This document shows, piece after piece, positions 1-64,000 of a stretch of 64,000 nt of DNA (its first letter is position 1; each line of letters begins with the position of its first letter). The stretch is from Verrucomicrobiia bacterium (GTDB lineage: Bacteria > Verrucomicrobiota > Verrucomicrobiia > Opitutales > Cerasicoccaceae). Where the stretch lies: the NCBI GenBank assembly GCA_030425485.1, contig JAUIAM010000010.1, positions 51,816 through 115,815 on the forward strand. Reading direction: 5' to 3'. Under the pieces are notes generated by a model. That model was not told the DNA's origin, searched no databases, and saw only the letters and a program-made list of their open reading frames with translations. The translations under genes and the position numbers were made by a program.

Positions 1-855
1 AGTGGGGCCGTGGTGGATGGCTTTCCCCGCACCAAGGTGCAGGTGGAGTGTCTCAAGATGCTTTACAACAAGCTCAACGGCCTCCGTGCCCGCCACGTGG
101 ACACCATGCTCTCGCGGCGCTTCGTCAAGCCACACTTCCACATCCTCGTGCTCTTCATCGACGAGGAGGAGAGCGTCAAGCGCCAGCTCCTGCGCGGTCG
201 CAAGGCCATGGCGCACAACCGCGAGGTCGAGCTCTCCGGTGTGGGCGAAATCATCGAAGTACGCAAAACCGACCTCGAAGAGGAGGCCGCCCGCAACCGC
301 TACCGTACCTTTAAGGAAAAGACCTACGAGGCCCTGCAAACCCTGCGCGACGTCTTTTTCTATCACTACATTAACGCGCACGGCAGCATCCAGGATGTGC
401 GCGAGCGTATCATTAACGAGCTCAAGTACCAGAGTTCGCTTGAGCTGGAAGAGGGTACGTTTGACCGCATTTCCTCCATCCCGCTGGCCAGTTCGATCGT
501 CGTCCATGCACGTCAGGAGCTGGTCAAGCGCCTCGATGGTTACGAGCAGCAGGAGCCCGAAGTGTTCAGCCGCGTCGTAACCCTGACCCGCGAGAAGTTT
601 ATCCCGATTGTGGTGCGCCACGCCATCTCCGGCCATGCCATCGTCAACAGCGAGGATGAGGTTTTCGACAACCCGCTGGCTTCGGCCATGCTGATCGATA
701 TCTTCTCCGAGCGCGGTTTTCACGCCACGGTAGACATCCAGCGCGAGGAAATCCCCGACAGCGTAGATCCTAAGACGTTCAAGATTCAGACGCGGTCCAA
801 GCGCGTCGTGCGCGTGCACATCAATTTCCCCGGCAGCGAAATCCGTCGCGGGTAG
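1..855 (+). CDS. nucleoside monophosphate kinase (adenylate kinase-like), 5' partial
   Basis: The reading frame is open from base 1 and enters with [14 protein letters not shown], which matches the GFPRT motif of adenylate kinases that holds the nucleotide monophosphate. The P-loop part lies before the window. The rest (about 284 residues) is longer than the usual tail of Adk and contains a LID-like segment with many charged residues, then a C-terminal region of about 150 residues that I do not recognise. The expected role is phosphoryl transfer between ATP and a nucleoside monophosphate in the cytoplasm. The family is seen from the motif; the substrate is inferred. Confidence 0.7.
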
Positions 856-1030
856 AAAGTTACGGTGTCGGTTCTCCAAGCCCACGGTTTGCCGTGGTGT
901 GTGTTTGCCTGAACGGCTCCCCGGCGGTGTTCGTTGAAGCCAACGCACCCGGCACTCCAGGTTGGCGAATTTTGTGTGGCGCATGATTTAACTTTTGAAC
1001 TTTCGCCCATTCAAACCTACGTACTTAGCT

Positions 1031-2143
1031 ATGGATCCCCGTTATAACGACCTCGCCGCAGTCCTCACTGGCTTTTCCTGTGCCCTGAAAAAGGGAGAGC
1101 ACGTCCTGATCGACGCCTACGACATCCCCGAGCAGATGGTCGTGGCGCTGATCCGCGCAGCCCGCAAGCGCCGGGCCATCCCCCACGTGCTCGAGCACAG
1201 TGCCCGCGTCATGCGCGAGTTGATCCGCAACGGCAAGCGTGAGCAGTTCGACGAGCTGGCTCGGGTCGAGCTCCAGCGGATGCAGAAGATGGACGCCTAC
1301 ATCGCCGTGCGCGGCTCGCACAACATCTTTGAGTCCAGCGACGTGGACTCCAAAAACATGGCCGACTACATGTCTGCCATGAAGCCCGTGCTCGACCACC
1401 GCGTAGCCAAGACCAAATGGGTCGTGCTGCGCTGGCCCACTGCGGCGATGGCTCAGCAGGCCATGATGAGCACCGAGGCCTTCGAGGACTTTTACTTCCG
1501 CGTCTGCACGCAGGACTTTGCCCGCATGAAGCCCGGCATGGCCGCACTCAAACGCCTCATGGAGCGCACGGACGAGGTCCACATCAAGGGCCCCGGCACC
1601 GACCTGCGCTTCTCCATCAAGGGCATGTCCGCCATCCCCTGCGGCGGCGACCGCAACATCCCCGACGGCGAGGTCTTTACCGCGCCGATCCGCGACAGCG
1701 TCGAGGGCGTCATCGCCTACAACGCTCCCACCGTTTACCAGGGTGTGTCCTTTGACAACGTGCGCCTCGTTTTCGAGAAGGGCAAAATCGTCGAGGCCAC
1801 CTCCAGCAATACCAAGAAGCTGAACGAGATTCTGGATTCTGATGAAGGCGCGCGCTACATCGGCGAGTTCGCCATCGGTTTCAATCCACACATCAAGGAG
1901 CCCATGCGCGACATTCTCTTTGACGAAAAAATCGCCGGCTCCTTCCACTTCACGCCCGGTCAGGCCTACGATATCGCCGACAACGGCAACCGCTCCCAAG
2001 TGCACTGGGACCTCGTCAACATCCAGCGCAAGGAGTGGGGCGGCGGTGAGATTTTCTTCGACGGAAAACTCATCCGCGAGGACGGTGTCTTTCTACCCAA
2101 AGCCCTGCATAAACTCAACCCCGACTACCTGCTCGGCGAGTAG
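1031..2143 (+). CDS. aminopeptidase, M29 (thermophilic metalloaminopeptidase) family
   Basis: A 370-residue cytoplasmic protein close to the usual M29 length (about 370-410). The family ligands of the two-metal site can be read in order: Glu in [11 protein letters not shown], Glu in [10 protein letters not shown], His and Tyr in [12 protein letters not shown], and His and Asp in SQVHWDLV. Such enzymes release N-terminal residues from peptides. I chose the ATG at 1031; a TTG at 995 would add 12 residues with no family similarity. Thirteen bases separate its stop from the adenosine deaminase family gene, so the two are probably co-transcribed. Confidence 0.88.
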
Positions 2144-2156
2144 TAGCCTGCTGGCG

Positions 2157-3149
2157 ATGCCTGATTTAACCATGAAAGACTTTATCCAATCGCTGCCCAA
2201 GACCGAGACGCACCTGCACATGGAGGGAGCGCTGCCGTGGGACTTCATGCGTGAGCTCGACGGTGAAAAATACGCCGTGCCGCCTGCCTCCTGGGAGGAC
2301 GGGTACAAGTTTCGCGACTTCGCCCACTTCGAGCAGCAGCTGCTCGGTCACGCGCTCGAGTGGTACACCACGCCCGAGCGTTACCACCGTGCCGCAGCAA
2401 AAGTGTTCGCCGATCTGGCGGCGCAAAACTGCAAGTACGTCGAGACGAGCTTCGCCAGTGGGGTGATGGAATTCCTCGGCGTCGATGGCAAGGGCATCGT
2501 TGAGGCGATCAACGCCGCCGCACCCGAGGGCATGGAGGTGCGCGTCTTTCTTGGCATCCATCACGGCGGCTTAAACGAGGCCATGCTCCCGCGGCTGGAC
2601 GAGGCCCTGGGCTGGGATGGTCTTGCGGGGATTGACCTGCACGGGGTGGAGGAGATACCGGTGGGCGAGCCCGAGATTCAATTTTGGAAAAAAGCCCGCG
2701 CGGCGGGGAAGTTTACCAAGGCGCACGCGGGCGAATTCATGGGGGCAGAGTTTGTGCGTTGGGCCATCGAGGAGCTTGGCGCGCAGCGCATCGAGCACGG
2801 CATACGCGCGATCGAAGACCCGGCGGTGGTCGAGCTCATCAAGGAGCGTGGCTTGACGCTCGATGTTTGCCCGATCAGCAACGTCAAACTCATGCCGGGC
2901 ATCACGGCGAGCAACCACCCCATACGCGAGCTCTTCGACGCCGGGGTAAAATGCACCGTGAGTACGGATGATCCGCTTGTATTCGGGAATCAACTCGTGC
3001 AGGAGTATGCCATGCTGCATCAGGCGCGGGGCTTTACCGAGGCAGAACTGGTACGGATTGCGCGTGCGGGTTTCGAGGCTGCGCTGATGTGTGATGCGCA
3101 CAAGCAGCCGTTCCTCGATCAACTCGACGCGGTTTCGTGTAGTGCCTGA
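2157..3149 (+). CDS. add: adenosine deaminase family protein
   Basis: A 330-residue amidohydrolase with the metal-binding HxH near the N-terminus (TETHLHMEGAL), the catalytic HAGE motif (TKAHAGEF), RIEHGIRA, CPISNVKL and the STDDP motif that completes the zinc site. These are the diagnostic motifs of the adenosine/AMP deaminase family. The reaction is hydrolytic deamination of adenosine or a related adenine compound; adenine deaminase or 6-aminodeoxyfutalosine deaminase are alternatives that the motifs alone cannot exclude. A second ATG at 2172 is also possible. The stop overlaps the GTG start of the following rluD-like gene by 8 bases. Confidence 0.85.
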   Translation: MPDLTMKDFIQSLPKTETHLHMEGALPWDFMRELDGEKYAVPPASWEDGYKFRDFAHFEQQLLGHALEWYTTPERYHRAAAKVFADLAAQNCKYVETSFASGVMEFLGVDGKGIVEAINAAAPEGMEVRVFLGIHHGGLNEAMLPRLDEALGWDGLAGIDLHGVEEIPVGEPEIQFWKKARAAGKFTKAHAGEFMGAEFVRWAIEELGAQRIEHGIRAIEDPAVVELIKERGLTLDVCPISNVKLMPGITASNHPIRELFDAGVKCTVSTDDPLVFGNQLVQEYAMLHQARGFTEAELVRIARAGFEAALMCDAHKQPFLDQLDAVSCSA

Positions 3150-4068
3150 GTCGATACAGTTTCTGGTCCCTGAGGGAGTCGAACGCCAGCGCGCCGACGT
3201 TGTTCTGGCGGAGAATTTCCCCAACTTCAGCCGCTCACAGCTTCAGAAAAGCTTCGATCGCGGTCAGGTGTTCATCGGTGGAGAAAAGGTGAAGAAAAAG
3301 CACCCTGTGGATACGGGCGACGTGCTACGCCTCGTCCTGCCGACACCGCCTCCGACCAGTGTCGAGCCCGTTGACCTGGGGCTGGAGCTGCTCTACGACG
3401 ACGAACACCTGGCCGTCACGGTAAAGCCCTGCGGGCTCATCACGCACCCCGGGGCAGGCATCGAGGGGCCCACGCTTTGCCACGGCATGATGCACGCAAC
3501 GGGTGGAGAGCTGAGCCGCGCTTCGGGTGATCTCCGCCCGGGGGTGGTGCACCGTCTGGATAAGGAGACGACAGGGCTGATTGCCTTTGCCAAGACCGAT
3601 GAGGCGTTCTTCAAACTGGTCGAGGCCTTCTCCTCGCGCAGCATCCGAAAAGAGTACCTGGCACTGGTCTCACGCTGCCCGGAGCTGGACAGCGGATCGG
3701 TCAAGGAGCCCATCGACAGGCACCCCGTCAACCGCACCAGGATGGCGGTCATCGAGCACGGGAAGCCCTCGCACACGGACTGGCAGGTCGTCGAGCGGAT
3801 AGGGGACAACGCGCTCGTGCGCTGCTTTCTCCACACCGGGCGCACGCACCAGATACGGGTTCACCTCAGCCATATTGGTTACCCCATCGTGGGTGACAGC
3901 ACCTATGGCTACCGTCCGCGAGAGGGCGAGGAGGCCCCGTCACACTTTTATTTGCACGCCGCGCTGCTCGGGCTGGCGCACCCCATCACCGGGGAGGACT
4001 TGCTCTTCGAGGCACCCCTGCCTGAGGCTTTCGAAGCAGAGCTGGACAAGCGACGCCGGGCCTCGTAG
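3142..4068 (+). CDS. rluD: pseudouridine synthase, RluD/RluA family with S4 domain
   Basis: About 308 residues. An S4-type RNA-binding region lies at roughly residues 10-70 (RADVVLAENFPNFSRSQLQ), followed by the synthase domain with the catalytic aspartate in HRLDKETTGL and the late motif RTHQIRVHLSHIGYPIVGD. RluD modifies 23S rRNA helix 69 in other bacteria; this target is inferred from the domain pair. The start is GTG at 3142, inside the end of the deaminase gene, so translation is probably coupled. No upstream ATG keeps family similarity. Confidence 0.88.
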   Translation: MPESIQFLVPEGVERQRADVVLAENFPNFSRSQLQKSFDRGQVFIGGEKVKKKHPVDTGDVLRLVLPTPPPTSVEPVDLGLELLYDDEHLAVTVKPCGLITHPGAGIEGPTLCHGMMHATGGELSRASGDLRPGVVHRLDKETTGLIAFAKTDEAFFKLVEAFSSRSIRKEYLALVSRCPELDSGSVKEPIDRHPVNRTRMAVIEHGKPSHTDWQVVERIGDNALVRCFLHTGRTHQIRVHLSHIGYPIVGDSTYGYRPREGEEAPSHFYLHAALLGLAHPITGEDLLFEAPLPEAFEAELDKRRRAS

Positions 4069-4077
4069 AACGCTTCC

Positions 4078-4461
4078 ATGACGCGCCTGCTTTTATCTCT
4101 GCCCTTGGTGCTGCTCTTATGTGGCGGCTGCACGACGAGCGAAGTTAAACCCGCGCCTGCCACCCGGGTGACCTATGAGGATACAAGCGGCGACCTGACT
4201 GCGACGCGCTTTGCTGTGCTGGGCATGCAGGTCGAAAAGCTGGCCACGGCCATGCGAGACCCTTCCGAACCCGGCGCGATGGACGCCGTGCTGGCCCTGG
4301 GGCTGGATACGCGCTACTATCCGATGGTGCGTGGTTGGCTAGCCTACGAGCTGGTCGCTACCGAGAGCATTATTGAGGCGAACAAACCGGTAAAGTACCA
4401 GCACCTTGAGCTCCGGAAAGAGTTCCTGCAGGAGGCGATCCGGCGAATTGACCTGGAGTAG
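4078..4461 (+). CDS. small lipoprotein of unknown function
   Basis: A 127-residue protein with a hydrophobic signal peptide ending in the lipobox LCGGC, so it should be cut and lipidated at the cysteine and anchored in the envelope. The mature part is charged, largely helical in appearance and contains no domain that I recognise. It begins 9 bases after the rluD-like gene and may be transcribed with it. Confidence 0.7.
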   Translation: MTRLLLSLPLVLLLCGGCTTSEVKPAPATRVTYEDTSGDLTATRFAVLGMQVEKLATAMRDPSEPGAMDAVLALGLDTRYYPMVRGWLAYELVATESIIEANKPVKYQHLELRKEFLQEAIRRIDLE

Positions 4462-4482
4462 GGGAGCCCGCCGATTCAGAGC

Positions 4483-5421
4483 CTACTCGGCGTCGTGCTC
4501 ACGGACGAGTCCGTTTTCCTCACAGCGGCCACATTCGAGCTGAAGCGTCACGTGATTGATGCCAAAGTGCTCGTGTAGTGCTTTTTCGATACGGTCAAGC
4601 AGTGGCATCGTGTCGCTGACTTTTAAGTCGCCAGTGACTTCCACATGCGCTTCAAAGTGGACGTTCTGCTCGTTTAGCGCCCACAGGTGCGCGTGGTGGA
4701 TGTTGACCACGCCCTCATGCTTCATAATGGCTGCGCTGACTTCCTCCAGCCCTGGCTCATCGGGAGCCGCCATCATGAGGACTTTGGAAGCCTTCCAGAC
4801 AATGGACCAACTGGCACGAATCAACCACAACGAGATGATGACGGTAAGCAAGGGGTCGATCCACACCGCGTTTTCCCAGATCATGATGGCAATGCCTCCG
4901 AGGATGACCCCGACGCTGACAAACGCGTCGCTGATGACGTGCAGGTACGCGGCCCGCATGTTCAGGTTTTCCTTGGCCCCCTTTTGCAGGAGGATAGTAT
5001 TGACGATATTGGCGATGAGGCCAATCGCCGCCACCCCTGCCATGATGCCGGGCTGGACCTGCTCCGGGTGGATGAAGCGCACCGCGGCCTCATAGAGCAG
5101 CCACACACTGATGCCGATCAGGATGCCGGAGTTGAGCACCGCAGCCATGATCTCGGCTCGCTTCAGGCCGAAGGTAAAGCTCATGGTGCTCTTGCGGTCG
5201 CCGAGCTTGAGCGCGAAAAAACTGATAACCAGCGCGAGCGAATCCGTCACCGTGTGCATGGCGTCCGAGATCAGCGCGAGGCTGCCCGAGATGATGCCAC
5301 CGATGACCTGAGCTACAGTGATGACCATGCTGATGAGCATGGCCTGTAGCAAACGCTTGCGCGGCACTGCAGGCGGCGCGTGGCTGTGCCCATGTCCATG
5401 ACTATGGCCGTGATCGTGCAT
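4483..5421 (-). CDS. czcD: cation diffusion facilitator (CDF) zinc/cobalt exporter
   Basis: A 312-residue inner-membrane protein with a His-rich start (MHDHGHSHGHGHSH), six predicted membrane segments and a C-terminal cytoplasmic domain (EVSAAIMKHEGVVNIHHAHLW) typical of CDF dimers. The transport-site acidic residues are seen in LISDAMHTVTDS and HVISDAFVSVG. It should exchange Zn(II) or a similar cation for protons. It is a chromosomal copy, separate from the two other CDF genes in the mobile region, and converges on the lipoprotein gene. Confidence 0.9.
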   Translation of the reverse strand: MHDHGHSHGHGHSHAPPAVPRKRLLQAMLISMVITVAQVIGGIISGSLALISDAMHTVTDSLALVISFFALKLGDRKSTMSFTFGLKRAEIMAAVLNSGILIGISVWLLYEAAVRFIHPEQVQPGIMAGVAAIGLIANIVNTILLQKGAKENLNMRAAYLHVISDAFVSVGVILGGIAIMIWENAVWIDPLLTVIISLWLIRASWSIVWKASKVLMMAAPDEPGLEEVSAAIMKHEGVVNIHHAHLWALNEQNVHFEAHVEVTGDLKVSDTMPLLDRIEKALHEHFGINHVTLQLECGRCEENGLVREHDAE

Positions 5422-5584
5422 CTTGCGGCGAGCCTAGAACATACCTGCCAGCGTTAGCGATTATATTCTGGAAATAGAATGCGCGGTGGCGACTCCTATG
5501 CAGGAGCGGGGCGACACAGAGCCCTAAAATGGCATTGGCAATCCCGGATATTGGACTATGATGACGCGCTTTATCTTTTACCCT

Positions 5585-6859
5585 ATGAAATCACTTTTCG
5601 CTTCCATCCTCATCGCACTATCTCCGCTGGGCCTGAGCGCCTTTGATGCCTCGTCGGCTGACGATGGGCTTTATGCGGTCTTCACTGTTTCGGGTGGAGT
5701 GAGTGGCGAATTCACGCTACGCCTGAACTACGAGGAGGTTCCCCTCACGGTGGCGAGCTTTGTCGGGCTGGCCGAGGGCAGTATCCCGTGGCTCGACTTC
5801 AATACCGGGGCGGTCATGCACAACACACCTTACTACGATGGCATCATCTTTCACCGCGTGGCCCAGGGGGTTGTCATCCAGGCGGGCTCGCCCAACGGCC
5901 AGGGTAGCGACAGTCCCGGCTATGCCTTTCCAGATGAAATCAATGCCGATCTCATGCACGATACAGCTGGAGTGGTTTCGATGGCAAACTCCGGCTTGAA
6001 CACCAACGGCAGCCAGTTCTTTATCACGCTCAAGGATACCCATGGGCTTGACGGCAAGCACGCCGTCTTCGGCGAGGTCGCCGAGGGCATGGATATCGTT
6101 AACGCCATTGGCGCGGTGGACGTCACCCCGAGAAGTCCGCTCGATCCCACGGACGGGAAACCCATCGTGGAAATCGTGATCGAGATGGTCGACATCGTGC
6201 GCGTGGGAGCCTTGGCGCAGGCCTTTGATGCGACTGCATGGCAGGTGCCTGTGGTGCAAAACGCCGAGCCCACACTGGAGTATGACGCAGCAAACAAACT
6301 GTTGCTACTCAGCTTCGATCGCATCCAAACCGGTGACTACCATTTCTTCGGTGCGATCTCCTTCGAGAATTGGATCTACTTTGATGATGTCCCCAAGACC
6401 TACGCAGCGCCCGGGCCTATAACTTTTAACATGACTGCAGATCTCGAGGCATATGGTTTTGTCATGTACAGAATTGCAGAAGTTGCCTCGCCGCCCTGGA
6501 ACGATATGACTGGGGCAGCTCTCGCCGTTGACCTTGATGGAATGGACGCATTCGAAGTGCAGTTTGATAGTGTCGGAGAAGGGGCATATATGGTCGAGGG
6601 AAGCGAGCCTGTCTCTGTTTACTACCAGTGGTACGAGGTGGGTGAGCTTGTACAGCTACTCGTTTACGAGCAAGATACTCCCTACACTCTTTCACCATTA
6701 CAAATCTACTTTAACCTGAACGACGGACACAGCGGCACCGCATTTTCCCGTGTGCTCAGCTCTTATGTTGGCAGTGTTGATGATCCGGGATACACCGCCG
6801 ATCATAACGCAACAGGCGCCTTTACCTTTACGCCCGCTTTGCCCGTTTCGGTGCAATAA
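5585..6859 (+). CDS. secreted cyclophilin-type peptidyl-prolyl isomerase with C-terminal extension
   Basis: A signal peptide (residues 1-18, MKSLFASILIALSPLGLSAF) is followed by a cyclophilin domain of about 180 residues with IFHRVAQGVVIQAGSP, NGSQFFITLKD and LDGKHAVFGEV, the active-site core of the family. About 220 further residues form a beta-rich region of unknown role. It probably acts on proteins outside the cytoplasm. I preferred the ATG at 5585 because it starts directly at the signal peptide; an ATG at 5558 would add nine residues. The C-terminal part is less GC-rich than the cyclophilin domain. Confidence 0.85.
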   Translation: MKSLFASILIALSPLGLSAFDASSADDGLYAVFTVSGGVSGEFTLRLNYEEVPLTVASFVGLAEGSIPWLDFNTGAVMHNTPYYDGIIFHRVAQGVVIQAGSPNGQGSDSPGYAFPDEINADLMHDTAGVVSMANSGLNTNGSQFFITLKDTHGLDGKHAVFGEVAEGMDIVNAIGAVDVTPRSPLDPTDGKPIVEIVIEMVDIVRVGALAQAFDATAWQVPVVQNAEPTLEYDAANKLLLLSFDRIQTGDYHFFGAISFENWIYFDDVPKTYAAPGPITFNMTADLEAYGFVMYRIAEVASPPWNDMTGAALAVDLDGMDAFEVQFDSVGEGAYMVEGSEPVSVYYQWYEVGELVQLLVYEQDTPYTLSPLQIYFNLNDGHSGTAFSRVLSSYVGSVDDPGYTADHNATGAFTFTPALPVSVQ

Positions 6860-6934
6860 GATTAAATGCGGACGGGGACATCGCCCTGAAACTGTGCTTG
6901 CCAGGATTTGCGTGAACGGCCCGCTATGTTTCGC

Positions 6935-7264
6935 CTATGCCCCCTCGGGCTTAGCAGCAGCCTGAGCTTCGTCGGCGTAGCGGCGCAGGTGCTTGTCCAC
7001 GAGGAAGGGGCCAAAGGGGATCAGGGCGGCGACGAAAAACATCGCTCCACGCTTGAGGCTCCAGTCCGCCAACTGCATGGCCAGCCAGAGCAGCACGATA
7101 AAGCCGATGAAGAGCACCCCGTGGGCCCAGCCAACGACTTTGACCGCCTCCGGGATGTCGCCCAGGTATTTGAGCGGCATAGCAATGCCGAGCAGGAGCA
7201 GGAAGGAAATCCCTTCGATGATCCCGACGATTCGGAGGCGATGAATAGCTTTAACCGGACACAT
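6935..7264 (-). CDS. DUF3817 membrane protein
   Basis: A 109-residue protein with about three membrane segments. The sequence IVGIIEGISFLLLLGIAMPL followed by KYLGDIPEAVKVVGWAHGVLF is characteristic of DUF3817 (YdzA-like) small inner-membrane proteins. No biochemical role is established. It stands alone, between two plus-strand genes. Confidence 0.8.
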   Translation of the reverse strand: MCPVKAIHRLRIVGIIEGISFLLLLGIAMPLKYLGDIPEAVKVVGWAHGVLFIGFIVLLWLAMQLADWSLKRGAMFFVAALIPFGPFLVDKHLRRYADEAQAAAKPEGA

Positions 7265-7366
7265 GCTTTGGGATGGAAAGCTACCTTTGCAATTCTGTCA
7301 AGGCCCTCCGGTCAAAGGGTCGCTTAGGGGTTGTTTCACCGCGGTGTCTGCTCGTAGGCTAAAGGC

Positions 7367-8257
7367 ATGATCCCGTCGATTCGCCACATTTCTGTCCTCG
7401 CCTTCGGTCTCTGCCTGATCGCACTTGTTACCAGCCCGATGCTTTCAGCACAGGAGCCCGTCGAGCCGGATGCATCCGAGTTGGAAAAGCTTGAGGAGCC
7501 CATGTATCGGCCACTGGTCGAGCGCTACATGCTGGACGAGATCAAGCTGCTGCGTCAGGAGCAGGTGCAGCTCCGCGCCGATGTCGTCCGCGAGCTGACT
7601 GCGACAGAGCTACGCATCTCCGACCGGGCACTGCGCTACACCTCTGACACGACAAACAACATCTTTTACATCATCACGGCGGCGGCCTCGCTGCTGGTGT
7701 TACTTGGCTGGCGCAGCCTGCGGGATGTCCGCGCTAATATCGAGTCGATCACCTCGGAGAAGCTTATTGAGGTGACGCACGAGTACGAAGAGCGCCTGGC
7801 CGAGATCGAGGCCAAGCTCAAGCGACGTTCCGAGCAGATCATCGCGACGCAGGAGAAGATCGCCGACACAAATCAGGTGCACTCGCTCTGGCTGCGGGCC
7901 GGGCTGGCCAAGAGCGAGGAGGAGAAAATCACCGTCTACGACCAGATACTGGAGCTCAAGCCCGACGACACCGAGGCACTGACCTACAAGGCCGACACGC
8001 TGCTCGAAATGGGTGAAGTCAAGTGGTCGCTCTCGCTCTGTAACAAGGCCATTGCGCTGGACGAGAACTATTCCCTGGCCTACTGGCAGCGCGCCTGCGC
8101 CCGCGCCCAGCTCGACCAGACCGACGAGGCCCTAGACGACATCGCAAAAGTCATCGAACTGACCGAAACCACCCGCGACGACATCGTGAACGAGAAGCAC
8201 CTCGCCAGCCTCCAAGACCACCCCCGCCTCAAAGCCATGCTCGACGGCATGAGCTAG
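7367..8257 (+). CDS. membrane-anchored TPR protein
   Basis: A 296-residue protein with a signal-like N-terminus (to about residue 29), a second hydrophobic segment near residues 100-115 (IFYIITAAASLLVLLGW), a coiled coil of charged heptads (residues about 118-170) and three tetratricopeptide-like repeats in the C-terminal third (AEIEAKL... then VYDQILELKPDDTEALTYKA, LCNKAIALDENYSLAYWQRA, ALDDIAKVIEL). TPR proteins act as scaffolds; the partner is unknown. It converges on thrS. Confidence 0.75.
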   Translation: MIPSIRHISVLAFGLCLIALVTSPMLSAQEPVEPDASELEKLEEPMYRPLVERYMLDEIKLLRQEQVQLRADVVRELTATELRISDRALRYTSDTTNNIFYIITAAASLLVLLGWRSLRDVRANIESITSEKLIEVTHEYEERLAEIEAKLKRRSEQIIATQEKIADTNQVHSLWLRAGLAKSEEEKITVYDQILELKPDDTEALTYKADTLLEMGEVKWSLSLCNKAIALDENYSLAYWQRACARAQLDQTDEALDDIAKVIELTETTRDDIVNEKHLASLQDHPRLKAMLDGMS

Positions 8258-8284
8258 GGGGGAGAACTAAAGGCCTGTATTTGC

Positions 8285-10114
8285 CTACCCCTCGGGGAGG
8301 GCCTTCGCAGTGACGGCTTTCTTGAGCTTCGCGATGGCGTCGTCGATGGGGCAGGTGGCTTCGAGGGACTTGCCGATGCGGGAGCGGATGGCGACCTGCC
8401 CGGCCTCGGCTTCACGCTCACCACAGACGAGCATCACGGGTACCTTGGCCAGCTCCGCACGGCGGATTTTCGCGCCGAGCTTTTCGTCGTGCTTGTCGAT
8501 GTTAGCCCGGAAGCCCGCGGCCTTGAGCTTGTTGACCAGCTCGGTGGCGTAGGCGTTGGTCTTGTCCGAAATGGGGAGCACGCGGATTTGCTCCGGGGCG
8601 AGCCAGAGCGGGAAATTGCCTGCGAAGTGCTCGATGAGGACGCCGCAGAATCGCTCCATCGAGCCGAAGGGCGCGCGGTGGATCATGACGGGGCGGTGCG
8701 GCTTGTTGTCCGCGCCGATGTACTCGAGCTCGAAGCGCTCGGGTAGGTTGTAGTCCACCTGCACGGTGCCGAGCTGCCACTCTCGCCCGATGACGTCCTT
8801 GACCACGAAGTCGATCTTCGGGCCGTAGAAGGCGGCCTCGCCGGGCTCTTCCGTGAAGGGCACGCCGAGGGTCTTGGCTACTTCGCGCAGGGCATTTTCG
8901 GCTTTGTCCCACTTTTCCGGGGCGCCGACGTACTTCGAGCTGTCGGGGTCGCGCAGGCCGACGCGCACGCGGTAGTCGCTCATGCCGAGCGTGTTAAAGA
9001 CGGTCTTGACCAGGCCGAGGCAGCCCTGGATTTCCTCCAGTAGCTGGTCTTCGGTGCAGAAGAGGTGGGCGTCGTCCTGGGTGAAGCCGCGGACGCGGGT
9101 CATGCCGTTTAGCTCGCCGGATTTTTCCCAGCGGTAAACGGTGCCAAACTCGGCTAGGCGCACGGGCAGGTCGCGGTAGGAGTGCGGGCTGCTCTTGAAA
9201 ATCTCGATGTGCATCGGGCAGTTCATCGGCTTGAGCATGAAGCCGTCGGCCTCGCCGGATTCGAGCTGGTTGGAGAGCTCGGCGCAGGAGCAACCGGACT
9301 CGCAGGCGGCGTCCAACTCGTCGCGCTCGGCGATGGCGGGGAACTGGCTCTCCTTGTAGTAGGGAAAATGGCCGCTGGTGCGGTAGAGCCCGAGCTTGCC
9401 AATGTGCGGGGTGAAGACCTGCTGGTAGCCGCTTTTGGTCAGCTCGGCGGAAATGAAGTCCTGGAGCTGCTGGCGGATGACCGCTCCGGCGGGCTTCCAG
9501 AGGATGAGCCCCTGGCCGACGGCGTCGGAAATCTCAAAAAGGCCCATCTCCTTGCCCAGCTTGCGGTGGTCGCGCTTTTTGGCCTCTTCCAGTCGCTCAA
9601 GGTATTCGGCCAGCTCTTCCTTACTCGGGAAAGCCGTGCCGTAGATGCGCTGGAGCTGCTTGTTCTTTTCGTCGCCGCGGTGGTAGGCACCGGCGATGCT
9701 GAGCAGCTTGTAGGCCTTGATCTTCTTCGTGTAGGGCACGTGGGTGCCAGCGCACAGGTCGAGGAACTCGCCGTTTTTATAAAAAGAAATCGCTTCGCCC
9801 TCGGGGATGTCGGCCAGACGCCCGAGTTTGTACTCGGCCTGTCCGAACTCGCGGATCATCTTCTCGGCTTCTTCGCGGGAGCACTCGACGCGCTCAAAGC
9901 GCTGGTTCTCCTTGATGACCTTCTTCATCTCGGTCTCGATGCGTTCGAGGTCCTCGGCGGTGAACTTGTGTTCGAGGTCGAAATCGTAGTAGAAACCGGT
10001 GTCTGTGGGCGGCCCGATGTCGAGCTTGGCCTCGGGGAAGAGGCGCAGCACAGCCGTGGCCAGCACGTGCGAGGTGGAGTGGCGGAGTTCTTCGAGCGGA
10101 GTCATCGCTTTCAT
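8285..10114 (-). CDS. thrS: threonyl-tRNA synthetase lacking the TGS domain
   Basis: A 609-residue class II synthetase. It begins directly at the editing (second N-terminal) domain with HSTSHVLATAV and DIGPPTDTGFYYDFD. The catalytic core holds GLILWKPAGAVIRQQLQ, MLKPMNCPMHI with the zinc-ligand cysteine, FGTVYRWEKSGELNGMTRVR (motif 2) and VMIHRAPFGSMERFCGVLIE (motif 3). A C-terminal anticodon-binding domain follows. It charges tRNA-Thr in the cytoplasm. The usual first 60-70 residues (TGS) are absent and not found upstream in another frame. Confidence 0.96.
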   Translation of the reverse strand: MKAMTPLEELRHSTSHVLATAVLRLFPEAKLDIGPPTDTGFYYDFDLEHKFTAEDLERIETEMKKVIKENQRFERVECSREEAEKMIREFGQAEYKLGRLADIPEGEAISFYKNGEFLDLCAGTHVPYTKKIKAYKLLSIAGAYHRGDEKNKQLQRIYGTAFPSKEELAEYLERLEEAKKRDHRKLGKEMGLFEISDAVGQGLILWKPAGAVIRQQLQDFISAELTKSGYQQVFTPHIGKLGLYRTSGHFPYYKESQFPAIAERDELDAACESGCSCAELSNQLESGEADGFMLKPMNCPMHIEIFKSSPHSYRDLPVRLAEFGTVYRWEKSGELNGMTRVRGFTQDDAHLFCTEDQLLEEIQGCLGLVKTVFNTLGMSDYRVRVGLRDPDSSKYVGAPEKWDKAENALREVAKTLGVPFTEEPGEAAFYGPKIDFVVKDVIGREWQLGTVQVDYNLPERFELEYIGADNKPHRPVMIHRAPFGSMERFCGVLIEHFAGNFPLWLAPEQIRVLPISDKTNAYATELVNKLKAAGFRANIDKHDEKLGAKIRRAELAKVPVMLVCGEREAEAGQVAIRSRIGKSLEATCPIDDAIAKLKKAVTAKALPEG

Positions 10115-10318
10115 AGCAAATAGGCCATGCTGACGACCTGCCCGCGTCTGTCAAGGGGGGAGGCTGGGAGTTAGTCTCCCGTGATCAAAGTTAAAATGCT
10201 TGGGCGGCTAGTGGCGGTTCCAATTGCTAAAATGTATCAAAGGTATTTATGTGGGCAGAATTCGTGTAGCGATTCTGTTGTCTTGCCGATGCGGGTGATT
10301 CGTTGTTTGTATTTTTCG

Positions 10319-10936
10319 ATGCTTGAGCAGGTCATTTTGATTTTCAGCGCGCTGGCCACGGTGGCCTTTGCCGTGACGGGTGTCATGGCGGCGTGGGCCA
10401 AGTCGATGGACCTCTTTGGCGCGGTAATCCTGGCGGTGGTGACATCGGTCGGGGGCGGGACGATTCGCGACATCCTGCTCGGCATCGACCCGGTGTTCTG
10501 GATCAGCGATCCGACGCTGTTCTACATCGCGTTGGTTGCCGGGTTGGCCAGCTTTCCCATTATCCGGCGCATTGGAGAAATCCGTGAACGCTGGCTGGCC
10601 TACATCGATGCCTGCGGGCTGGCCCTGTTTACCATCGTGGGCGTGTCCATCGCCGAATCCGTTGGGGCGGCTGCGCCCATCGCCATCATTATGGGCATGA
10701 TAACGGGCTGCGGCGGCGGTATCCTGCGTGACGTATTGGCTGACCGCGTGCCCTACGTCTTTAGCAGCGAAATCTACGCGACGGCTTCGCTGGCAGGTGG
10801 GGCGGTGTTTTACCTCATGCCGCTACGTCCGGGCTCCTACGTGGTGGGTTTTCTCGCGGTGCTGATTTTGCGACTGCTGGCGATCCACAAGGGCTGGGGC
10901 CTGCCCAGCTTTGGGCACCGGCGTGACACTCGCTAA
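10319..10936 (+). CDS. TRIC family (UPF0126) membrane protein
   Basis: About 205 residues with seven hydrophobic segments and two related Gly-rich motifs, SVGGGTIRDILLG and GCGGGILRDVLAD, which are the internal repeat signature of the UPF0126/TRIC family. Bacterial TRIC members are trimeric monovalent-cation channels; the role here is inferred from the family. I chose the ATG at 10319, where membrane-like sequence begins; upstream in-frame ATGs at 10181 and 10289 add a non-conserved stretch. Confidence 0.85.
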   Translation: MLEQVILIFSALATVAFAVTGVMAAWAKSMDLFGAVILAVVTSVGGGTIRDILLGIDPVFWISDPTLFYIALVAGLASFPIIRRIGEIRERWLAYIDACGLALFTIVGVSIAESVGAAAPIAIIMGMITGCGGGILRDVLADRVPYVFSSEIYATASLAGGAVFYLMPLRPGSYVVGFLAVLILRLLAIHKGWGLPSFGHRRDTR

Positions 10937-11044
10937 AGGTATTTAGCTAGATTATGTCTGTGGTTAAAAATCGTTAGCCAGCTTCGTATACGACTTTGTT
11001 TTAATCACTCTGCGTCTTATACTGTCTTCCCATAAAAATGGTAA

Positions 11045-11069
11045 AAGCGCCTTTGCGTGAGAAAGTCTA
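11045..11069 (-). repeat. short copy of the CGCAAAG intergenic repeat
   Basis: Read on the minus strand the sequence is TCTCACGCAAAGGCGC, matching the core of the longer copies at 15586 and 20596. It lies just past the TRIC gene. Confidence 0.45.
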
Positions 11070-11077
11070 AGCACGAC

Positions 11078-11536
11078 CTAAGTGTAGACACTGACCTGCA
11101 CGGCGAGGCAGCCGGAGTAGTCCCAGATGGTGTCCTGAAAGTGCTTTTTCCAGGCTTCGAGCGCGGCGGCGTTGTCGTCGCCTTCTCGTTGGATGACGCG
11201 CCAGCCGAAGGTCGTGATGTCGTGCCACTGGCCATCGGGCGTGATAAAGCCGGAGGCGGCGTAATCCTCGGGTAGGGCATAGACCATCGCCGTGTGGGGT
11301 AGAAAAGCGCCCGTGACACCGGCGCGGTAAAACTGCCGGACCGTGTCCTTGTCGTTCAAAGCCAGGTCCCGGTGAGGGTAACTCCACGAGCTCCAGCCGG
11401 GGGGAAGGGGAGCATCCTTCCGCGCGGTCTCGGCGATGAGCTCCTCGGTATGCTCGAAAGGAGCCAACGCGGCTTCGATGCGGCTTTCGAAGTTTGCCGT
11501 ATCGTCTTCCAGTAAGATAAGAATGAGCCCGCGCAT
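11078..11536 (-). CDS. hypothetical protein
   Basis: A 152-residue soluble protein rich in Trp and aromatic residues (PPGWSSWSYPHRDLAL, GQWHDITTFGWRVIQ). No signal peptide and no domain recognised. It begins 4 bases after a 46-base copy of the cysS 3' end, as if it had originally stood directly behind cysS. Coding character is supported by GC-rich third positions similar to the neighbours. Confidence 0.6.
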   Translation of the reverse strand: MRGLILILLEDDTANFESRIEAALAPFEHTEELIAETARKDAPLPPGWSSWSYPHRDLALNDKDTVRQFYRAGVTGAFLPHTAMVYALPEDYAASGFITPDGQWHDITTFGWRVIQREGDDNAAALEAWKKHFQDTIWDYSGCLAVQVSVYT

Positions 11537-11540
11537 GACT

Positions 11541-11586
11541 TAAGCTTTTTCGATTTCGTAGCGGTTGTTACTGTCGAGGGTGTGCC
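11541..11586 (-). repeat. duplicated cysS 3' end (copy A)
   Basis: Forty of 46 bases match 12418-12463, the real 3' end of cysS. Read leftward it encodes LDSNNRYEIEKA and a stop, compared with LDSKDGYEIEKA and stop in cysS. The two copies are in the same orientation and flank the PEP-CTERM gene. Confidence 0.85.
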
Positions 11587-11611
11587 CTGCTGATCTTGTT
11601 TAGCAATAAAA

Positions 11612-11632
11612 AAGCCCCGCGAGGCGGGGCTT
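11612..11632 (-). terminator. intrinsic terminator of the PEP-CTERM gene
   Basis: Perfect 9-bp arms AAGCCCCGC and GCGGGGCTT with a 3-base loop; read on the minus strand it is followed by a run of T. It lies 27 bases past the stop of the gene at 11659. Confidence 0.85.
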
Positions 11633-11658
11633 GAGGTAAAAGGAATGCTCTCAGCTTC

Positions 11659-12257
11659 TTAGCTGCGTCTGCGTCGCAGCAGTACGATGCTCAGAAGACC
11701 GCAGCCAGCAAGGAGGGCGTAGGCGGAGGGTTCTGGTACCGCGCTGGGTGTCAGCGTAAAGGTATTTGCGCCCAGGGAGTATTTCGCGCCGTCTATGGGA
11801 TTATTGGTATCGAAGTAGCTAAATTCTTGCTCGTAATCAGTATTGACCGAGAAACTGTGGGTAAACGGGTCTTGATTGATTAGCGAGACGCGGGTGATCG
11901 TTTGACTAACAGGGTCCCAGGTGATCTCGCCATCACTGGCAGCCGTCTCGCTGCTCATGATAGATGAGGTCAGGGGGTTAGGAACGGCCCCATTGATCAA
12001 AAGCGACGTCACTGCAATAAAGTCGAAGTTAATCGGATCGGTTCCGGTCGTCAGGTCGGAGAGCGTTCCTTCCGTGGTGAACACAGCCACGACCGTTGCA
12101 CTGGGGATGTTTATGTTATCGACCAGAGGTAGGCCGTCATTGCTGCTATTGAAAGTAGATACTGTGCTGAAGTTCCAGTTGAGTACCGCATGGGTGGCAA
12201 TGGGGCTCATCAGCGCAAAGACTGTGGTCAAGAATGATAATAGATGGATTTTTTCAT
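11659..12257 (-). CDS. PEP-CTERM sorting-domain protein with a one-base frameshift after the start
   Basis: The body encodes a secreted beta-rich protein whose C-terminus has the sorting signal: VPEPSAYALL, a hydrophobic stretch, then RRRR at the end. Exosortase systems use this signal. The upstream side has a natural ATG (12255-12257) followed by six A residues; in this frame translation stops after nine codons. With a seventh A it would read MKKIHLLSFLTTVFALMSP then IATHA, a good signal peptide in frame with the rest. So the gene is either frameshifted, phase-variable or affected by a sequencing error. The open frame without ATG extends up to 12387. Confidence 0.75.
12249..12254 (-). repeat. 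A6 homopolymer at the PEP-CTERM start
   Basis: Six A residues (minus strand) directly after the ATG; one more A would restore the frame. Confidence 0.7.
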
Positions 12258-12416
12258 GATTATAGCTTGGTAGTGATGTGTGTTGTTCAGTGAGAAGTTT
12301 CGAGATGAAACAAGATCGAGTTGCGTGATATGCGCTCAAAAGAAAAGCATACGATGACGGCCAGATCAAGCAATCGTAATGCCACATGGGCCCGAATATA
12401 CACAGGCGATCTGTCG

Positions 12417-13859
12417 TTAAGCTTTTTCGATCTCGTAGCCGTCTTTACTGTCGAGGATGCGCCACCCGCCGGCGGTTAACTCGTCGCGCAGGCGGTCGGC
12501 CTCGGCCCAGTTGCGGTCCTGCTTGGCCTGCCAGCGCTGCTCGGCCAGGGCGGCGATCTCCTCTGGCACCTCGGCAGCGGGCTTCTCGGTGGCAGTGAAG
12601 ACTTTCAGGCCCAGCGCATAGAGCAGGGCACCGAGTGACTGGAGCTGGCCAGCGACAGCGGAGTCGTGGAGCTGAGGGTCGGTCAACTCGCTCAGGGCGG
12701 AGAAGAGCCCGCCGAGCGCAGCCGGGACGTTGAGGTCGTCGCAGAGCGAATCCCAGGCTGGGGCGAAAACGCCGGTTGTGACGAGCTCGTCGGGCTTGAT
12801 CCACTCGTCGCGGTACTCCTCGGTGGAGACGCCGAGTCGCTCCAATATCGGGCGCAGGGAACGTTCGATCTTGGCCAGGGCGGAGCGGGCGGCCTTGAGC
12901 CCGTTTTCGGTAAAGTTGAGCTGCTGGCGGTAGTGGCCGGAGATGAGCGCGTAGCGGACCTCCATCGGCGTGTAGCCCTTGGCCTCAAGGTCGGCCAGGG
13001 TGTAGAGGTTGCCGAGGGACTTTGACATTTTTTTGCCCTCGACCATGAGGTGCGCACTGTGGAACCAGAAGCGGGCAAAGGGGCGGGTGCCCGTGGCGCA
13101 CTCGCTCTGGGCAATCTCGTTTTCGTGGTGCGGAAAGCACAGGTCGATGCCGCCGCCGTGCAGGTCGAAGGACTCGCCTAAATATTTTACGCTCATGGCC
13201 GAGCACTCGATGTGCCAGCCGGGGCGGCCTTCACCCCAGGGGCTGGACCAGAAGTTCTCTCCGTCCTCGGGCTTGCGGGCCTTCCAGAGTGCGAAGTCGC
13301 TCACCGAGTCGCGGTCGTACTCGTCGGCGTCATTGGCTGCGCCCGCGCTGTTGGTGGACTGGGTTTTGAGCTCGCTGGTGTCGAGCCCGGAGAGTTCGCC
13401 GTAGTGGTCGCAGGAGGTGACCTTGAAGTAAACCGAGCCGTCGCCGCCGACGTAGGCATGCTCGCCAGCAACGAGCTTTTCGATCATCTCGACCTGTTCT
13501 GGGATGTGGGCGGTGGCGCGGGGTTCGTCGTGCGGGGGCAGGGCGCCGAGGGCCTCGCAGTCGGCGTGAAATTTCTCCGTCCAGTGCGCGGTAAAGTCGA
13601 GCAAGGTCTTTCCTTCGGCCTGAGACTGGCGGATGGTCTTGTCGTCCACGTCGGTCACGTTGCGTACGTGGCGGAGCTTGACGCCCTCGACTTCGAGCGT
13701 GCGGCGCAGGACGTCCTGCAGGATAAAGGTGCGGAAATTGCCGATGTGCGCCGGGCCGTAAACCGTGGGCCCGCAGCAGTAGAAGCGGAACGTATCGCCG
13801 TCCTCGGGGAGGAGCGGTTGCTTTTGCTTCGATAGGGTGTCGTGAATCTTTACCGGCAT
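12417..13859 (-). CDS. cysS: cysteinyl-tRNA synthetase
   Basis: A 480-residue class I synthetase. The HIGH-type motif is in CGPTVYGPAHIGNFR, the zinc ligands in FRFYCCGPTVY and in GWHIECSAMS with HHENE, and the KMSKS loop in KKMSKSLGNLY. It attaches cysteine to its tRNA in the cytoplasm. The start at 13859 gives MPVKIHDTLSKQKQ, the usual family beginning; an upstream ATG at 13889 adds ten residues. Its 3' end is duplicated at 11541. Confidence 0.96.
   Translation of the reverse strand: MPVKIHDTLSKQKQPLLPEDGDTFRFYCCGPTVYGPAHIGNFRTFILQDVLRRTLEVEGVKLRHVRNVTDVDDKTIRQSQAEGKTLLDFTAHWTEKFHADCEALGALPPHDEPRATAHIPEQVEMIEKLVAGEHAYVGGDGSVYFKVTSCDHYGELSGLDTSELKTQSTNSAGAANDADEYDRDSVSDFALWKARKPEDGENFWSSPWGEGRPGWHIECSAMSVKYLGESFDLHGGGIDLCFPHHENEIAQSECATGTRPFARFWFHSAHLMVEGKKMSKSLGNLYTLADLEAKGYTPMEVRYALISGHYRQQLNFTENGLKAARSALAKIERSLRPILERLGVSTEEYRDEWIKPDELVTTGVFAPAWDSLCDDLNVPAALGGLFSALSELTDPQLHDSAVAGQLQSLGALLYALGLKVFTATEKPAAEVPEEIAALAEQRWQAKQDRNWAEADRLRDELTAGGWRILDSKDGYEIEKA
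12418..12463 (-). repeat. cysS 3' end (copy B of the duplication)
   Basis: Matches 11541-11586 at 40 of 46 bases. It is the functional copy, inside cysS. Confidence 0.85.
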
Positions 13860-13914
13860 AGTCGCCCAAGGAAGGCCGATTTTAGCCATGTGGCAAGCGG
13901 TAATGAAAGCAGTC

Positions 13915-14205
13915 TTATCTCAAACGCTTGCGTTGATGCTCAGGGTTTTGTCGGCAGTCAAGAATGGCATGCACCACAACAGAGTTATTTTCTATCGTGT
14001 AATAAATAGCATACGGAAAGCGTTTAGCGAGCATCCAGTGGTAGCCATATTTAACAGGGTGAATCCCCGCGTAAAGTATGAGCGAATCAATGTCGGAGTA
14101 CAGACAGTCGAGAAAGTAATCTCCGACACCAGCTCTTTGGCTTTCATAAAAGTGGTATCCGTCCAGGATGTCTTCAAGTGCCGGATCAAGGAGTTGAATC
14201 CTCAT
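13915..14205 (-). CDS. ParE/RelE-superfamily toxin
   Basis: A 96-residue protein beginning MRIQLLDPALEDILDGYHFYE, with the pattern VGDYFLDCLYSDIDSL and GYHWMLAKRFPYAIYYTIEN followed by VVVHAILDCRQNPE, which fits the ParE/RelE fold (type II toxin). Such toxins poison gyrase or cleave mRNA; which applies is not clear. The start at 14205 overlaps the stop of the antitoxin gene in ATGA, typical translational coupling. An upstream in-frame ATG at 14244 lies inside the antitoxin and is unlikely. Confidence 0.85.
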   Translation of the reverse strand: MRIQLLDPALEDILDGYHFYESQRAGVGDYFLDCLYSDIDSLILYAGIHPVKYGYHWMLAKRFPYAIYYTIENNSVVVHAILDCRQNPEHQRKRLR

Positions 14206-14420
14206 TGGGTGCGATGTCGAATTTCCCGCTTCGCTGATTCCCACTCTATGGTGCCAATTTCACCTGCACCAAGCTTTCGCTTGCGCTCTTTCAGTACCGT
14301 TTCATGCCATGAGGGGGGCTCATAGCCCGACCCGCTCTGGCTTAGGTCTGCCCAGATAGCTTCCATAGCCTGAAGTTTGTCGGCCAAGGACATTTCATGG
14401 AGCGGAAGTGCAGAACTCAT
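14202..14420 (-). CDS. addiction-module antitoxin (TIGR02574-like)
   Basis: A 72-residue acidic-then-basic helical protein with LADKLQAMEAIWADLS and PPSWHETVLKERKRKLGAGE, the pattern of the putative addiction module component family. It should neutralise the toxin encoded directly downstream and probably represses the pair. The promoter must lie in 14421-14537, shared divergently with hemB. Confidence 0.85.
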   Translation of the reverse strand: MSSALPLHEMSLADKLQAMEAIWADLSQSGSGYEPPSWHETVLKERKRKLGAGEIGTIEWESAKREIRHRTQ

Positions 14421-14537
14421 GCACTTAACCTAGCGCTATTCAGGGGAAAATCAACTCATCAATCCGCTCTGTTGTATGTGCAATCATAGGTTAAATTTAT
14501 CTTTCGCCTAATAACTGAGTGCACTAATACATGATCT

Positions 14538-15542
14538 ATGTCCAAGCTCGACCTCACGCATCGTCCGCGGCGCAACCGGCGCACGGCAGCCATCCGCAAG
14601 CTCGTTCAGGAAAACGCCGTCACGGTTAACGACCTGATTCAGCCGCTCTTCGTCATCGACGGGGAAGGGGAGCCGGAGGCCATTGCGTCCATGCCCGGGC
14701 AGATGCGCTGGACCATTCCCACGCTGGTCGAGGAGTGCAAGGAGCTGCATGGGCTTGGCATCAACGCCGTGGCGATTTTTCCCAAGCTCGACGCCAGACT
14801 CAAGACCGAGACGGGCGATGAGGCACTGAATCCCGAGACGCTGATCCTGCGTGCGGTCCGGGCGGTCAAGGCCGCTGTGCCCGAGTTGGTTGTCATCACC
14901 GATGTCGCGCTTGATCCCTATACGAGCCACGGGCACGATGGCGTTTTCAACGAAAAGGGGACCGACATCGACAACGATTTGACCGTGGAAAAACTGGCCC
15001 AGATGGCGGTGCTCAACGCCCAGGCGGGGGCGGACTATGTCGCCCCGAGCGACATGATGGACGGGCGCGTATGGGCACTCCGCGTTGCGCTCGATGAGGC
15101 CGGGTTGACCGGTACGGGGATTCTTGCTTATTCGGCCAAGTTTGCCAGTGCGTACTACGGGCCTTTTCGTGATGCTGTGGGCAGTGCGCAGGCTGCGGGC
15201 ACGCACTTGCTGGGCAAGGACACGTACCAGCTTAACCCGGCCAACCGCCGCGAGGCCATGATCGAGACTGAGCTGGACGAGGTCGAGGGCGCGGACGTGC
15301 TCATGGTCAAGCCTGCCGGGCCTTATCTGGACATCATCCGTGACCTGCGTGAAAACACCAACCTGCCCATTGCGGCCTATCAGGTCTCCGGTGAATACGC
15401 GCAGCTCCATGCTGCGGCGGAAAAGGGCTGGCTCGATCTGGAACGTTGCCGCGACGAAAGCCTGCTGGCGATCAAGCGCGCCGGAGCCGACATGATCCTG
15501 ACCTATTTTAGTAAGGATGTCGCCAAGCAAGCACGCGGCTAA
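14538..15542 (+). CDS. hemB: delta-aminolevulinic acid dehydratase (porphobilinogen synthase)
   Basis: A 334-residue enzyme that condenses two 5-aminolevulinate molecules to porphobilinogen in tetrapyrrole synthesis. The active-site lysines lie in LAYSAKFASAYYGPFRDA and MVKPAGPYLD. The metal loop reads DVALDPYTSHGHDGV, that is, with Ala/Asp/Asp in place of the three cysteines of zinc-type enzymes, so this is the magnesium-dependent type. Length and motifs are complete. It is transcribed away from the toxin-antitoxin pair. Confidence 0.96.
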   Translation: MSKLDLTHRPRRNRRTAAIRKLVQENAVTVNDLIQPLFVIDGEGEPEAIASMPGQMRWTIPTLVEECKELHGLGINAVAIFPKLDARLKTETGDEALNPETLILRAVRAVKAAVPELVVITDVALDPYTSHGHDGVFNEKGTDIDNDLTVEKLAQMAVLNAQAGADYVAPSDMMDGRVWALRVALDEAGLTGTGILAYSAKFASAYYGPFRDAVGSAQAAGTHLLGKDTYQLNPANRREAMIETELDEVEGADVLMVKPAGPYLDIIRDLRENTNLPIAAYQVSGEYAQLHAAAEKGWLDLERCRDESLLAIKRAGADMILTYFSKDVAKQARG

Positions 15543-15585
15543 TCTGCGGATAGAGCATTTTGCTCTACGATGGGAAGAATTTTAT

Positions 15586-15632
15586 TCATGCAAAGGCGCA
15601 GACACGCAAAGAGGGAAGCGTATTGCTATCCG
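15586..15632 (+). repeat. CGCAAAG intergenic repeat, copy 2
   Basis: Shares with 20596-20643 the order TTCA-GCAAAG-CGC, CGCAAAGAGG, AGC and CTATC with few changes. It lies downstream of hemB and does not code for protein. Confidence 0.6.
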
Positions 15633-15678
15633 CTTTGGGCAAGGTAAGTGCGGACACCTGCTGCACAGCGTGCATGAA

Positions 15679-15704
15679 AAAGGCCGGTTTTTAAACCGGC
15701 CTTT
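15679..15704. terminator. bidirectional intrinsic terminator
   Basis: Perfect 12-bp arms AAAGGCCGGTTT and AAACCGGCCTTT with a 2-base loop, in the gap between the convergent hemB and 15789 genes. It may serve both strands. Confidence 0.8.
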
Positions 15705-15788
15705 GTTCTTAAAAAAGTAACGGGGCAGCGACCATCGGTAGCGTTCAGAGGTGAAACCCCATCAACCAGATCAAACGCTGCGCGTTTG

Positions 15789-16556
15789 CTATTTGCGTTT
15801 GCGGGACTTGGGGGCGGGCTCTTCTTCCTCCTCTTCGTCGAGGTCTTCATAGTCTTCGTCGCCTTCGCTCTCCTCGTCGTCTTCTTCCTCGTCCTCGTCT
15901 TCGTCCCACTTCATGGTTTCGTCTTCCTCGATCTTCTCGTCATCATCGACGTCGGGGAAGTCTTCTTCGATCTCGTCTTCGGCGCTCTTTTCGTCTTCGT
16001 CGTCGCCGTCGAGCTCGCCTTCGTAGCCAGCGGGTACGTATTCGAGGATGGAGTTGAGCTCAGAGAAGACGTGGATGGCGCGGCCTTCCATGAAGTCAGC
16101 GTTCTGCTCTTCGCGGATTTCCTCTTCGAGTTCTTCCACGGTGAGCTTTTGCTCGAAGTCGATGGAGTCATTGAGCAGCTTGACGCGGAGGCGGGTGATG
16201 TGGTCGATGAAGTCGGCGTAGGGCCCCTTTTCCTCATCAATGATGTCCGGCAGGGCGAAGAGCATCTCCTCGGACTCCAGGAGGGGCTCGCTCACGCGGA
16301 CGAGGCGCAGGCGGTCTTCGTCGAGCTTCTTCTCGATCTTAAACTTGAAGAAGGCGGCCTCCAGCAGCTCGGGCTGAAAATCGTAGTCGCGGAGCGGTTC
16401 GATCTGATCGATGATGTGCCCGACTTGGCGGGGATCGATGATGCTGAGACCGTCGACGTCCCAACGGACCTCGTCGCTGATTTCCTCGACCCACCAGTTC
16501 ATGTCCTCACCGAGGCGGGTTACGAGCCATTCTAATACTGAAGAAGATTTTGCCAT
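15789..16556 (-). CDS. acidic-tailed hypothetical protein
   Basis: A 255-residue soluble protein. The first 160 residues are a mixed helical domain (LEWLVTRLGEDMNWWVEEI, LLNDSIDFEQKLTVEELEEE); the last 75 are an almost continuous Glu/Asp tract ending in the basic cap SRKRK. I recognise no enzyme motif. Similar tails occur in verrucomicrobial proteins and in nucleic-acid-associated chaperones, but no function can be assigned. The repetitive GAG/GAT codons are responsible for long open frames on the other strand, which are not genes. Confidence 0.75.
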   Translation of the reverse strand: MAKSSSVLEWLVTRLGEDMNWWVEEISDEVRWDVDGLSIIDPRQVGHIIDQIEPLRDYDFQPELLEAAFFKFKIEKKLDEDRLRLVRVSEPLLESEEMLFALPDIIDEEKGPYADFIDHITRLRVKLLNDSIDFEQKLTVEELEEEIREEQNADFMEGRAIHVFSELNSILEYVPAGYEGELDGDDEDEKSAEDEIEEDFPDVDDDEKIEEDETMKWDEDEDEEEDDEESEGDEDYEDLDEEEEEEPAPKSRKRK

Positions 16557-16734
16557 AGTCGCTTTGCAGACGTTGATTAAGAAAGGGTTGTGCTAAAGAG
16601 GGTGAAAAAGTTGATACTTTGCAAGTGGAATAGAGGGCTTGCTTTGAAAGTTTTTTTGGACGTATTCCAAGGGTAAAATTGAATTTTTTTATCCGTGCAT
16701 TCTCCAAAAGAATTCACAGCCTTACTTTTGCCCT

Positions 16735-17799
16735 ATGGGAGTCCTATATGAAAACGTTGTACGCCCCGTCCTTTTCAGGTCGGAGGCAGAGCGCGCCCAC
16801 GAACGAGCTATCGGCTGGTTGAAGCTATTGCTTAAGACCGGACCGCTCGTCGATCTGATGGCTGCCTATAACACGCCGGCCAAGAGTCGCCCCGTCAAGT
16901 GCTTTGGGCTGACCTTCCCCAATCCGGTCGGGTTGGCGGCCGGTTTTGACAAGAACGCCGAAATCTGGCCCGCCATGCGTGCCCTGGGCTTTGGCTTTGT
17001 CGAGGTGGGCACGGTGACGCGTCATGAGCAGCCCGGCAACCCGCGTCCACGCCTGTTCCGCCTGCCGGAGTCCGAGGCACTGATTAACCGTATGGGCTTT
17101 AACAACGAGGGCGCCGAAGCCGTGGCCAAGCGCCTCTCGCGTGGCAACGCCTTCAAGCACCGTAAGTTCCCGCTCGGGGTCAACATCGGCAAGAGCAAGG
17201 TGACACCGCTCGATCAGGCCGCTGAGGACTACCTGGGCAGCTACCACGAGCTGGCCGACTTCGCGGACTACTTTGCGATCAACGTCAGCAGTCCCAACAC
17301 GCCCGAGTTACGCGAGTTGCAGGAAAAGTCCCGTCTGACCGACCTGCTTTCCCAGCTCCTGCACGCCGATGCCGAGCGTGCGCGCAAGCTCGGGGTGCCG
17401 CGCATTCCTTTCCTGGTTAAAATCGCCCCGGATTTGTCCTACCGTCAGGTGGATGACGTGCTCGAAACCGTGCTCTCGCTGGGCATGGCGGGCATCATCG
17501 CGACCAATACGATGGTCGCGCGCCCCGAGGGGATCGATGACCGCGGCGAGAAGGGTGGCCTGAGTGGAAAGCCCATTGCCGGGCGTTCTGCCGACATGGT
17601 GAAGTATATCTCGCTCGCGACCAACGGCAAGCTGCCCATCATCGGGGTAGGGGGCATTCACGACGCCCGCAGCGCAGGCCGTATGCTCGACTCCGGGGCT
17701 AGCCTGGTGCAGATCTACTCCTCCATGGTCTACCGGGGGCCGTTCTTTGCCCGCGACGTCGCACGCGCCGCTCTCTGGCATCGTGCCGAATGGGTTTGA
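16735..17799 (+). CDS. pyrD: dihydroorotate dehydrogenase, quinone-dependent (class 2)
   Basis: A 354-residue FMN enzyme that oxidises dihydroorotate to orotate in pyrimidine synthesis. The N-terminal amphipathic extension, NPVGLAAGFDKNAE, EVGTVTRHEQPGNPRPR, NRMGFNNEGA, the catalytic-serine segment INVSSPNTPELRELQ, and the FMN-phosphate site GVGGIHDARSAGRML identify class 2, which feeds electrons to the membrane quinone pool. Transcribed divergently from the acidic-tail gene. Confidence 0.96.
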   Translation: MGVLYENVVRPVLFRSEAERAHERAIGWLKLLLKTGPLVDLMAAYNTPAKSRPVKCFGLTFPNPVGLAAGFDKNAEIWPAMRALGFGFVEVGTVTRHEQPGNPRPRLFRLPESEALINRMGFNNEGAEAVAKRLSRGNAFKHRKFPLGVNIGKSKVTPLDQAAEDYLGSYHELADFADYFAINVSSPNTPELRELQEKSRLTDLLSQLLHADAERARKLGVPRIPFLVKIAPDLSYRQVDDVLETVLSLGMAGIIATNTMVARPEGIDDRGEKGGLSGKPIAGRSADMVKYISLATNGKLPIIGVGGIHDARSAGRMLDSGASLVQIYSSMVYRGPFFARDVARAALWHRAEWV

Positions 17800-17976
17800 A
17801 CGCGCGGCGTTCAATCCGATTGAGGGGGCTTTGCGCCTGAAGGCTGGCCCAACCGGGCTCCTGATGGTCGCTATCCCCGCATCTTGGGGTAGGCACGTAG
17901 TGCCGTAGGGGCATCATACCTAAATGCTGTGCACATCACTGAGATAACAGCACATAGCATTCAGATCAAAAAATGA

Positions 17977-18015
17977 GTGATGCGGAAGCATCACAGGTGC
18001 AGGACTGCGTCCTGC
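17977..18015. terminator. two tandem hairpins between convergent genes
   Basis: First hairpin GTGATGC / GCATCAC at 17977-17994; second GCAGGAC / GTCCTGC at 17999-18015, the latter ending on the stop codon of the leftward gene. No clear T-run, so efficient termination is uncertain. Confidence 0.5.
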
Positions 18016-18368
18016 TAGTATTTGTAGACGCCGGAGATGGCGGCCACGATACCGAGGACGAGGATGCCCCACCAGAGGCGCACGCCCAGTTCGGGCTTCT
18101 TGTTGGCCACGGTGGTCAGGGCGCCGAGGGCGAGCCAGATGGCGTATTTGACGATGAGCCAGGCGTCCACGTAGCTGAAGCCATAGCGGGCGACCATGCC
18201 GAAACCGCTCACGAGGAGGAGCAGCAGGCCGATACCGCTGGTAGCCGAGCCGAGGGCGCGGAGCTTTTTATTGTCCTGGTCGAGCAGGCCGCGAACGATC
18301 AAGCCGCCGAAGCCCAGAAATACCATCATCACCCCAGCGAGGTGGATAACCTTGTACACTAGCATCAT
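18015..18368 (-). CDS. small four-helix membrane protein
   Basis: A 117-residue protein with four hydrophobic segments (YKVIHLAGVMMVFLGFGGLI; GIGLLLLLVSGFGMVA; AWLIVKYAIWLALGALTTVA; LWWGILVLGIVAAISGVY). The first segment with HxAG resembles small haem-related membrane families such as HemJ/CopD, but the match is too weak for a name. It stands alone between pyrD and hpf. Confidence 0.7.
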   Translation of the reverse strand: MMLVYKVIHLAGVMMVFLGFGGLIVRGLLDQDNKKLRALGSATSGIGLLLLLVSGFGMVARYGFSYVDAWLIVKYAIWLALGALTTVANKKPELGVRLWWGILVLGIVAAISGVYKY

Positions 18369-18472
18369 AGAAAAAATCCTCGGCTAGACTGGATAGGCTG
18401 AGGGCGAGGCTGTCAACCTCAGACGGTCTGCACCGCAGACGTATTTGTCGCTTCACCCGTCCTTTAAAACGA

Positions 18473-18499
18473 ACAAACCCAGCGGGATGCTGGGTTTGT
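18473..18499 (-). terminator. intrinsic terminator of hpf
   Basis: Perfect 11-bp arms ACAAACCCAGC and GCTGGGTTTGT with a 5-base loop, 29 bases past the hpf stop; minus-strand reading continues into TTTTAAAGG. Confidence 0.8.
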
Positions 18500-18527
18500 G
18501 TGAGGGGAAACCTCTGTTGAAGTAGGT

Positions 18528-18908
18528 TTATGCAGCGTTTACTTTCGGCAGGTCAGCCGGAATCTCTACCCCATGCGGATGCTTTCGCTTGACCCGGTTG
18601 AGCCGCGAGCGGCGGCGCAGTTTACGGTCGAGCTTGTCGATCATCTGGTCCACGGACTTGTAGAGGTCATCACTGGCCACACTGACGATCATGGGCGCGC
18701 CATTGATCTCGATGTGCCCCTTGGCAATGAACTCCTCTGCTTTACCGTTGCCCTTGTTCTGATTGTACTCAAGTTCAACCCGTAAGCGAATGATTCGCTC
18801 TTCGTGCTGAAAAAGCTTATCTGCCTTTTCATGTACGAGGGTTTTCAGGGCTTCGGTCAGCTCCATATGCAGACCGGAGATAATCACTTCTTTATTGTTC
18901 ATACGCAT
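18528..18908 (-). CDS. hpf: ribosome hibernation promoting factor (short type)
   Basis: A 126-residue protein of the HPF/YfiA family: VIISGLHMELTEALKTLVHE, ADKLFQHEERIIRLRVELEY, KGHIEINGAPMIVSVASDD and LYKSVDQMIDKLDRKLRR, the beta-alpha-beta-beta-beta-alpha fold that binds the ribosomal channel in stationary cells. The C-terminal domain of long HPF is absent; only a basic tail (RSRLNRVKRKHPHG) remains. Start chosen at 18908; ATG at 18902 is equally possible. Confidence 0.9.
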   Translation of the reverse strand: MRMNNKEVIISGLHMELTEALKTLVHEKADKLFQHEERIIRLRVELEYNQNKGNGKAEEFIAKGHIEINGAPMIVSVASDDLYKSVDQMIDKLDRKLRRRSRLNRVKRKHPHGVEIPADLPKVNAA

Positions 18909-18961
18909 TTTCCGGTTAGTGGTTAACGAAATAGGAAACTCCCACACAGGAATTACCCCCA

Positions 18962-19762
18962 ATGAGTAGCTTAAAGCATGCCTTCAAAAAAATATCCGCC
19001 GTCGTGGTGACGGGCGGATCATCTGGAATTGGCGCGAGCTTCATAGCTTCGATAGCAAAGTTAGAGGATAATCCCAGGATATGCAACCTCTCTAGAAGCG
19101 AACCGGAAAAAAAGTTTCTGGACGCTGGAGTGGTGCACATTGCCTGTGACTTATCATTAAGACAGGACATCGAGCGCATCGTTCCACAATTGCAGGACTT
19201 TCTTTCCCAAACCCCTGAAGGAGAGGTGCTTTTGATAAACAATAGCGGCTTCGGCAGCTACGGGGATTTCTACGGCGTAGACCGCGAACGCGAACTTGCC
19301 ATGTGCGACCTGAACATCCGCGCCTGCGTGGACCTGACCCACCGCCTGCTGCCAACAATACTTAAGCGCGGCGGCGGCATTATTAACATCGCTTCTATAG
19401 CCTCGTTCCAGCCCACACCGCTCATGACGACCTATGGCGCGACCAAGGCCTTCCTCCAGAGCTGGAGCCTGGGGCTGAGCGATGAACTCAAAAACAAGGG
19501 TGTCAAAGTGCTCTGCGTTTGCCCTGGGCCGACCGAGTCGAACTTTTTCCTCGCCGCGGGCTATAAGGAGTCCCAGATCAACTACGGCCAAACCGCCGAG
19601 CAGGTCGTGGACGAAGCACTCGTGGCCTATGCCAAGGGCAAGTGGATCGTCACGACCAAGTTCCTGAACAAACTCAGCGTAGGCATCTCGTCCAAGCTCC
19701 CGCGCGTTCTCGTGACCAAGCTGGCCGGGGCCACCCTGCGCAAGGTACGCGCCATCAAGTGA
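18962..19762 (+). CDS. short-chain dehydrogenase/reductase
   Basis: A 266-residue SDR. The dinucleotide site is VVTGGSSGIGASF, the NNAG-like motif is NNSGFGSYG, and the catalytic triad is Ser in IASIASFQ with YGATK. PGPTESNF follows, as usual. The substrate is unknown; similar enzymes act on fatty or keto compounds. It is divergent from hpf and overlaps the start of the rluA-like gene by 4 bases (GTGA), implying co-translation. Confidence 0.9.
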   Translation: MSSLKHAFKKISAVVVTGGSSGIGASFIASIAKLEDNPRICNLSRSEPEKKFLDAGVVHIACDLSLRQDIERIVPQLQDFLSQTPEGEVLLINNSGFGSYGDFYGVDRERELAMCDLNIRACVDLTHRLLPTILKRGGGIINIASIASFQPTPLMTTYGATKAFLQSWSLGLSDELKNKGVKVLCVCPGPTESNFFLAAGYKESQINYGQTAEQVVDEALVAYAKGKWIVTTKFLNKLSVGISSKLPRVLVTKLAGATLRKVRAIK

Positions 19763-20547
19763 GCACCCGGCATTTCCGCACCTGGCCGCTCCTCAAGGGC
19801 GAGGCCGAGCTGGTCACTCCCGAGGAGCTGCCCGAGTGGATCGTGCAAAACGACGACGACCTGCTCGTCATCGACAAGCCGGGATGGATAGTCTGCCACC
19901 CCTCCAAGGCCGGCCCGTGGTCCAGCCTCGTGGGGGCCTGCCGCGAGTTTACCGGTTTGGAGACCCTGCATCTGGTTGCCCGGCTCGATCGTGAGACGAG
20001 CGGTATTGTTATCCTGGCCAAGCGCCCTGCTGTGGCCCGCCGTCTCCAGATGGCCTTTCAGGAGCGCAAAGTGCACAAGACTTACCTCGCCATTGTCCAC
20101 GGTGAACTGGCCGAGGCCGTGACCGTAGATCAACCCTTGGCCAAAGACCTTGAGAGCGAGGTGGCCTCCCGCGTGACCGTGCGCAGCTCGCGCTCGGCAA
20201 AAAAGGCCGTGACGACCTTTGAACCGCTGGTTAGCGGGGGAGGGTATACCCTGGTTCGTGTTAAGCCCGAGACGGGCCGCAAGCACCAGATACGGGCCCA
20301 TGCATGGTGGCTGGGTCACGGCATCGTCGGCGATAAAGTCTACGGCGCGGACGATAGCCTGTTTCTGGAGTTCATCGAGCACGGCTGGACGGACCGCCTC
20401 AATGCTGCACTCCCCATGCGGCGTCAGGCCCTGCACGCTGGAGCGCTGGACTTTGAGGACGGGTCGAGCTTCCGCGTCCCGCTGGCCTGGGACATGGCGC
20501 AGTTTGCCCGCGAAGTCATGGGGATCGACCCCGACGCAGTGCTGTAG
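19759..20547 (+). CDS. RluA-family pseudouridine synthase without S4 domain
   Basis: About 262 residues. The catalytic aspartate lies in HLVARLDRETSGIVILAK; further conserved elements are DLLVIDKPGWIVCHPS, KTYLAIVHGEL and ETGRKHQIRAHAWWLGHGIVGD. No S4 domain precedes the synthase domain, which fits RluA/TruC-like members acting on rRNA or tRNA; the target base is not determinable. GTG start at 19759 overlaps the SDR stop. Confidence 0.88.
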   Translation: MSTRHFRTWPLLKGEAELVTPEELPEWIVQNDDDLLVIDKPGWIVCHPSKAGPWSSLVGACREFTGLETLHLVARLDRETSGIVILAKRPAVARRLQMAFQERKVHKTYLAIVHGELAEAVTVDQPLAKDLESEVASRVTVRSSRSAKKAVTTFEPLVSGGGYTLVRVKPETGRKHQIRAHAWWLGHGIVGDKVYGADDSLFLEFIEHGWTDRLNAALPMRRQALHAGALDFEDGSSFRVPLAWDMAQFAREVMGIDPDAVL

Positions 20548-20595
20548 GGGGAGGGTATTTCGGACTTTTCGAGCGTTTTAGAACATAGATTCTTT

Positions 20596-20643
20596 TTCAC
20601 GCAAAGACGCTAAGGCGCAAAGAGGTAAGCTTTTCCGCTATCG
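20596..20643 (+). repeat. CGCAAAG intergenic repeat, copy 3
   Basis: Second long copy of the element at 15586. It lies in the 270-base gap between the pseudouridine synthase and tRNA-Phe; nothing else is seen in that gap. Confidence 0.6.
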
Positions 20644-20816
20644 GGTAATTGGCTTGGATTTTGGGTGAATCAACGTTTTCAGGTAAGCTATAGCGGGTGA
20701 TTTCTGGCGGCGTCGAAAAGATTGAAAAATACCTGCAATTTTCCAGTTGACCAAGGCGTCGTCAGGCCTAGCATTCACCGTTTTTCCCAAGCTTGGTTCT
20801 GCCGAGCCGGAGAGAA

Positions 20817-20892
<76 letters not shown>

Positions 20893-20897
20893 TTTTT

Positions 20898-20928
20898 AAA
20901 GCCCTAACCATCAATTGGTTAGGGCTTT
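20898..20928. terminator. terminator after tRNA-Phe
   Basis: Arms AAAGCCCTAACCA and TGGTTAGGGCTTT (13 bp, perfect) with a 5-base loop and a T run, 6 bases after the tRNA. Confidence 0.88.
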
Positions 20929-20950
20929 TTCTATCAGTATGTCCGAGATT

Positions 20951-21016
20951 AAGCAACAACGCTGTTGCTTGCTTGTTGCTTACTCTGGAGGTGCCAAGTC
21001 CTGCCGAAAAAGCAAC
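20951..21016. repeat. cluster of AAGCAAC / GTTGCTT heptamers
   Basis: AAGCAAC at 20951 and 21010 and its complement GTTGCTT at 20964 and 20975. They lie just inside the presumed element end and could be recombinase arm-type sites. Function is only inferred. Confidence 0.4.
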
Positions 21017-21103
21017 ATGACTATGCTCTGAAAACCTGCCTAGTTCCGCCCTAGCGGCGATTTGCACATGGAGAACTCGGCACAATCTAAGCCGTTTCAT
21101 CGC

Positions 21104-21745
21104 TTATGCGTCTCGACTAATCGTTAACAGAACAGCGTCAACCTTTGTCCCTGCCTCGGCAAAGGTTGACGCCGGGAGAACTTCCCACGAATCGCACAAG
21201 GGCCTTAGCGCCCGCTCCCGGTGGTCCGTGCTCATGCAGATAGCCGCAAGCCTTCCTCCGGGTTTTAGAAAGCATCTGGCGTGTAAAATGTGCGCAATAT
21301 CGCTGCGCATGTGAAACGGCGGATTCATCGCCACGGCGTCAAAGGCACCGATTTCGCCGGGGGTAACGGTGAGGAAATCACGTTGCTTGATGGTCACACG
21401 CTCGCGTTCCTGCTGGAAAAGCTCCCCGGCGCACTGCGGGGCCATTTCGACGGCGACAACCTCAGCGGGGGCATGGGACTGTAATTGATCTAAAAGGCGC
21501 CCTAGCCCTGCTGAGGGCTCTAAAACACGTGCTCCCGGCGCCAGTTCAAGCAAGCTGACGAGCTTGCGGGCCAGAGCGGGCGGCGTCTGGAAAAGCTGGT
21601 ATGCGGTGACGGCGCGGGGCGCGGCGCCGTTCTCGTGCCGATTGGCCAAACGTTCAAAGCGCGGGCGCATCGCTTCTTGGTCAAAACCGGCTTGGCCATT
21701 CTCCAAGCGCAAGCGTTGCAAGCGGTGATAATTTTCTGGTTTCAT
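21104..21745 (-). CDS. class I SAM-dependent methyltransferase (probably nucleic-acid adenine type)
   Basis: A 213-residue protein with the SAM-binding motif ARVLEPSAGLGRLLDQL and the catalytic motif VAMNPPFHM (NPPF, typical of amino-methyltransferases acting on adenine N6 or glutamine). No target-recognition domain is visible. Plasmids and ICEs often carry such orphan enzymes, perhaps to evade restriction. It follows the DUF3560 gene by 48 bases on the same strand. Confidence 0.82.
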   Translation of the reverse strand: MKPENYHRLQRLRLENGQAGFDQEAMRPRFERLANRHENGAAPRAVTAYQLFQTPPALARKLVSLLELAPGARVLEPSAGLGRLLDQLQSHAPAEVVAVEMAPQCAGELFQQERERVTIKQRDFLTVTPGEIGAFDAVAMNPPFHMRSDIAHILHARCFLKPGGRLAAICMSTDHRERALRPLCDSWEVLPASTFAEAGTKVDAVLLTISRDA

Positions 21746-21793
21746 TGTTCAAGGAAGGTTGAGGCGGGAGGGTTCGGACCTCCCGCGCATGTT

Positions 21794-23584
21794 TTAAATA
21801 TTGGCGGTTTCACGTTGCCGGGCAAAGAAGGCGGTGCAGAGCTTACGGCCTTCGTCTGTCCAGTTCGCTTGATGGGTGGATGGGCAATCGACGATTCCGT
21901 TTTCGTCGGCTTCACGCAGTAGCTTTGCCTGCTGCTCGTTGGCTCCGCAGCCGTTGGCGGCGGCAATGGCTTCGTGCAGCTTCGCAATGTCCGGTTGATA
22001 GGTCTCCCGATGCCAGAGGGCGATAGGAAAAGGCTTTTGCGGCTTGTCGGTCAGCACGATGACAGAATCAGCGCGGTAAAAGCTCACCCCTGCTGAATCC
22101 ATCCGGCGAACTTTGCAAACGGCGTCGCCCGTCTGGACCTTGTAATAACGTGAGCGGCATTCGAGGCCTCCGGGGTCAAGGTGGACGGTTTTTGCGCTAG
22201 CGTAGGTTCCGGCGCTCGTGCGCTTGTATTCGGCTTGCGTCATCTCGGTAACGGTGGACGGTTCGGGAAGCGTGACGCGAGCATGGCGCTTTGCGTCCGC
22301 CAAAGCCTTTTCATTCCACAAGGCTTGCAAACGCTCGGCGTCTTCGCGGGTCGGGTTGATGAGCGGGCAAGATTTCTTTAGCGGTGCCTGGGCTTGCTTG
22401 ACCTTGGCTTTAATCCGTTTGAGTTCAGCCCGGCTTTCATTGGTCGGTGGAGTGTAGGCGTCCGGGGAAAGGCGCTCGGTTTCAATCGAATACTCGGCCC
22501 ACTGCGTGCCGGGAATATTCGTTGCGCGATAAGTCCAGCTCTCAACCTTCGGGCCAAGGACTGAAACCGATGTTACGCGCTTGGTCTTGGGCGATTTGTT
22601 GACCTTGTAAACGAGCTTGCCGCCAATATACCCGCCCGGCTCAATCTCAACACTAGCAAGGCGTCCGCCTTGGGCGTCGAGCATCTGTCTTTCGTAAGCA
22701 AGGCGTAATTCGCAATGGCGTGTCCATTGCATGATTCTGGTGTGTTCAAACTCGGCGCTCTCGGGGTCAATCTGTCCCTTGAACCAAAGGGCGGCGGCTT
22801 CGGCGCCGGTAATTGGGTCGTTTTCCTGCGTTAAGAGTGAATACAAGCTGGTTCCGTGCTCGCGCACGTAGGTCGTAGCCGACTCGGGGCGCGGGTGGCG
22901 GTAATGGTGGCCGTGACAGAAGTTTGCGACGTGAACAGCGGCGGCGGTCTGTTCCTTGGGGTCTTCAATCGCCGCGACTTGCTGCCAGTTGCGGAAACGC
23001 TTCTTGTATTGTTCTACGGCTTCGGCTCGCTTGCGCTGTTCGGATTCAAGGCGCTTGATTCGGCCCATGCGAACGCTCGGCGTTGACACGTAAAGGGCAT
23101 GTTGAATCACTCCAGCGGTGCGGCGCTGCCAGTATTCGGCCTTGCTCCAAGCGTCGCAAGCATAGCCCGCTATGCGGTCATGTCGGGCGGCGGCGCGTTG
23201 TGCTCGCTGTTCGTTTTGGTAGCCATGCGCAAGCGGCGTTGCCTCGTAGCGGTTGGCATGGCCTACGGCTTCGGCGGTACGCTTTTCGCGGTATTCGGCG
23301 AAGCGTTCGGCCCGGTCGGCGGATCGCTCCGCCGGTTCCATGTCTTCATCTTCAATAATGCCCGCATAATCAAGGCAGGTGTCACGGCGCCGGGGCGTCC
23401 AAGTGGCGGCAAAATCGCAATCCTGTTTCGGCGTGCTCGTCCAGCCTTCGGCCTTCAGGGCAAGGTATTCGTCATGCGGGACGCGCCCTACGTAAAGACG
23501 TAGCTTGTTATCCTCGGGGCAATAAGTCGCGGTCGCATTTGCGAGCCGTTCACTGGCATTCTCTTTGTCGTTGATGTGTTTCAT
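21794..23584 (-). CDS. DUF3560-family protein
   Basis: A 596-residue soluble protein. The N-terminal 230 residues fit DUF3560: YCPEDNKLRLYVGRVPHDEY, TWTPRRRDTCLDYAG, ERSADRAERFAEYREKR and, after a basic coiled coil, RIKRLESEQRKRAEAVEQYK. The rest contains WTRHCELRLAYERQMLDAQG and a C-terminal region of mixed character. DUF3560 is frequent on plasmids and conjugative elements, without known biochemical role. No clear Shine-Dalgarno site precedes it. Confidence 0.8.
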   Translation of the reverse strand: MKHINDKENASERLANATATYCPEDNKLRLYVGRVPHDEYLALKAEGWTSTPKQDCDFAATWTPRRRDTCLDYAGIIEDEDMEPAERSADRAERFAEYREKRTAEAVGHANRYEATPLAHGYQNEQRAQRAAARHDRIAGYACDAWSKAEYWQRRTAGVIQHALYVSTPSVRMGRIKRLESEQRKRAEAVEQYKKRFRNWQQVAAIEDPKEQTAAAVHVANFCHGHHYRHPRPESATTYVREHGTSLYSLLTQENDPITGAEAAALWFKGQIDPESAEFEHTRIMQWTRHCELRLAYERQMLDAQGGRLASVEIEPGGYIGGKLVYKVNKSPKTKRVTSVSVLGPKVESWTYRATNIPGTQWAEYSIETERLSPDAYTPPTNESRAELKRIKAKVKQAQAPLKKSCPLINPTREDAERLQALWNEKALADAKRHARVTLPEPSTVTEMTQAEYKRTSAGTYASAKTVHLDPGGLECRSRYYKVQTGDAVCKVRRMDSAGVSFYRADSVIVLTDKPQKPFPIALWHRETYQPDIAKLHEAIAAANGCGANEQQAKLLREADENGIVDCPSTHQANWTDEGRKLCTAFFARQRETANI

Positions 23585-23993
23585 GTGCTTGGTGGGTTGT
23601 GACTCTCGTGATTGAAAGCCTGTTTTTCCCTGCCAAGCGGCGAGCGAAGCTAGAGCGTGCCCGGAGCGGACGCCGCAGGCGTCCTGTCAAGGTGGAGATT
23701 TTTGTGCGCAGCGCGGAAGCAAGGAGCCTGCGACGCTGCTGCACAAGCGAGCGGAAAAATGCGACCTTTACAGGTTCAAGCGTAGGGCTGGCATGATTTC
23801 TTTTCCTGACTTGGCAGGAAAAGCAGGCTTTTAAATAAACCCTGCGCCAAGCAGTGCTTGGCGTGATCCTATCCGCCAAGGGCGGAGCGAACCCTGTTCG
23901 CAAATATCCCCCAAATTCGCAACTCGGCGAAATGGGGGACCAAGGGGGTTTATAGTGGTGGGAGCTTTGCAATGAAAAGCGGGAACCAACGTA
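23585..23993. other. 409-base gap with a GC-rich dyad
   Basis: No gene recognised. A perfect dyad GGACGCC-GCA-GGCGTCC lies at 23668-23684, and the promoter of the DUF3560 gene should be near 23585-23650. Short open frames here have no protein-like composition. Confidence 0.5.
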
Positions 23994-24251
23994 TTAAGCG
24001 TTCCTCGCTAGCTTGTCAGGACTCGCCTTGGAACGCCTTCCGGCCTTTCCCTCCAAAGCGGACTTAATCACCTTCGCCACAAACTTCTCGGTGACAATCT
24101 TTTGAATCGCTCGTTCTTCCGCCTTGTTTATTTCAGCTTCGATCAAGGGTGAAGCTGCATCAATGACGGTTTCCAAAAGAGCCGGTGGTAGCTTGTCCAA
24201 GTCATATCCACGACCCACATTCTTCAATCTCACGGTAATCTTTGCTTTCAT
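23994..24251 (-). CDS. small basic protein, unknown
   Basis: An 85-residue protein: MKAKITVRLKNVGRGYDLDK, LLETVIDAASPLIEAEINKA, a helical stretch and a Lys/Arg-rich C-terminus (AGRRSKASPDKLARNA). No signal peptide or known domain. The start at 24251 is chosen as the in-frame ATG nearest to well-behaved sequence; the open frame continues to 24356. Confidence 0.55.
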   Translation of the reverse strand: MKAKITVRLKNVGRGYDLDKLPPALLETVIDAASPLIEAEINKAEERAIQKIVTEKFVAKVIKSALEGKAGRRSKASPDKLARNA

Positions 24252-24352
24252 GTCAGAAAGTCTAGCGTCATTGCGTGGTAAAGAATACGGAAAATGGGAA
24301 TGCATACGCTTCCCAATTATACGATAGCATAATGAACGGTGCTTCGAATCAA

Positions 24353-24820
24353 TCAACTTGCCGGGTCTGCCGGTAGCAACCCTTCCTTCGCAAAGCTGTA
24401 AAATCGCTCTTTCCCGATAATGATATTATCAAGAAGTTGAATGCCCAAGTCCTTGGATATTTTCGTCACCTTATCGGTGAATGCAATATTCGTGTCCTTC
24501 GGCCAAGAACTCTCATCCATGTAATTCTGGACAACCATCAAATAGTCCGCTCTGAAGATGCAGGCTGACGTGAATAGATCCCTTACCTTTAGGTCGTTTA
24601 CATCAAAATTGCCGCCGATGGCAGCCACTTCAAAACAGACTATGCGAAATTGCTCATGCAGATTCATAACCATAAGCTTCTTTTGGCTTTCATCCTGAAT
24701 ATTGCGAAATAGCGAAACTACGGACTCCGACCCTTCGACCCACTGCCCATGCCAGTCGCCCTCAACCGTAACTGATTTGTAAAGGATTTGGACTTCTTTC
24801 AGGTGAGTGAATTTCTCCAT
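24353..24820 (-). CDS. RadC/JAB-like protein with degenerate metal site
   Basis: A 155-residue protein. Its second half aligns without gaps to the RadC (JAB/MPN) domain of the intact gene at 41193: DIRATRNLVECGKMMQIPLLD versus NIAFTDKVTKISKDLGIQLLD, then HIICG / NIIIG and YYSFNEGG / FYSFAKEG. In the metal motif, HQHPSGDPHPSQQD of the intact gene corresponds to QNYMDESSWPKDTN: both His and the Asp are replaced (Q, Y, N). It should therefore not bind zinc. It may be a structural or regulatory paralogue. The open frame is intact, so it is not an obvious pseudogene. Confidence 0.72.
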   Translation of the reverse strand: MEKFTHLKEVQILYKSVTVEGDWHGQWVEGSESVVSLFRNIQDESQKKLMVMNLHEQFRIVCFEVAAIGGNFDVNDLKVRDLFTSACIFRADYLMVVQNYMDESSWPKDTNIAFTDKVTKISKDLGIQLLDNIIIGKERFYSFAKEGLLPADPAS

Positions 24821-25011
24821 TGTGAGAAATACCGTAGAGAGACTTCATTCAGTGTCGAGGGCAAGCGTAACTGAGAATTCTGACCTTTTGATGGCGGCGC
24901 TTAACTCGTCCGCACTGTCGTTCTACATGATCGTCACAGTTGATCGCAGGTGCTTATGCAAGTTTTCGCTATTGACGGGAAAGTCGGCTTGCTGTAACAG
25001 TTTCCATTTGA

Positions 25012-25437
25012 ATGGTAGGATCCGTTAAACAGTGGGTTTCAGCTTTCCTGCTCACCATGACGCTCGCAGCATCAGTGATCTGTGCGCCCGTGTATTGTTT
25101 TGGTGGACAGACTAAGCCTACTACTGAAGACAAGAGTCACGCTTGCTGTGGCTCAGTTGAGGCGCCCGTTGATTCCGAAGGGTCGAATGATGAAGATTCT
25201 TCGGTCGGCTGTAGCGGCTGTCCATTCATGAGTGGGGAGATAGACCCGAAATTGGCAGATATGAATCTAGTGGTTCCTGCCGCCAGCTTGATTGATTTGC
25301 CTCTGTGGTTGTCTCCAGGCAAGGTTGCCCCCAAATACGAGCGAGGCCTTTCGCTTTGCAGGCTCGTTCGTTGGCAAAAAGAATCCTCTTTTCCCGCCGC
25401 TGAAATCAGGGCGAGGCTTTGTGTCTTTTTGATTTGA
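25012..25437 (+). CDS. secreted Cys-containing protein, unknown
   Basis: A 141-residue protein with a signal peptide (VSAFLLTMTLAASVICAP) and cysteine pairs in HACCGS and GCSGCPF. The rest is without known domain. Proteins with an N-terminal signal and scattered Cys/His often precede efflux operons in this kind of element; metal binding is inferred only. It lies 170 bases before the broken efflux gene. Confidence 0.55.
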   Translation: MVGSVKQWVSAFLLTMTLAASVICAPVYCFGGQTKPTTEDKSHACCGSVEAPVDSEGSNDEDSSVGCSGCPFMSGEIDPKLADMNLVVPAASLIDLPLWLSPGKVAPKYERGLSLCRLVRWQKESSFPAAEIRARLCVFLI

Positions 25438-25606
25438 ACCGAATGGTTTGAAACCAGTGTTCTGAATAGAGCCGGATTCGTTGCGTCTGTTAAAGCCGTA
25501 GCATCTGGATCTACTGTTATTGATAACTGGTTAACGTTTGTTTATATGCATGTTCTGCGGCTTCAGAGGTCGCTTCCGTGCGCGAACTTCAAATCACATT
25601 CGATTC

Positions 25607-26402
25607 ATGAGACAATTAATTTATCAAATTATATATACAACTATTATCCTTGGCGCATCCGCTCCCTTATTGTTGCGTGCAGCAGCTGATGCCCCGCCAC
25701 CTCTCAGTCTGTCACAGTACCTCGGTCAGGTTCTCACGCACGACGCCTTCATTGCCCGCGGCGCGCTTGCGCTGGGAGGCTGTAGAGGCGCGCGTACCAG
25801 CGGCGGGAACCTTGCCCGATCCAGAACTGTCCTATGGTTACTTTTTCTCGCCCATAGAAACTCGGGTCGGGGCGCAGAACCAAAAATTTGGTCTGTTCCA
25901 GAAGATACCCTGGCCCACACGTTTGCGCGAGCAGCGGGCGCTCGCTCAGGCGGGGGTTGATGTTGCTTATTTCGAGTATCTGAACACGGTGCGTCAACGT
26001 ATCGCGCAAGCCAAGGCGGCGTGGATACGACTGGCGTCATTTGACGAGCAGCTCGGAATCCTCGACCAACAGCTCGCTTTACTCCATGATGCACTGACAA
26101 CACTCGAGTGGCGGGTCGACCCACCCGGCTTGCGCAAGGGCGAGAACGCCATTGCGCTCGTCGCCTCGGATCCGGCAAGCGGATCACCCCTGCCCCTCGA
26201 AGCAGTCGATCTCGTCCTCTCCATGGACATGCCCGGTATGGACATGCGCAACCAGGCGCAATGGGAACCCGCCAGCGCGACGACCGGCACCCACACTGGT
26301 ACCCTGACCGTCGATATGGAAGGCGAGTGGATCGCCCGCCTAACCGGAACCGCAAACGGCGAGCCCTTTGAATCCGTTACCACCGTCAACGTAAAACCAT
26401 GA
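25607..26402 (+). pseudogene. decayed outer-membrane efflux (TolC/CusC-like) gene fused to a YtkA-like segment
   Basis: The first frame (from 25607) gives a signal peptide and PPPLSLSQYLGQVLTHDAFI, then near 25766 the reading shifts to another frame with LRWEAVEARVPAAGTLPDPE and LSYGYFFSPIETRVG, FGLFQKIPWPTRLREQRA, as in CusC/CzcC proteins. The efflux part stops near 26110, after about 150 of the usual 420 residues, and runs on in frame into SMDMPGMDMRNQAQW and GTLTVDMEGEWIARLTG, a YtkA/FixH-like domain. So a frameshift plus an internal deletion have removed the outer-membrane barrel, and probably the pump genes, of a copper-type efflux locus. Confidence 0.7.
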
Positions 26403-26456
26403 ACCAAATTTTCCGTAGAATAACCGCGAAAACGTAAATCAAAACCACAAAACACC

Positions 26457-26996
26457 ATGAAAATAAAAATGAAAACATCCATCCTTACCCTCGGCCTCGC
26501 ACTCGGTTTGGGAAGCCTCGCTTATCTCCAAGCCAACACCACACAGGAGGGCTCTGCCGATACCCAAGCTGTTCAGGCAGTCGCGCTTCCCGAGAATCAG
26601 GCCAAAGCACTGTTTGAGCCTTATGAAGCCATTGCCGCAGCTCTCGTCGAGGACGATCTCGAATCGGCCAAGGTTGCCGCAAAGCAACTAAGCAAGCGTG
26701 CCACCAAGGCCGAGCAGACGACACTCGCCGAACAAGCTGAAACACTCGCCGGGGCGCTCGACCTCGAAAGTGCCCGTAAGGCCTTTCTGCCGCTTAGTCG
26801 CAACGCCATCAAGCTGCTCGGCCAATCCGAGGGCATGTTCGTCATGACCTGTCCTATGGTCGAAGGCGGTCGCTGGCTTCAAGATAACAAAAAAGTAGCC
26901 AACCCCTACATGGGGCAGCGCATGCCCGCGTGTGGGATGCCGGAGAAGACCTCTGAAACCAGCACCACCGTGCCCCTGAGCTGCTGTAAGTCCTAA
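26457..26996 (+). CDS. DUF3347-domain periplasmic protein
   Basis: A 179-residue secreted protein: signal peptide to about residue 26, a helical middle (YEAIAAALVEDDLESAKVAA) and the DUF3347 C-terminal motif FVMTCPMVEGGRWLQDNKKV followed by NPYMGQRMPACG, with Cys/Met residues suited to copper or silver binding. This domain is found in or next to CusB-like adaptors. It is the last intact member of the copper-efflux remnant to its left. It ends PLSCCKS. Confidence 0.78.
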   Translation: MKIKMKTSILTLGLALGLGSLAYLQANTTQEGSADTQAVQAVALPENQAKALFEPYEAIAAALVEDDLESAKVAAKQLSKRATKAEQTTLAEQAETLAGALDLESARKAFLPLSRNAIKLLGQSEGMFVMTCPMVEGGRWLQDNKKVANPYMGQRMPACGMPEKTSETSTTVPLSCCKS

Positions 26997-27060
26997 ATAT
27001 CCAATCAGATTATTTGATGAAAACAACGGCCTTGGGGATTGAGATGACTTGTGCTGTTTC

Positions 27061-27453
27061 TCAATCCTCCAGAGCCGCCAGCATCGGGCAGTTCTTCGAG
27101 GTGCCAGTTTTTGTGCAGCCCTCGATTTGTTTAGCGAGGACTCGGCGCAGGCTGCGCAGATCGCGAATTTTCCGGTCGATATCGGCAACTTTGGCTTCCG
27201 CCTGCGCCTTCATTTCGTCGCAGATAGCTACGGGAGCATCCTGCAGGGAGATCAGCATTTCGATCTCTTTCAACGAAAACCCTAATTCTTTGGCTCGGAA
27301 AATGAAGCGTAGTCGCGCTTCGTGTTCCGAGCCATACATGCGATAGCGACCGGAGCCGACCCGCCAGGGCTCGGGCAATAGACCCTTACGCTCGTAGTAG
27401 CGGAGCGTTTGTGGGTTAACACCCACTTTTTTTGCCAGTTCGCCGATTATCAT
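27061..27453 (-). CDS. merR: MerR mercury-responsive regulator
   Basis: A 130-residue MerR-family activator-repressor. The winged helix is IGELAKKVGVNPQTLRYYER; the coiled coil follows. The three mercury-ligand cysteines are in place: one in APVAICDEM and two in EGCTKTGTSKNCPM, nine residues apart as in MerR. It should twist the mer promoter when Hg(II) binds. It is divergent from merT with the operator at 27463-27494. Confidence 0.93.
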   Translation of the reverse strand: MIIGELAKKVGVNPQTLRYYERKGLLPEPWRVGSGRYRMYGSEHEARLRFIFRAKELGFSLKEIEMLISLQDAPVAICDEMKAQAEAKVADIDRKIRDLRSLRRVLAKQIEGCTKTGTSKNCPMLAALED

Positions 27454-27462
27454 TTTTTTCTT

Positions 27463-27494
27463 TTGACCTTATACCTTGGTGCAAGGTGTAGACT
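27463..27494 (+). promoter_or_regulatory. mer promoter and MerR operator
   Basis: TTGACC (-35, 27463-27468) and TAGACT (-10, 27489-27494) are 20 bases apart, the over-long spacer typical of MerR promoters. Between them is the dyad ACCTTG-GTG-CAAGGT (27473-27487), perfect over 6 bp per arm. Confidence 0.88.
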
Positions 27495-27503
27495 TTGTCC
27501 ATA

Positions 27504-28154
27504 ATGGACATTAAAGAGTTTAAAAAAGAACAAACTGCTTTAGTTAAAACGAAGTCGAGCACGAGTCTGGGTGGTGCCCTCTTGGCCGCTGGAGCGGCGG
27601 CGATCTGTTGTGTAGGGCCACTTATACCCATTCTCCTTGGTCTTGGAAGCGCGACCGCCTTGTTTGGGTTAGACCGCTACAAACCGTGGTTCATTGGGCT
27701 GGGCTTGCTCATTCTCGCGCTCGCTTCGTGGTTTGCCGTGCGCAAGCAGAACCGCTGCTGTGCGGGAAAAAGCAAGGCCCGTAACGTGAAAACCGTGGCT
27801 ACCATCTTCTGCACCGGAATCGGAGCCTACCTGTTGTTGCAATTTGCCGTTGTCCCGGCCCTTTCCTCGATTGCGTCGTCAAAAGTCGCCGCCGACCACG
27901 AAAACGCGAATCAGATTGCGGACGGACAGGACGTGAAGCTCAAGATTGATGGCATGACCTGCGCGGGTTGCGCTGTTGGCGTGGAGTCCGCATTCCTGGA
28001 AATCCCAGGTGTATCTACAGCCAAGGTCGACTGGAAAACCGGGCACGCCACCGTGCGCATCGACGCCGAAAAAATCCAGCCCGCCGACCTCTTTAAAGCC
28101 AAAGTCGAACCCCAATACACCGTCCAATTGTTCGACAAAACCGACAAACAATAG
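27504..28154 (+). CDS. merT: MerTP fusion: mercury transport protein with C-terminal MerP-like domain
   Basis: A 216-residue inner-membrane protein. The first half has MerT membrane segments with the Cys pair in AAAICCVGPLIPIL and another pair in NRCCAGKSK. After about residue 145 comes a MerP-like HMA domain with KIDGMTCAGCAVGVES. It moves Hg(II) from the periplasm to MerA. No separate merP gene exists. The likely ATG is about 10 bases past the -10 box, with no room for a Shine-Dalgarno site. merA follows after 2 bases. Confidence 0.9.
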   Translation: MDIKEFKKEQTALVKTKSSTSLGGALLAAGAAAICCVGPLIPILLGLGSATALFGLDRYKPWFIGLGLLILALASWFAVRKQNRCCAGKSKARNVKTVATIFCTGIGAYLLLQFAVVPALSSIASSKVAADHENANQIADGQDVKLKIDGMTCAGCAVGVESAFLEIPGVSTAKVDWKTGHATVRIDAEKIQPADLFKAKVEPQYTVQLFDKTDKQ

Positions 28155-28156
28155 CC

Positions 28157-29629
28157 ATGACCGATTGCTGTAAAACAAACCACAACTGCGCATCAGAACC
28201 CGCTCAAAAACTTCCTGCCGATCCAGGCCACCTGGGCATTATTGGCGGCGGTTCAGCTGCCTTCGCGGCCACAACCCGCGCCGCCGAGCGCGGCTGGCGG
28301 GTGACCATTATCAACGACGGACTCCCTATTGGCGGCACCTGTGTAAACGTCGGCTGCGTGCCTTCCAAGTCGCTCATTCGTGCTGCGGAGACGCATTATC
28401 GCAACAAACATCATCCTTTTGACGGAATTAAGTCGCGCAGTGAGGTAGCCGACTTTGGAGCGCTTACGCGGCAGACCCATGCACTGGTCGAAACGCTCCG
28501 ACAGGAAAAATACCTCGACGTCGTTAAAGACCTGCCCGAGGTCAAGATCATCGAAGGACGTGCCAAATTTCTTTCACCTCAGGAGGTCGAAGTCGCCGGA
28601 GAAACTTTGATTGCCGACCGGGTGATCATTGCCACCGGTGCGCGCACGCATGTTCCCGAAATTCCGGGACTTGCCGAGATAGATTATCTTATCACGGACA
28701 CCGCTTTCGAACTCGCCGCTGCGCCTAAGTCGCTGCTCGTCCTCGGAGGGCGCTACATCGCACTTGAGTGCGCCCAGATGTTTGCGCGGCTGGGTGTAAA
28801 AACCACCGTCCTGCAGCGCTCCGACCGCATTCTGCCTACCGAAAGCGCCGAACTAACCGATGCCCTTACCGGGTATCTTTGTGGCGAAGGACTCAATATC
28901 CAAACCGGCGTGAACGTCCTCTCCGTGCGCCCCGGAGGCGAAGGGGTCGAGATTGAGGCAAGTATAGAAGGCAAACGTCAGATTTTCACCGCTGAACGCG
29001 TTCTGTTAGCCACTGGACGCACGCCTAATACCGACGGACTGAACCTGAAAGCAGCCGGTGTCGCTCTCGATCATAATGGCTTCATCGAAGTGGATGCGCA
29101 CCAGCAAACCAGCACCCCTGGCATCTATGGGGCGGGCGATGTGGTGGGCGATCCTATGTTCGTTTACACCGCTGCTTACGAAGGCGCACTAGCTGCCGAA
29201 AACGCCTGTGCTGTAAGTGGCTCGAACCCGCGTGAACGTGATTACAATCCGCTACCTTGGGTCGTCTTCACGGATCCGCAAGTGGCCGGGGTCGGGATGG
29301 ATCTACAACAAGCGAAAGCCACTGGCCACGACGCGGAAACCATCACGCTGCCCATGTCGAAAGTCCCCCGGGCACTCGCCGCCCGCGACACTCGTGGCTT
29401 CCTCCAACTAATCCGTGACCGCCGGACTGACCGCATCCTTGGCGCCCGCGTCCTTGCGCACGAGGGCTCTGAACTGATGATGGAAATCAGCCTCGCCCTC
29501 CGCCACGAGATGACTGCGGGAGAGTTGGCCTCCATGTTCCACCCTTACCTCACTCTCAGCGAAGCGGTGAAGCTGGCGGCCCTGTCCTTCGGCAAGGATG
29601 TGGACAAACTCAGCTGCTGCGCTACATGA
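28157..29629 (+). CDS. merA: mercuric reductase
   Basis: A 490-residue flavoprotein that reduces Hg(II) to Hg(0) with NADPH. The FAD site is LGIIGGGSAAFAA, the redox disulfide is GGTCVNVGCVPSK, the NADPH site is LLVLGGRYIALECAQMFARL, and the dimer-partner Hg-binding pair is the C-terminal LSCCAT. It starts with a short Cys-rich tail (TDCCKTNHNC) rather than a full NmerA domain; the MerP-like domain sits on MerT instead. Confidence 0.96.
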   Translation: MTDCCKTNHNCASEPAQKLPADPGHLGIIGGGSAAFAATTRAAERGWRVTIINDGLPIGGTCVNVGCVPSKSLIRAAETHYRNKHHPFDGIKSRSEVADFGALTRQTHALVETLRQEKYLDVVKDLPEVKIIEGRAKFLSPQEVEVAGETLIADRVIIATGARTHVPEIPGLAEIDYLITDTAFELAAAPKSLLVLGGRYIALECAQMFARLGVKTTVLQRSDRILPTESAELTDALTGYLCGEGLNIQTGVNVLSVRPGGEGVEIEASIEGKRQIFTAERVLLATGRTPNTDGLNLKAAGVALDHNGFIEVDAHQQTSTPGIYGAGDVVGDPMFVYTAAYEGALAAENACAVSGSNPRERDYNPLPWVVFTDPQVAGVGMDLQQAKATGHDAETITLPMSKVPRALAARDTRGFLQLIRDRRTDRILGARVLAHEGSELMMEISLALRHEMTAGELASMFHPYLTLSEAVKLAALSFGKDVDKLSCCAT

Positions 29630-29683
29630 ACAGGTGCCCATTTCGGACACCTGCAAAGCATTCAACTGCTATTGCGACAAACA

Positions 29684-29715
29684 AACCGCCGCCGGATTAT
29701 TATCCGGCGGCGGTT
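29684..29715 (+). terminator. terminator of the mer operon
   Basis: Perfect 14-bp arms AACCGCCGCCGGAT and ATCCGGCGGCGGTT with a 4-base loop, then TTCCATTTTA; 54 bases after merA. Confidence 0.88.
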
Positions 29716-29744
29716 CCATTTTACGTTGATTGGTCACTCAAGAC

Positions 29745-30032
29745 TCAGGCGAGTCCTTCATTTTCCATATCAAGGTAAGTTTGCATCAAGTGCTCGTCCT
29801 CGTCAGCAGGCGGATTCTTACCCGAGAGAATCAAAACCTGCCTTTCAAGGCTCGTGACGACCTCATGGGAGGCTACGCTTGAGAGGAAGAAGACAATTAA
29901 TTCTTCCGGGCTAAGGAGAATAGAATCGTAGCGGCGTTTGAGGTAGTCGCTTGAGTTCTCGAACACTTCTAATATTTCGACGGGCAATGCGACCGGGGCG
30001 GCGCTATTCGTTTTGGTTTCCATGATGTTCAA
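29745..30032 (-). CDS. hypothetical protein
   Basis: A 95-residue acidic protein (ALPVEILEVFENSSDYLKRR, EELIVFFLSSVASHEVVTSL). Neither signal peptide nor known domain. It is the last gene read leftward from the type IV secretion operon, 80 bases after its neighbour, and may belong to that transcript. ATG at 30023 is a second possible start. Confidence 0.5.
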   Translation of the reverse strand: MNIMETKTNSAAPVALPVEILEVFENSSDYLKRRYDSILLSPEELIVFFLSSVASHEVVTSLERQVLILSGKNPPADEDEHLMQTYLDMENEGLA

Positions 30033-30111
30033 ATATTAATCAATATGGGTTAATGGCTAAATTTTTGGTTGGCCGGGCCAAGAATTGCTACGCCCGACCA
30101 ACCCCGGTTAA

Positions 30112-30486
30112 TCAGCTTATTTTCAGGGCTGTTCGGGTGGCTTCCTGCCTCCCGAGGCGCATACGCGCATCCTGTTTTTGTTCGTCGGGCACGCGTGAGA
30201 TACGCTTCTCAATATCCTGAGCAATTTCAGGGTTATCTTTGAGAAAGTTTCCCACTGCCTCGTTGACTTTGACCCGCTGCTTCATGCTCGCGTCATACTT
30301 CAAGGCGTCCTTGAGGATGGCGCGTCGAACCAGTTGGTCTTTGGTTTCTGTTTTCAAATAAGCAACCCGCTGGGGATGCTCTTTGATGTACCTGTCAATC
30401 ATCGCGTCGATTTCAGGATTCTTCTTAGGGCCAGGCGATTTGATCGCCTCTTTATTCTGACTAACTCGTTTTTTTAGTGATGTCAT
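30112..30486 (-). CDS. basic hypothetical protein
   Basis: A 124-residue Lys/Arg-rich helical protein (NPEIDAMIDRYIKEHP, EAVGNFLKDNPEIAQDIEKR). The composition suggests nucleic acid binding, but no domain is recognised. It sits between the secretion operon and the 95-residue gene on the same strand. Confidence 0.55.
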   Translation of the reverse strand: MTSLKKRVSQNKEAIKSPGPKKNPEIDAMIDRYIKEHPQRVAYLKTETKDQLVRRAILKDALKYDASMKQRVKVNEAVGNFLKDNPEIAQDIEKRISRVPDEQKQDARMRLGRQEATRTALKIS

Positions 30487-30612
30487 AGGATTGTCCTACC
30501 AAACCCCACGCTTTCTTAACCTGTCCGTGGGGCCGCTATTTGTTCAGCTTGTGATTACAGGTTTGGCAGAATGCCAAAGGTGATAGATTTGTGTGTATTC
30601 ATGATGAAATTG

Positions 30613-31131
30613 CTAATCTTCGAGATTGGAGATACGCTGCGATAGGTTTTCGATGGCCTTGTCTTTCCGTTGGAGCTCGCCTTGCAACTGGTCGTTCTGC
30701 TCAATGAGGGCGGCAATCAGGTTGTTGGCCTGAGTGATCTTGTTTTCGAGTTCCCCGGTAAGCAGTGCCGTTTGCTTGGCAGGGTCGGCGACGGCGACGA
30801 CCGGCCCCAAGGGAACTGCGGTCGGGGCGCTTGGCGTCAGGTTCCATTGAGCCGGGCGTTCCACTCGGGAAATACGGTGTCCATCGTGGCGAATGCCGGA
30901 ATCCTGTGGATCAACGTAAGGACCAATATAGTAGGCGTGAATCGCCTCGGGCGTGCGGACCTTGCCCATATTGTAAGGGTCAAGCTGAGTGCCCGAAACT
31001 TGAATGGGCTCGGCTGGCTGCATTGGCGGCGGTTCCTCGGCAAAAGATTCCGTGGATTCGCAGCCGCTCCAAAACAATGCAATGGGCGCGATGGCGAACA
31101 GGCCAATGAGTCGTTTTCGTTTATCCTTCAT
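30613..31131 (-). CDS. lipoprotein with C-terminal coiled coil (secretion-operon)
   Basis: A 172-residue protein: basic N-terminus, hydrophobic stretch LIGLFAIAPIALFWSGC with a lipobox-like end, then a Pro-rich linker and a 60-residue heptad region (NKITQANNLIAALIEQNDQL, KDKAIENLSQRISNLED). Start at 31131 is set by the ATG that precedes the signal; it overlaps the VirB10-like stop by 11 bases. It is the last gene of the secretion operon core and could be an outer-membrane tether, but no named family fits. Confidence 0.6.
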   Translation of the reverse strand: MKDKRKRLIGLFAIAPIALFWSGCESTESFAEEPPPMQPAEPIQVSGTQLDPYNMGKVRTPEAIHAYYIGPYVDPQDSGIRHDGHRISRVERPAQWNLTPSAPTAVPLGPVVAVADPAKQTALLTGELENKITQANNLIAALIEQNDQLQGELQRKDKAIENLSQRISNLED

Positions 31132-32197
31132 TTGCGTTATCCTCCTTTTTCCAAATGTCCTTGTTGCTGACGTTGCCCCGCGTACCTTCGCGGGCGTCGA
31201 TGGTTTGGGTGACATAGACGTAAAACTGCTTCCCGGTGGGCACGCGAATGTAGTAGCCGTCGCGTTGAATCGTTTCCCGAATCTGCTCGGCATACTCGAC
31301 CATGACGGCGCTGGCGCCGTCCAAGGCGGCATTCCCGGCAGAGCTTTCGGCAATTTGGATACTCGAACCGGTATCAGTGATAAAGTTGTCGTATTCTTTG
31401 AGGCCCTGCGTAGCGGCGGCTAGAAAGGTCGAAGCGAACAGTTTAATCTCGTTCCAACTATCGCTTTCGATGAGGTAGCCTTTCAAGCCTGCGGAGCCAT
31501 CCCGCAACCCCCACTGCCCGGTGTTGAAATTGTATTCGCGGTCTAGCGCAATGCCCTGCACGGCTAGCTCCGTGCCGTTGAGACGGTCCTGTGTGCGCCA
31601 GACGAAATTCCATGTGCCGGTGGCGGCAATACGGTCACGGCTGCGGCTTTCGCTGGCGCGACCATGAACTTCGGCCCCCGCCGGTATTATGACTTTACCG
31701 GCATGGACCACGTCATCGGTGACAAGGCCAATGATCGGCGTATTGATCGCATTACTCTCAACGGTGATAGTAAGCTCGCATGGAACGAGGCGGCCATACG
31801 GCGCGTAATCGGCGGAAAGCGTTGGTTGATTCTCGGGCGGTTTGCCCGCAAAGAGATTCAGCGGCAATTCCGGTTCGGGCTCTTCCTTGGACTCCTCTTG
31901 ACGCGCCAAGAATGGCCGGGATACAACTGACTCTGGTTTAGTCGCAGTCTTTTCTTCCGTTGGCTCGGGCTTCTCGACCGTGATGGATTGAACAACGGCG
32001 CCGGGCATTCTGAAGCGCGGGATGTCCCGCTTGTACACCTCCGGCTTGTAATTGTAGGTTTCGCCTTGGGGCTCGTTAAAGTCAGCCTCGGCTCGCCCTT
32101 CTTCGATGGAGTCGAGCACAACCACGGCGGCAATGGAGCCAACAAGGGTTATTAGAACGACGGCGTTGCCGAGTGGTGATTTGATAAATGATAGCAT
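31121..32197 (-). CDS. virB10: VirB10/TrbI-like core-channel protein
   Basis: A 358-residue inner-membrane protein: a short cytoplasmic start, a membrane segment (LGNAVVLITLVGSIAAVVVL), a Pro-rich periplasmic region, and a C-terminal beta domain with YGRLVPCELTITVESNAINT, VHAGKVIIPAGAEVHG, TQDRLNGTELAVQGIALD and VPTGKQFYVYVTQTID. In the family this bridges both membranes of the type IV secretion channel. The gene lies between VirB9- and lipoprotein genes as in tra/trb operons. Confidence 0.82.
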   Translation of the reverse strand: MLSFIKSPLGNAVVLITLVGSIAAVVVLDSIEEGRAEADFNEPQGETYNYKPEVYKRDIPRFRMPGAVVQSITVEKPEPTEEKTATKPESVVSRPFLARQEESKEEPEPELPLNLFAGKPPENQPTLSADYAPYGRLVPCELTITVESNAINTPIIGLVTDDVVHAGKVIIPAGAEVHGRASESRSRDRIAATGTWNFVWRTQDRLNGTELAVQGIALDREYNFNTGQWGLRDGSAGLKGYLIESDSWNEIKLFASTFLAAATQGLKEYDNFITDTGSSIQIAESSAGNAALDGASAVMVEYAEQIRETIQRDGYYIRVPTGKQFYVYVTQTIDAREGTRGNVSNKDIWKKEDNANEG

Positions 32198-32209
32198 CTT
32201 ATTGTTGGG

Positions 32210-33100
32210 TTAGGGAATGAGGAGCGTGGCCGGATCATTCACTTGGGATACGATGATCTGGAATGGATTCCTGATGCTGAGGTCGGCGCGTTCGCCGTTC
32301 GGCTTGCCGGTGATCGCGATGTAGGCGATGCTATCAGACTGCGGGGGAATGATGCCGGAGGCGTCCGCGATTGAGGGGAAATACAAATTCTGCCCGATCC
32401 TGACGGCCATCATCTGCGGCTGGTAGAAAATCGCCTCATCGGATTCATTCCGTAAGCTGATCTTGAAAGCAAGTGTGTCGTACTGGGGGAATCGATAGAT
32501 GTCATCGATCCGGACATTGAAGTCTTGGTATTCCGTATTCAGGTTTGGCGGGGCAAGATGTTGGATCTCCTCATCCAACATCTTTGGGTATGCTTGGTTA
32601 ATCAGGTGGTAGCTCTTGGCGCGATCCAGCAAATCAAGTAATACGCTCGGCGTGGTCTTATGTATGTTGGTGCGCTCGGCTCCGTAGCCTGCCGCCACCA
32701 TCGCCGAATCACCGGAATCCACCAAGCGAACGGTCCGGTAAGGAATTTCATCCTCATGGTGATAGAAATTGAAGACGAAGGTCTGATTCTGAAAAACCAC
32801 ATTGAGCGCTCCCCTTGCGTTGGGCTCGGTCGCCCGAACGGAAAAGAAGTAGCGGCCATCAATGTAACTGAGCAGAACCGGCGCCTTGTTCTTGGCGCTA
32901 CTGCTGACGTTGGCGCCATCAATCGATGAAAGCGGCCCCGGAAACGTAATCGTAGTCGGCGTGTTGCCAATCGGGATGTTGTAGACGGTTTGCGGATTGA
33001 GCGCATACTGCTTGATGACATCACGGTTATAGCGGTCTGCTTTCGCCAGTAGTATAGCTGGTGTCAGCAAGAGAAAGAAATGAATGAGGCGTAGATTCAT
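32210..33100 (-). CDS. virB9: VirB9/TrbG-like secretion protein
   Basis: A 296-residue exported protein with a signal peptide (LIHFFLLLTPAILLAKA) and a beta-rich body (NPQTVYNIPIGNTPTTITFP, YDTLAFKISLRNESDEAIFY, FPSIADASGIIPPQSD). Position between VirB8 and VirB10 genes supports the assignment; sequence similarity seen by eye is moderate. Start at 33100 avoids a non-conserved extension up to 33130. Confidence 0.65.
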   Translation of the reverse strand: MNLRLIHFFLLLTPAILLAKADRYNRDVIKQYALNPQTVYNIPIGNTPTTITFPGPLSSIDGANVSSSAKNKAPVLLSYIDGRYFFSVRATEPNARGALNVVFQNQTFVFNFYHHEDEIPYRTVRLVDSGDSAMVAAGYGAERTNIHKTTPSVLLDLLDRAKSYHLINQAYPKMLDEEIQHLAPPNLNTEYQDFNVRIDDIYRFPQYDTLAFKISLRNESDEAIFYQPQMMAVRIGQNLYFPSIADASGIIPPQSDSIAYIAITGKPNGERADLSIRNPFQIIVSQVNDPATLLIP

Positions 33101-33107
33101 GGTGCAT

Positions 33108-33794
33108 TTACAGTAAGATTTTGTCCTCAAAAGATGTGACCGCTAACGGGAAGCGCTTGTTATCGAGCATGTTCGGGTTGCGGTGCAAAACGAGGGTGAG
33201 CGTAAATTCCGGGTCTTCGACAAAGGTCTTACCTTCAAAGGTTCCGGTACGGATCAATTGCCCTTTTACCTGAGCGAACACCTGTTCTTCTCGGGTTTCG
33301 AGAATCTTGATTTCAAAAATTTCCACCTTCTGGTGGATGTCTTTTTCCCGGAATTCCTTGGATGCTTGCGAATGCAAGTCGCGTGCGTGCTTCAAGGCTT
33401 CATTCAGAAAGAGCTTGTCGAGCAATTCAGGCATATCGAACCCGTTGGGATTCTGCGAGAACAGGGCGTAAGTCGCCCATAACGCCAGTTCTTCGTGAAC
33501 GCGAGTCGCCTCCTGAAAGTCCAGCGTTGGCGTCACGGAAAAAGTTCCTGCGCCATCCATGACCACGATTCGCTCACGGGTGCGGTAGGCGTTGATAATG
33601 AAAAATGGTTGGATAACCACGAGGCCAAGTAAGAAAAGCGATACAAGAAACCACATGCGGGCCGCCCATGCGTTGTCCGTGAACAATTTCAGGGGATGAA
33701 ACTGCTTCTGCGGTTGCCGCTTCGTCCCACGCTCCTGCGCCTTTACCGGGTCAGGTTGTGAGCAGTCTAGTGTTTCTGGATTTTCTGAACTCAT
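33108..33794 (-). CDS. virB8: VirB8/TrbF-like secretion protein
   Basis: A 228-residue protein with a cytoplasmic basic start, one membrane anchor (WFLVSLFLLGLVVIQPFFII) and a periplasmic domain with LFSQNPNGFDMPELLDKLFL and a late FEGKTFVEDPEFTLTLVL. This is the layout of VirB8/TrbF, which assembles the channel. It starts 8 bases into... the gene stop/start ATGA junction with VirB6 (33791-33794). Confidence 0.72.
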   Translation of the reverse strand: MSSENPETLDCSQPDPVKAQERGTKRQPQKQFHPLKLFTDNAWAARMWFLVSLFLLGLVVIQPFFIINAYRTRERIVVMDGAGTFSVTPTLDFQEATRVHEELALWATYALFSQNPNGFDMPELLDKLFLNEALKHARDLHSQASKEFREKDIHQKVEIFEIKILETREEQVFAQVKGQLIRTGTFEGKTFVEDPEFTLTLVLHRNPNMLDNKRFPLAVTSFEDKILL

Positions 33795-35005
33795 ACATCA
33801 ATTACGGGTTTTGCGGCAGCGCCAAGGGCGAACAGTCTGGCCGCATGTTGGCTTCCCGTTGGATCACTCGGAGAAACGGGAAGCATGGGGTTGGTAGGCT
33901 CGGGCGGTGCTGGCAAAGCCGGTTGGCTTTCACTGGTCAGCGCAAGTTTTGCGTCTTGGTCAGCAGACGAATGATCTTGTCTGAATACGGGACCCAGTTC
34001 GGTTGATGAACCCCCGCCGTAAGTCGTTGGTGGCTCGCCCGTCGTGTATCCGCCAGAACCGCCAATACTGTCGTAGCTCGAAGCGGGCGCCGGAGCTGGA
34101 CTACTGGGCGGTGACTCACTTTTCGGGGCTGGTTCACCCTGTCCTTTAAAGCCCATGCTGCCTCCCATGTAGGTCGCAAAGGCGGCAGCGCCGGTAACAG
34201 CCCCGGTAATTCCCTGCAATATGGCGCCGCTGGAGAATAGAATATACATGATGGTTGGCGTTGCCAGCGTGCCAATCACCAGTATCAGCGAAGCCATTAT
34301 GCCCATCAGCAGGGAACCGAAACTCATCATGTAGAGCGCCGCTCCGGTGTCATTACCCGTAAAGGTTGAAGCGGTCGCAAAATCGTCAATGACGGCCATC
34401 GCTGCAAGATTCGTTATGGCAAAACCAATGGGCCATGCCATGACTGCCATGATGTTTGAAATCAGTTTTACCCCAATATTGCCCAGCGATGGAAATACGA
34501 ATAGAGAGAGTCCGATGGGCAGGAATAAAAAGCCAAACCACTTGAGGACATATTGAAGAATATAGAACGGGACCTGAAATAGTGCGGCCAGCGTTATGCC
34601 TATTTTGGCCAAGCCATAAACAACGGCTAGATACATCGAATTGACGATTCTATCGACTCCCCAACCTTCAGCCTCAGGGTCTTCCTGAATCGTATCAATT
34701 AAAGCTTCGCTAACGGCAAAAGGTTCACTGCCAAAGTCTTCATTTATCCATGCAGCGGCCTCGTTGAATCCTGAATCGAGCCCATCGAACCAGAAACGAA
34801 CCGTTGCGATGAGGGCATTTAGGAAGAAACAAGTGAATATGGGCTTCACCATTGCCATCATGTCTGTATCGGTGTCTGATGCTCGTATCAGCCTAACAAT
34901 GAGCCCAACTACGAGAATGAAGTAAGCCACAAACAACAGCGCTTCTTGAAGCTCAATGATCGAGCGCTGAAAGTCTTCAAGATAGATGTCTTCGAGAAAA
35001 TTCAT
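33791..35005 (-). CDS. virB6: VirB6/TrbL-like polytopic membrane protein
   Basis: A 404-residue inner-membrane protein with about six to seven hydrophobic segments over the first 290 residues (LQEALLFVAYFILVVGLIVR, LVYGLAKIGITLAALFQVPF, IGFAITNLAAMAVI, LLMGIMASLILVIGTLATPT, IMYILFSSGAILQGITGAVTGAA), then a low-complexity Pro/Ser/Gly tail of 110 residues. This fits VirB6/TrbL, which helps move DNA across the inner membrane. Overlap of 4 bases with the VirB8 gene. Confidence 0.78.
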   Translation of the reverse strand: MNFLEDIYLEDFQRSIIELQEALLFVAYFILVVGLIVRLIRASDTDTDMMAMVKPIFTCFFLNALIATVRFWFDGLDSGFNEAAAWINEDFGSEPFAVSEALIDTIQEDPEAEGWGVDRIVNSMYLAVVYGLAKIGITLAALFQVPFYILQYVLKWFGFLFLPIGLSLFVFPSLGNIGVKLISNIMAVMAWPIGFAITNLAAMAVIDDFATASTFTGNDTGAALYMMSFGSLLMGIMASLILVIGTLATPTIMYILFSSGAILQGITGAVTGAAAFATYMGGSMGFKGQGEPAPKSESPPSSPAPAPASSYDSIGGSGGYTTGEPPTTYGGGSSTELGPVFRQDHSSADQDAKLALTSESQPALPAPPEPTNPMLPVSPSDPTGSQHAARLFALGAAAKPVIDV

Positions 35006-35022
35006 GGATAAATGAGTTGGGC

Positions 35023-35481
35023 CTATTGCCGTTCTTGGAGCCCTTGCAGATAATCTCCGGTTGTTTTCAGCGCTTCGTTCATTCCATCCTCCGCATCCTC
35101 CGAATCGGTCACGATGAAACGAACGCCGCCGTGTTCGGTCATTTGCTCTCGAATAAAGTCCCGGCGAAGTCGTTGGAGCTCGCGAATCCGCTTGCCACTG
35201 GATTTACGAAGGTCGCCGAATGCCTGACGTTCCTCGCGGCTCATTTCGTCGCCTTCGGTTTTGATGCGCTCTCTCTCCTTCATGTATTCAGCAGAGATTG
35301 CTTCGATTTCAGCGATATACGGGTCTTCAATGATAACATCGTCTTTGCCTTCAACGATGATACTGATTGTCCGGGCCGGTTGCCCGTCCTCGGCAATGGT
35401 AATTTGGGCTTCCCGCTTTTCGCCGCCGCATCCGCAGATGGCCAGCGATGCCGTTAGTAGAATTAATCCGATACTTTTCAT
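35023..35481 (-). CDS. secretion-operon lipoprotein (coiled coil)
   Basis: A 152-residue protein with a lipobox (SLAICGC), a beta start (AQITIAEDGQPARTISIIVE) and a charged helical body (YMKERERIKTEGDEMSREER, RIRELQRLRRDFIREQM). It sits between VirB5 and VirB6 genes, where entry-exclusion or TrbK-type lipoproteins are often found; that role is inferred from place only. Confidence 0.6.
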   Translation of the reverse strand: MKSIGLILLTASLAICGCGGEKREAQITIAEDGQPARTISIIVEGKDDVIIEDPYIAEIEAISAEYMKERERIKTEGDEMSREERQAFGDLRKSSGKRIRELQRLRRDFIREQMTEHGGVRFIVTDSEDAEDGMNEALKTTGDYLQGLQERQ

Positions 35482-35496
35482 AACTGGTAGGTCGTT

Positions 35497-36300
35497 TTAG
35501 TTTTCGGAGCTGGTGAGCCCCATTAGGTAGTTTTGCAAAGATTGGTAAGCAGCATGTTGGTCTTGCATGTGCGCCTTAACGGAGACGGATTTTGATTTTG
35601 CCTCCTGATTCTCACTCAGTTCTTTCAATGCGTTGTATTGCTGGTATTGCTTCTCGCGCTCAGAAATCAGCAAAGTGATTTGACCATTCTGAGCGTTTAC
35701 AATGGCAGATAGCTTCTGCACTTCCGCGTCAGTAGCGGCGTTTCGCAGTTCAGTCAGGGTGAGGGCCTGATTCTCTTGCAGCTCCCGCAAGCGAGCATCG
35801 ATCTCGCCGGAGGCTTCAACGTAATTGATATACTGCCGATCCACGGCGGCGTATTGTTTCAAAGCCGCATCGGTAACGTTGACCGCTTCGCCGGTTACGG
35901 TTACCGCGGGCACCTCCTCAAACAAACCGCCGTGAGTTTCACCGAGACTGTCAGTGCCATCGGCCTGCTCAATAACTTCATCCCACGGAATGCCGTAATT
36001 GATGTCATCGATAAAGTCATCCATTGAAAGCACTTCCAATGAAGGAAGATCGACCGCAATCGGGTCACCCATCCAGTCCTTCATGATGGTTTCCACTTCA
36101 AGTTGCTGCGTCATCGTATTTATTTGCTCGGTAAGCTGTTCGTACTGTTGCTGCCACTCAGTTAAGACTTCGGCGTGATTGGCGATGTCTTGTATTCTTG
36201 AGGTAATGGTTTGCGCGGTATGCGCGGGATCGGTGACGACCCACTGCGCTTGCGCCGAAATTGCGAATAGCAGAATGGAGAAAAATAGAATTAGCTTCAT
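35497..36300 (-). CDS. virB5: VirB5/TrbJ-like secretion protein
   Basis: A 267-residue exported protein. A signal peptide (LILFFSILLFAISAQAQ) is followed by WVVTDPAHTAQTITSRIQD and WQQQYEQLTEQINTMTQQL, the DP...Q and coiled-coil pattern of TrbJ/VirB5. Long helices continue to the end. The family sits at the pilus tip or stabilises the pilus. Order VirB4, lipoprotein, VirB5 as in trb clusters. Confidence 0.8.
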   Translation of the reverse strand: MKLILFFSILLFAISAQAQWVVTDPAHTAQTITSRIQDIANHAEVLTEWQQQYEQLTEQINTMTQQLEVETIMKDWMGDPIAVDLPSLEVLSMDDFIDDINYGIPWDEVIEQADGTDSLGETHGGLFEEVPAVTVTGEAVNVTDAALKQYAAVDRQYINYVEASGEIDARLRELQENQALTLTELRNAATDAEVQKLSAIVNAQNGQITLLISEREKQYQQYNALKELSENQEAKSKSVSVKAHMQDQHAAYQSLQNYLMGLTSSEN

Positions 36301-36304
36301 GCGA

Positions 36305-36751
36305 TTACCTTGCTTTTAAGTAGATGACGCGCTCATCCCTGAGCTCGCCGTTGATTTCTTGTTCGGGAATAACAATCGGAACGAAGGTTTCCGTTTCATC
36401 CTGATCGCCGTACTGCTTTTGCATTTGCTGGTTCTGCATAATCCAGTACTGTTGCTTGACGCTTTGGTTGAGCGCCGCTTCGTAGCCACTACGGTAAGCA
36501 AGGCGCTCACTTTCCTCGGCATAGGCGTTGGCTCCCAAGGCAGCGACGGCGCCCAGCGCCGCGCCCCCGGTCGTCCATGCGGCGTCTCCGTCGGAGGCTT
36601 CATAGGCGGTGAATGCGCCGAGTGCGCTTCCACCGACCACGGTGGCGCCCTTGCCGACATCGCTGTTGGCGCAACCGGCAAGCAACGCGCTTGCGAGAAT
36701 CAGGACAGAGAATATCTGGTGACGCCCAGTTGGGGAAAATAGTGTTTTCAT
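36305..36751 (-). CDS. glycine-zipper lipoprotein
   Basis: A 148-residue lipoprotein with lipobox LLAGC, then a Gly-zipper-like stretch (GKGATVVGGSALGAFTAYEA, WTTGGAALGAVAALGANAYA) that may insert in the outer membrane, and a Gln-rich tail. It overlaps the VirB4 stop by 4 bases. TrbH-like or VirB7-like outer-membrane lipoprotein by context. Confidence 0.62.
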   Translation of the reverse strand: MKTLFSPTGRHQIFSVLILASALLAGCANSDVGKGATVVGGSALGAFTAYEASDGDAAWTTGGAALGAVAALGANAYAEESERLAYRSGYEAALNQSVKQQYWIMQNQQMQKQYGDQDETETFVPIVIPEQEINGELRDERVIYLKAR

Positions 36752-39387
36752 TGGGTAATGCTTTCCTTTTCAGGCTGGGCCTTGGTTTGATTGTAATAGG
36801 TCTGCGCCTGTATATTCAGCGCGGTTCCACAAAGCGGCGGTCTGGCGCCTGGCGCGTAGTAGCACACACTGGAATACTTGTGTCCCTCGGCTTGTTGCTC
36901 CACGAGCGGGTAATCCATAATGGATTCCTGCACCGATGGCGGCAGTCCGGTGTCCTGGGCGATTTCCTGAATGTCGGCCTTGTCCAACTGTCGCATCAAT
37001 AGATGCTGCTTGGAATTGCCCATGACGACGGAGCGAATGCGCGAGCTTTTGAAGCGCTCGTATTGCTGAACGATGGAACAAGTCCAGCATGAGAATTTAC
37101 GAAGCTGCGCGTATGCCTCGGAAACGGTTTTCTCGCCTCCCGGCACGTCAAGGAAGCGTGAGACTTCTTCAAAGATGATCCGTTTGCGCAAGTTGCGCGG
37201 CAGCGAAATTATATGTTGCCGGGCGAATGAGGTAATGAGCAAACCGGCGGCAGTGCGTAGTTCAACGGCTTCGTCGCCCAATTGTCCCAACTCGAAATGC
37301 GCAATCCGGTTTTTCAAATTGATGTTGGTCGCGCCATCGAACAGCTTGCCGTAACTGCCGGTAGCCGTCCATGCGGCCATGAGGGTAGCCAATTCGTCAA
37401 TTTCCTCCTTGGGGTGGTAAGAACTGCGCCCGAATCGCATCAGTTCAATCAACTGAGAGTGGATCGGATAATCTTCGGGCTCAAAGTAGGCAAAAGCGGT
37501 GTCCTTGACGTAATCGCTCGTGTCGGCGTGTTTGGCGAACTCGACAACCCTGTCCGGCCTGATCGAATTGAAGAATTCCATCGCTTCCTCGTCCTCAGCG
37601 GCAAGTAAGTCGCGGAAAATACTGAATGCTTCGATAAAGCTTGTCTTGGTCTGAATCTTCTCTTGCTTCCACAGGTAGGTGGCGCACGCCATTTTGCGGA
37701 CCTCCGGCATACGGTCACGATGCTTGTTGCTCCACGATTCAAATTGGTCGCGGTAGAGTAAATCAATGTAGTGTCCAATCTGCGCCTGCCTGACCTGTTG
37801 CCGTTCCTGCGAATCGGGCACGCCAATCATGCGTGAAACCAAGGCGACGCCAGAGGATATTTGCAGGCGTGTCAGCGGCATACCTGCCGTATCGAGATAA
37901 TTGATTACGAGGTCGCTGTCGGGCTGGATAATGATTGGTGTGCCGCCAAGGTTATTCGTGAAGCTTTCGTATGACAGCCCTTCTTCAATGATAACCGTGT
38001 AGGCGAATTTGTGGGCGGTTTGCGATAGGAGGTCTTCCATGAAGACCGATTTACCGGCGCCACTGATGCCAAACAGAACAGTTTGCTGCGGGGTTCCCCC
38101 AACAAAGGTGTTGATGCCAACAAGATTGCTCTGGTTGCCGTCATAAAGCGCTTCGGCATTATCCAGATAACCGGTAAAGGTCGCCGAAAAAGGTAACAAA
38201 TCGGCCAAATAGCCGTCCTCGGCGTACTCGTCGCGGTGCGTGTAGGTGGAACCGGTCCAGCCGGGCCATGAGGCAAAGAACAGCTTCTTGCTGCTGGCAA
38301 AAAGAGTGTTCTGGTAAATCTCGGCTCCGTTCATCTGAGCGACGGCCTGCTTGAGCTCGGCTGTTTTGGCGCGAAGCGTTTCCAAGTCCTTCGCCCAGGT
38401 GCGAATAATATAGGTAACGCTGAACGGCTTCGTGTAGCCCTGCGCAAGCGCGTCGATTGTTTTCTCTTTCTTCTGGATGGCCGTGGCGTCCGATTGGCGC
38501 CCCTTGTGACGGTGCTCATTTTTGAGCCGGTCGGCTTCCTTCTCCTCCTTTCGGATAATTTGCCGAATGTCGAGAGGCTGAATATTGACGGTGATCTGAT
38601 AGTCCAGAGACGGCAGACTCGTCAGGTTATGGATGATGCCGGGGTAGGTTTCGCTGGGCCAGCGTTGGACCGTGAAAATGCTGTGATAATAGCCGTCAAA
38701 TTCCAGAGCGGCTTTGTCCGCCGAACGGATGTCACAATGCAGGCAGTTTTCCTGAATCGTGTATCGTTCGTCGAAACTGCTCTGGTAGTCATAGTCAAAA
38801 CTCTCGGAAAGCGAGGGGTTGAGGAACCGCTTGCAATAGGCGTAGTGTTCCACGTCGCTCATGGCGGCAACCGATGTATCCGCGCCCAAAACATTGCGCA
38901 TCTGATTTTCCCGTTCGCCAAAATGGGTCCGCAAACTGTCGAGCTGCGCGTCATAAAATTTGCGGAGTCCGGGCTTGGATTTCAGATTGCCCGAATACTT
39001 TTCCATTTCGCAGACAATGAAAATGACAAGGTGCTCGCGCCTGAGTTGACGCGCCAACATTCTGGACCAGTAGCGCGTGAAACGCTCATTGCGAATGGCC
39101 TTCAAATAATCGTCCTGACAGTGATCCAGTGTTTCCTGATAATACTGCGTTAGCGCGTGGCGGTAATCATTGTTGCAAGTCCATTGAACCTGCATCGATT
39201 CATTCGATCCCAGCGAATTAAGCATATGCCGTATCTTACGCTTGTATTCGTTTTTGATGCTCACGCTGCCGCCTCGCAGGTCGGGCGTTTCGACCACGAA
39301 ACCCTTGGCCACACGGCAGCCCTTTTCAAGCGAGCCGAAAATGAGCATGTCATCGGCAAACCAGCCATTGGGTGCCTGACTACTCAT
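36748..39387 (-). CDS. virB4: VirB4/TrbE-like conjugation ATPase
   Basis: An 879-residue protein. Walker A lies near residue 440 (FGISGAGKSVFMEDLL) and the Walker-B-like stretch near 734 is RIIFEEVSRFLDVPGG. The N-terminal 430 residues carry the TrbE/VirB4 domain (HREHLVIFIVCEMEKYSG, DIRQIIRKEEKEADRLK). The family powers pilus assembly and DNA transfer at the inner membrane. It overlaps the VirB3-like gene start by 8 bases. Confidence 0.92.
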   Translation of the reverse strand: MSSQAPNGWFADDMLIFGSLEKGCRVAKGFVVETPDLRGGSVSIKNEYKRKIRHMLNSLGSNESMQVQWTCNNDYRHALTQYYQETLDHCQDDYLKAIRNERFTRYWSRMLARQLRREHLVIFIVCEMEKYSGNLKSKPGLRKFYDAQLDSLRTHFGERENQMRNVLGADTSVAAMSDVEHYAYCKRFLNPSLSESFDYDYQSSFDERYTIQENCLHCDIRSADKAALEFDGYYHSIFTVQRWPSETYPGIIHNLTSLPSLDYQITVNIQPLDIRQIIRKEEKEADRLKNEHRHKGRQSDATAIQKKEKTIDALAQGYTKPFSVTYIIRTWAKDLETLRAKTAELKQAVAQMNGAEIYQNTLFASSKKLFFASWPGWTGSTYTHRDEYAEDGYLADLLPFSATFTGYLDNAEALYDGNQSNLVGINTFVGGTPQQTVLFGISGAGKSVFMEDLLSQTAHKFAYTVIIEEGLSYESFTNNLGGTPIIIQPDSDLVINYLDTAGMPLTRLQISSGVALVSRMIGVPDSQERQQVRQAQIGHYIDLLYRDQFESWSNKHRDRMPEVRKMACATYLWKQEKIQTKTSFIEAFSIFRDLLAAEDEEAMEFFNSIRPDRVVEFAKHADTSDYVKDTAFAYFEPEDYPIHSQLIELMRFGRSSYHPKEEIDELATLMAAWTATGSYGKLFDGATNINLKNRIAHFELGQLGDEAVELRTAAGLLITSFARQHIISLPRNLRKRIIFEEVSRFLDVPGGEKTVSEAYAQLRKFSCWTCSIVQQYERFKSSRIRSVVMGNSKQHLLMRQLDKADIQEIAQDTGLPPSVQESIMDYPLVEQQAEGHKYSSVCYYAPGARPPLCGTALNIQAQTYYNQTKAQPEKESITQ

Positions 39388-39721
39388 AGCTGCCTCCTAT
39401 TTGACGTGGATTAATTGGTTGATTGGCCTTCACAAATGAGAAACCCGATGAGGTCACATTGTGGAGCCAATCACGGTCATAGCCTCGGGGCTTATTGTGA
39501 CGAAGCGTGAAAACGTAGATGGTGGGCAGCGCCAAAAACGGCGCCGCCACCAGTATTGAAGCCACCAATCCGAGGCCAAAAATACTGAAGGAAATCATGC
39601 TTACCGATAGCGCCACGACGACGCCGATAATCGGGAAAAGAAATAGATTCCCTGAAAGGCCAAATGCCTGACCTTTGGAATCATTAGCCGCATTGGTGCG
39701 GGTACGCTCAAGCTGTTCCAT
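39380..39721 (-). CDS. virB3: VirB3/TrbD-like small membrane protein
   Basis: A 113-residue protein with two hydrophobic segments (LFLFPIIGVVVALSVSMISF, GLGLVASILVAAPFLALPTI) and a C-terminal RHNKPRGYDRDWLHN. Size, topology and position next to VirB4 fit VirB3. Confidence 0.75.
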   Translation of the reverse strand: MEQLERTRTNAANDSKGQAFGLSGNLFLFPIIGVVVALSVSMISFSIFGLGLVASILVAAPFLALPTIYVFTLRHNKPRGYDRDWLHNVTSSGFSFVKANQPINPRQIGGSYE

Positions 39722-39769
39722 GTCTATTGACAGGGTTAATAGAAGAATCTGATACGGATAAAATCCGTA

Positions 39770-40042
39770 TTAGAACGAAGGCGTAACCACGGCGTCGCCC
39801 AATCCTGCGAGCACGAAGAACGACGACATAATGAGGCCAGCGCCCGAAATAATCACACCGCCAAATATCGATGAATAGCCTTCCGAATCGCCATCGGCGA
39901 TCTTGCGGGCACCCCGCCACACAAGGAACACTCCGTAAACAAATCCGAAGAAAAAGATTACGCCCAGCGCCAGCGAGAACATATCTTTGAGGTCAGTCAG
40001 TGTGGCTTGCGCCAAGATGGGTGTAAGTGTGGTTGCATTCAT
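39770..40042 (-). CDS. virB2: VirB2/TrbC-like pilin
   Basis: A 90-residue protein: exported start (MNATTLTPILAQATLTDLKD), two hydrophobic helices (MFSLALGVIFFFGFVYGVFL, GGVIISGAGLIMSSFFVLAG) joined by a polar loop (RGARKIADGDSEGY). This is the topology of VirB2/TrbC major pilins. It is the first gene of the leftward operon. Confidence 0.7.
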   Translation of the reverse strand: MNATTLTPILAQATLTDLKDMFSLALGVIFFFGFVYGVFLVWRGARKIADGDSEGYSSIFGGVIISGAGLIMSSFFVLAGLGDAVVTPSF

Positions 40043-40228
40043 AGATTTCTATATGTTGATGTTTGTTTTTGGTTTCTACGATCCGCTGAGCTTTGTATGT
40101 TTTTTCTTATGGAATTGCTTTTAATCAGCGATCAACATTGAGATATTCCACGCCGTAAATGTATTCCAATTATCTGATCTCTTAACAAAATAATAACATT
40201 TATAAGATCATACATCGCACCGTTTTAA
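40043..40228. promoter_or_regulatory. AT-rich divergent promoter region
   Basis: 186 bases between the VirB2-like gene and the AAA+ gene, richer in A and T than anything around it (AACAAAATAATAACATTTAT). It must hold the promoters of the secretion operon and of the AAA+ gene. I could not fix exact -35/-10 boxes. Confidence 0.5.
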
Positions 40229-41164
40229 ATGATAACCACCGATCATATTTCCAAACTGAAAGGTCATTTGCTGGCCAATATTCGTGGGCAAGATACCGCC
40301 ATTGACAAAGCCTGTTCCGTGCTGGAGCGCGGAGCCTTCAAACTGTCGTCCCCGGATCGACCGTTAGGTTCGTTCCTGTTCGTGGGACCAACTGGTGTTG
40401 GAAAAACCGAACTCACCAAGTGTTTCACGCACTACCTTTTCCCCGGCGAAAATCGCCTCATCCGTTTCGATATGTCCGAGTATCAAAACAAGGAACAATT
40501 GGAAGTGCTGCTTGGCGACGACGCCAACGCCCAAGGGCAAATGGGGCGACAGTTCGATTTGAACCGGGATGCCGACGGCAACCTGCAAGGCGGCACAATT
40601 CTCCTCGATGAAATTGAAAAAGCGCATCCTGATTTGCTGCTCATTCTCCTGCAAATTTTGGAGGACGGGCGTTTGACGCTACGGGACGGCACACTGCTGA
40701 ATGTCTCGAATTTCTTTGTCGTGCTCACTTCCAACATTGGCGCCGCCGAAGCAATGGAGATGCGAAAATCAAGCGTGGAAACCGTGGAGCGTGTCGTGTT
40801 CAACTTGGTCAAAGAGAAACTTCGTCCTGAACTTGTCGGACGAATTTCTGAACAGATTGTGTTTCGTCGGCTGGAATATGACGTGCAAGTTGAAATTGCT
40901 AAACTCCTACTCGGACGCGAAATCGAGCGCTTAAATCGTCAATTTGATACGCAGATTTCTTACAACAAAACCGTCTTGGAATTTGTGCTCATCGAAGGAT
41001 TTGATGCCCGCTTTGGCGCCCGTCCTCTGCGCCGGTGCATTGAACGCTTGGTTGGCGACGCCCTTGTTGAACAACTAAAACTCGGCAATCAACCAGCCGG
41101 AATGTTGGTCGTCGATTCTGACGCTGGTAAGCTGCGTTTGCAAAGTGAAAGCCGTCCCGCCTAG
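40229..41164 (+). CDS. single-domain ClpB/ClpA-like AAA+ ATPase
   Basis: A 311-residue protein that matches only the second ATPase domain (D2) plus the small C-terminal domain of ClpB/ClpA: LFVGPTGVGKTELTKCF (Walker A), ILLDEIEKAHPDLLLILLQI (Walker B), VVLTSNIG (sensor 1), LRPELVGRI (arginine finger) and FGARPLRRCIERLV (sensor 2). The N-domain, first ATPase domain and middle domain are missing. The aromatic pore motif GYVG is not present; the segment reads NAQGQMGRQFD. It lies between the secretion operon and the relaxase. It may remodel transfer proteins; a role as a chaperone or substitute motor is only inference. Confidence 0.8.
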   Translation: MITTDHISKLKGHLLANIRGQDTAIDKACSVLERGAFKLSSPDRPLGSFLFVGPTGVGKTELTKCFTHYLFPGENRLIRFDMSEYQNKEQLEVLLGDDANAQGQMGRQFDLNRDADGNLQGGTILLDEIEKAHPDLLLILLQILEDGRLTLRDGTLLNVSNFFVVLTSNIGAAEAMEMRKSSVETVERVVFNLVKEKLRPELVGRISEQIVFRRLEYDVQVEIAKLLLGREIERLNRQFDTQISYNKTVLEFVLIEGFDARFGARPLRRCIERLVGDALVEQLKLGNQPAGMLVVDSDAGKLRLQSESRPA

Positions 41165-41192
41165 CGGTTCGCCAGGCGGGACAGTTGGGCTT

Positions 41193-41645
41193 TTAGCAAA
41201 GCCCACCTTCATTGAATGAGTAGTAACCGATTCCTTTGGGATCGGATTTTGGATCGCCGCAAATGATGTGATCCAGCAAGGGAATCTGCATCATTTTTCC
41301 GCATTCTACGAGATTGCGAGTTGCCCGAATATCTTGCTGCGATGGGTGTGGATCGCCGCTCGGATGCTGATGGGCTACGGCGATGTTGGCGGCGCTCCCG
41401 AGAATCGCCACCCGGAACACTTCCGCCGGACTTATCATGGTTCCGCTGATCGTTCCGAGTGAAATCATGGTGCGGCTTATCGGCTGATTTTTGCGGTTCA
41501 TACAGATCACCCAAAAGCTTTCCTGCATCGGATAATTATCAAATGCCCCCTGCATGTATTGGTAGATCATGGCGGGACAGTCGAGTGCTGAGCTCTGGCA
41601 TTCTGAGACGAGTGAATACTTGATCGAAGCTTCGTAGATTTTCAT
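41193..41645 (-). CDS. RadC-like JAB-domain protein
   Basis: A 150-residue protein ending in a complete JAB/MPN motif: VAHQHPSGDPHPSQQDIRAT with both His and the Asp of the zinc site, followed by MQIPLLDHIICGD and GIGYYSFNEGG. Start at 41645 with GAAAGG upstream. RadC-like proteins are common in mobile elements; the biochemical role is not settled. It is convergent with the AAA+ gene and divergent from the relaxase. Confidence 0.85.
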   Translation of the reverse strand: MKIYEASIKYSLVSECQSSALDCPAMIYQYMQGAFDNYPMQESFWVICMNRKNQPISRTMISLGTISGTMISPAEVFRVAILGSAANIAVAHQHPSGDPHPSQQDIRATRNLVECGKMMQIPLLDHIICGDPKSDPKGIGYYSFNEGGLC

Positions 41646-42078
41646 TTTGTACCTTTCAATTTGAAAGGCTTCCGGCCCCTCAAAACCAATGAGGGTTTGA
41701 ACTGGAAACCGTTCGCGCTTCGCGCTCACGCGAGGTCAAGGTGGAGGCGCAGCACTACCTTGAACCGTGTGACACCATTGGAAAAAACGGGGACAGTTTC
41801 TTTTCCAGTGCGGTCAAATGCGCCGCAATTTCCACCGGATTTCAGGGCTATTTTTGAACGCGAATGCGCTCCGGTTTTGTCGCGAACCGTACTCCGAAGA
41901 CTTCGGCGATGTCTGGCGCAATAATTGGGGAATCCGGCCTTGGACAACTTCCCTATTAAGCGGGCGAATCCTGCGATAATATAGCCTTAGCTCGTAAGGG
42001 GTAAGGCGTCCCCCACCTAAAGAAACGCCCCAATGCGTTTCACAACATAAATAACACCGGGAAATCCCGCCCATAACC
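41646..42078. other. 433-base gap upstream of the relaxase; possible oriT region
   Basis: No gene recognised. It contains the RadC dyad, a second dyad CCCTCA-AAACCAA-TGAGGG at 41677-41695, and runs such as GGGGTAAGGCGTCCCCC near 42000. Origins of transfer of MobF elements usually lie next to the relaxase gene, so this is the best candidate place, but no nick site can be proved. Confidence 0.35.
41652..41668. promoter_or_regulatory. dyad overlapping the RadC ribosome-binding site
   Basis: Perfect palindrome CCTTTCAA-T-TTGAAAGG, 6 bases upstream of the RadC start; its left arm contains the GAAAGG read as ribosome-binding site on the minus strand. Confidence 0.55.
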
Positions 42079-44907
42079 GTGCTCAGTCCTAAGCCACAAT
42101 ACAACCTGCGCAATGCCAAGGAATACTTCCGGGAACACTTGCAGGTAGGCGACTACTACGCCCAAGAAAACGAGGTGCAAGGCGAGTGGTTTGGGCAGGG
42201 AGCGGAGAAATTGGGACTGCAAGGTACCGTAAAAGAACGCGAATTTGTCGCGCTATGTGAGGGCAATAATCCCGCCAATAATGAGCGCCTAACTGCGCGC
42301 AAAAACACGACGCGAACCAAGGACGGCAAGGAAGTCGCCAACCGGCGCATCTTCTACGACTTCACGATAAGCCCGCCGAAAAGCGTGTCGATTGCCGGGC
42401 TCTATCAGGACGTACGCATCGTCCACATTCACAATAAAGCAGTCCAAACAGCGATGCAAGAAATGGAGAAATTCGCCATGACCCGCGTTCGCAAAAACGG
42501 GCGCTCCGATGACCGGACAACCGGCAACGTGATCGGCGCGGCCTTCCGTCACGATACCAGCCGGGCGCTTGATCCGCACTTGCACACGCACTGCATCGTC
42601 ATGAATGCGACCTACGATCCCGTCGAAAATCGGTGGAAAGCGTTACAAAATTACGAAATGCTTAAGGCGCAAAAATTCGTCGAAAATCTCTACTACCACG
42701 AGCTTGCTAAGGGGCTCAAACAATTGGGCTACGTGACCGAAAACAATGCGCGTGATTTTGAAATCCGAAGCATCTTGCCCGAACTGATTGAAAAATTCTC
42801 GAAGCGTCATCAGCAAATTGATGCGGGCGTGCGAGAGCATTTATCAAACGGAAATCGGCCCAAGAATTTGAAGGAATTGCGGGCGCAAATTGCGCACGAA
42901 AAACGGGACCGCAAAATCAAGGAATCGTCGGCGTCGAACCTGCACGCTCACTGGAGTGGGCAAATGACGCCTACCGACATCGCCTCGCTCGCGCCAGAAA
43001 TCGCGCCTCATTCCGTCGATAAAACTACGCCGAATATGGGGGCCATTGTCAGTTGGGCCGATGAACGGGTATTCGAGCGCAAGTCTGTGGTCGAAGATTA
43101 CCAGCTCAAGGCGGCGGCGTTGATCCGTGGTCGGGGCGAGGATTTCACCCTCGAAAAATTGAACGCCGAAATCGCTCGCCGAAACTACCTCAAAAATGAG
43201 CGCGATCATACCATTACCACCCACGTTGCACTCGACCGCGAATTGCAAATCGTGGAAACCGCCAAAAATGGGCGCAATCAGCACGCGCCATTTTGCGAAG
43301 ATTATCAGCCGTCAATTGCGACGATAACCGGCGAACAAAAATCCGCGGTTGAGCGGATCCTTGGGAGCCAAGATTATGTGACGCTGTTCCGGGGCGGCGC
43401 CGGGACCGGCAAAACCTTCGCTTTACAGGAAGTCGCTAAGGGCTTGGAAAATGCCGGTCATTCCGTCGTCGTTTTAGCGCCGCAACGCCAGCAGGTTATC
43501 GACCTGCAAAACGACGGTTTTGCAGCGCAGACCGTCGCCCGGTTTCTGGCGAAAAGCGATCTGCCTTCCAATGCTGTCGTCGTGATTGACGAGGCTGGGC
43601 AGATTGGCGGCAAGCAAATGTCCGACCTTTTCACGACGCTGAAAGCGAGTGAAACGCGCATCATTTTGTCGGGCGACACGCGCCAACATGGCGCCGTGGA
43701 AGCCTCGGACGCGCTCCGAGCCATTGAAAAGCACGCCGGGCTTCATCCCGCCGAGTTGACCGCGATTCGTCGGCAAGACCCGGCCAAGGGTCGCGACGAA
43801 AACGAGCGCGTTTTCATTGGCGAATACCGCGAAGCGGTGAAGGCTGCTTCCAAGGGTGAAGTCGTCGAGTCGTTTGAACGACTCGACTCCCTTGACTGCG
43901 TGATCGAAGTCGATGAGGCGAACCGACAGGCGACTTTGGCCGATGATTATTTGCAGGCGCGGCAGGCCGGAGAATCGACGCTGATTGTCGCTCAAACTTG
44001 GGACGAAATTCACGCCGTTAATGACGCCGTACGTCAGCGCCTCAAGGAAGCGGACTTGTTGGGGGCGGAGTCCAAGCTGGCTTTCTACGAAAGCCGCGAC
44101 TTGGATAATGCGCAAAAGCGCGACGCGCGTTTTTACGAGCCCGGCGACCACGTTTATTTCATCAAAAAGTACGGTCGTTTTGGTAAAGGCGAACTTGCGA
44201 AAGTCGAACGCGCCAGCGAGCAAGGTTTTTCCCTGCGTAAAGATGGCAAGGTGACGACGGTCGGCTTCAAGCAGTCCAAGCACTTCGTTGTCGCTCGCCA
44301 GCGCGAGCTTGAACTGGCGCCGGGTGATCGTCTCCAAATGAAGTTCAACGGCAAGTCCGTTGATGGCAAACCTATTGTCAACGGCGAGCTCGTCACCGTC
44401 AGCCGCATTGCCAAAAACGGCAACATTGCCGTCATCGATGACCGGGGCCAGCGCAAAACTTTGGCGCCTACGCAGCGCCTAGCCAATCTCGGTTACGCCG
44501 TCACCTCGTACGCCTCGCAAGGCAAAACCGTCGATACGGTTTTATTCTCCGACTCGCAAAACCGGGCGGCGACGAACCGCAACCAGTGGTACGTGTCGAT
44601 TTCGCGGGCGCGGCGAAAGATCAAGATTTACACCTCGGACAAGGAAGCTTTACGCGAAAACCTACTGCGCCTCGGCGAGCGCACCTTGGCGATGGACTTT
44701 ATGGAAGCCAAGCGAAAGGGCGGGCAACTGATCCGGCAGGGAATCGACCATGCCAAACGCGCCCGCGAAATCATTTTGCAGGAAGCCAGGCAGCAATTGC
44801 TCAAGAAGCAGCGCTTGGCACCGCCTGCACCGCGCCAAGCCATCAAGCCACTCCGCAGCCCATTAAGGCGGCGCCAACAAAGCAGAGGCATACGACAATC
44901 AATGTAA
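42079..44907 (+). CDS. traI: MobF-type relaxase-helicase (TrwC/TraI-like)
   Basis: A 942-residue protein. The N-terminal relaxase domain has tyrosines at AKEYFREHLQVGDYYAQ and GEWFGQGAEKLGL, and the three-His metal site in RALDPHLHTHCIVMN (about residues 163-175). A RecD-type helicase follows, with Walker A FRGGAGTGKTFALQ (about residue 440), VVVIDEAGQIGGKQM and GYAVTSYASQGKTVDTVLFS near the end. It nicks oriT and unwinds the transferred strand. The start is GTG at 42079; no ATG fits. The C-terminal 40 residues are basic and low in complexity. Confidence 0.93.
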   Translation: MLSPKPQYNLRNAKEYFREHLQVGDYYAQENEVQGEWFGQGAEKLGLQGTVKEREFVALCEGNNPANNERLTARKNTTRTKDGKEVANRRIFYDFTISPPKSVSIAGLYQDVRIVHIHNKAVQTAMQEMEKFAMTRVRKNGRSDDRTTGNVIGAAFRHDTSRALDPHLHTHCIVMNATYDPVENRWKALQNYEMLKAQKFVENLYYHELAKGLKQLGYVTENNARDFEIRSILPELIEKFSKRHQQIDAGVREHLSNGNRPKNLKELRAQIAHEKRDRKIKESSASNLHAHWSGQMTPTDIASLAPEIAPHSVDKTTPNMGAIVSWADERVFERKSVVEDYQLKAAALIRGRGEDFTLEKLNAEIARRNYLKNERDHTITTHVALDRELQIVETAKNGRNQHAPFCEDYQPSIATITGEQKSAVERILGSQDYVTLFRGGAGTGKTFALQEVAKGLENAGHSVVVLAPQRQQVIDLQNDGFAAQTVARFLAKSDLPSNAVVVIDEAGQIGGKQMSDLFTTLKASETRIILSGDTRQHGAVEASDALRAIEKHAGLHPAELTAIRRQDPAKGRDENERVFIGEYREAVKAASKGEVVESFERLDSLDCVIEVDEANRQATLADDYLQARQAGESTLIVAQTWDEIHAVNDAVRQRLKEADLLGAESKLAFYESRDLDNAQKRDARFYEPGDHVYFIKKYGRFGKGELAKVERASEQGFSLRKDGKVTTVGFKQSKHFVVARQRELELAPGDRLQMKFNGKSVDGKPIVNGELVTVSRIAKNGNIAVIDDRGQRKTLAPTQRLANLGYAVTSYASQGKTVDTVLFSDSQNRAATNRNQWYVSISRARRKIKIYTSDKEALRENLLRLGERTLAMDFMEAKRKGGQLIRQGIDHAKRAREIILQEARQQLLKKQRLAPPAPRQAIKPLRSPLRRRQQSRGIRQSM

Positions 44908-44946
44908 GGCTAATCGATTTGGAAACCGGGAACATCACTGAGGGAA

Positions 44947-44970
44947 TGAGGACGCCGGAAGGCGTCCTCA
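44947..44970. terminator. hairpin after the relaxase gene
   Basis: Perfect 10-bp arms TGAGGACGCC and GGCGTCCTCA with a GGAA loop, 39 bases past the relaxase stop. No T-run. It may end transcription or be a regulatory site. Confidence 0.5.
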
Positions 44971-45044
44971 GCGCGTCGCTCAGCGAAAGCGCTTCCACGC
45001 TGCTCATTAAGACGCAGGACGGGCTGCGCCAAATATTCCCTTAG

Positions 45045-45471
45045 ATTCATTTCATTAATGGACTGGTGGGCGAAGGCAAAGCGCAAGCGGTAAGTGAATG
45101 TCATACTTACGATCAACGATGCCAACGTGCATCGCGGGCTATCTCAGCTACTTCACGAGTTCCAAAATTGCGGAGGTGTCCTGCTCAGAGGAGCCGTCAA
45201 CGCAATGTAGCTGCCAAAGTTATATACTTTGCCTGTGATAGTTCAGAAATACAGATCGCCGTAACCTGCCTTTCAAGTTCACCTTTCTCGTGGCTAAGCG
45301 CAAAAAAAATCGGATCTTCATGGTGATAAACGAATCTGCTTATTCAATAATTCTGAGTAAGTCTCATCAAATTTTCTGTTGGAAACATTTCTTAAGAGAC
45401 TCGGATTTTGCCATAAATTTAGATCAAATTCTATCCTCAACTCCTCCGAACGAGCTCTTTGAATCAAACTA
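45045..45471. other. 427-base gap
   Basis: No convincing gene on either strand. The stretch is lower in GC on its right half (45300-45470) and shows no hairpin I would name. It lies between the transfer genes and the metal region, a place where insertions and deletions are likely. Confidence 0.4.
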
Positions 45472-45684
45472 AAAGCAAATCACATTGGCGGCCAAAGCCA
45501 AAGCAGCCACTAGAATCAACGTTTTGAAGTTCGGCATCACCTCCGAAAAGAAGAACCGCCGGACAACTTCCGAAAAGCCGACAAACGCCAACAGCATTTG
45601 GAAAAGGCCACTGATTTTAGCGACCTTCTTCTTGGTCGTAACGGCGGTGCCCACAGCCATCAAACTGAGAACGCCCCGGCTCAA
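45469..45684 (-). pseudogene. truncated CDF-like transporter fragment
   Basis: The frame reads MAVGTAVTTKKKVAKISGLF and QMLLAFVGFSEVVRRFFFSE, very close to the middle of the intact transporter at 47278 (LIAVGTAVTTKKKVAKTSGL). The DNA copies (45481-45670 and 47497-47690) agree at about 80 percent by eye. Both ends of the transporter are missing, so this is a relic. cysK and a secreted-protein gene lie between the two copies. Confidence 0.8.
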
Positions 45685-45695
45685 GGCCGGGGCGT
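45671..45695. terminator. hairpin between cysK and the CDF relic
   Basis: Perfect 10-bp arms ACGCCCCGGC and GCCGGGGCGT with loop TCAAG, 27 bases past the cysK stop. No T-run on the minus strand. Confidence 0.55.
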
Positions 45696-45722
45696 CGATA
45701 GACCCTATTGTGCGTAGACATT

Positions 45723-46679
45723 TTAGGCTGTTTTCGCAGCCATTTCTTCGCGGGCTTTTTCAGCTAGTGGTGTGCTTAGGTAGCGTTCGCCGAAGCTACA
45801 GCCGACAGTGACAATGGTCTTGCCAGCCATTTCCGGACGCTTCGCCAGTTCCATTGCGGCCCACACGTTAGCTCCGGTCGAAATGCCGCCCAGTATTCCG
45901 TCTTTTTCTGAGAGAGCTTGGGCTGTGGCGAAGGCGTTTTCGTTGCTCACTTTGATAATGTCGTCAATCACATCGGTGTTGCAGTTCTTCGGAATGAACC
46001 CGGCGCCGATGCCTTGGATTTTATGTGGCCCAGACTGTCCGCCGGAAATAACCGGGCTTGCCTCCGGTTCGACGGCCACGCTGTAGAGTTTTTTGCGAGA
46101 TTTAATCACTTCCGAGACTCCAGTGATGGTTCCGCCCGTGCCGACTCCAGCTACAAATGCGTCGATTTTGCCTCCAGTCGCCGACCAAATTTCCTCGGCG
46201 GTCGTCTTACGGTGAATCTCTGGATTCGCCGGATTCTCGAACTGTTGCGGCATGAACGCACGCGTGCCTTGCTCCTCGACTAATTCAATTGCCCGGGCGA
46301 TGGCACCCGACATGCCTTTGGGACCGGGAGTCAGGATGATTTCCGCGCCGAGCATACGTAGGAGCACACGGCGTTCGAACGACATTGTCTCCGGCATAGC
46401 GAGAATGAGTCTGTATCCCTTGGCCGCGCAAACGAAGGCAAGAGCGATGCCAGTGTTCCCCGAAGTCGGCTCAATGACAATGCTGTCCGGCTTGAGTTTT
46501 CCGTTGCGTTCAGCGGTCTCAATCATTGCCCTTCCGATGCGATCTTTTACACTGGCGAGCGGGTTGAAGAATTCGCACTTGAGGTAGATGTTTGCATCTA
46601 TGTCCTCTGTAGTGCGGTTAATTTTGACGAGCGGCGTGTTACCGATGGTTGCCGTAATCGAATCGTATAATTTGTTCAT
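45723..46679 (-). CDS. cysK: cysteine synthase (O-acetylserine sulfhydrylase)
   Basis: A 318-residue PLP enzyme making cysteine from O-acetylserine and sulfide. Motifs: [13 protein letters not shown], the PLP-lysine segment [40 protein letters not shown] (phosphate loop) and [12 protein letters not shown]. It is intact. Start at 46679 is the family start; the open frame continues to 46850. It is the only core-metabolism gene inside the metal region, where extra cysteine or sulfide binding may help resist thiophilic metals (inferred). Confidence 0.93.
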
Positions 46680-46797
46680 AAATATTCTGTGGTTTGTTTT
46701 AAGAGAAAAGATAATTAGCGAATCACCGGACATGGTACGCGGTGAAACATGGCAACAGTTCGACTGAACCGCTGCCCAACTTGGCAAATTCATCTCC

Positions 46798-47238
46798 TCA
46801 AAGCCGCAGCACAATAACGCGGCTGACCAATTCAGCGGTGGACTCCACATGATTTAGTCTGCGGATAAGACCCCATGACCCCGGCATTTCAGGAAGGAAG
46901 CTCGTTACTGGAGTTATATGCCTCCCGCGAGTAACCTTCGTAAATAGCACATCTCCCGACTTTAGTGTTACGGGACGTACCAATAGCCAGTCCGCCGATT
47001 TCAGCAATAAGTCTGTGCAAGACGGATATTTCGATCCGAAGATTGGCATTTCCGGAACCACGCATTCCACACTAGCTTCAGAAGAATCATGGCTCAAAAG
47101 TTCGACAGGTGGCTGCTGATCTCCCTCAGGATAAAAGCAAATTACGACCCCATTGACCGTACCCAAAACAGAGCCTAAGGCGATCAGCAATGCCAAGCTG
47201 ATTGCGGCTATATGTCGTGTATGTCGATGATGGGTCAT
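46798..47238 (-). CDS. secreted protein in metal cluster, unknown
   Basis: A 146-residue protein with a His-rich start ([10 protein letters not shown]), a signal/anchor ([20 protein letters not shown]) and two or three cysteines ([30 protein letters not shown]). Small secreted proteins of this outline accompany czc operons in other bacteria; I cannot name a family. It precedes cysK on the same strand. Confidence 0.55.
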
Positions 47239-47277
47239 GGATTAGGCTAGGTCAAATAACACACTCAATTGGAAAGT

Positions 47278-48075
47278 TTATTTCGATAATTTTAAGATGC
47301 GCATCGCTCCCCGCATGACGAATCCGAAAACAATACCGCCGACGATGAGGTCGGGCCAGGGGCTATCGAGCGAGTATACGAGTAAACCGGCGACGATGAC
47401 GCCGCCGTTAACGATGATATCGTTTGAGGTAAATATGGCGGACGCCTGCATATGAGCCTCTTCCGAACTAGCTTTTTGAATCAACCAAAGGCAAATCACA
47501 TTGGCGACCATGGCAAGAGAGGCCACGGCGATCATCGTCCTGAAGTCCGGCATCGCCTCTGAAAAGAAGAACCGTCGAACAACTTCCGAAAAGCCGATAA
47601 GCGCCAACAGCATCTGGAAAAGCCCGCTGGTTTTAGCTACTTTCTTCTTGGTCGTAACGGCGGTGCCTACAGCTATCAGGCTGAGCCCGTAGACGATGGT
47701 ATCGGCCAGCATGTCGAGAGAGTCTGCAATCAGCCCCATAGAGTTCGATAACAAGCCGAATCCCATCTCGATGACAAAGAACGAAGCATTAATGCCGAGC
47801 ACCCACCACAAAATCTGTTTCTGAGTGATCTGCTCTTCGCCGGCGTATTTTTCTACTTTCTCAGAAGCCTCAAAACGTGAGCCCAATCCCAACTCTGCGA
47901 TTGCCTCAGTGATTAACTCCGCATTGCCCTGATGAATGACATGCACTGTTCGCTGAGGAATATCGAATGACAGACCAAGAACGCTCTCAAGCGGTTCGAT
48001 TTTGAGACGCACCATCTGCTTTTCCGAGGGGCAGTCCATTTTTTCAATGTGGTATGTCGATTTAAATAGCAGCAT
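47278..48075 (-). CDS. CDF-like cation transporter with HMA-like N-terminus
   Basis: About 265 residues. The first 70 resemble a metal-binding fold (STYHIEKMDCPSEKQMVRLK with MDCPSE in place of the usual MTCxxC). Then five to six membrane segments with the transport aspartates in LIADSLDMLADTIVYGL and FTSNDIIVNGG. The C-terminal cytoplasmic domain of typical CDFs is missing. ATG at 48075 is 4 bases after the ArsR stop; an alternative GTG at 48108 has GGAGGG upstream. It should export a divalent cation. Confidence 0.78.
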   Translation of the reverse strand: MLLFKSTYHIEKMDCPSEKQMVRLKIEPLESVLGLSFDIPQRTVHVIHQGNAELITEAIAELGLGSRFEASEKVEKYAGEEQITQKQILWWVLGINASFFVIEMGFGLLSNSMGLIADSLDMLADTIVYGLSLIAVGTAVTTKKKVAKTSGLFQMLLALIGFSEVVRRFFFSEAMPDFRTMIAVASLAMVANVICLWLIQKASSEEAHMQASAIFTSNDIIVNGGVIVAGLLVYSLDSPWPDLIVGGIVFGFVMRGAMRILKLSK

Positions 48076-48079
48076 TTGA

Positions 48080-48508
48080 TTAGCCGTGAGAAACACGTGG
48101 GGAATCACTGCTCACAGTCCCTCCGTTTTCTGTCTGGACCAAACCAATTTTGCAGCGTCCATCCTCGCGTAACTGCATGCGCGCTTCGACCCGCTTTTGG
48201 TCGCTCGTGAATAGGTCAGCTTTGTCTTCGATCATCGCGACGCCGGTGTAGATAGAATCTAGAAGGCCTTTCTTATTTTGTTTGAGCCCATAGTAAATCC
48301 AGCGGCCTTCTTTGTTGCTTTCGAGAATGCCTGCCGACTCCAGAATCTTTACTTGTTTGGAGACGTTGTATTGTTTCTCATTGAGGGCATCGACTAACTC
48401 ACAGACACACATTTCTGTTTGATTGACGACGAGTAGCCGGACGATTCGCAGTCTCGTCAGGTCGGACAAAGATTTGAAGATTGCGGAAGCGGATGTTGGA
48501 TCAATCAT
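48080..48508 (-). CDS. arsR: ArsR/SmtB-family metal-sensing repressor
   Basis: A 142-residue winged-helix repressor: SDLTRLRIVRLLVVNQ, the metal-site-type helix TEMCVCELVDALNEKQYNVSK (Cys-Val-Cys), then LKILES and GRWIYYGLK. The Cys pair is the alpha3 site of ArsR-type sensors. It sits inside the czc cluster, 27 bases after czcA, so it can control its own operon. The C-terminal 40 residues are an acidic extension. Confidence 0.85.
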   Translation of the reverse strand: MIDPTSASAIFKSLSDLTRLRIVRLLVVNQTEMCVCELVDALNEKQYNVSKQVKILESAGILESNKEGRWIYYGLKQNKKGLLDSIYTGVAMIEDKADLFTSDQKRVEARMQLREDGRCKIGLVQTENGGTVSSDSPRVSHG

Positions 48509-48535
48509 GGGATGAAATTCGATTTAGAGGGTTTG

Positions 48536-51500
48536 TCATGCATCAGTGTCTTCGCGTTGGGGATCACCGCGACTACCGAACAGTTCATAGAGAAGCGGCA
48601 GAACAAGCAGAGTCAACAAAGTCGAAGTCAGGATGCCACCGACCACGACGGAAGCCAGTGGCCGCTGAATTTCCGAACCGACACCAGTGGATAAGGCCAT
48701 GGGTAAAAATCCCGCAGCCGAGGTCAGTGCCGTCGCCAACACGGGGCGGAGGCGTTGGCAGGCGGCCTGTGTGACGGCTTCCCGCAGGTTGGCGGTGCGC
48801 TCGCGGTAGGAACGAATGGCCGAAATCAAGATCTGCCCGTTGAGAACGGCGATGCCACTTAAAGCGATAAAGCCGACGGCGGCACTCACACTGAAAGGGA
48901 TACCTCTAAACCAGAGGGTGAGGATACCGCCAATGAGGGCGAGTGGGATGCCACTGTAAATGAGCAAAACATCGCGCATGTTCTTCAAGCTGAAGTAGAG
49001 CAGGAAGAAAACAGCCGCTAATGTAACTGGCACCACAATGGCGAGGCGTGTCTGAGCGCGTTCGAGGTTCTCAAACTGACCGCCCCAATCGAGCACGTAG
49101 CCCTCGGGCAGTTCCAGTGATTCATTGATCTTGGCCTTAGCTTCGGCGACGAATGATGAAACGTCACGGTCGTCCACGTTGACCTGAATACGGATCAAGC
49201 GGCGGCCCCATTCACGGTTGATCGTGGCGGAGCCATCTTCGATCCGAATGTCAGCCAGCCGATGCAGGGGCAGCTGCTGGCCTTCGGCAGTCGGAATGAT
49301 CGTGTTACGCAAGGCGTCGATATCCGTGCGCAAAGCGTCCGGCAGGCGCAGCACGAGGGGGAAGTTGCGTTGCCCCTCAAATACTTGCCCGGCCCGTGTC
49401 CCCCCCACGGATTCGACAATGCTCATGACATGGCGAGCGGAAATGCCGTGCTGTGCGATGACATCCTGCCGTATGTCGATCTTGAGGGTCGGCTGCCCGG
49501 TCAGTTGGTCGACGGAAATGTCGCCGCTACCTTCGACATCGAGCAGAATCCGCTGCACGTCGTCACTCAGTCGCACAAGTTCGTCAAACTCGTCGCCGTA
49601 GATCTTGATTCCCACGTCGGAGCGGATGCCGGACTCCATTTCGTTGAGCCGCATTTCGATGGGCTGGGTGAAGGCCATGTTGAGTCCGGGCAGTTCGGCC
49701 ACGGTCGCTTGCATGGCGGCGACCAACTCCGTCTGGGTTTTGGCTTTCGTCCATTCTTCACGCGGATTCAGAGAGATGAAAATATCGGTCAGTTCCGTCC
49801 CCATCGGATCGGTGGCGACCTCGGCCGAGCCGATGCGGCTCCAGACGTGGCGGATTTCATCCGGGTAGTTTTCCAGTAAGAGCTGCTCGATGCGCGTGTT
49901 GTATTTGACGGATTCGGGAATCGAAATTCCGGCAAGTCGGATCGTATTGATCGTGACCGCGCCTTCACTCAGTCGAGGCACGAATTCGCCGCCCATTTTC
50001 GCACCAGCCCATAGCGTCAGCGCGAAGACAACGGCCACCGCCGTCAAAACAAACACGCGGGCGCGCATGGCGAAGCGCAAACAGGCCGCGTAGGCCTTGG
50101 TCAATGTCCCCGCAAACCAGCCCGCCTCTTCTTTCGCACTGGGCTTGATGAAATAATAGTTGAGCACGGGCGTGACGGTCAGCGCGTAGATCAGTGCGCC
50201 TGCGAGGGCGAAGATGAAGGTCAGCGCCATCGGGCGAAACATTTTACCCTCGGTGCCTTCCAGCGTCAGTATCGGGAAAAACACTACAATTGTGATGCCC
50301 ATTCCGAAAACGACGGGGCGGGCGACTTCCTTGGCCGAGCTGATGACGATCTCAAGGCGCTCCGCCTTGGTCAGTTCCCGCCCCAACTCGACGCGTCGCT
50401 GCCCCAGCTTGCGCATGTTCGACTCGGTCATCACTACGGAGCCGTCCACGATCATGCCAAAGTCAACCGCGCCTAGACTGAGCAAACTGGCCGCGATGCC
50501 GAAGTAGCTCATGCCGAAGGCCGAAAAGAGCATGGAGATCGGAATGACCGAAGCGACCAACAGGCCTGCCCGGAGATTTCCCAGCAGCACGAAAAGGATC
50601 GCCACGACGAGGATGGCACCCGCCGCTAAGTTATGTTGAACCGTGCCGATGACCTGGCTGGTGAGTTCGGTGCGATCATAGACGACGTTCACGACGACGT
50701 CTTCCGGCAGTGACCGGCGGAGGCGATCCAGGCGTGTCTTGAGTTCTTCGGTCACGACCATGCCGTTTTCCCCCATCAGCATGAAGGCCAGGCCGAGCAC
50801 AATCTCGCCTTGCCCCTGTGCGGTGACAGCGCCCCGGCGGATTTCGTAGCCGATCTTCACCTCGTCGGCCACATCGCGGATGCGCAGCGGGCTGCCCGCG
50901 TAGGAGGCGATCACGATGTCCTCGATCTCTTTGATCGACTCCACGCGCCCGAGGCCGTGGATCAGCAGCGACTGCCCGCCGCGTGTGAGGATGCCGCCAC
51001 CGGCGTTGCTGTTGTTCGCCTGTAGCGCTTCGGCTACCTCGTCGAGGGTCAGCCCGAATTTGACCAAGTTCCGGGGCGAGACAATGACGTGATATTGCTT
51101 TTCGTAGCCGCCCCACGAGTTGACTTCGGCGACCCCGGAGACTTTCCGCAGCTCTGGTTTGATCACCCAGTCATGCAGTGTCCTCAGCTCCTCCAAGGAG
51201 TGCTCGGGATCGGTGGAGCTGAGAGTGTAGTGAAAGATTTCGCCGAGTCCGGTCGAAATGGGGCCCAGCTGTGGCCGTTCGATATCCTCGGGCAGTTCGA
51301 CCGTGGAGAGCCGTTCGGAGATATATTGCCTCGCCTCGGAAATCTCGGTATTGTCCGAAAAGGTCGCGACGACTTGGGAAAAACCGAACTTGGAAACCGA
51401 GCGGACGCTTTCCAGCCCGGGCAACCCGCCCATCGCCAGCTCAACCGGCAGGGTGATCTGTTGCTCGATCTCCTCAGGATTGAGCGCGGGTGCGACGGTG

Positions 51501-51646
51501 TTGATTTGCACCTGAACGGGCGTCGTGTCGGGAAACGCATCCACAGGGAGCTGAAATAATTTCCATGAACCGACACCGATAAAGAGAGCCGAAAGTAGCA
51601 GAACCAAGAGCCGATTCTGCAATGAGAGTTTTGAAATGGATTCCAT
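48536..51646 (-). CDS. czcA: RND heavy-metal efflux pump, CzcA-type
   Basis: A 1036-residue inner-membrane pump, full length for the heavy-metal RND family. It starts LSLQNRLLVLLLSALFIGVG, has PVDAFPDTTPVQVQI, the proton-relay segment AVDFGMIVDGSVVMTESNMR (both Asp and the Glu, as in CzcA), and ends in LLVLPLLYELFGSRGD. With CzcB and CzcC it should export divalent cations (Co, Zn, Cd) across both membranes. Confidence 0.93.
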   Translation of the reverse strand: MESISKLSLQNRLLVLLLSALFIGVGSWKLFQLPVDAFPDTTPVQVQINTVAPALNPEEIEQQITLPVELAMGGLPGLESVRSVSKFGFSQVVATFSDNTEISEARQYISERLSTVELPEDIERPQLGPISTGLGEIFHYTLSSTDPEHSLEELRTLHDWVIKPELRKVSGVAEVNSWGGYEKQYHVIVSPRNLVKFGLTLDEVAEALQANNSNAGGGILTRGGQSLLIHGLGRVESIKEIEDIVIASYAGSPLRIRDVADEVKIGYEIRRGAVTAQGQGEIVLGLAFMLMGENGMVVTEELKTRLDRLRRSLPEDVVVNVVYDRTELTSQVIGTVQHNLAAGAILVVAILFVLLGNLRAGLLVASVIPISMLFSAFGMSYFGIAASLLSLGAVDFGMIVDGSVVMTESNMRKLGQRRVELGRELTKAERLEIVISSAKEVARPVVFGMGITIVVFFPILTLEGTEGKMFRPMALTFIFALAGALIYALTVTPVLNYYFIKPSAKEEAGWFAGTLTKAYAACLRFAMRARVFVLTAVAVVFALTLWAGAKMGGEFVPRLSEGAVTINTIRLAGISIPESVKYNTRIEQLLLENYPDEIRHVWSRIGSAEVATDPMGTELTDIFISLNPREEWTKAKTQTELVAAMQATVAELPGLNMAFTQPIEMRLNEMESGIRSDVGIKIYGDEFDELVRLSDDVQRILLDVEGSGDISVDQLTGQPTLKIDIRQDVIAQHGISARHVMSIVESVGGTRAGQVFEGQRNFPLVLRLPDALRTDIDALRNTIIPTAEGQQLPLHRLADIRIEDGSATINREWGRRLIRIQVNVDDRDVSSFVAEAKAKINESLELPEGYVLDWGGQFENLERAQTRLAIVVPVTLAAVFFLLYFSLKNMRDVLLIYSGIPLALIGGILTLWFRGIPFSVSAAVGFIALSGIAVLNGQILISAIRSYRERTANLREAVTQAACQRLRPVLATALTSAAGFLPMALSTGVGSEIQRPLASVVVGGILTSTLLTLLVLPLLYELFGSRGDPQREDTDA

Positions 51647-51667
51647 GAAGTTTGAATCGCAAGCGAG

Positions 51668-53593
51668 TTAATCGTCGACGCAGCCTGCACCTAGACGAGA
51701 CTTGAGAAACTCTGACATGGCGATAAAGGCCCCCTCGGTTACGACCAGTTCGTCTGGACTGAGACCTTCCATGACGGCAACCGTATCGCCTCCTGATTGT
51801 CCGAGCCTTACGTGTCGTAATGCATAAAGATCAGCTGCTTCTTTTACGAAAACATAGGGTCGGCCTTCGTGATGCTGAATCGCATCACTTGGCAGCAAAA
51901 CGGCGTTACCCGAACTCGTGAGCGCCAACTCGGCATGCCCAAACATGCCTTGCCGTATGGTGCCTTGCGGATTCTTTATCTCGGCGCGGGCTTTAAGCAT
52001 ACGGTTTCGCGTATCAATGGCGGCATCCACCCAGGTGACCACTCCGGTATATTCAACACCTTCAGGTCCACCGTCGAAACGCGCTGTCACGATCTGACCG
52101 ACTTGCACGGAATCGGCATGCTCCGGGCTGACTGATAAATCCAGCCAAAGGGTCGATAAGTCAGTTACCTTGAACAGCGCTTTGCCTTCGGATACGGCTT
52201 CCCCCACAACGGCCTCACGAGCGACGAGCGTTCCCGCAAACGGCGCACGCAGTCGGATAATGGAGCTGCTGTCCTGCTCTTTGGCGATTTGTGCAATTTC
52301 CTCAGCCGTAAACCCGAGGTTCAGAAGCTTTTGCCGCGCCATTTTGCTCTTTAAGTGTGCCACTTCATCAGCCGCCTCCGCTTCCAGGAAGTCACGGGTT
52401 GCCGAGATCTTTTCTTCTTTCAGCTTTTTCTCCCGCTGATAAGCAGTTTCCGCAATACGCTCCTCTACCCGGCGGGTGAGGAATTCCGCCTTTGCCGAGG
52501 CTACTTCGTCGGAACTGATCTCGACGAGCACATCTCCCTTGCGGACAGATTGCCCCACGTCCGCATGAACGGCGCGAACAATCCCATCGGCGAGTGGTGT
52601 CACGAGCGCCAACTTGTTTCGGTTGTAGCTCACTTCGAAGAAAGCCGACACCGATGGTTGCGCAATGCCTTCGGTGGGATATGAGGTTGCAATTCCCGCC
52701 TTGGAAGAGGATTCCGCCGAAGCAAAGCGGACTTTTACACTTTTGCCCGGTGCGAGTTGGCCGGCGAGTTGAGGCTGACAAATACCACATTCCAATTCGG
52801 CAACATCGTGCTCCTTGCACCAGAGAGCAGGGGCGTCCGATTGCTTGGAAGAATCTTGCTGTGTGCTATGAGTTGCCCGAGCCGGGTCGCAGTAGAAACA
52901 TTCGTCCTCGTAGAGGCTGTGTTCTTCGCACCAGAGGCGACCCTTGTCTTCCAACTGTGGCTGGCATATCCAGCAACGGTCTTCATAGCGGTCGTGCTCA
53001 CGGCACCACAGTCGCCCCTTGTCTCGTTTGGACGGGTCACAAATATAACAGAGATCGACAGAAACCCCGTGGGGGTCGCAGGTTTCCGAGGAAAGTGAAA
53101 TACTCGCTTGCGCAGACGCGGTAGAAGCGGTCGCGGGGGTGTTGTTTTTCTCGCTTACCTCTGGATGGCAGTAGAAGCATTCGTCCTCGTAGAGGCTGTG
53201 CTCCTTGCACCACAGGCGATCCTTGTCTTCCAGTTGTGGCTGGCAAAGCCAGCAGCGATCCTCGTAGCGATTGTGTTCCTTGCACCACAAGCGTCCTTTT
53301 TCACGTTTGGACGGGTCACAGATATAGCAGAGATCCTTGCTGACGCCATGCGCTTCACAAAGCTCAATCGCACTAGAAGTGTGGCTCGTGGTAGCCTCGC
53401 TTTTTGCCTTTTCGCTCTGACCTTTAGGTATGTCCGTTTCACAGAGAGTGCATTCATCTCCGTTATCCTGCTTCTGCACCTCGGCTGCGCCATCTGCGCT
53501 TCCAATCAGAGGCACTAATGACAGAATAACCGTTAAGAGGACTACGACGCTCCATCTGGAGCGATTGAACTGGGCATGATGATTTGTTTTCAT
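51668..53593 (-). CDS. czcB: CzcB-type periplasmic adaptor with Cys/His-module array
   Basis: A 641-residue exported protein. Residues 1-33 are a signal peptide; residues 45-275 contain seven modules of the form CxEHxxxxExxCxxC (for example WCKEHNRYEDRCWLC), at Cys 79, 104, 129, 172, 197, 222 and 259, plus CTLC at 48-51. From about 280 the adaptor begins: barrel, long alpha-hairpin (RRVEERIAETAYQREKKLKE), lipoyl (ADGIVRAVHADVGQSVRKGD) and membrane-proximal parts. The modules probably bind metal or zinc; two triplets (52889-53080 and 53168-53359) are close copies. Confidence 0.85.
   Translation of the reverse strand: MKTNHHAQFNRSRWSVVVLLTVILSLVPLIGSADGAAEVQKQDNGDECTLCETDIPKGQSEKAKSEATTSHTSSAIELCEAHGVSKDLCYICDPSKREKGRLWCKEHNRYEDRCWLCQPQLEDKDRLWCKEHSLYEDECFYCHPEVSEKNNTPATASTASAQASISLSSETCDPHGVSVDLCYICDPSKRDKGRLWCREHDRYEDRCWICQPQLEDKGRLWCEEHSLYEDECFYCDPARATHSTQQDSSKQSDAPALWCKEHDVAELECGICQPQLAGQLAPGKSVKVRFASAESSSKAGIATSYPTEGIAQPSVSAFFEVSYNRNKLALVTPLADGIVRAVHADVGQSVRKGDVLVEISSDEVASAKAEFLTRRVEERIAETAYQREKKLKEEKISATRDFLEAEAADEVAHLKSKMARQKLLNLGFTAEEIAQIAKEQDSSSIIRLRAPFAGTLVAREAVVGEAVSEGKALFKVTDLSTLWLDLSVSPEHADSVQVGQIVTARFDGGPEGVEYTGVVTWVDAAIDTRNRMLKARAEIKNPQGTIRQGMFGHAELALTSSGNAVLLPSDAIQHHEGRPYVFVKEAADLYALRHVRLGQSGGDTVAVMEGLSPDELVVTEGAFIAMSEFLKSRLGAGCVDD
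52889..53080 (-). repeat. Cys/His triplet, second copy inside czcB
   Basis: Codes for residues 172-235 of CzcB and matches the block at 53168-53359 at about 80 percent of bases by eye, with protein more alike than DNA. Same orientation. Confidence 0.8.
53168..53359 (-). repeat. Cys/His triplet, first copy inside czcB
   Basis: Codes for residues 79-142; partner of 52889-53080. Confidence 0.8.
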
Positions 53594-53609
53594 TTTACTT
53601 CCTCCTCCT

Positions 53610-55001
53610 TTAATTGGAATTCGTTTCCGGTAATGTTTGCTGAAAATTAGAAAGTGACTGGCCGATCAAGGCCTCGATATCCACCGCGATCTGGTGGTAA
53701 GCAGCCTGTGATTCATTGTAGCGCAAACGAGTGTCGAAGAGCATGCGCTGGGCATCAATCACTTCGAGGTAGTTCGCTTTGCCCTCCTCGTATGCCCTGC
53801 GTGTGTCATCGTAGACTCCTTGCGCGGTGACCAGTAATTCCGTTTTGATGGCCGCAAGCTCTTCGTGCAGCATGGTCAACTGCTGATAAGCATTCGTCAG
53901 CGAAGCGTAAATCTGAACTTCGGTTTCACGCTGGCCTTGGCGGGCTCTTTCGAGTTCGCGCCTGGCTTTTAAAATATTCCCCTGATTTCGATTGAATACT
54001 GGAATTGGCACACTGACTTGAATTACCGCAGATAGGTCGTCGTTTTGATTCAAATGCTTTAAGCCGACCCCAACCGTTAAATCAGGTATCGCTTCAGATT
54101 GCTCCAAGCGAATCGCTGCCCGGCGCTCGGCAAGTTTAGCCGCCCAGCGAGCGATCTCCGGGTGCTGGTTAATTTGTGTGTAGAGGGTATGAATATGAGG
54201 TAAATTATCATGAGCTAAAAAAGCGCCCCTTACCTTTGTAAACTTCGGATTACTGCTTCCCCACAATGCCGCCAATCTGATTCGCGCACCGTCAAGTTCG
54301 CGTTGCGAGCGTTGCACATTGATCTTTTCCGAAGTCACGATGGCTTTTGACTTGGCTTGTTCCAGGGGAGAGGCGGCCCCGGCTTCAACGCGCTTGTCTG
54401 CAGCGACGAGGGCTTGCTCTGCAAGTTCGAGATTCATCTGCATCAGCTGATGACGTTCCTGAGCGGCCAGCACATTAATGAATGCCTTCGACACATCAGC
54501 GAGGATAGCCACGCGTGTAGCTTCATACTCCAAACTCGTGATGTCTTCATTCAGCCGCGCAACTTCAGAGCGGTTTTGCCGTTTCTGTCCAAGCTCAATG
54601 AGCTGGCTGATAAGCACCGTTGATTCAGCGCCATCAAAACCAGATCGATCACCCGATCCTGCAAACTCCTCTACATCTATTCCAATCTGAGGATTGGGCA
54701 AAAGGCCGGCCTGCAAGGTCTCAGCTTCGCTTATCCGCACGGACCATCCGTATTGCGCCAGCCTGGGGTTATTGAGTAACACGGCAGCAAAGGCATCAAG
54801 GAGCGTGATCTCCCCCTCAAGCTCCTCAAAGATGTAATCAGATGAGGGCGTATATTGCGGCTCAACGCTTTTAAGAGCCTGCAACTCTCCACCAAGGCTG
54901 CCATCCGACAAAGCCACAGTTTCTCCTTGGAGCAAACTGCTGGTATGCAGAAATAATGGCCATGCCACCCTAAGAGTTCGTTGTATTAGTCGGTTGCTCA
55001 T
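53610..55001 (-). CDS. czcC: CzcC/TolC-type outer-membrane efflux protein
   Basis: About 463 residues: signal peptide, then two tandem efflux-protein repeats with LLPNPQIGIDVEEFAGSGDR, long helices (RLAALWGSSNPKFTKVRG) and VPIPVFNRNQGNILKARREL. It forms the outer-membrane trimer duct of the pump. Its stop is 17 bases before czcB. Start at 55001 was chosen because it begins at the signal peptide; ATGs at 55013 and 55058 lie upstream. Confidence 0.9.
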   Translation of the reverse strand: MSNRLIQRTLRVAWPLFLHTSSLLQGETVALSDGSLGGELQALKSVEPQYTPSSDYIFEELEGEITLLDAFAAVLLNNPRLAQYGWSVRISEAETLQAGLLPNPQIGIDVEEFAGSGDRSGFDGAESTVLISQLIELGQKRQNRSEVARLNEDITSLEYEATRVAILADVSKAFINVLAAQERHQLMQMNLELAEQALVAADKRVEAGAASPLEQAKSKAIVTSEKINVQRSQRELDGARIRLAALWGSSNPKFTKVRGAFLAHDNLPHIHTLYTQINQHPEIARWAAKLAERRAAIRLEQSEAIPDLTVGVGLKHLNQNDDLSAVIQVSVPIPVFNRNQGNILKARRELERARQGQRETEVQIYASLTNAYQQLTMLHEELAAIKTELLVTAQGVYDDTRRAYEEGKANYLEVIDAQRMLFDTRLRYNESQAAYHQIAVDIEALIGQSLSNFQQTLPETNSN

Positions 55002-55008
55002 TAATAGT

Positions 55009-55020
55009 CGCATATATGCG
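55009..55020 (-). promoter_or_regulatory. possible ArsR-type operator in front of czcC
   Basis: Palindrome CGCATATATGCG, 8 bases upstream of the czcC ATG. ArsR/SmtB operators are AT-centred palindromes near the start of the operon, so this is a plausible site. The gap 55021-55276 holds the presumed promoter; no clear terminator separates it from the upstream permease gene. Confidence 0.4.
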
Positions 55021-55276
55021 CATGTTGGCATTTGATAATCAGAAACTGATGAAGTCAAGAGTTGTTTTTTATGAGGCCACTAAGACTCGTGGTTCTGGTG
55101 TTTCTGGCTGTATGAAAATATACTTGTCGGGTTTATTAACGGCGGCCCGGCAATTCGTGATGGCGTAGCGGATGCTGCTCATCGCGGATCAAGACTCAGT
55201 GTTAATTAGTTTGCCCGCTCTGCTTTCGCAGTAAAACTTGGCTGTCGCTTCTATGGAGTGAAAGCATCGTTTTGAG

Positions 55277-56236
55277 CTAGCGTGAAAGAAAAGGCTCCAA
55301 TTCATTCAGTAAATAACCTGTGGCAATAATAGCGACTGCGGTGATGCCAAAAAAGATGGCGATGAGAGGTAGTTTGATGACACGCCGCAGCATGATCGCT
55401 TCCGGCAAACTGAGCGCTGCCATGGCCATCATAAAGGATAAGGCGGTTCCCAGCGGTATGCCTTTCTCGAAAAGAACGATGGCAACTGGAACGATGGCGG
55501 CGCAATTGGCATACATGGGCACGCCTAAGGTGGTGGCGATTGGAACGGAAAAGACGCCAGTTGCCTCGATAATACGCTCCATGGCTGCTTGGGGAACGTA
55601 ACTGTGGATTACGGCTCCGACAGCGACACCAAGCAGAATCCAGTGCCAGATTTGCCGGAACATTGTAACCGCTTCACCCCATCCGAAGCGCAATCGCTCG
55701 GCAATGGTGTAGCGCCGAACCGACTCTTCTTCAGAGGCGCCCCTCATAATATCAAGTTCGAGATAGCGCTCCAATTTCATTTTACCCATCAGCGCACCGG
55801 CCAGAATCCCAATGGTCAGGCCGCAGACGATATAGGCGAAGGTGATCGGCATTCCGAATTCGCTGGCCATCAACACAACGAGGTATTCGTTGATGATGGG
55901 AGAGGTGATGAGAAATGAGAAAGCAACTCCAAGTGGAGCTTCCGCCTTGAGGAGGCTGATAAATATCGGAATGCCTGAGCATGAGCAAAAGGGTGTTACG
56001 GCGCCCAGGAGAGCGGCCACGGTGTTGCCCCAGATCCCGCCACGATTGATCCACTGTTTCAGACGCTCTTGAGGTAAATAGGTGCGGGCGATGCCGATAA
56101 TAAAAACCAAACCGAGTAGAAGCAGAAGTATCTTTAACGAGTCGTAGACAAAAAAGTGAATGGCTCCGCCCAGCCGGGAATCAGGAGCGAACCCTGCCCA
56201 CTCATAAATTAGCAAGTCGACTAGCTTCAGCAGCAT
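55277..56236 (-). CDS. ArsP/YraQ-like permease (DUF318, UPF0718)
   Basis: A 319-residue membrane protein with eight predicted segments. The hallmark [15 protein letters not shown] followed by [20 protein letters not shown] has the CxC and Pro-rich pore pattern of the DUF318 permease family, which includes ArsP (methylarsenite) and related exporters. The substrate here is unknown; neighbours suggest a soft metal or organometal. It overlaps the small Cys-rich gene by 10 bases. Confidence 0.88.
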
Positions 56237-56394
56237 TTACCGTCTTTAGGGTCCTTCTTGCCGCAACAACTATCATTTTGACGCTGCGCGTCAGCCTTTT
56301 GCTTCATCGCACAGTCAAGACTGGTTATGATGCGCTTTAGCAGTCCCGGCTTTCTCACCGGAACTTTGTTTGTGGTGGTCTCAGTATTATTCAT
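56227..56394 (-). CDS. 55-residue Cys-rich protein
   Basis: Short frame overlapping both neighbours (10 bases with the permease start, 8 bases with the CDF stop). It reads [32 protein letters not shown] and ends [16 protein letters not shown], with two CC pairs. The tight overlaps and Cys pairs suggest a real metal-binding partner of the permease. No family name recognised. Confidence 0.7.
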
Positions 56395-57313
56395 GCTCGA
56401 TCAGGTTATTTGTTGAGGAACCACAGGGATCGCCCGGATATTCGAGTTCGAGCGTGCAGTGTTGGATGGAATGGCGCTCTTGCAATCGCTGTTTTAGTGC
56501 TCGGCGAATATTCAATTCATGGTCGTGATCGGCCTGAGATCGTTTTACCACGACGTGGGCTTCCAAAGCCTGATGGTGTTCATCCAACTCCCATACATGC
56601 AGATGGTGAATACCTTCGACTCCAGGAACATCCATCATCGTTGCTTGCACTTGCTCCATGGATAAATCAGGTGGAGCGCCTTCCATGAGGATGCGGCAGG
56701 TTGTTCTCAGCATGCCTAAGGACATGTAAAGAATATAGCCTGCAATCAATAGGGTGAGGATTGGATCGACCCAGTTCCACCCCCAAAAGTAAATCGTTGC
56801 TCCACCCACTAATACCGCAACCGAAGCGCCAGCGTCTGTTAGATTATGCAGGAAAGCTGCCTTCACATTCATGCTCCCTTTCGACATTGACCACAACAGC
56901 CAAGCGGTGACTACATCAACAAACAAGGCAACTCCGGCTGCCGCCATAATCCAACCGCCTTCGAGTGGTTCGGGGCTGAAAAACCTCCTGATCGCCTCGT
57001 AGACCAGATAGAGACCAACGAGGATGAGGGCCGTCAATTGTATCATTGCGCCAATCAACTCGGCTCTACGATAGCCAAAAGTGAATTTTTCATCTGCGCC
57101 CTTTCTGGATACCTTGCGGGCGATATAGGCAATGAGCAGCGCCGCCGCATCATTGGTGTTGTGCAATGCGTCAGCCATGAGCGCGACGCTTCCCGCAATT
57201 GCTCCGGCTATGAATTCAAAAACAGACAGGCCAATATTAACAAAGGTAGTCCATAGCAGAACTTTATCACTGACTTGCTCTGTTCCGTGATCGTGATGAT
57301 GGTGCTCGCTCAT
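56387..57313 (-). CDS. czcD: CDF cation exporter
   Basis: A 308-residue six-segment exporter with His-rich start MSEHHHHDHG, transport-site LMADALHNTNDAAAL and FLHNLTDAGASVAV, and the C-terminal metal-dimer domain (MMDVPGVEGIHHLHVWELDE). It moves Zn(II), Cd(II) or Co(II) out of the cytoplasm, feeding the RND pump. The 172-residue gene runs 47 bases into it. Confidence 0.92.
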   Translation of the reverse strand: MSEHHHHDHGTEQVSDKVLLWTTFVNIGLSVFEFIAGAIAGSVALMADALHNTNDAAALLIAYIARKVSRKGADEKFTFGYRRAELIGAMIQLTALILVGLYLVYEAIRRFFSPEPLEGGWIMAAAGVALFVDVVTAWLLWSMSKGSMNVKAAFLHNLTDAGASVAVLVGGATIYFWGWNWVDPILTLLIAGYILYMSLGMLRTTCRILMEGAPPDLSMEQVQATMMDVPGVEGIHHLHVWELDEHHQALEAHVVVKRSQADHDHELNIRRALKQRLQERHSIQHCTLELEYPGDPCGSSTNNLIEHE

Positions 57314-57785
57314 TGCTTAGTCTATTAAGGGTAATCCTTTTAAAGAATTCGTCCAGGTACGCATTTAAATATGCTTCGAATTTTTTAGCTCCCGCAGAAT
57401 ACTCGACGCAGAGAAAACCATGACCATCGATGGCAACAAAGCTCTCTCCCGGAATGGAACTGACGCCTTTCAACAACTCCTCTTTTTGTTGCTTGGAAAG
57501 TGATTGGTAAATCGCCCAGTAGGCGTGTTTATGATCTCGAAGCAGGAGAGACCCGACGCGCTTGACATGAGTGAGCAGGTAAGCCCCTGAAATATGATGG
57601 TCGTTATAGACAACCTTTAGTTCATAGCTTTCGATTTCATCCTTTATCGCTGGAGTAACGGCAACTTGAACTTGGCGCGGAAAGAGGTTATGAATCCGCT
57701 CGACCAAGCGGTGGACGCAGGGATCTTCAATCAATGAAACCTCTGGTAAAACCTCCGCTTGGTTAATGACCATTGTTTTAATCAT
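57267..57785 (-). CDS. unknown protein between P-II and CDF genes
   Basis: A 172-residue soluble protein (VHRLVERIHNLFPRQVQVAV, VVYNDHHISGAYLLTHVKR, FVAIDGHGFLCVEYSAGAKK). No domain recognised. It overlaps the P-II stop by 8 bases and the CDF start by 47 bases, so it is likely translated with both. A second Met at 57773 lies just past the P-II stop. The last 20 residues are Arg/Ser-rich. Confidence 0.6.
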   Translation of the reverse strand: MIKTMVINQAEVLPEVSLIEDPCVHRLVERIHNLFPRQVQVAVTPAIKDEIESYELKVVYNDHHISGAYLLTHVKRVGSLLLRDHKHAYWAIYQSLSKQQKEELLKGVSSIPGESFVAIDGHGFLCVEYSAGAKKFEAYLNAYLDEFFKRITLNRLSNERAPSSRSRNRASQ

Positions 57786-58161
57786 GATCGCTAATGATTC
57801 CTTGCTGTTCTATCGCCTGTTCTCCCCTGGCTCCAGTTTGTATGCGAATTACGTCATCAATTGGAAAGATCGTTATTTTTCCGTCGCCCGGCCTACCGGT
57901 CTTCGCGGCGATTTCTATCGCTGAGACGGCTTTCTCCACCACATGATCAGCACAAATAATTTCTATTTTGGTATGAGCCTCTGCCTTTATTGTTCGCGAA
58001 TTTTTAAAAAGTGGAGGTATTTCTTCGGACGTGGTCCAGGTATGGCATCCATACCCACGAACAGTGGACATGGTTACGCCGGTCAAGCCGGGTATGGTTT
58101 GCAACTCCTTAATGACGGTCTGAAGTCGTGAAGCCCGAATGATTGCGTTAATTTTCTTCAT
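57778..58161 (-). CDS. P-II family signalling protein (metal-operon group)
   Basis: A 127-residue P-II-like protein: KKINAIIRASRLQTVIKELQ, VTMSTVRGYGCHTW, a T-loop without the uridylylation Tyr, RPGDGKITIFPIDDVIRIQT and the C-loop ARGEQAI. A group of P-II proteins (PII-NG) is known to sit beside czc-type efflux genes; this fits. It probably binds a nucleotide or metal and controls transport or CDF activity. It overlaps the upstream gene by 14 bases. Confidence 0.8.
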   Translation of the reverse strand: MKKINAIIRASRLQTVIKELQTIPGLTGVTMSTVRGYGCHTWTTSEEIPPLFKNSRTIKAEAHTKIEIICADHVVEKAVSAIEIAAKTGRPGDGKITIFPIDDVIRIQTGARGEQAIEQQGIISDHD

Positions 58162-58636
58162 TGCCAATAAGGGTTGTCGAGTGTTCCGAATGGTTTTCTG
58201 AGTGCGTGATGATTTCCACCCTTGCGATATCGTCCCGATGGCTGCCAATAGAAACATTGATGTTTGCGGGGAGGAAACTGCCATTGGGGCGATGTCGAAA
58301 CTGATGGGAGCGCAGACTCTTTGTCTTCGTTTCTATAGGCTGATTGTCATGACCGTATATCAATAAATCAATATGCGCACCATGAGGAAGTGATTGATAG
58401 TTTCTACGGGTCACCTGCATCGATATCAGGGTGTCCTCGTCCCTAGCCATAGCCACGGCACGGCTGACTTCCACCGCCTTGCCCTCATTTTTGATCGTTA
58501 ATGAGGGGCGGGATGATGCTTGGTTCTCCGCGGCCATTCCTGCTGGGAGACGGATATCGGAACTAGCCCAGACTGCATCGCTGGTGCAGGCTGTTTGCAA
58601 AAGTGCCGCGCATGATATTATTAAAATATTTTTCAT
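58148..58636 (-). CDS. lipoprotein of unknown function
   Basis: A 162-residue protein with signal peptide and lipobox (AALLQTAC), then beta-rich sequence (SLTIKNEGKAVEVSRAVAMA, AHIDLLIYGHDNQPIETKTK) and His-containing C-terminus (SENHSEHSTT). No domain recognised; it is within the right-hand metal operon. Confidence 0.55.
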   Translation of the reverse strand: MKNILIISCAALLQTACTSDAVWASSDIRLPAGMAAENQASSRPSLTIKNEGKAVEVSRAVAMARDEDTLISMQVTRRNYQSLPHGAHIDLLIYGHDNQPIETKTKSLRSHQFRHRPNGSFLPANINVSIGSHRDDIARVEIITHSENHSEHSTTLIGNEEN

Positions 58637-58644
58637 TTTGATAA

Positions 58645-58911
58645 TTAATATTTTATCCAGTCGATTACTGCAAAGGATGCGAACAGGGAGAACAAAGCAT
58701 CAAACGCAATTAGCCCCACCGGATAATGCAAGTGACCGTATGGCTTGGAGATTCTCAGGGTTATCAGTACAGTTGCCACAATGAATACTAAAGATATTAC
58801 TAGCAATGACAGCGCCACTTGCCTGCGTTGCTTTTTCTCTTTTGCATACAAAGCTTCCTGCCTAAGTAACTTCTTAGACTTTTTTCCTGGTCGCTTTGCC
58901 TTTGAACTCAT
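58645..58911 (-). CDS. small two-helix membrane protein
   Basis: An 88-residue protein: Lys/Arg-rich start (SSKAKRPGKKSKKLLRQEAL), then two membrane segments (VALSLLVISLVFIVATVLIT, VGLIAFDALFSLFASFAVID). No known domain. It may be a partner of the RND/P-II proteins. Confidence 0.6.
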   Translation of the reverse strand: MSSKAKRPGKKSKKLLRQEALYAKEKKQRRQVALSLLVISLVFIVATVLITLRISKPYGHLHYPVGLIAFDALFSLFASFAVIDWIKY

Positions 58912-58949
58912 GAGACAACGGCTTATCTGCGCACGCTGATGGGCATGAT

Positions 58950-59276
58950 TTAGGATGGTTCGTTTTGAATCCGTACATCACTCTCCACGGAACTTACAAA
59001 AATACGCCCATCACCGCGCAGCCCAGTGTGGGCTGCGTGATGAATTGCGCTGATGACGGCATCGGCGAGGTCGTCGTTACAGACGACTTCAACCTTGACG
59101 TGATGCACATAGCCGGATGGGTCGACATCAGGATTATATCCCGAAGTCTGGTTTTTGCCGCGACCGAAACCGAGTATGTTGGAAAAGCTGGCCCCAGAGA
59201 GCCCTTCGATTTCATGCAACGCACGAGTAACGGCGTCTTGTTTGATCGCTTTAATGTATGCTTTGATTTCTTTCAT
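58950..59276 (-). CDS. second P-II family protein
   Basis: A 108-residue P-II-like protein: MKEIKAYIKAIKQDAVTRAL, the T-loop start NILGFGRGKNQTSGYNP, VKVEVVCNDDLADAVISAIH and LRGDGRIFVSSVESDVRI. The C-loop of classical P-II is missing, so the nucleotide site may differ from the first copy at 57778. Start at 59276 is the family start. It lies 17 bases after the RND pump stop. Confidence 0.78.
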   Translation of the reverse strand: MKEIKAYIKAIKQDAVTRALHEIEGLSGASFSNILGFGRGKNQTSGYNPDVDPSGYVHHVKVEVVCNDDLADAVISAIHHAAHTGLRGDGRIFVSSVESDVRIQNEPS

Positions 59277-59293
59277 AGATAGATTCGTTAGGA

Positions 59294-62200
59294 TTATTTT
59301 TCTGGACTGATCGCGAACCATTTATACAGGGCTGGTACAACGAGGAGTGTGAGCAATGTCGATGACACCAAGCCACCGGTTACGACGAGCGCCAGTGGTC
59401 GTTGCACCTCGCTACCAGTACCTGTTGCCAGCAGCAACGGCAACAATCCAAGACCAGTGGTGATAGCAGTCATTAGAACCGGACGTAAGCGGCGACAGGC
59501 CGCCTCAATCGAGGCTGAGCCAACGTCCATCCCTTCTAATACGAGCTGATTGATGTAGGTGATAAGCACTAAGCCGTTCCCCAATGCGATGCCAAACAAC
59601 GCTATAAAGCCCACAGTCGCAGGCACAGAGAGGTTTTCCCCACTAATCCATAGTGCGACAATTCCACCAACTAGCGCTAAGGGAATGTTGAGTAAGATGA
59701 GTAGGCTGTTTCTAAACGAGTCTAGTGCGGCATAGATCATCAAAAGGATGAGCAGCAAGGTGATGGGAATGACGAGCGCGAAACGCTTATTCGCCTCTTG
59801 CTGAAGCTTGTAGGAACCACCCCAAACCGTTATATAGCCAGAAGGTAAATCAACCTCGGCGGCAATGGCCTTTTCAGCATCAGCGACAAAGCCGCCAATA
59901 TCGCGGCCAACGACATTGGCTTGAATGGCAATGAAGCGTTGGCTGCGTTCCCGCGTGATCTGCCGTGGGCCGACAATTTCCTCTACTGCGGCCACTTCGT
60001 CGAGAGGAACGAGTGCCCCGTCTGAACTGCGGATGATTGTCTCTTTGATTGCATCCACATTATTCCGGTATGCTTCGGGATAACGAACAAGGATTTCGTA
60101 GCGGCGGATGCCCTCGAAAATGAGTCCGGCTTCAGTCCCGCCAATACCCGCTTGGACAACCCGTTGGATGTCTCCGATGTTTAGACCGTAGCGCGCGGCG
60201 GCTTGACGGTCGATTTTTATTAGCAACTGTGGTGAACCCGTGACTTGGTCGACTTGGACATCCCTGGCCCCTTCGATCTCGCCTAAAGTAGCGGCGATTT
60301 CGTTGGCCTTGTCGAGGAGGACATCTAGATCCTCGCCAAAGAGCTTGACCGCAAGTTCGGCTTGCACCCCTTCGAGTAACTCGTCGACAGACATTTCGAT
60401 GGGTTGCGTGTAGTTGACTATTACGCCGGGTGGTTCGCCTATGGCCTCCCGAATATGTTCGACCATCTCCTCCTGATCATAAGGTTCGCGCCATTCCTCC
60501 GGAGGCGTCATAATCAGATATAGTTCAGCGGCGTTGATCGGGTCGGCGTGTGCGCCGACTTCGCCTCGCCCGATCCTTGTAACGACTTTTGTCACTTCTG
60601 GCACTTCAAGTATGCGCCGCTCGATAGCCTGTGTCATTTGCTTCGATGTTTCGATTGAGATGGACGGAGCCATTTTCAGCTTAACCACGACCGTACCTTC
60701 GTTGAGTTCGGGGGTAAACTCGGTACCTAGTTTTGGGAAAACCCATGCCCCGAGACCCAGCAACGCCACCGCACCCAGAACTGCCAACCATCGCTGATTG
60801 ACAAGAAAGCCCACCAGTGGTCGGTAAGGTGCTTGCAGCACGCGTACAATCAGGCTCTCACGCTTGTCGGCTCCTGCTTGAGCTTCTTTTCGCTTGGGCT
60901 TACGCATCAGGAAATAAGCTAGTGTGGGCCCAACGATCAACGCATAAATCAATGCTCCACTCATGGCCAAAGCGATAGAGTAAGCCAACGGCCGGAAAGT
61001 TTTGCCCTCGACTCCAGTAAGCGTGAACAGGGGCAGGAAGACGAGGATGACGATAGCCACGGCAAAACCGACTGGGCGCGCCACTTCACCGCAGGCTCGG
61101 GCTACGATCTGGAGCTTCGTTTCTCCTGGATTGGCGGCTCTCAGATGTTGGTCGACATTCTCGACTACGACGATGGCGCCGTCGACCAGCATTCCAATAG
61201 CAATGGCCAATCCACCTAACGACATTAGGTTCGCGGATATGCCAAAGTAATACATGCCCAAAGTCGCAAATAGAACCGAAAACGGCAAAGCTATGGCAAC
61301 AACCAGTGTCGGACGCAGGCCGCCCATAAAGACGACTAGAACAAGCGCCACCAGCAAAATGCCCTGAGCCAGTGCCGATGTGACCGTGCTCACGGCGGAC
61401 TCCACAAGTGTTTTCTGCTCATAGTAGGGAACAATATGAACACCTTCGGGCAGGCTTGCATTAATCGTCTCAATCTTGTCCTCAACCCCTTGAATGACAG
61501 TCGAGGCATTTGTCCCGAAGAGTTTTATAACCTGTCCGGCGACCACCTCGGAGGTCCCGTTCTTCGTTTGCAGGCCACGGCGTATAGCTGCACCTTCCTT
61601 TACTTCGGCAACATCGCCCACGGTGATTGGCACACCATCACTACTCCCCATGAGCACAGATTCTAGGTCTGCTGTTGTCGTTGCGAGCCCCACCGAACGC
61701 ACGACGTATTCCTCGTTATTGCGTTCGATGAACTGTGCACCGATGTTGAGGTTGTTGTCCTCCAACCGCTCGATGACTTCCTGCACGGTAAAGCCGTAAC
61801 GTTCTAGCGCGAGGGGATCAACCACGACATGGAATTGCTTCTCAAATCCGCCGATCCCAAGCACCTCGGTTACTCCTGGGACATTCTGGAGATTGAACTT
61901 GATTATCCAGTCTTGAATCGAACGTAGTTCCGTCAGTGAGTACTGGCCAGTTGTGTCTTCGAGGTAGTAAAAGAGAACCAACCCCATACCAGTAGAGATC
62001 GGGCCCATCTCGGGTTCCCCGAATCCCGCAGGGATTGCTTCACGTGCTTCGTTCAAACGTTCGCCAACTAATTGCCGACAAAAGTAGATATCCATCCCGT
62101 CCTCGAAATAGACATTTACCACCGATAGTCCGAAGTTGGAAACGGATCGAATGTTCTCAATCCCCGGCAGACCGTTCATAGATGATTCAACGGGGAAGGT

Positions 62201-62392
62201 CACGTATTTTTCGATTTCTTCTGGTGCAAGTCCTTCCGTTACGGTGAAGACCTGCACGAGGTTTGGCGAGACATCGGGGAATGCATCGACCGGTAGTTTT
62301 TTGTAGCCCCAATAGCCTGCAGCCATAACGAGCAAGGCAATCACGACGATCAAGAGGCGCGAGTGCAGCGCAAATTCTACTAAGCGTTTCAT
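59294..62392 (-). CDS. cusA: RND heavy-metal efflux pump, CusA-like transport motif
   Basis: A 1032-residue RND pump. Start RLVEFALHSRLLIVVIALLV, PVDAFPDVSPNLVQV, transport helix LAIAIGMLVDGAIVVVENVD and C-terminal LVVPALYKWFAI. The motif lacks the DFG aspartate of the pump at 48536 and matches monovalent or mixed CusA/NccA-like pumps, so the two pumps probably have different substrates. Gene symbol is tentative. It is upstream of two P-II genes. Confidence 0.9.
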   Translation of the reverse strand: MKRLVEFALHSRLLIVVIALLVMAAGYWGYKKLPVDAFPDVSPNLVQVFTVTEGLAPEEIEKYVTFPVESSMNGLPGIENIRSVSNFGLSVVNVYFEDGMDIYFCRQLVGERLNEAREAIPAGFGEPEMGPISTGMGLVLFYYLEDTTGQYSLTELRSIQDWIIKFNLQNVPGVTEVLGIGGFEKQFHVVVDPLALERYGFTVQEVIERLEDNNLNIGAQFIERNNEEYVVRSVGLATTTADLESVLMGSSDGVPITVGDVAEVKEGAAIRRGLQTKNGTSEVVAGQVIKLFGTNASTVIQGVEDKIETINASLPEGVHIVPYYEQKTLVESAVSTVTSALAQGILLVALVLVVFMGGLRPTLVVAIALPFSVLFATLGMYYFGISANLMSLGGLAIAIGMLVDGAIVVVENVDQHLRAANPGETKLQIVARACGEVARPVGFAVAIVILVFLPLFTLTGVEGKTFRPLAYSIALAMSGALIYALIVGPTLAYFLMRKPKRKEAQAGADKRESLIVRVLQAPYRPLVGFLVNQRWLAVLGAVALLGLGAWVFPKLGTEFTPELNEGTVVVKLKMAPSISIETSKQMTQAIERRILEVPEVTKVVTRIGRGEVGAHADPINAAELYLIMTPPEEWREPYDQEEMVEHIREAIGEPPGVIVNYTQPIEMSVDELLEGVQAELAVKLFGEDLDVLLDKANEIAATLGEIEGARDVQVDQVTGSPQLLIKIDRQAAARYGLNIGDIQRVVQAGIGGTEAGLIFEGIRRYEILVRYPEAYRNNVDAIKETIIRSSDGALVPLDEVAAVEEIVGPRQITRERSQRFIAIQANVVGRDIGGFVADAEKAIAAEVDLPSGYITVWGGSYKLQQEANKRFALVIPITLLLILLMIYAALDSFRNSLLILLNIPLALVGGIVALWISGENLSVPATVGFIALFGIALGNGLVLITYINQLVLEGMDVGSASIEAACRRLRPVLMTAITTGLGLLPLLLATGTGSEVQRPLALVVTGGLVSSTLLTLLVVPALYKWFAISPEK

Positions 62393-62412
62393 ATATGTTT
62401 TATCCTTTCAGC

Positions 62413-63543
62413 TTAGTGTGCGTGGCCGTCACCGAAGTTTTCTTTTTGCGAATCAGCTTTCAGAAAAAAACCTCCCTGAGACACATAGGTCTGGCCACGT
62501 TTCAGCCCCTCAATTACTTCGACACTTTTCGTGTCACCACGTCCAATGCGAACAGCTTGCGCCTCATAGCCATCTCCCTCGTCGGTCTGAACGAATACCA
62601 CATTGGTATCATTTAACGTGTGGACAGCGGATCGCGGTACAACGACCGGCAGGCGATATTCATCCAGCAGCACGTTGCCGATCACAAAAAGTCCAGGCCG
62701 AAAGTGTCCCTGTGAATTGGGTACAACCGAGCGAATGAAACCTGTCCGGCTAGTCTCATCAACCACAGGTCCCACATAGGATATTTCCCCTTCACTCTGG
62801 GGATACTCGTGACCAGCCGACAGCCGAATCGTTTGCCCCTTATGCACTTTGGGGAGATCTCGTTGATAAACGCGGAGATCGATCCAGACTGTGCTTGTAT
62901 CTGCAACCGTGTAGGCCACATCTCCAGCAGCGAGGCTTTCACCTGGCGTGATGTGAAAGGCGACGACCGTCCCATCTATGGGGGCTATCAGATTAAACGG
63001 TCTGAGTGTTTCATTGCTCTCCATCTCCGCCAAAACCTCTCCTTTCTTCACCTGATCTCCGAGGCGGGCATGGATTTTAGAAACGATTCCATCGAAACGA
63101 GGACTGACATGCCCCATGGCATTTTCATTTATGCGCACTTCTCCAGGAAGACGCAGTTCGTCATGAATCTCTCCAGGCCCAGCCGTTGCTACACGTATCC
63201 CAAAGTCTTGCATGTCCTTTGAATCGAGCCGGATAGGGCCACCATGTTCGTCGCCATGACCGTCATGATTGCCGTGGTCGTCAGTATCCGCATGGTCGTC
63301 GTGCTCTTTATGGGCCTGATGGGATTCCCCGTGTTTCGCTTCTTCGGAGTGATCGTGTGCGCTCGCTTCGCCTTTTTTACTGGCGTGCGCGTCGTGCGTC
63401 TCGTGTTGCTCATGAGTCTCGCCGTGACCGACCTCTTCCTCGTGGTCGTGGCCAGCATGCTCCTGACCGCGTACTGTCACGGACGACCCCAGAACTATAA
63501 ACCCGATAGAAAGTAATTTTATGTAGTTTGAAAATGTTTTCAT
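62413..63543 (-). CDS. His-rich CzcB/CusB-type periplasmic adaptor
   Basis: A 376-residue exported protein. After the signal peptide comes a strongly His/Asp/Glu-rich stretch (about residues 29-102; for example HAGHDHEEEVGHGETHEQHE), likely a metal-binding sponge. The adaptor follows: GPGEIHDELRLPGEVRINEN, the lipoyl-like parts DGIVSKIHARLGDQVKKGEV and APIDGTVVAFHITPGESLAA, and TVWIDLRVYQRDLPKVHKG. It ends in HAH. Cognate of the pump at 59294. Confidence 0.9.
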   Translation of the reverse strand: MKTFSNYIKLLSIGFIVLGSSVTVRGQEHAGHDHEEEVGHGETHEQHETHDAHASKKGEASAHDHSEEAKHGESHQAHKEHDDHADTDDHGNHDGHGDEHGGPIRLDSKDMQDFGIRVATAGPGEIHDELRLPGEVRINENAMGHVSPRFDGIVSKIHARLGDQVKKGEVLAEMESNETLRPFNLIAPIDGTVVAFHITPGESLAAGDVAYTVADTSTVWIDLRVYQRDLPKVHKGQTIRLSAGHEYPQSEGEISYVGPVVDETSRTGFIRSVVPNSQGHFRPGLFVIGNVLLDEYRLPVVVPRSAVHTLNDTNVVFVQTDEGDGYEAQAVRIGRGDTKSVEVIEGLKRGQTYVSQGGFFLKADSQKENFGDGHAH

Positions 63544-63588
63544 GGAAATAATTATGAATTTAAAATTAAGGTAATGACGATTGATTGA

Positions 63589-64000
63589 CTACTGTTGCAG
63601 GCTCGCTGGACGCGTCAGGGCCTCAATAGTCGCTTGAGCGGAGGCGTAGCGTTGCAGGGCGTCGAGATAAGCCTCACGCACCTCAAACAGAACTTCCCGG
63701 CTTTCCAGAACGGCAAGTTGAGTGTATTGGCCGCGCTCGTACCCGGCGTTGGTGTCGGCCAGTGTTTGCTCTGCACTGGGAAGCAGGTCTTTTTGCACTG
63801 AAAGCGCCTCGGCATGAGCACTGGCGAGTGCCTGATAGGCACGGTTGAGCTGAATTAGCATCTCACGTCGAACAGCTTCCCGTTCGTATTCTGTTGCTCT
63901 CACTTGAGCACGAGCTGTGCGAATATTCCCCTGATTCCGATCAAAAAGAGGCCATGGAATATTGACGCCCGCAACAAATCCATAGTTGCCCATGTCTTCG
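63589..64000 (-). CDS. outer-membrane efflux (TolC/CzcC-type) protein, partial
   Basis: The C-terminal 136 residues of an outer-membrane factor: VNIPWPLFDRNQGNIRTARA, REMLIQLNRAYQALASAHA and LAVLESREVLFEVREAYLDA. The frame is open to the window edge, so its N-terminus and the operon promoter lie beyond 64000. It begins the leftward right-hand metal operon with the adaptor 45 bases downstream. Confidence 0.88.
   Translation of the reverse strand, partial: EDMGNYGFVAGVNIPWPLFDRNQGNIRTARAQVRATEYEREAVRREMLIQLNRAYQALASAHAEALSVQKDLLPSAEQTLADTNAGYERGQYTQLAVLESREVLFEVREAYLDALQRYASAQATIEALTRPASLQQ

Follow-up and report, generated by a model that had tools for sequence, protein, structure and literature searches.

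A Clp-D2-type ATPase lacking its pore loop accompanies conjugative type IV secretion genes in Verrucomicrobiota and may act as a third motor

According to the accessible parts of two 2025 reviews, known type IV secretion systems (T4SSs) have been described with the ATPases VirB4 and VirD4, and with or without VirB11 (PMC12857230; PMC12624023). As related there, VirB11 lies beneath the VirB4 hexamer in R388 and Dot/Icm (PMC12857230) and works in tandem with VirB4 (PMC12624023), and F-type and Gram-positive systems work without it (PMC12857230). No Clp-type component is named in the accessible parts of either review, 'Clp' occurring 0 times in that of PMC12857230, and no such component is mentioned in the corresponding part of an ocean-mobilome paper naming Verrucomicrobia (PMC11104534). 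Likewise, the titles and abstract openings of the literature searched, mostly open-access, held no description of a Clp-type T4SS component. As for Clp-type proteins themselves, the accessible part of PMC4999309 describes the aromatic pore loop as critical for threading in protein-remodelling AAA+ rings.

In the window, that is, the whole stretch of 64,000 nucleotides analysed here, a gene at positions 40229 to 41164 (+ strand) encodes a stand-alone ClpB-D2-type AAA+ ATPase of 311 aa in which pore loop 1 is deleted. The first-pass annotation of this DNA had described a stand-alone ClpB-type D2 AAA+ protein with Walker A/B, arginine finger and sensor 2 intact, which was confirmed; sensor 1 is intact as well. 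Walker A occupies residues 53-60 (40385-40408), Walker B residues 123-128 (40595-40612), and the arginine finger and the sensor-2 arginine are R205 (40841-40843) and R265 (41021-41023), all on the + strand. Among the aligned family rows, K59 of Walker A is kept in 275/276, D127 and E128 of Walker B in 278/278, R205 in 277/278 and R265 in 273/273. By all sequence signs, the protein can hydrolyse ATP. It has the ClpB/Hsp100 D2 AAA+ fold together with the ATPase residues, belongs to the Pfam class AAA_2/ClpB D2, and resembles in sequence the solved proteins ClpB, ClpC, ClpA, ClpE, Hsp104 and their kin. Both the N-domain and D1 are missing, its score with the full-length ClpB model TIGR03346 (220.9 bits) does not reach the cut-off of 1232.1, and no membrane segment was seen by eye. 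Between pore helix and Walker B, the close subfamily (67-100% identical) has additional residues (window 40562-40591, residues 112-121) that are missing from most relatives of 43-51% identity.

Two dedicated secretion ATPases were compared with this protein. Like VirB11 (TrwD, TrbB, DotB), it would be a third cytoplasmic ring ATPase beside VirB4 and VirD4, and its gene lies among virB genes; the ATPase family differs, being T2SSE in VirB11 and AAA_2/ClpB D2 in the window ATPase, which was matched by neither PF00437 (T2SSE) nor TIGR02788 (VirB11) at E 0.001. ClpV/TssH of type VI secretion is a Clp-type ATPase dedicated to a secretion machine. Its similarity to the window ATPase is one of D2 domains: the model TIGR03345 (852 positions) matches only from position 555, so that the first AAA domain is missing, and it gives 141 bits against a cut-off of 884.95.

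The aromatic GYVG motif of the pore loop had been read in the first pass as altered to NAQGQMG. Its loss held up, but the loop proved to be deleted rather than altered, with 6 residues as compared to 11 in Clp D2. In the alignment of relatives, the deletion site falls at residues 96-106 (40514-40546, + strand): where Clp D2 domains have a segment of the type PPGYVGYEEGG, the family is short by five residues, and the next helix begins early with the family motif GxxG(R). This is a family-wide trait, since the loop has 6 residues in 270 of the 279 family rows (231 proteins from databases plus 48 locus ORFs, with a few duplicate loci among them), GYVG occurs in 0/279 and an aromatic residue lies within the shortened loop in only 12/279, compared with a loop of 11 residues in 16 Clp rows that were picked out by having GYVG. 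When a Victivallales-type relative was used to retrieve more distant proteins, the 120 best of those listed were all without GYVG, one of them having a G-aromatic-V/I-G string somewhere, and nearly all kept the catalytic residues. The Victivallales-type subfamily, of about 335 aa and also without GYVG, was seen beside a more distant VirB4 (L219:3415-4422 and L220:6825-7832).

A second difference from the D2 domains of ClpB, ClpC and ClpA (HCLR-clade AAA+) lies after sensor 1. The [ILV]GF/L loop at this place is the ClpP-binding motif of ClpA, ClpC and ClpX; it was absent from the 14 family rows displayed and could be made out in 6 of 7 Clp rows covering the region, five further Clp rows being cut short. 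Instead of the G-F loop of ClpC-type rows, the family has a conserved stretch with the consensus EAMRM followed by E187, in a comparison that understates the Clp residue frequencies, some of its 24 Clp rows being incomplete. Relative to those D2-bearing Clp proteins, the family is without N-domain, D1, GYVG and ClpP-binding loop, and has the GxxG(R) motif and the EAMRM-like stretch. The absence of GYVG and the short loop, combined with near-invariant catalytic residues, suggest that ATP use is kept in the family while threading is not.

These proteins group in a single clade (48 rows, UFBoot 90) that excludes 15 clean Clp D2 rows; the support was 0.507 in an earlier, poorer tree with 24 Clp rows, some of them incomplete. 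That the gene is a decayed fragment of the host's ClpB, as might be thought from its closest solved proteins being ClpB, ClpC, ClpA, ClpE, Hsp104 and kin, is refuted by the family-wide conservation, the near-invariant catalytic residues and the separate clade, and the host's two full-length Clp-type genes, located elsewhere, are only 35-39% identical to it; we regard this explanation as having hardly any chance of being correct.

The ATPase gene had been placed divergent from a pilin gene, and a VirB2-like pilin ORF of 90 aa was indeed found at 39770-40042 (- strand), supported by gene order and conservation in relatives and not by Pfam. Further along the - strand lie ORFs for a VirB3-like protein of 113 aa (39380-39721; gene order and conservation, with no firm Pfam match), the VirB4 ATPase of 879 aa (36748-39387; profile matches), a VirB5-like protein (35497-36300; TIGR02791 at E 1.7e-6 and PF07996 at E 0.0012, both below their own cut-offs), a VirB6-like protein of 404 aa (33791-35005; gene order and conservation only), VirB8 of 228 aa (33108-33794), a VirB9-like protein of 306 aa (32210-33130; gene order, and CagX at E 0.003, below cut-off and in one relative only) and VirB10 of 358 aa (31121-32197; Pfam TrbI, E 6.2e-16). 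Profiles of VirB8 and VirB9 retrieved no convincing solved relative by sequence. The window VirB4 matches the TraC-F-type model best, yet with 125.7 bits against a cut-off of 567; the F-specific gene set comprises TraF, TraH, TraN, TraU, TraW and TrbC. On the other side of the ATPase gene are a RadC-like JAB domain protein (41193-41729, - strand) and a MobF (TrwC/TraI-type) relaxase-helicase of 942 aa (42079-44907, + strand). Two proteins of about 1030 aa, RND metal-efflux pump-like by eye, are encoded at 48536-51646 and 59294-62392 amid other likely metal-resistance cargo.

Contig C18 ends with the window, and contig C14 (locus L075) starts inside a gene resembling, by eye, the one that ends C18; in the near-complete genome G141, the C18 end and C14 fall within a single uninterrupted stretch. 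Window positions 20817-64000 are 99.6-99.7% identical to G141, compared with 75% for the chromosome just outside (18540-20522), and C14 positions 1483-8525 are 98.9% identical, the preceding 1.8 kb being more diverged from the C14 start. C14 encodes VirD4 (Pfam TrwB_AAD_bind, TraG-D_C and T4SS-DNA_transf) and a phage-type integrase. A 28-bp att-like repeat lies at 20839-20866 (+ strand) inside a tRNA-Phe gene (20817-20892), with its second copy beside the integrase (L075:8425-8452). From this repeat, the integrase, the set of VirD4, VirB4 and MobF and the contiguous copy in G141, it follows that window 20839-64000 plus L075:1-8452 is an integrative conjugative element at tRNA-Phe, of about 54.5 kb in G141 with an insert. 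The element carries the conjugative T4SS core set, with MobF and VirB4 in the window and VirD4 on L075, contiguous in G141, and it moved recently between species of one genus (99.6-99.7% against the 75% flank). The insert in G141, at window position 55086 (L107-L110), measures 2.5 kb, has ORFs of 505 and 118 aa and looks by eye like an IS66-type transposon. A TIR/SEFIR-domain protein of 526 aa, possibly a defence gene, adjoins virD4 (L075:3616-5196).

The first-pass annotation had noted the lack of both VirB11 and VirD4 in the window and advised extending the sequence beyond position 64000. Extension brought in the VirD4 coupling protein past the window end, so that this part of the claim did not stand, and no virB11 was found in the element or in its G141 copy. 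In the organism's own genome, PF00437 matches occur only on contigs C40, C56, C8, C57, C24, C50 and C48, and none on C18 or C14; the match on C50, considered as a VirB11, looks like a chromosomal PilT by its neighbours. The lack of VirB11 is not unusual in itself, as the F plasmid and Gram-positive systems are also without it, according to the accessible part of PMC12857230.

When the ATPase alone was used as query in a scan of species genomes, 17 family loci were obtained (L005-L020 and L059), all labelled as Verrucomicrobiota. Among 387 genomes of the window's phylum searched by profile, 22 carry the family, in 29 copies scoring at least 342 bits; full-length ClpB scored at most 282 bits, leaving a gap below the family. 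Genome samples (198 and 387) were drawn from larger groups, and up to 6 ATPase, 2 VirB4 and 5 VirB11 candidates were scored per genome in the 387-genome searches; copy numbers are lower bounds because only these best candidates were scored.

After duplicates (L111-L113 and L116) had been dropped, 40 family loci outside the window were compared, and 39 of them had T4SS genes in the fetched flank. As in the window, the gene is head-to-head with virB2, virB3 or virB4, within 1.1 kb, in 20/40 loci. It lies on the same strand at most 73 bp behind virD4 in 9/40, with overlapping start and stop codons in some and MobF upstream of virD4 in 7 of these 9; 0.6-0.7 kb behind virB10 in 7/40; and in another T4SS arrangement in 3/40. 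The exception, L019, is an apparently truncated copy, of which only residues 40-289 match, on a 10.6-kb contig with a recombinase-like ORF (by eye) just upstream. T4SS genes were found beside 0/41 ordinary Clp loci (most frames >800 aa, four of 434-573 aa), a weak control because these loci come from other phyla and the T4SS models were built from Verrucomicrobiota loci.

Across the 387 genomes, VirB4 at 200 bits or more, a line chosen after the scores were seen, was present in 28. ATPase and VirB4 occurred together in 21 genomes, the ATPase only in 1, VirB4 only in 7 and neither in 358 (Fisher p 1e-27, relatedness of the genomes not removed); in the ATPase-only genome (G343), the gene sits behind virD4. 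VirB4 at 500 bits or more was found in 21 genomes, 20 of which have the ATPase family, and the remaining one, G023, has a distant version. This distant ATPase, without GYVG and 32-37% identical, is encoded on the VirB4 contig in G023, G024 and G022. By contrast with the scenario named in the first pass, in which VirB11 and a coupling protein would be present and the ATPase absent from related elements, the coupling protein was found, VirB11 was not, and the ATPase is there in 20 of the 21 genomes with close VirB4. It is a conserved companion of the transfer system (39/40 loci), and its presence in transfer loci is not incidental. Neither ATPase nor VirB11 was found in the 11.6-19.9 kb read around a more distant VirB4 in G062, G380 (which has a second, partial VirB4 besides the one covered), G250, G253 and one of the two G022 elements (L221-L225), so related machines may do without the ATPase.

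These counts bear on the idea that the ATPase is an accessory fitness gene, for stress, plasmid maintenance or defence, which travels with the transfer genes by chance. Although RadC and a TIR-domain protein are nearby, as such an idea would have it, RadC is present in only a few family loci, whereas the ATPase is found among transfer genes in 39/40 copies, in three main arrangements, and in 20/21 genomes with VirB4 at 500 bits or more; we consider this idea very improbable. A less improbable but still quite unlikely role is that of an assembly factor resembling Torsins, i.e. a pore-less Clp-D2 ATPase that would assemble, repair or dismantle pili or the inner-membrane complex by surface remodelling, outside the resting machine. 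In 20/40 loci the gene and the pilin-like gene, or the operon of the latter, are transcribed divergently, which would suit this role, and TorsinA, as argued in the accessible part of PMC4999309, is a Clp-D2 relative that lacks the pore loop and does not thread. Both TorsinA and the family have a single Clp-D2-type domain without the pore-loop consensus; however, Torsins are eukaryotic ER proteins and, on the same partial source, they also lack the arginine finger and need an activator to supply it (PMC4999309), whereas the finger R205 is kept here in nearly every row, and the window ATPase has no visible membrane segment. Torsin was absent from the 50 rows shown of a fold search, which excludes nothing.

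Outside the phylum, relatives were more distant. A tblastn search of PLSDB plasmids with four family members gave no relative of at least 60% identity (best 39.7%), and where the rows listed bore an annotation it was ClpB, ClpC, ClpE, ClpK or another Clp/AAA name, several rows being unannotated; on viral contigs, the best of the 80 loci kept was 38% identical. In 198 Bacteroidota genomes, no match exceeded 279 bits among the matches listed, hence none was at family level. Some Bacteroidota genomes (G530:C78, G416:C1, G437:C61, G507:C1 and others) contain Clp-D2-like frames that, at about 440-452 aa, do not reach the length of a full Clp protein. One family member, P0086, is labelled Nitrospira sp. 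(a MAG, on a 9.4-kb contig), two of its named relatives being Opitutaceae, which may reflect a mis-binned contig or cross-phylum transfer; given this label, the family cannot be called restricted to Verrucomicrobiota.

VirB11 was also searched for in the 387 genomes, with five candidates scored in each. TIGR02788 was over its cut-off in 29 genomes, and in 0 of the 22 family genomes. The best E-values were about 1e-14 to 1e-19 in 19/22 family genomes, likewise in many ATPase-free genomes; sub-threshold matches well above the rest occurred in G242 (9.7e-53) and G251 (8.8e-53), with frames of 585 and 652 aa located on contigs that do not carry the ATPase, and in G065 (2.1e-30). VirB11 is expected to be shorter than the 559-826 aa of the frames in the 29 genomes over the cut-off, and VirB11-sized frames (344-362 aa), which occurred outside the family genomes in G231, G107 and G038, scored 199-203 bits, below the cut-off. 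Mutual exclusion of ATPase and VirB11 was therefore dropped as evidence of a swap, because the frames over the cut-off are too long and those of VirB11 size fall under it. PF00437 searches of 13 genomes that had contributed loci retrieved mostly frames of PilB/GspE and PilT size, with 3 matches (610, 591 and 389 aa) in Ereboglobus (G009, which has three ATPase copies) and 0 in G012. No T2SSE-type motif turned up in a regular-expression scan of the loci, which in a control recovered the L076 PilT together with 7 of the 8 PF00437 loci of the own genome.

Possible partners were compared by correlating between-element distances from trees of each protein, with a permutation test and host phylogeny not removed. 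In the 11 elements with all four proteins, the r value with the ATPase was 0.92 for VirB4, 0.82 for VirD4 and 0.55 for MobF (p 0.001). Larger sets gave 0.84 for VirB4 (n 31), 0.81 for VirD4 (n 20), 0.81 for VirB10 (n 23), 0.69 for VirB8 (n 25), 0.59 for MobF (n 16) and 0.57 for VirB9 (n 21), all significant by permutation, shared host descent included. The core proteins agree better among themselves (VirB4-VirB8 0.95, VirB4-VirB10 0.96) than the ATPase does with VirB4 (0.84). That the ATPase tree follows VirB4 and VirB10 also speaks against an accessory gene, and the order of the r values hints, without proving it, that VirB4 or VirD4 rather than the relaxase is the partner.

The trees weigh as well on whether the ring acts on the relaxase, taking it at VirD4 and unfolding or stripping it before export, as Clp ATPases treat folded clients. 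Its Clp/Hsp100 D2 ancestry and its position directly behind virD4 in 9/40 loci, with MobF upstream in 7/9, would agree with such an unfoldase, and relaxase unfolding is described in the accessible part of PMC5826034 as required, by an unfoldase that is unknown. However, the aromatic pore loop is deleted across the whole family, so that unfolding would need another way of gripping, the N-terminal substrate-binding domain is absent, and the ATPase tree agrees less well with MobF than with either VirB4 or VirD4. We hold this role, the main rival of our preferred reading, to be unlikely. With the pore loop lost and a tree closer to those of VirB4 and VirD4 than to that of MobF, relaxase remodelling comes second of the two ideas put forward in the first pass.

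We retain the other idea, that of a type of motor so far undescribed in transfer systems. In our preferred reading, to which we give a probability of roughly 0.45, the ATPase would be a third ring ATPase that docks on VirB4/VirD4 in VirB11's place and moves by ring switching, not threading; on docking, gene linkage and tree congruence bear only indirectly. The ATPase would form a hexameric ring, placed underneath the VirB4 hexamer at its cytoplasmic end, or next to VirD4, VirB11's place in R388 and Dot/Icm. ATP-driven opening and closing of this ring, instead of polypeptide threading, would be its action, and the shape change would be passed on to VirB4/VirD4, thereby possibly energising the extraction of pilin and the change-over from building pili to transferring substrate. 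The likely partner face would be the side which we take to bind ClpP in ClpA and ClpC, because that side lacks the ClpP loop and carries in its stead conserved residues specific to the family (around 174-191). Against this reading count the F-type and Gram-positive systems without VirB11, owing to which no vacancy has to be filled, and the different fold and N-terminal domain of VirB11.

More broadly, and somewhat short of an even chance in our estimation, conjugation in Verrucomicrobiota may run on a third motor undescribed for any T4SS, a Clp-D2 ring whose threading loop would have been deleted once in the family ancestor, so as to convert an unfoldase into a ring switch of VirB11 type acting on VirB4/VirD4 as their driver. 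If true, such a conserved Clp-D2 ring in elements of one phylum would bring a further class of motor into conjugation. It would also allow a natural test of the contribution of VirB11 and of the identity of the relaxase-unfolding ATPase, the latter being called unclear in the accessible part of PMC5826034. Finally, the family is a large natural set of Clp-type rings without a threading loop, in which it can be asked what such rings still do.
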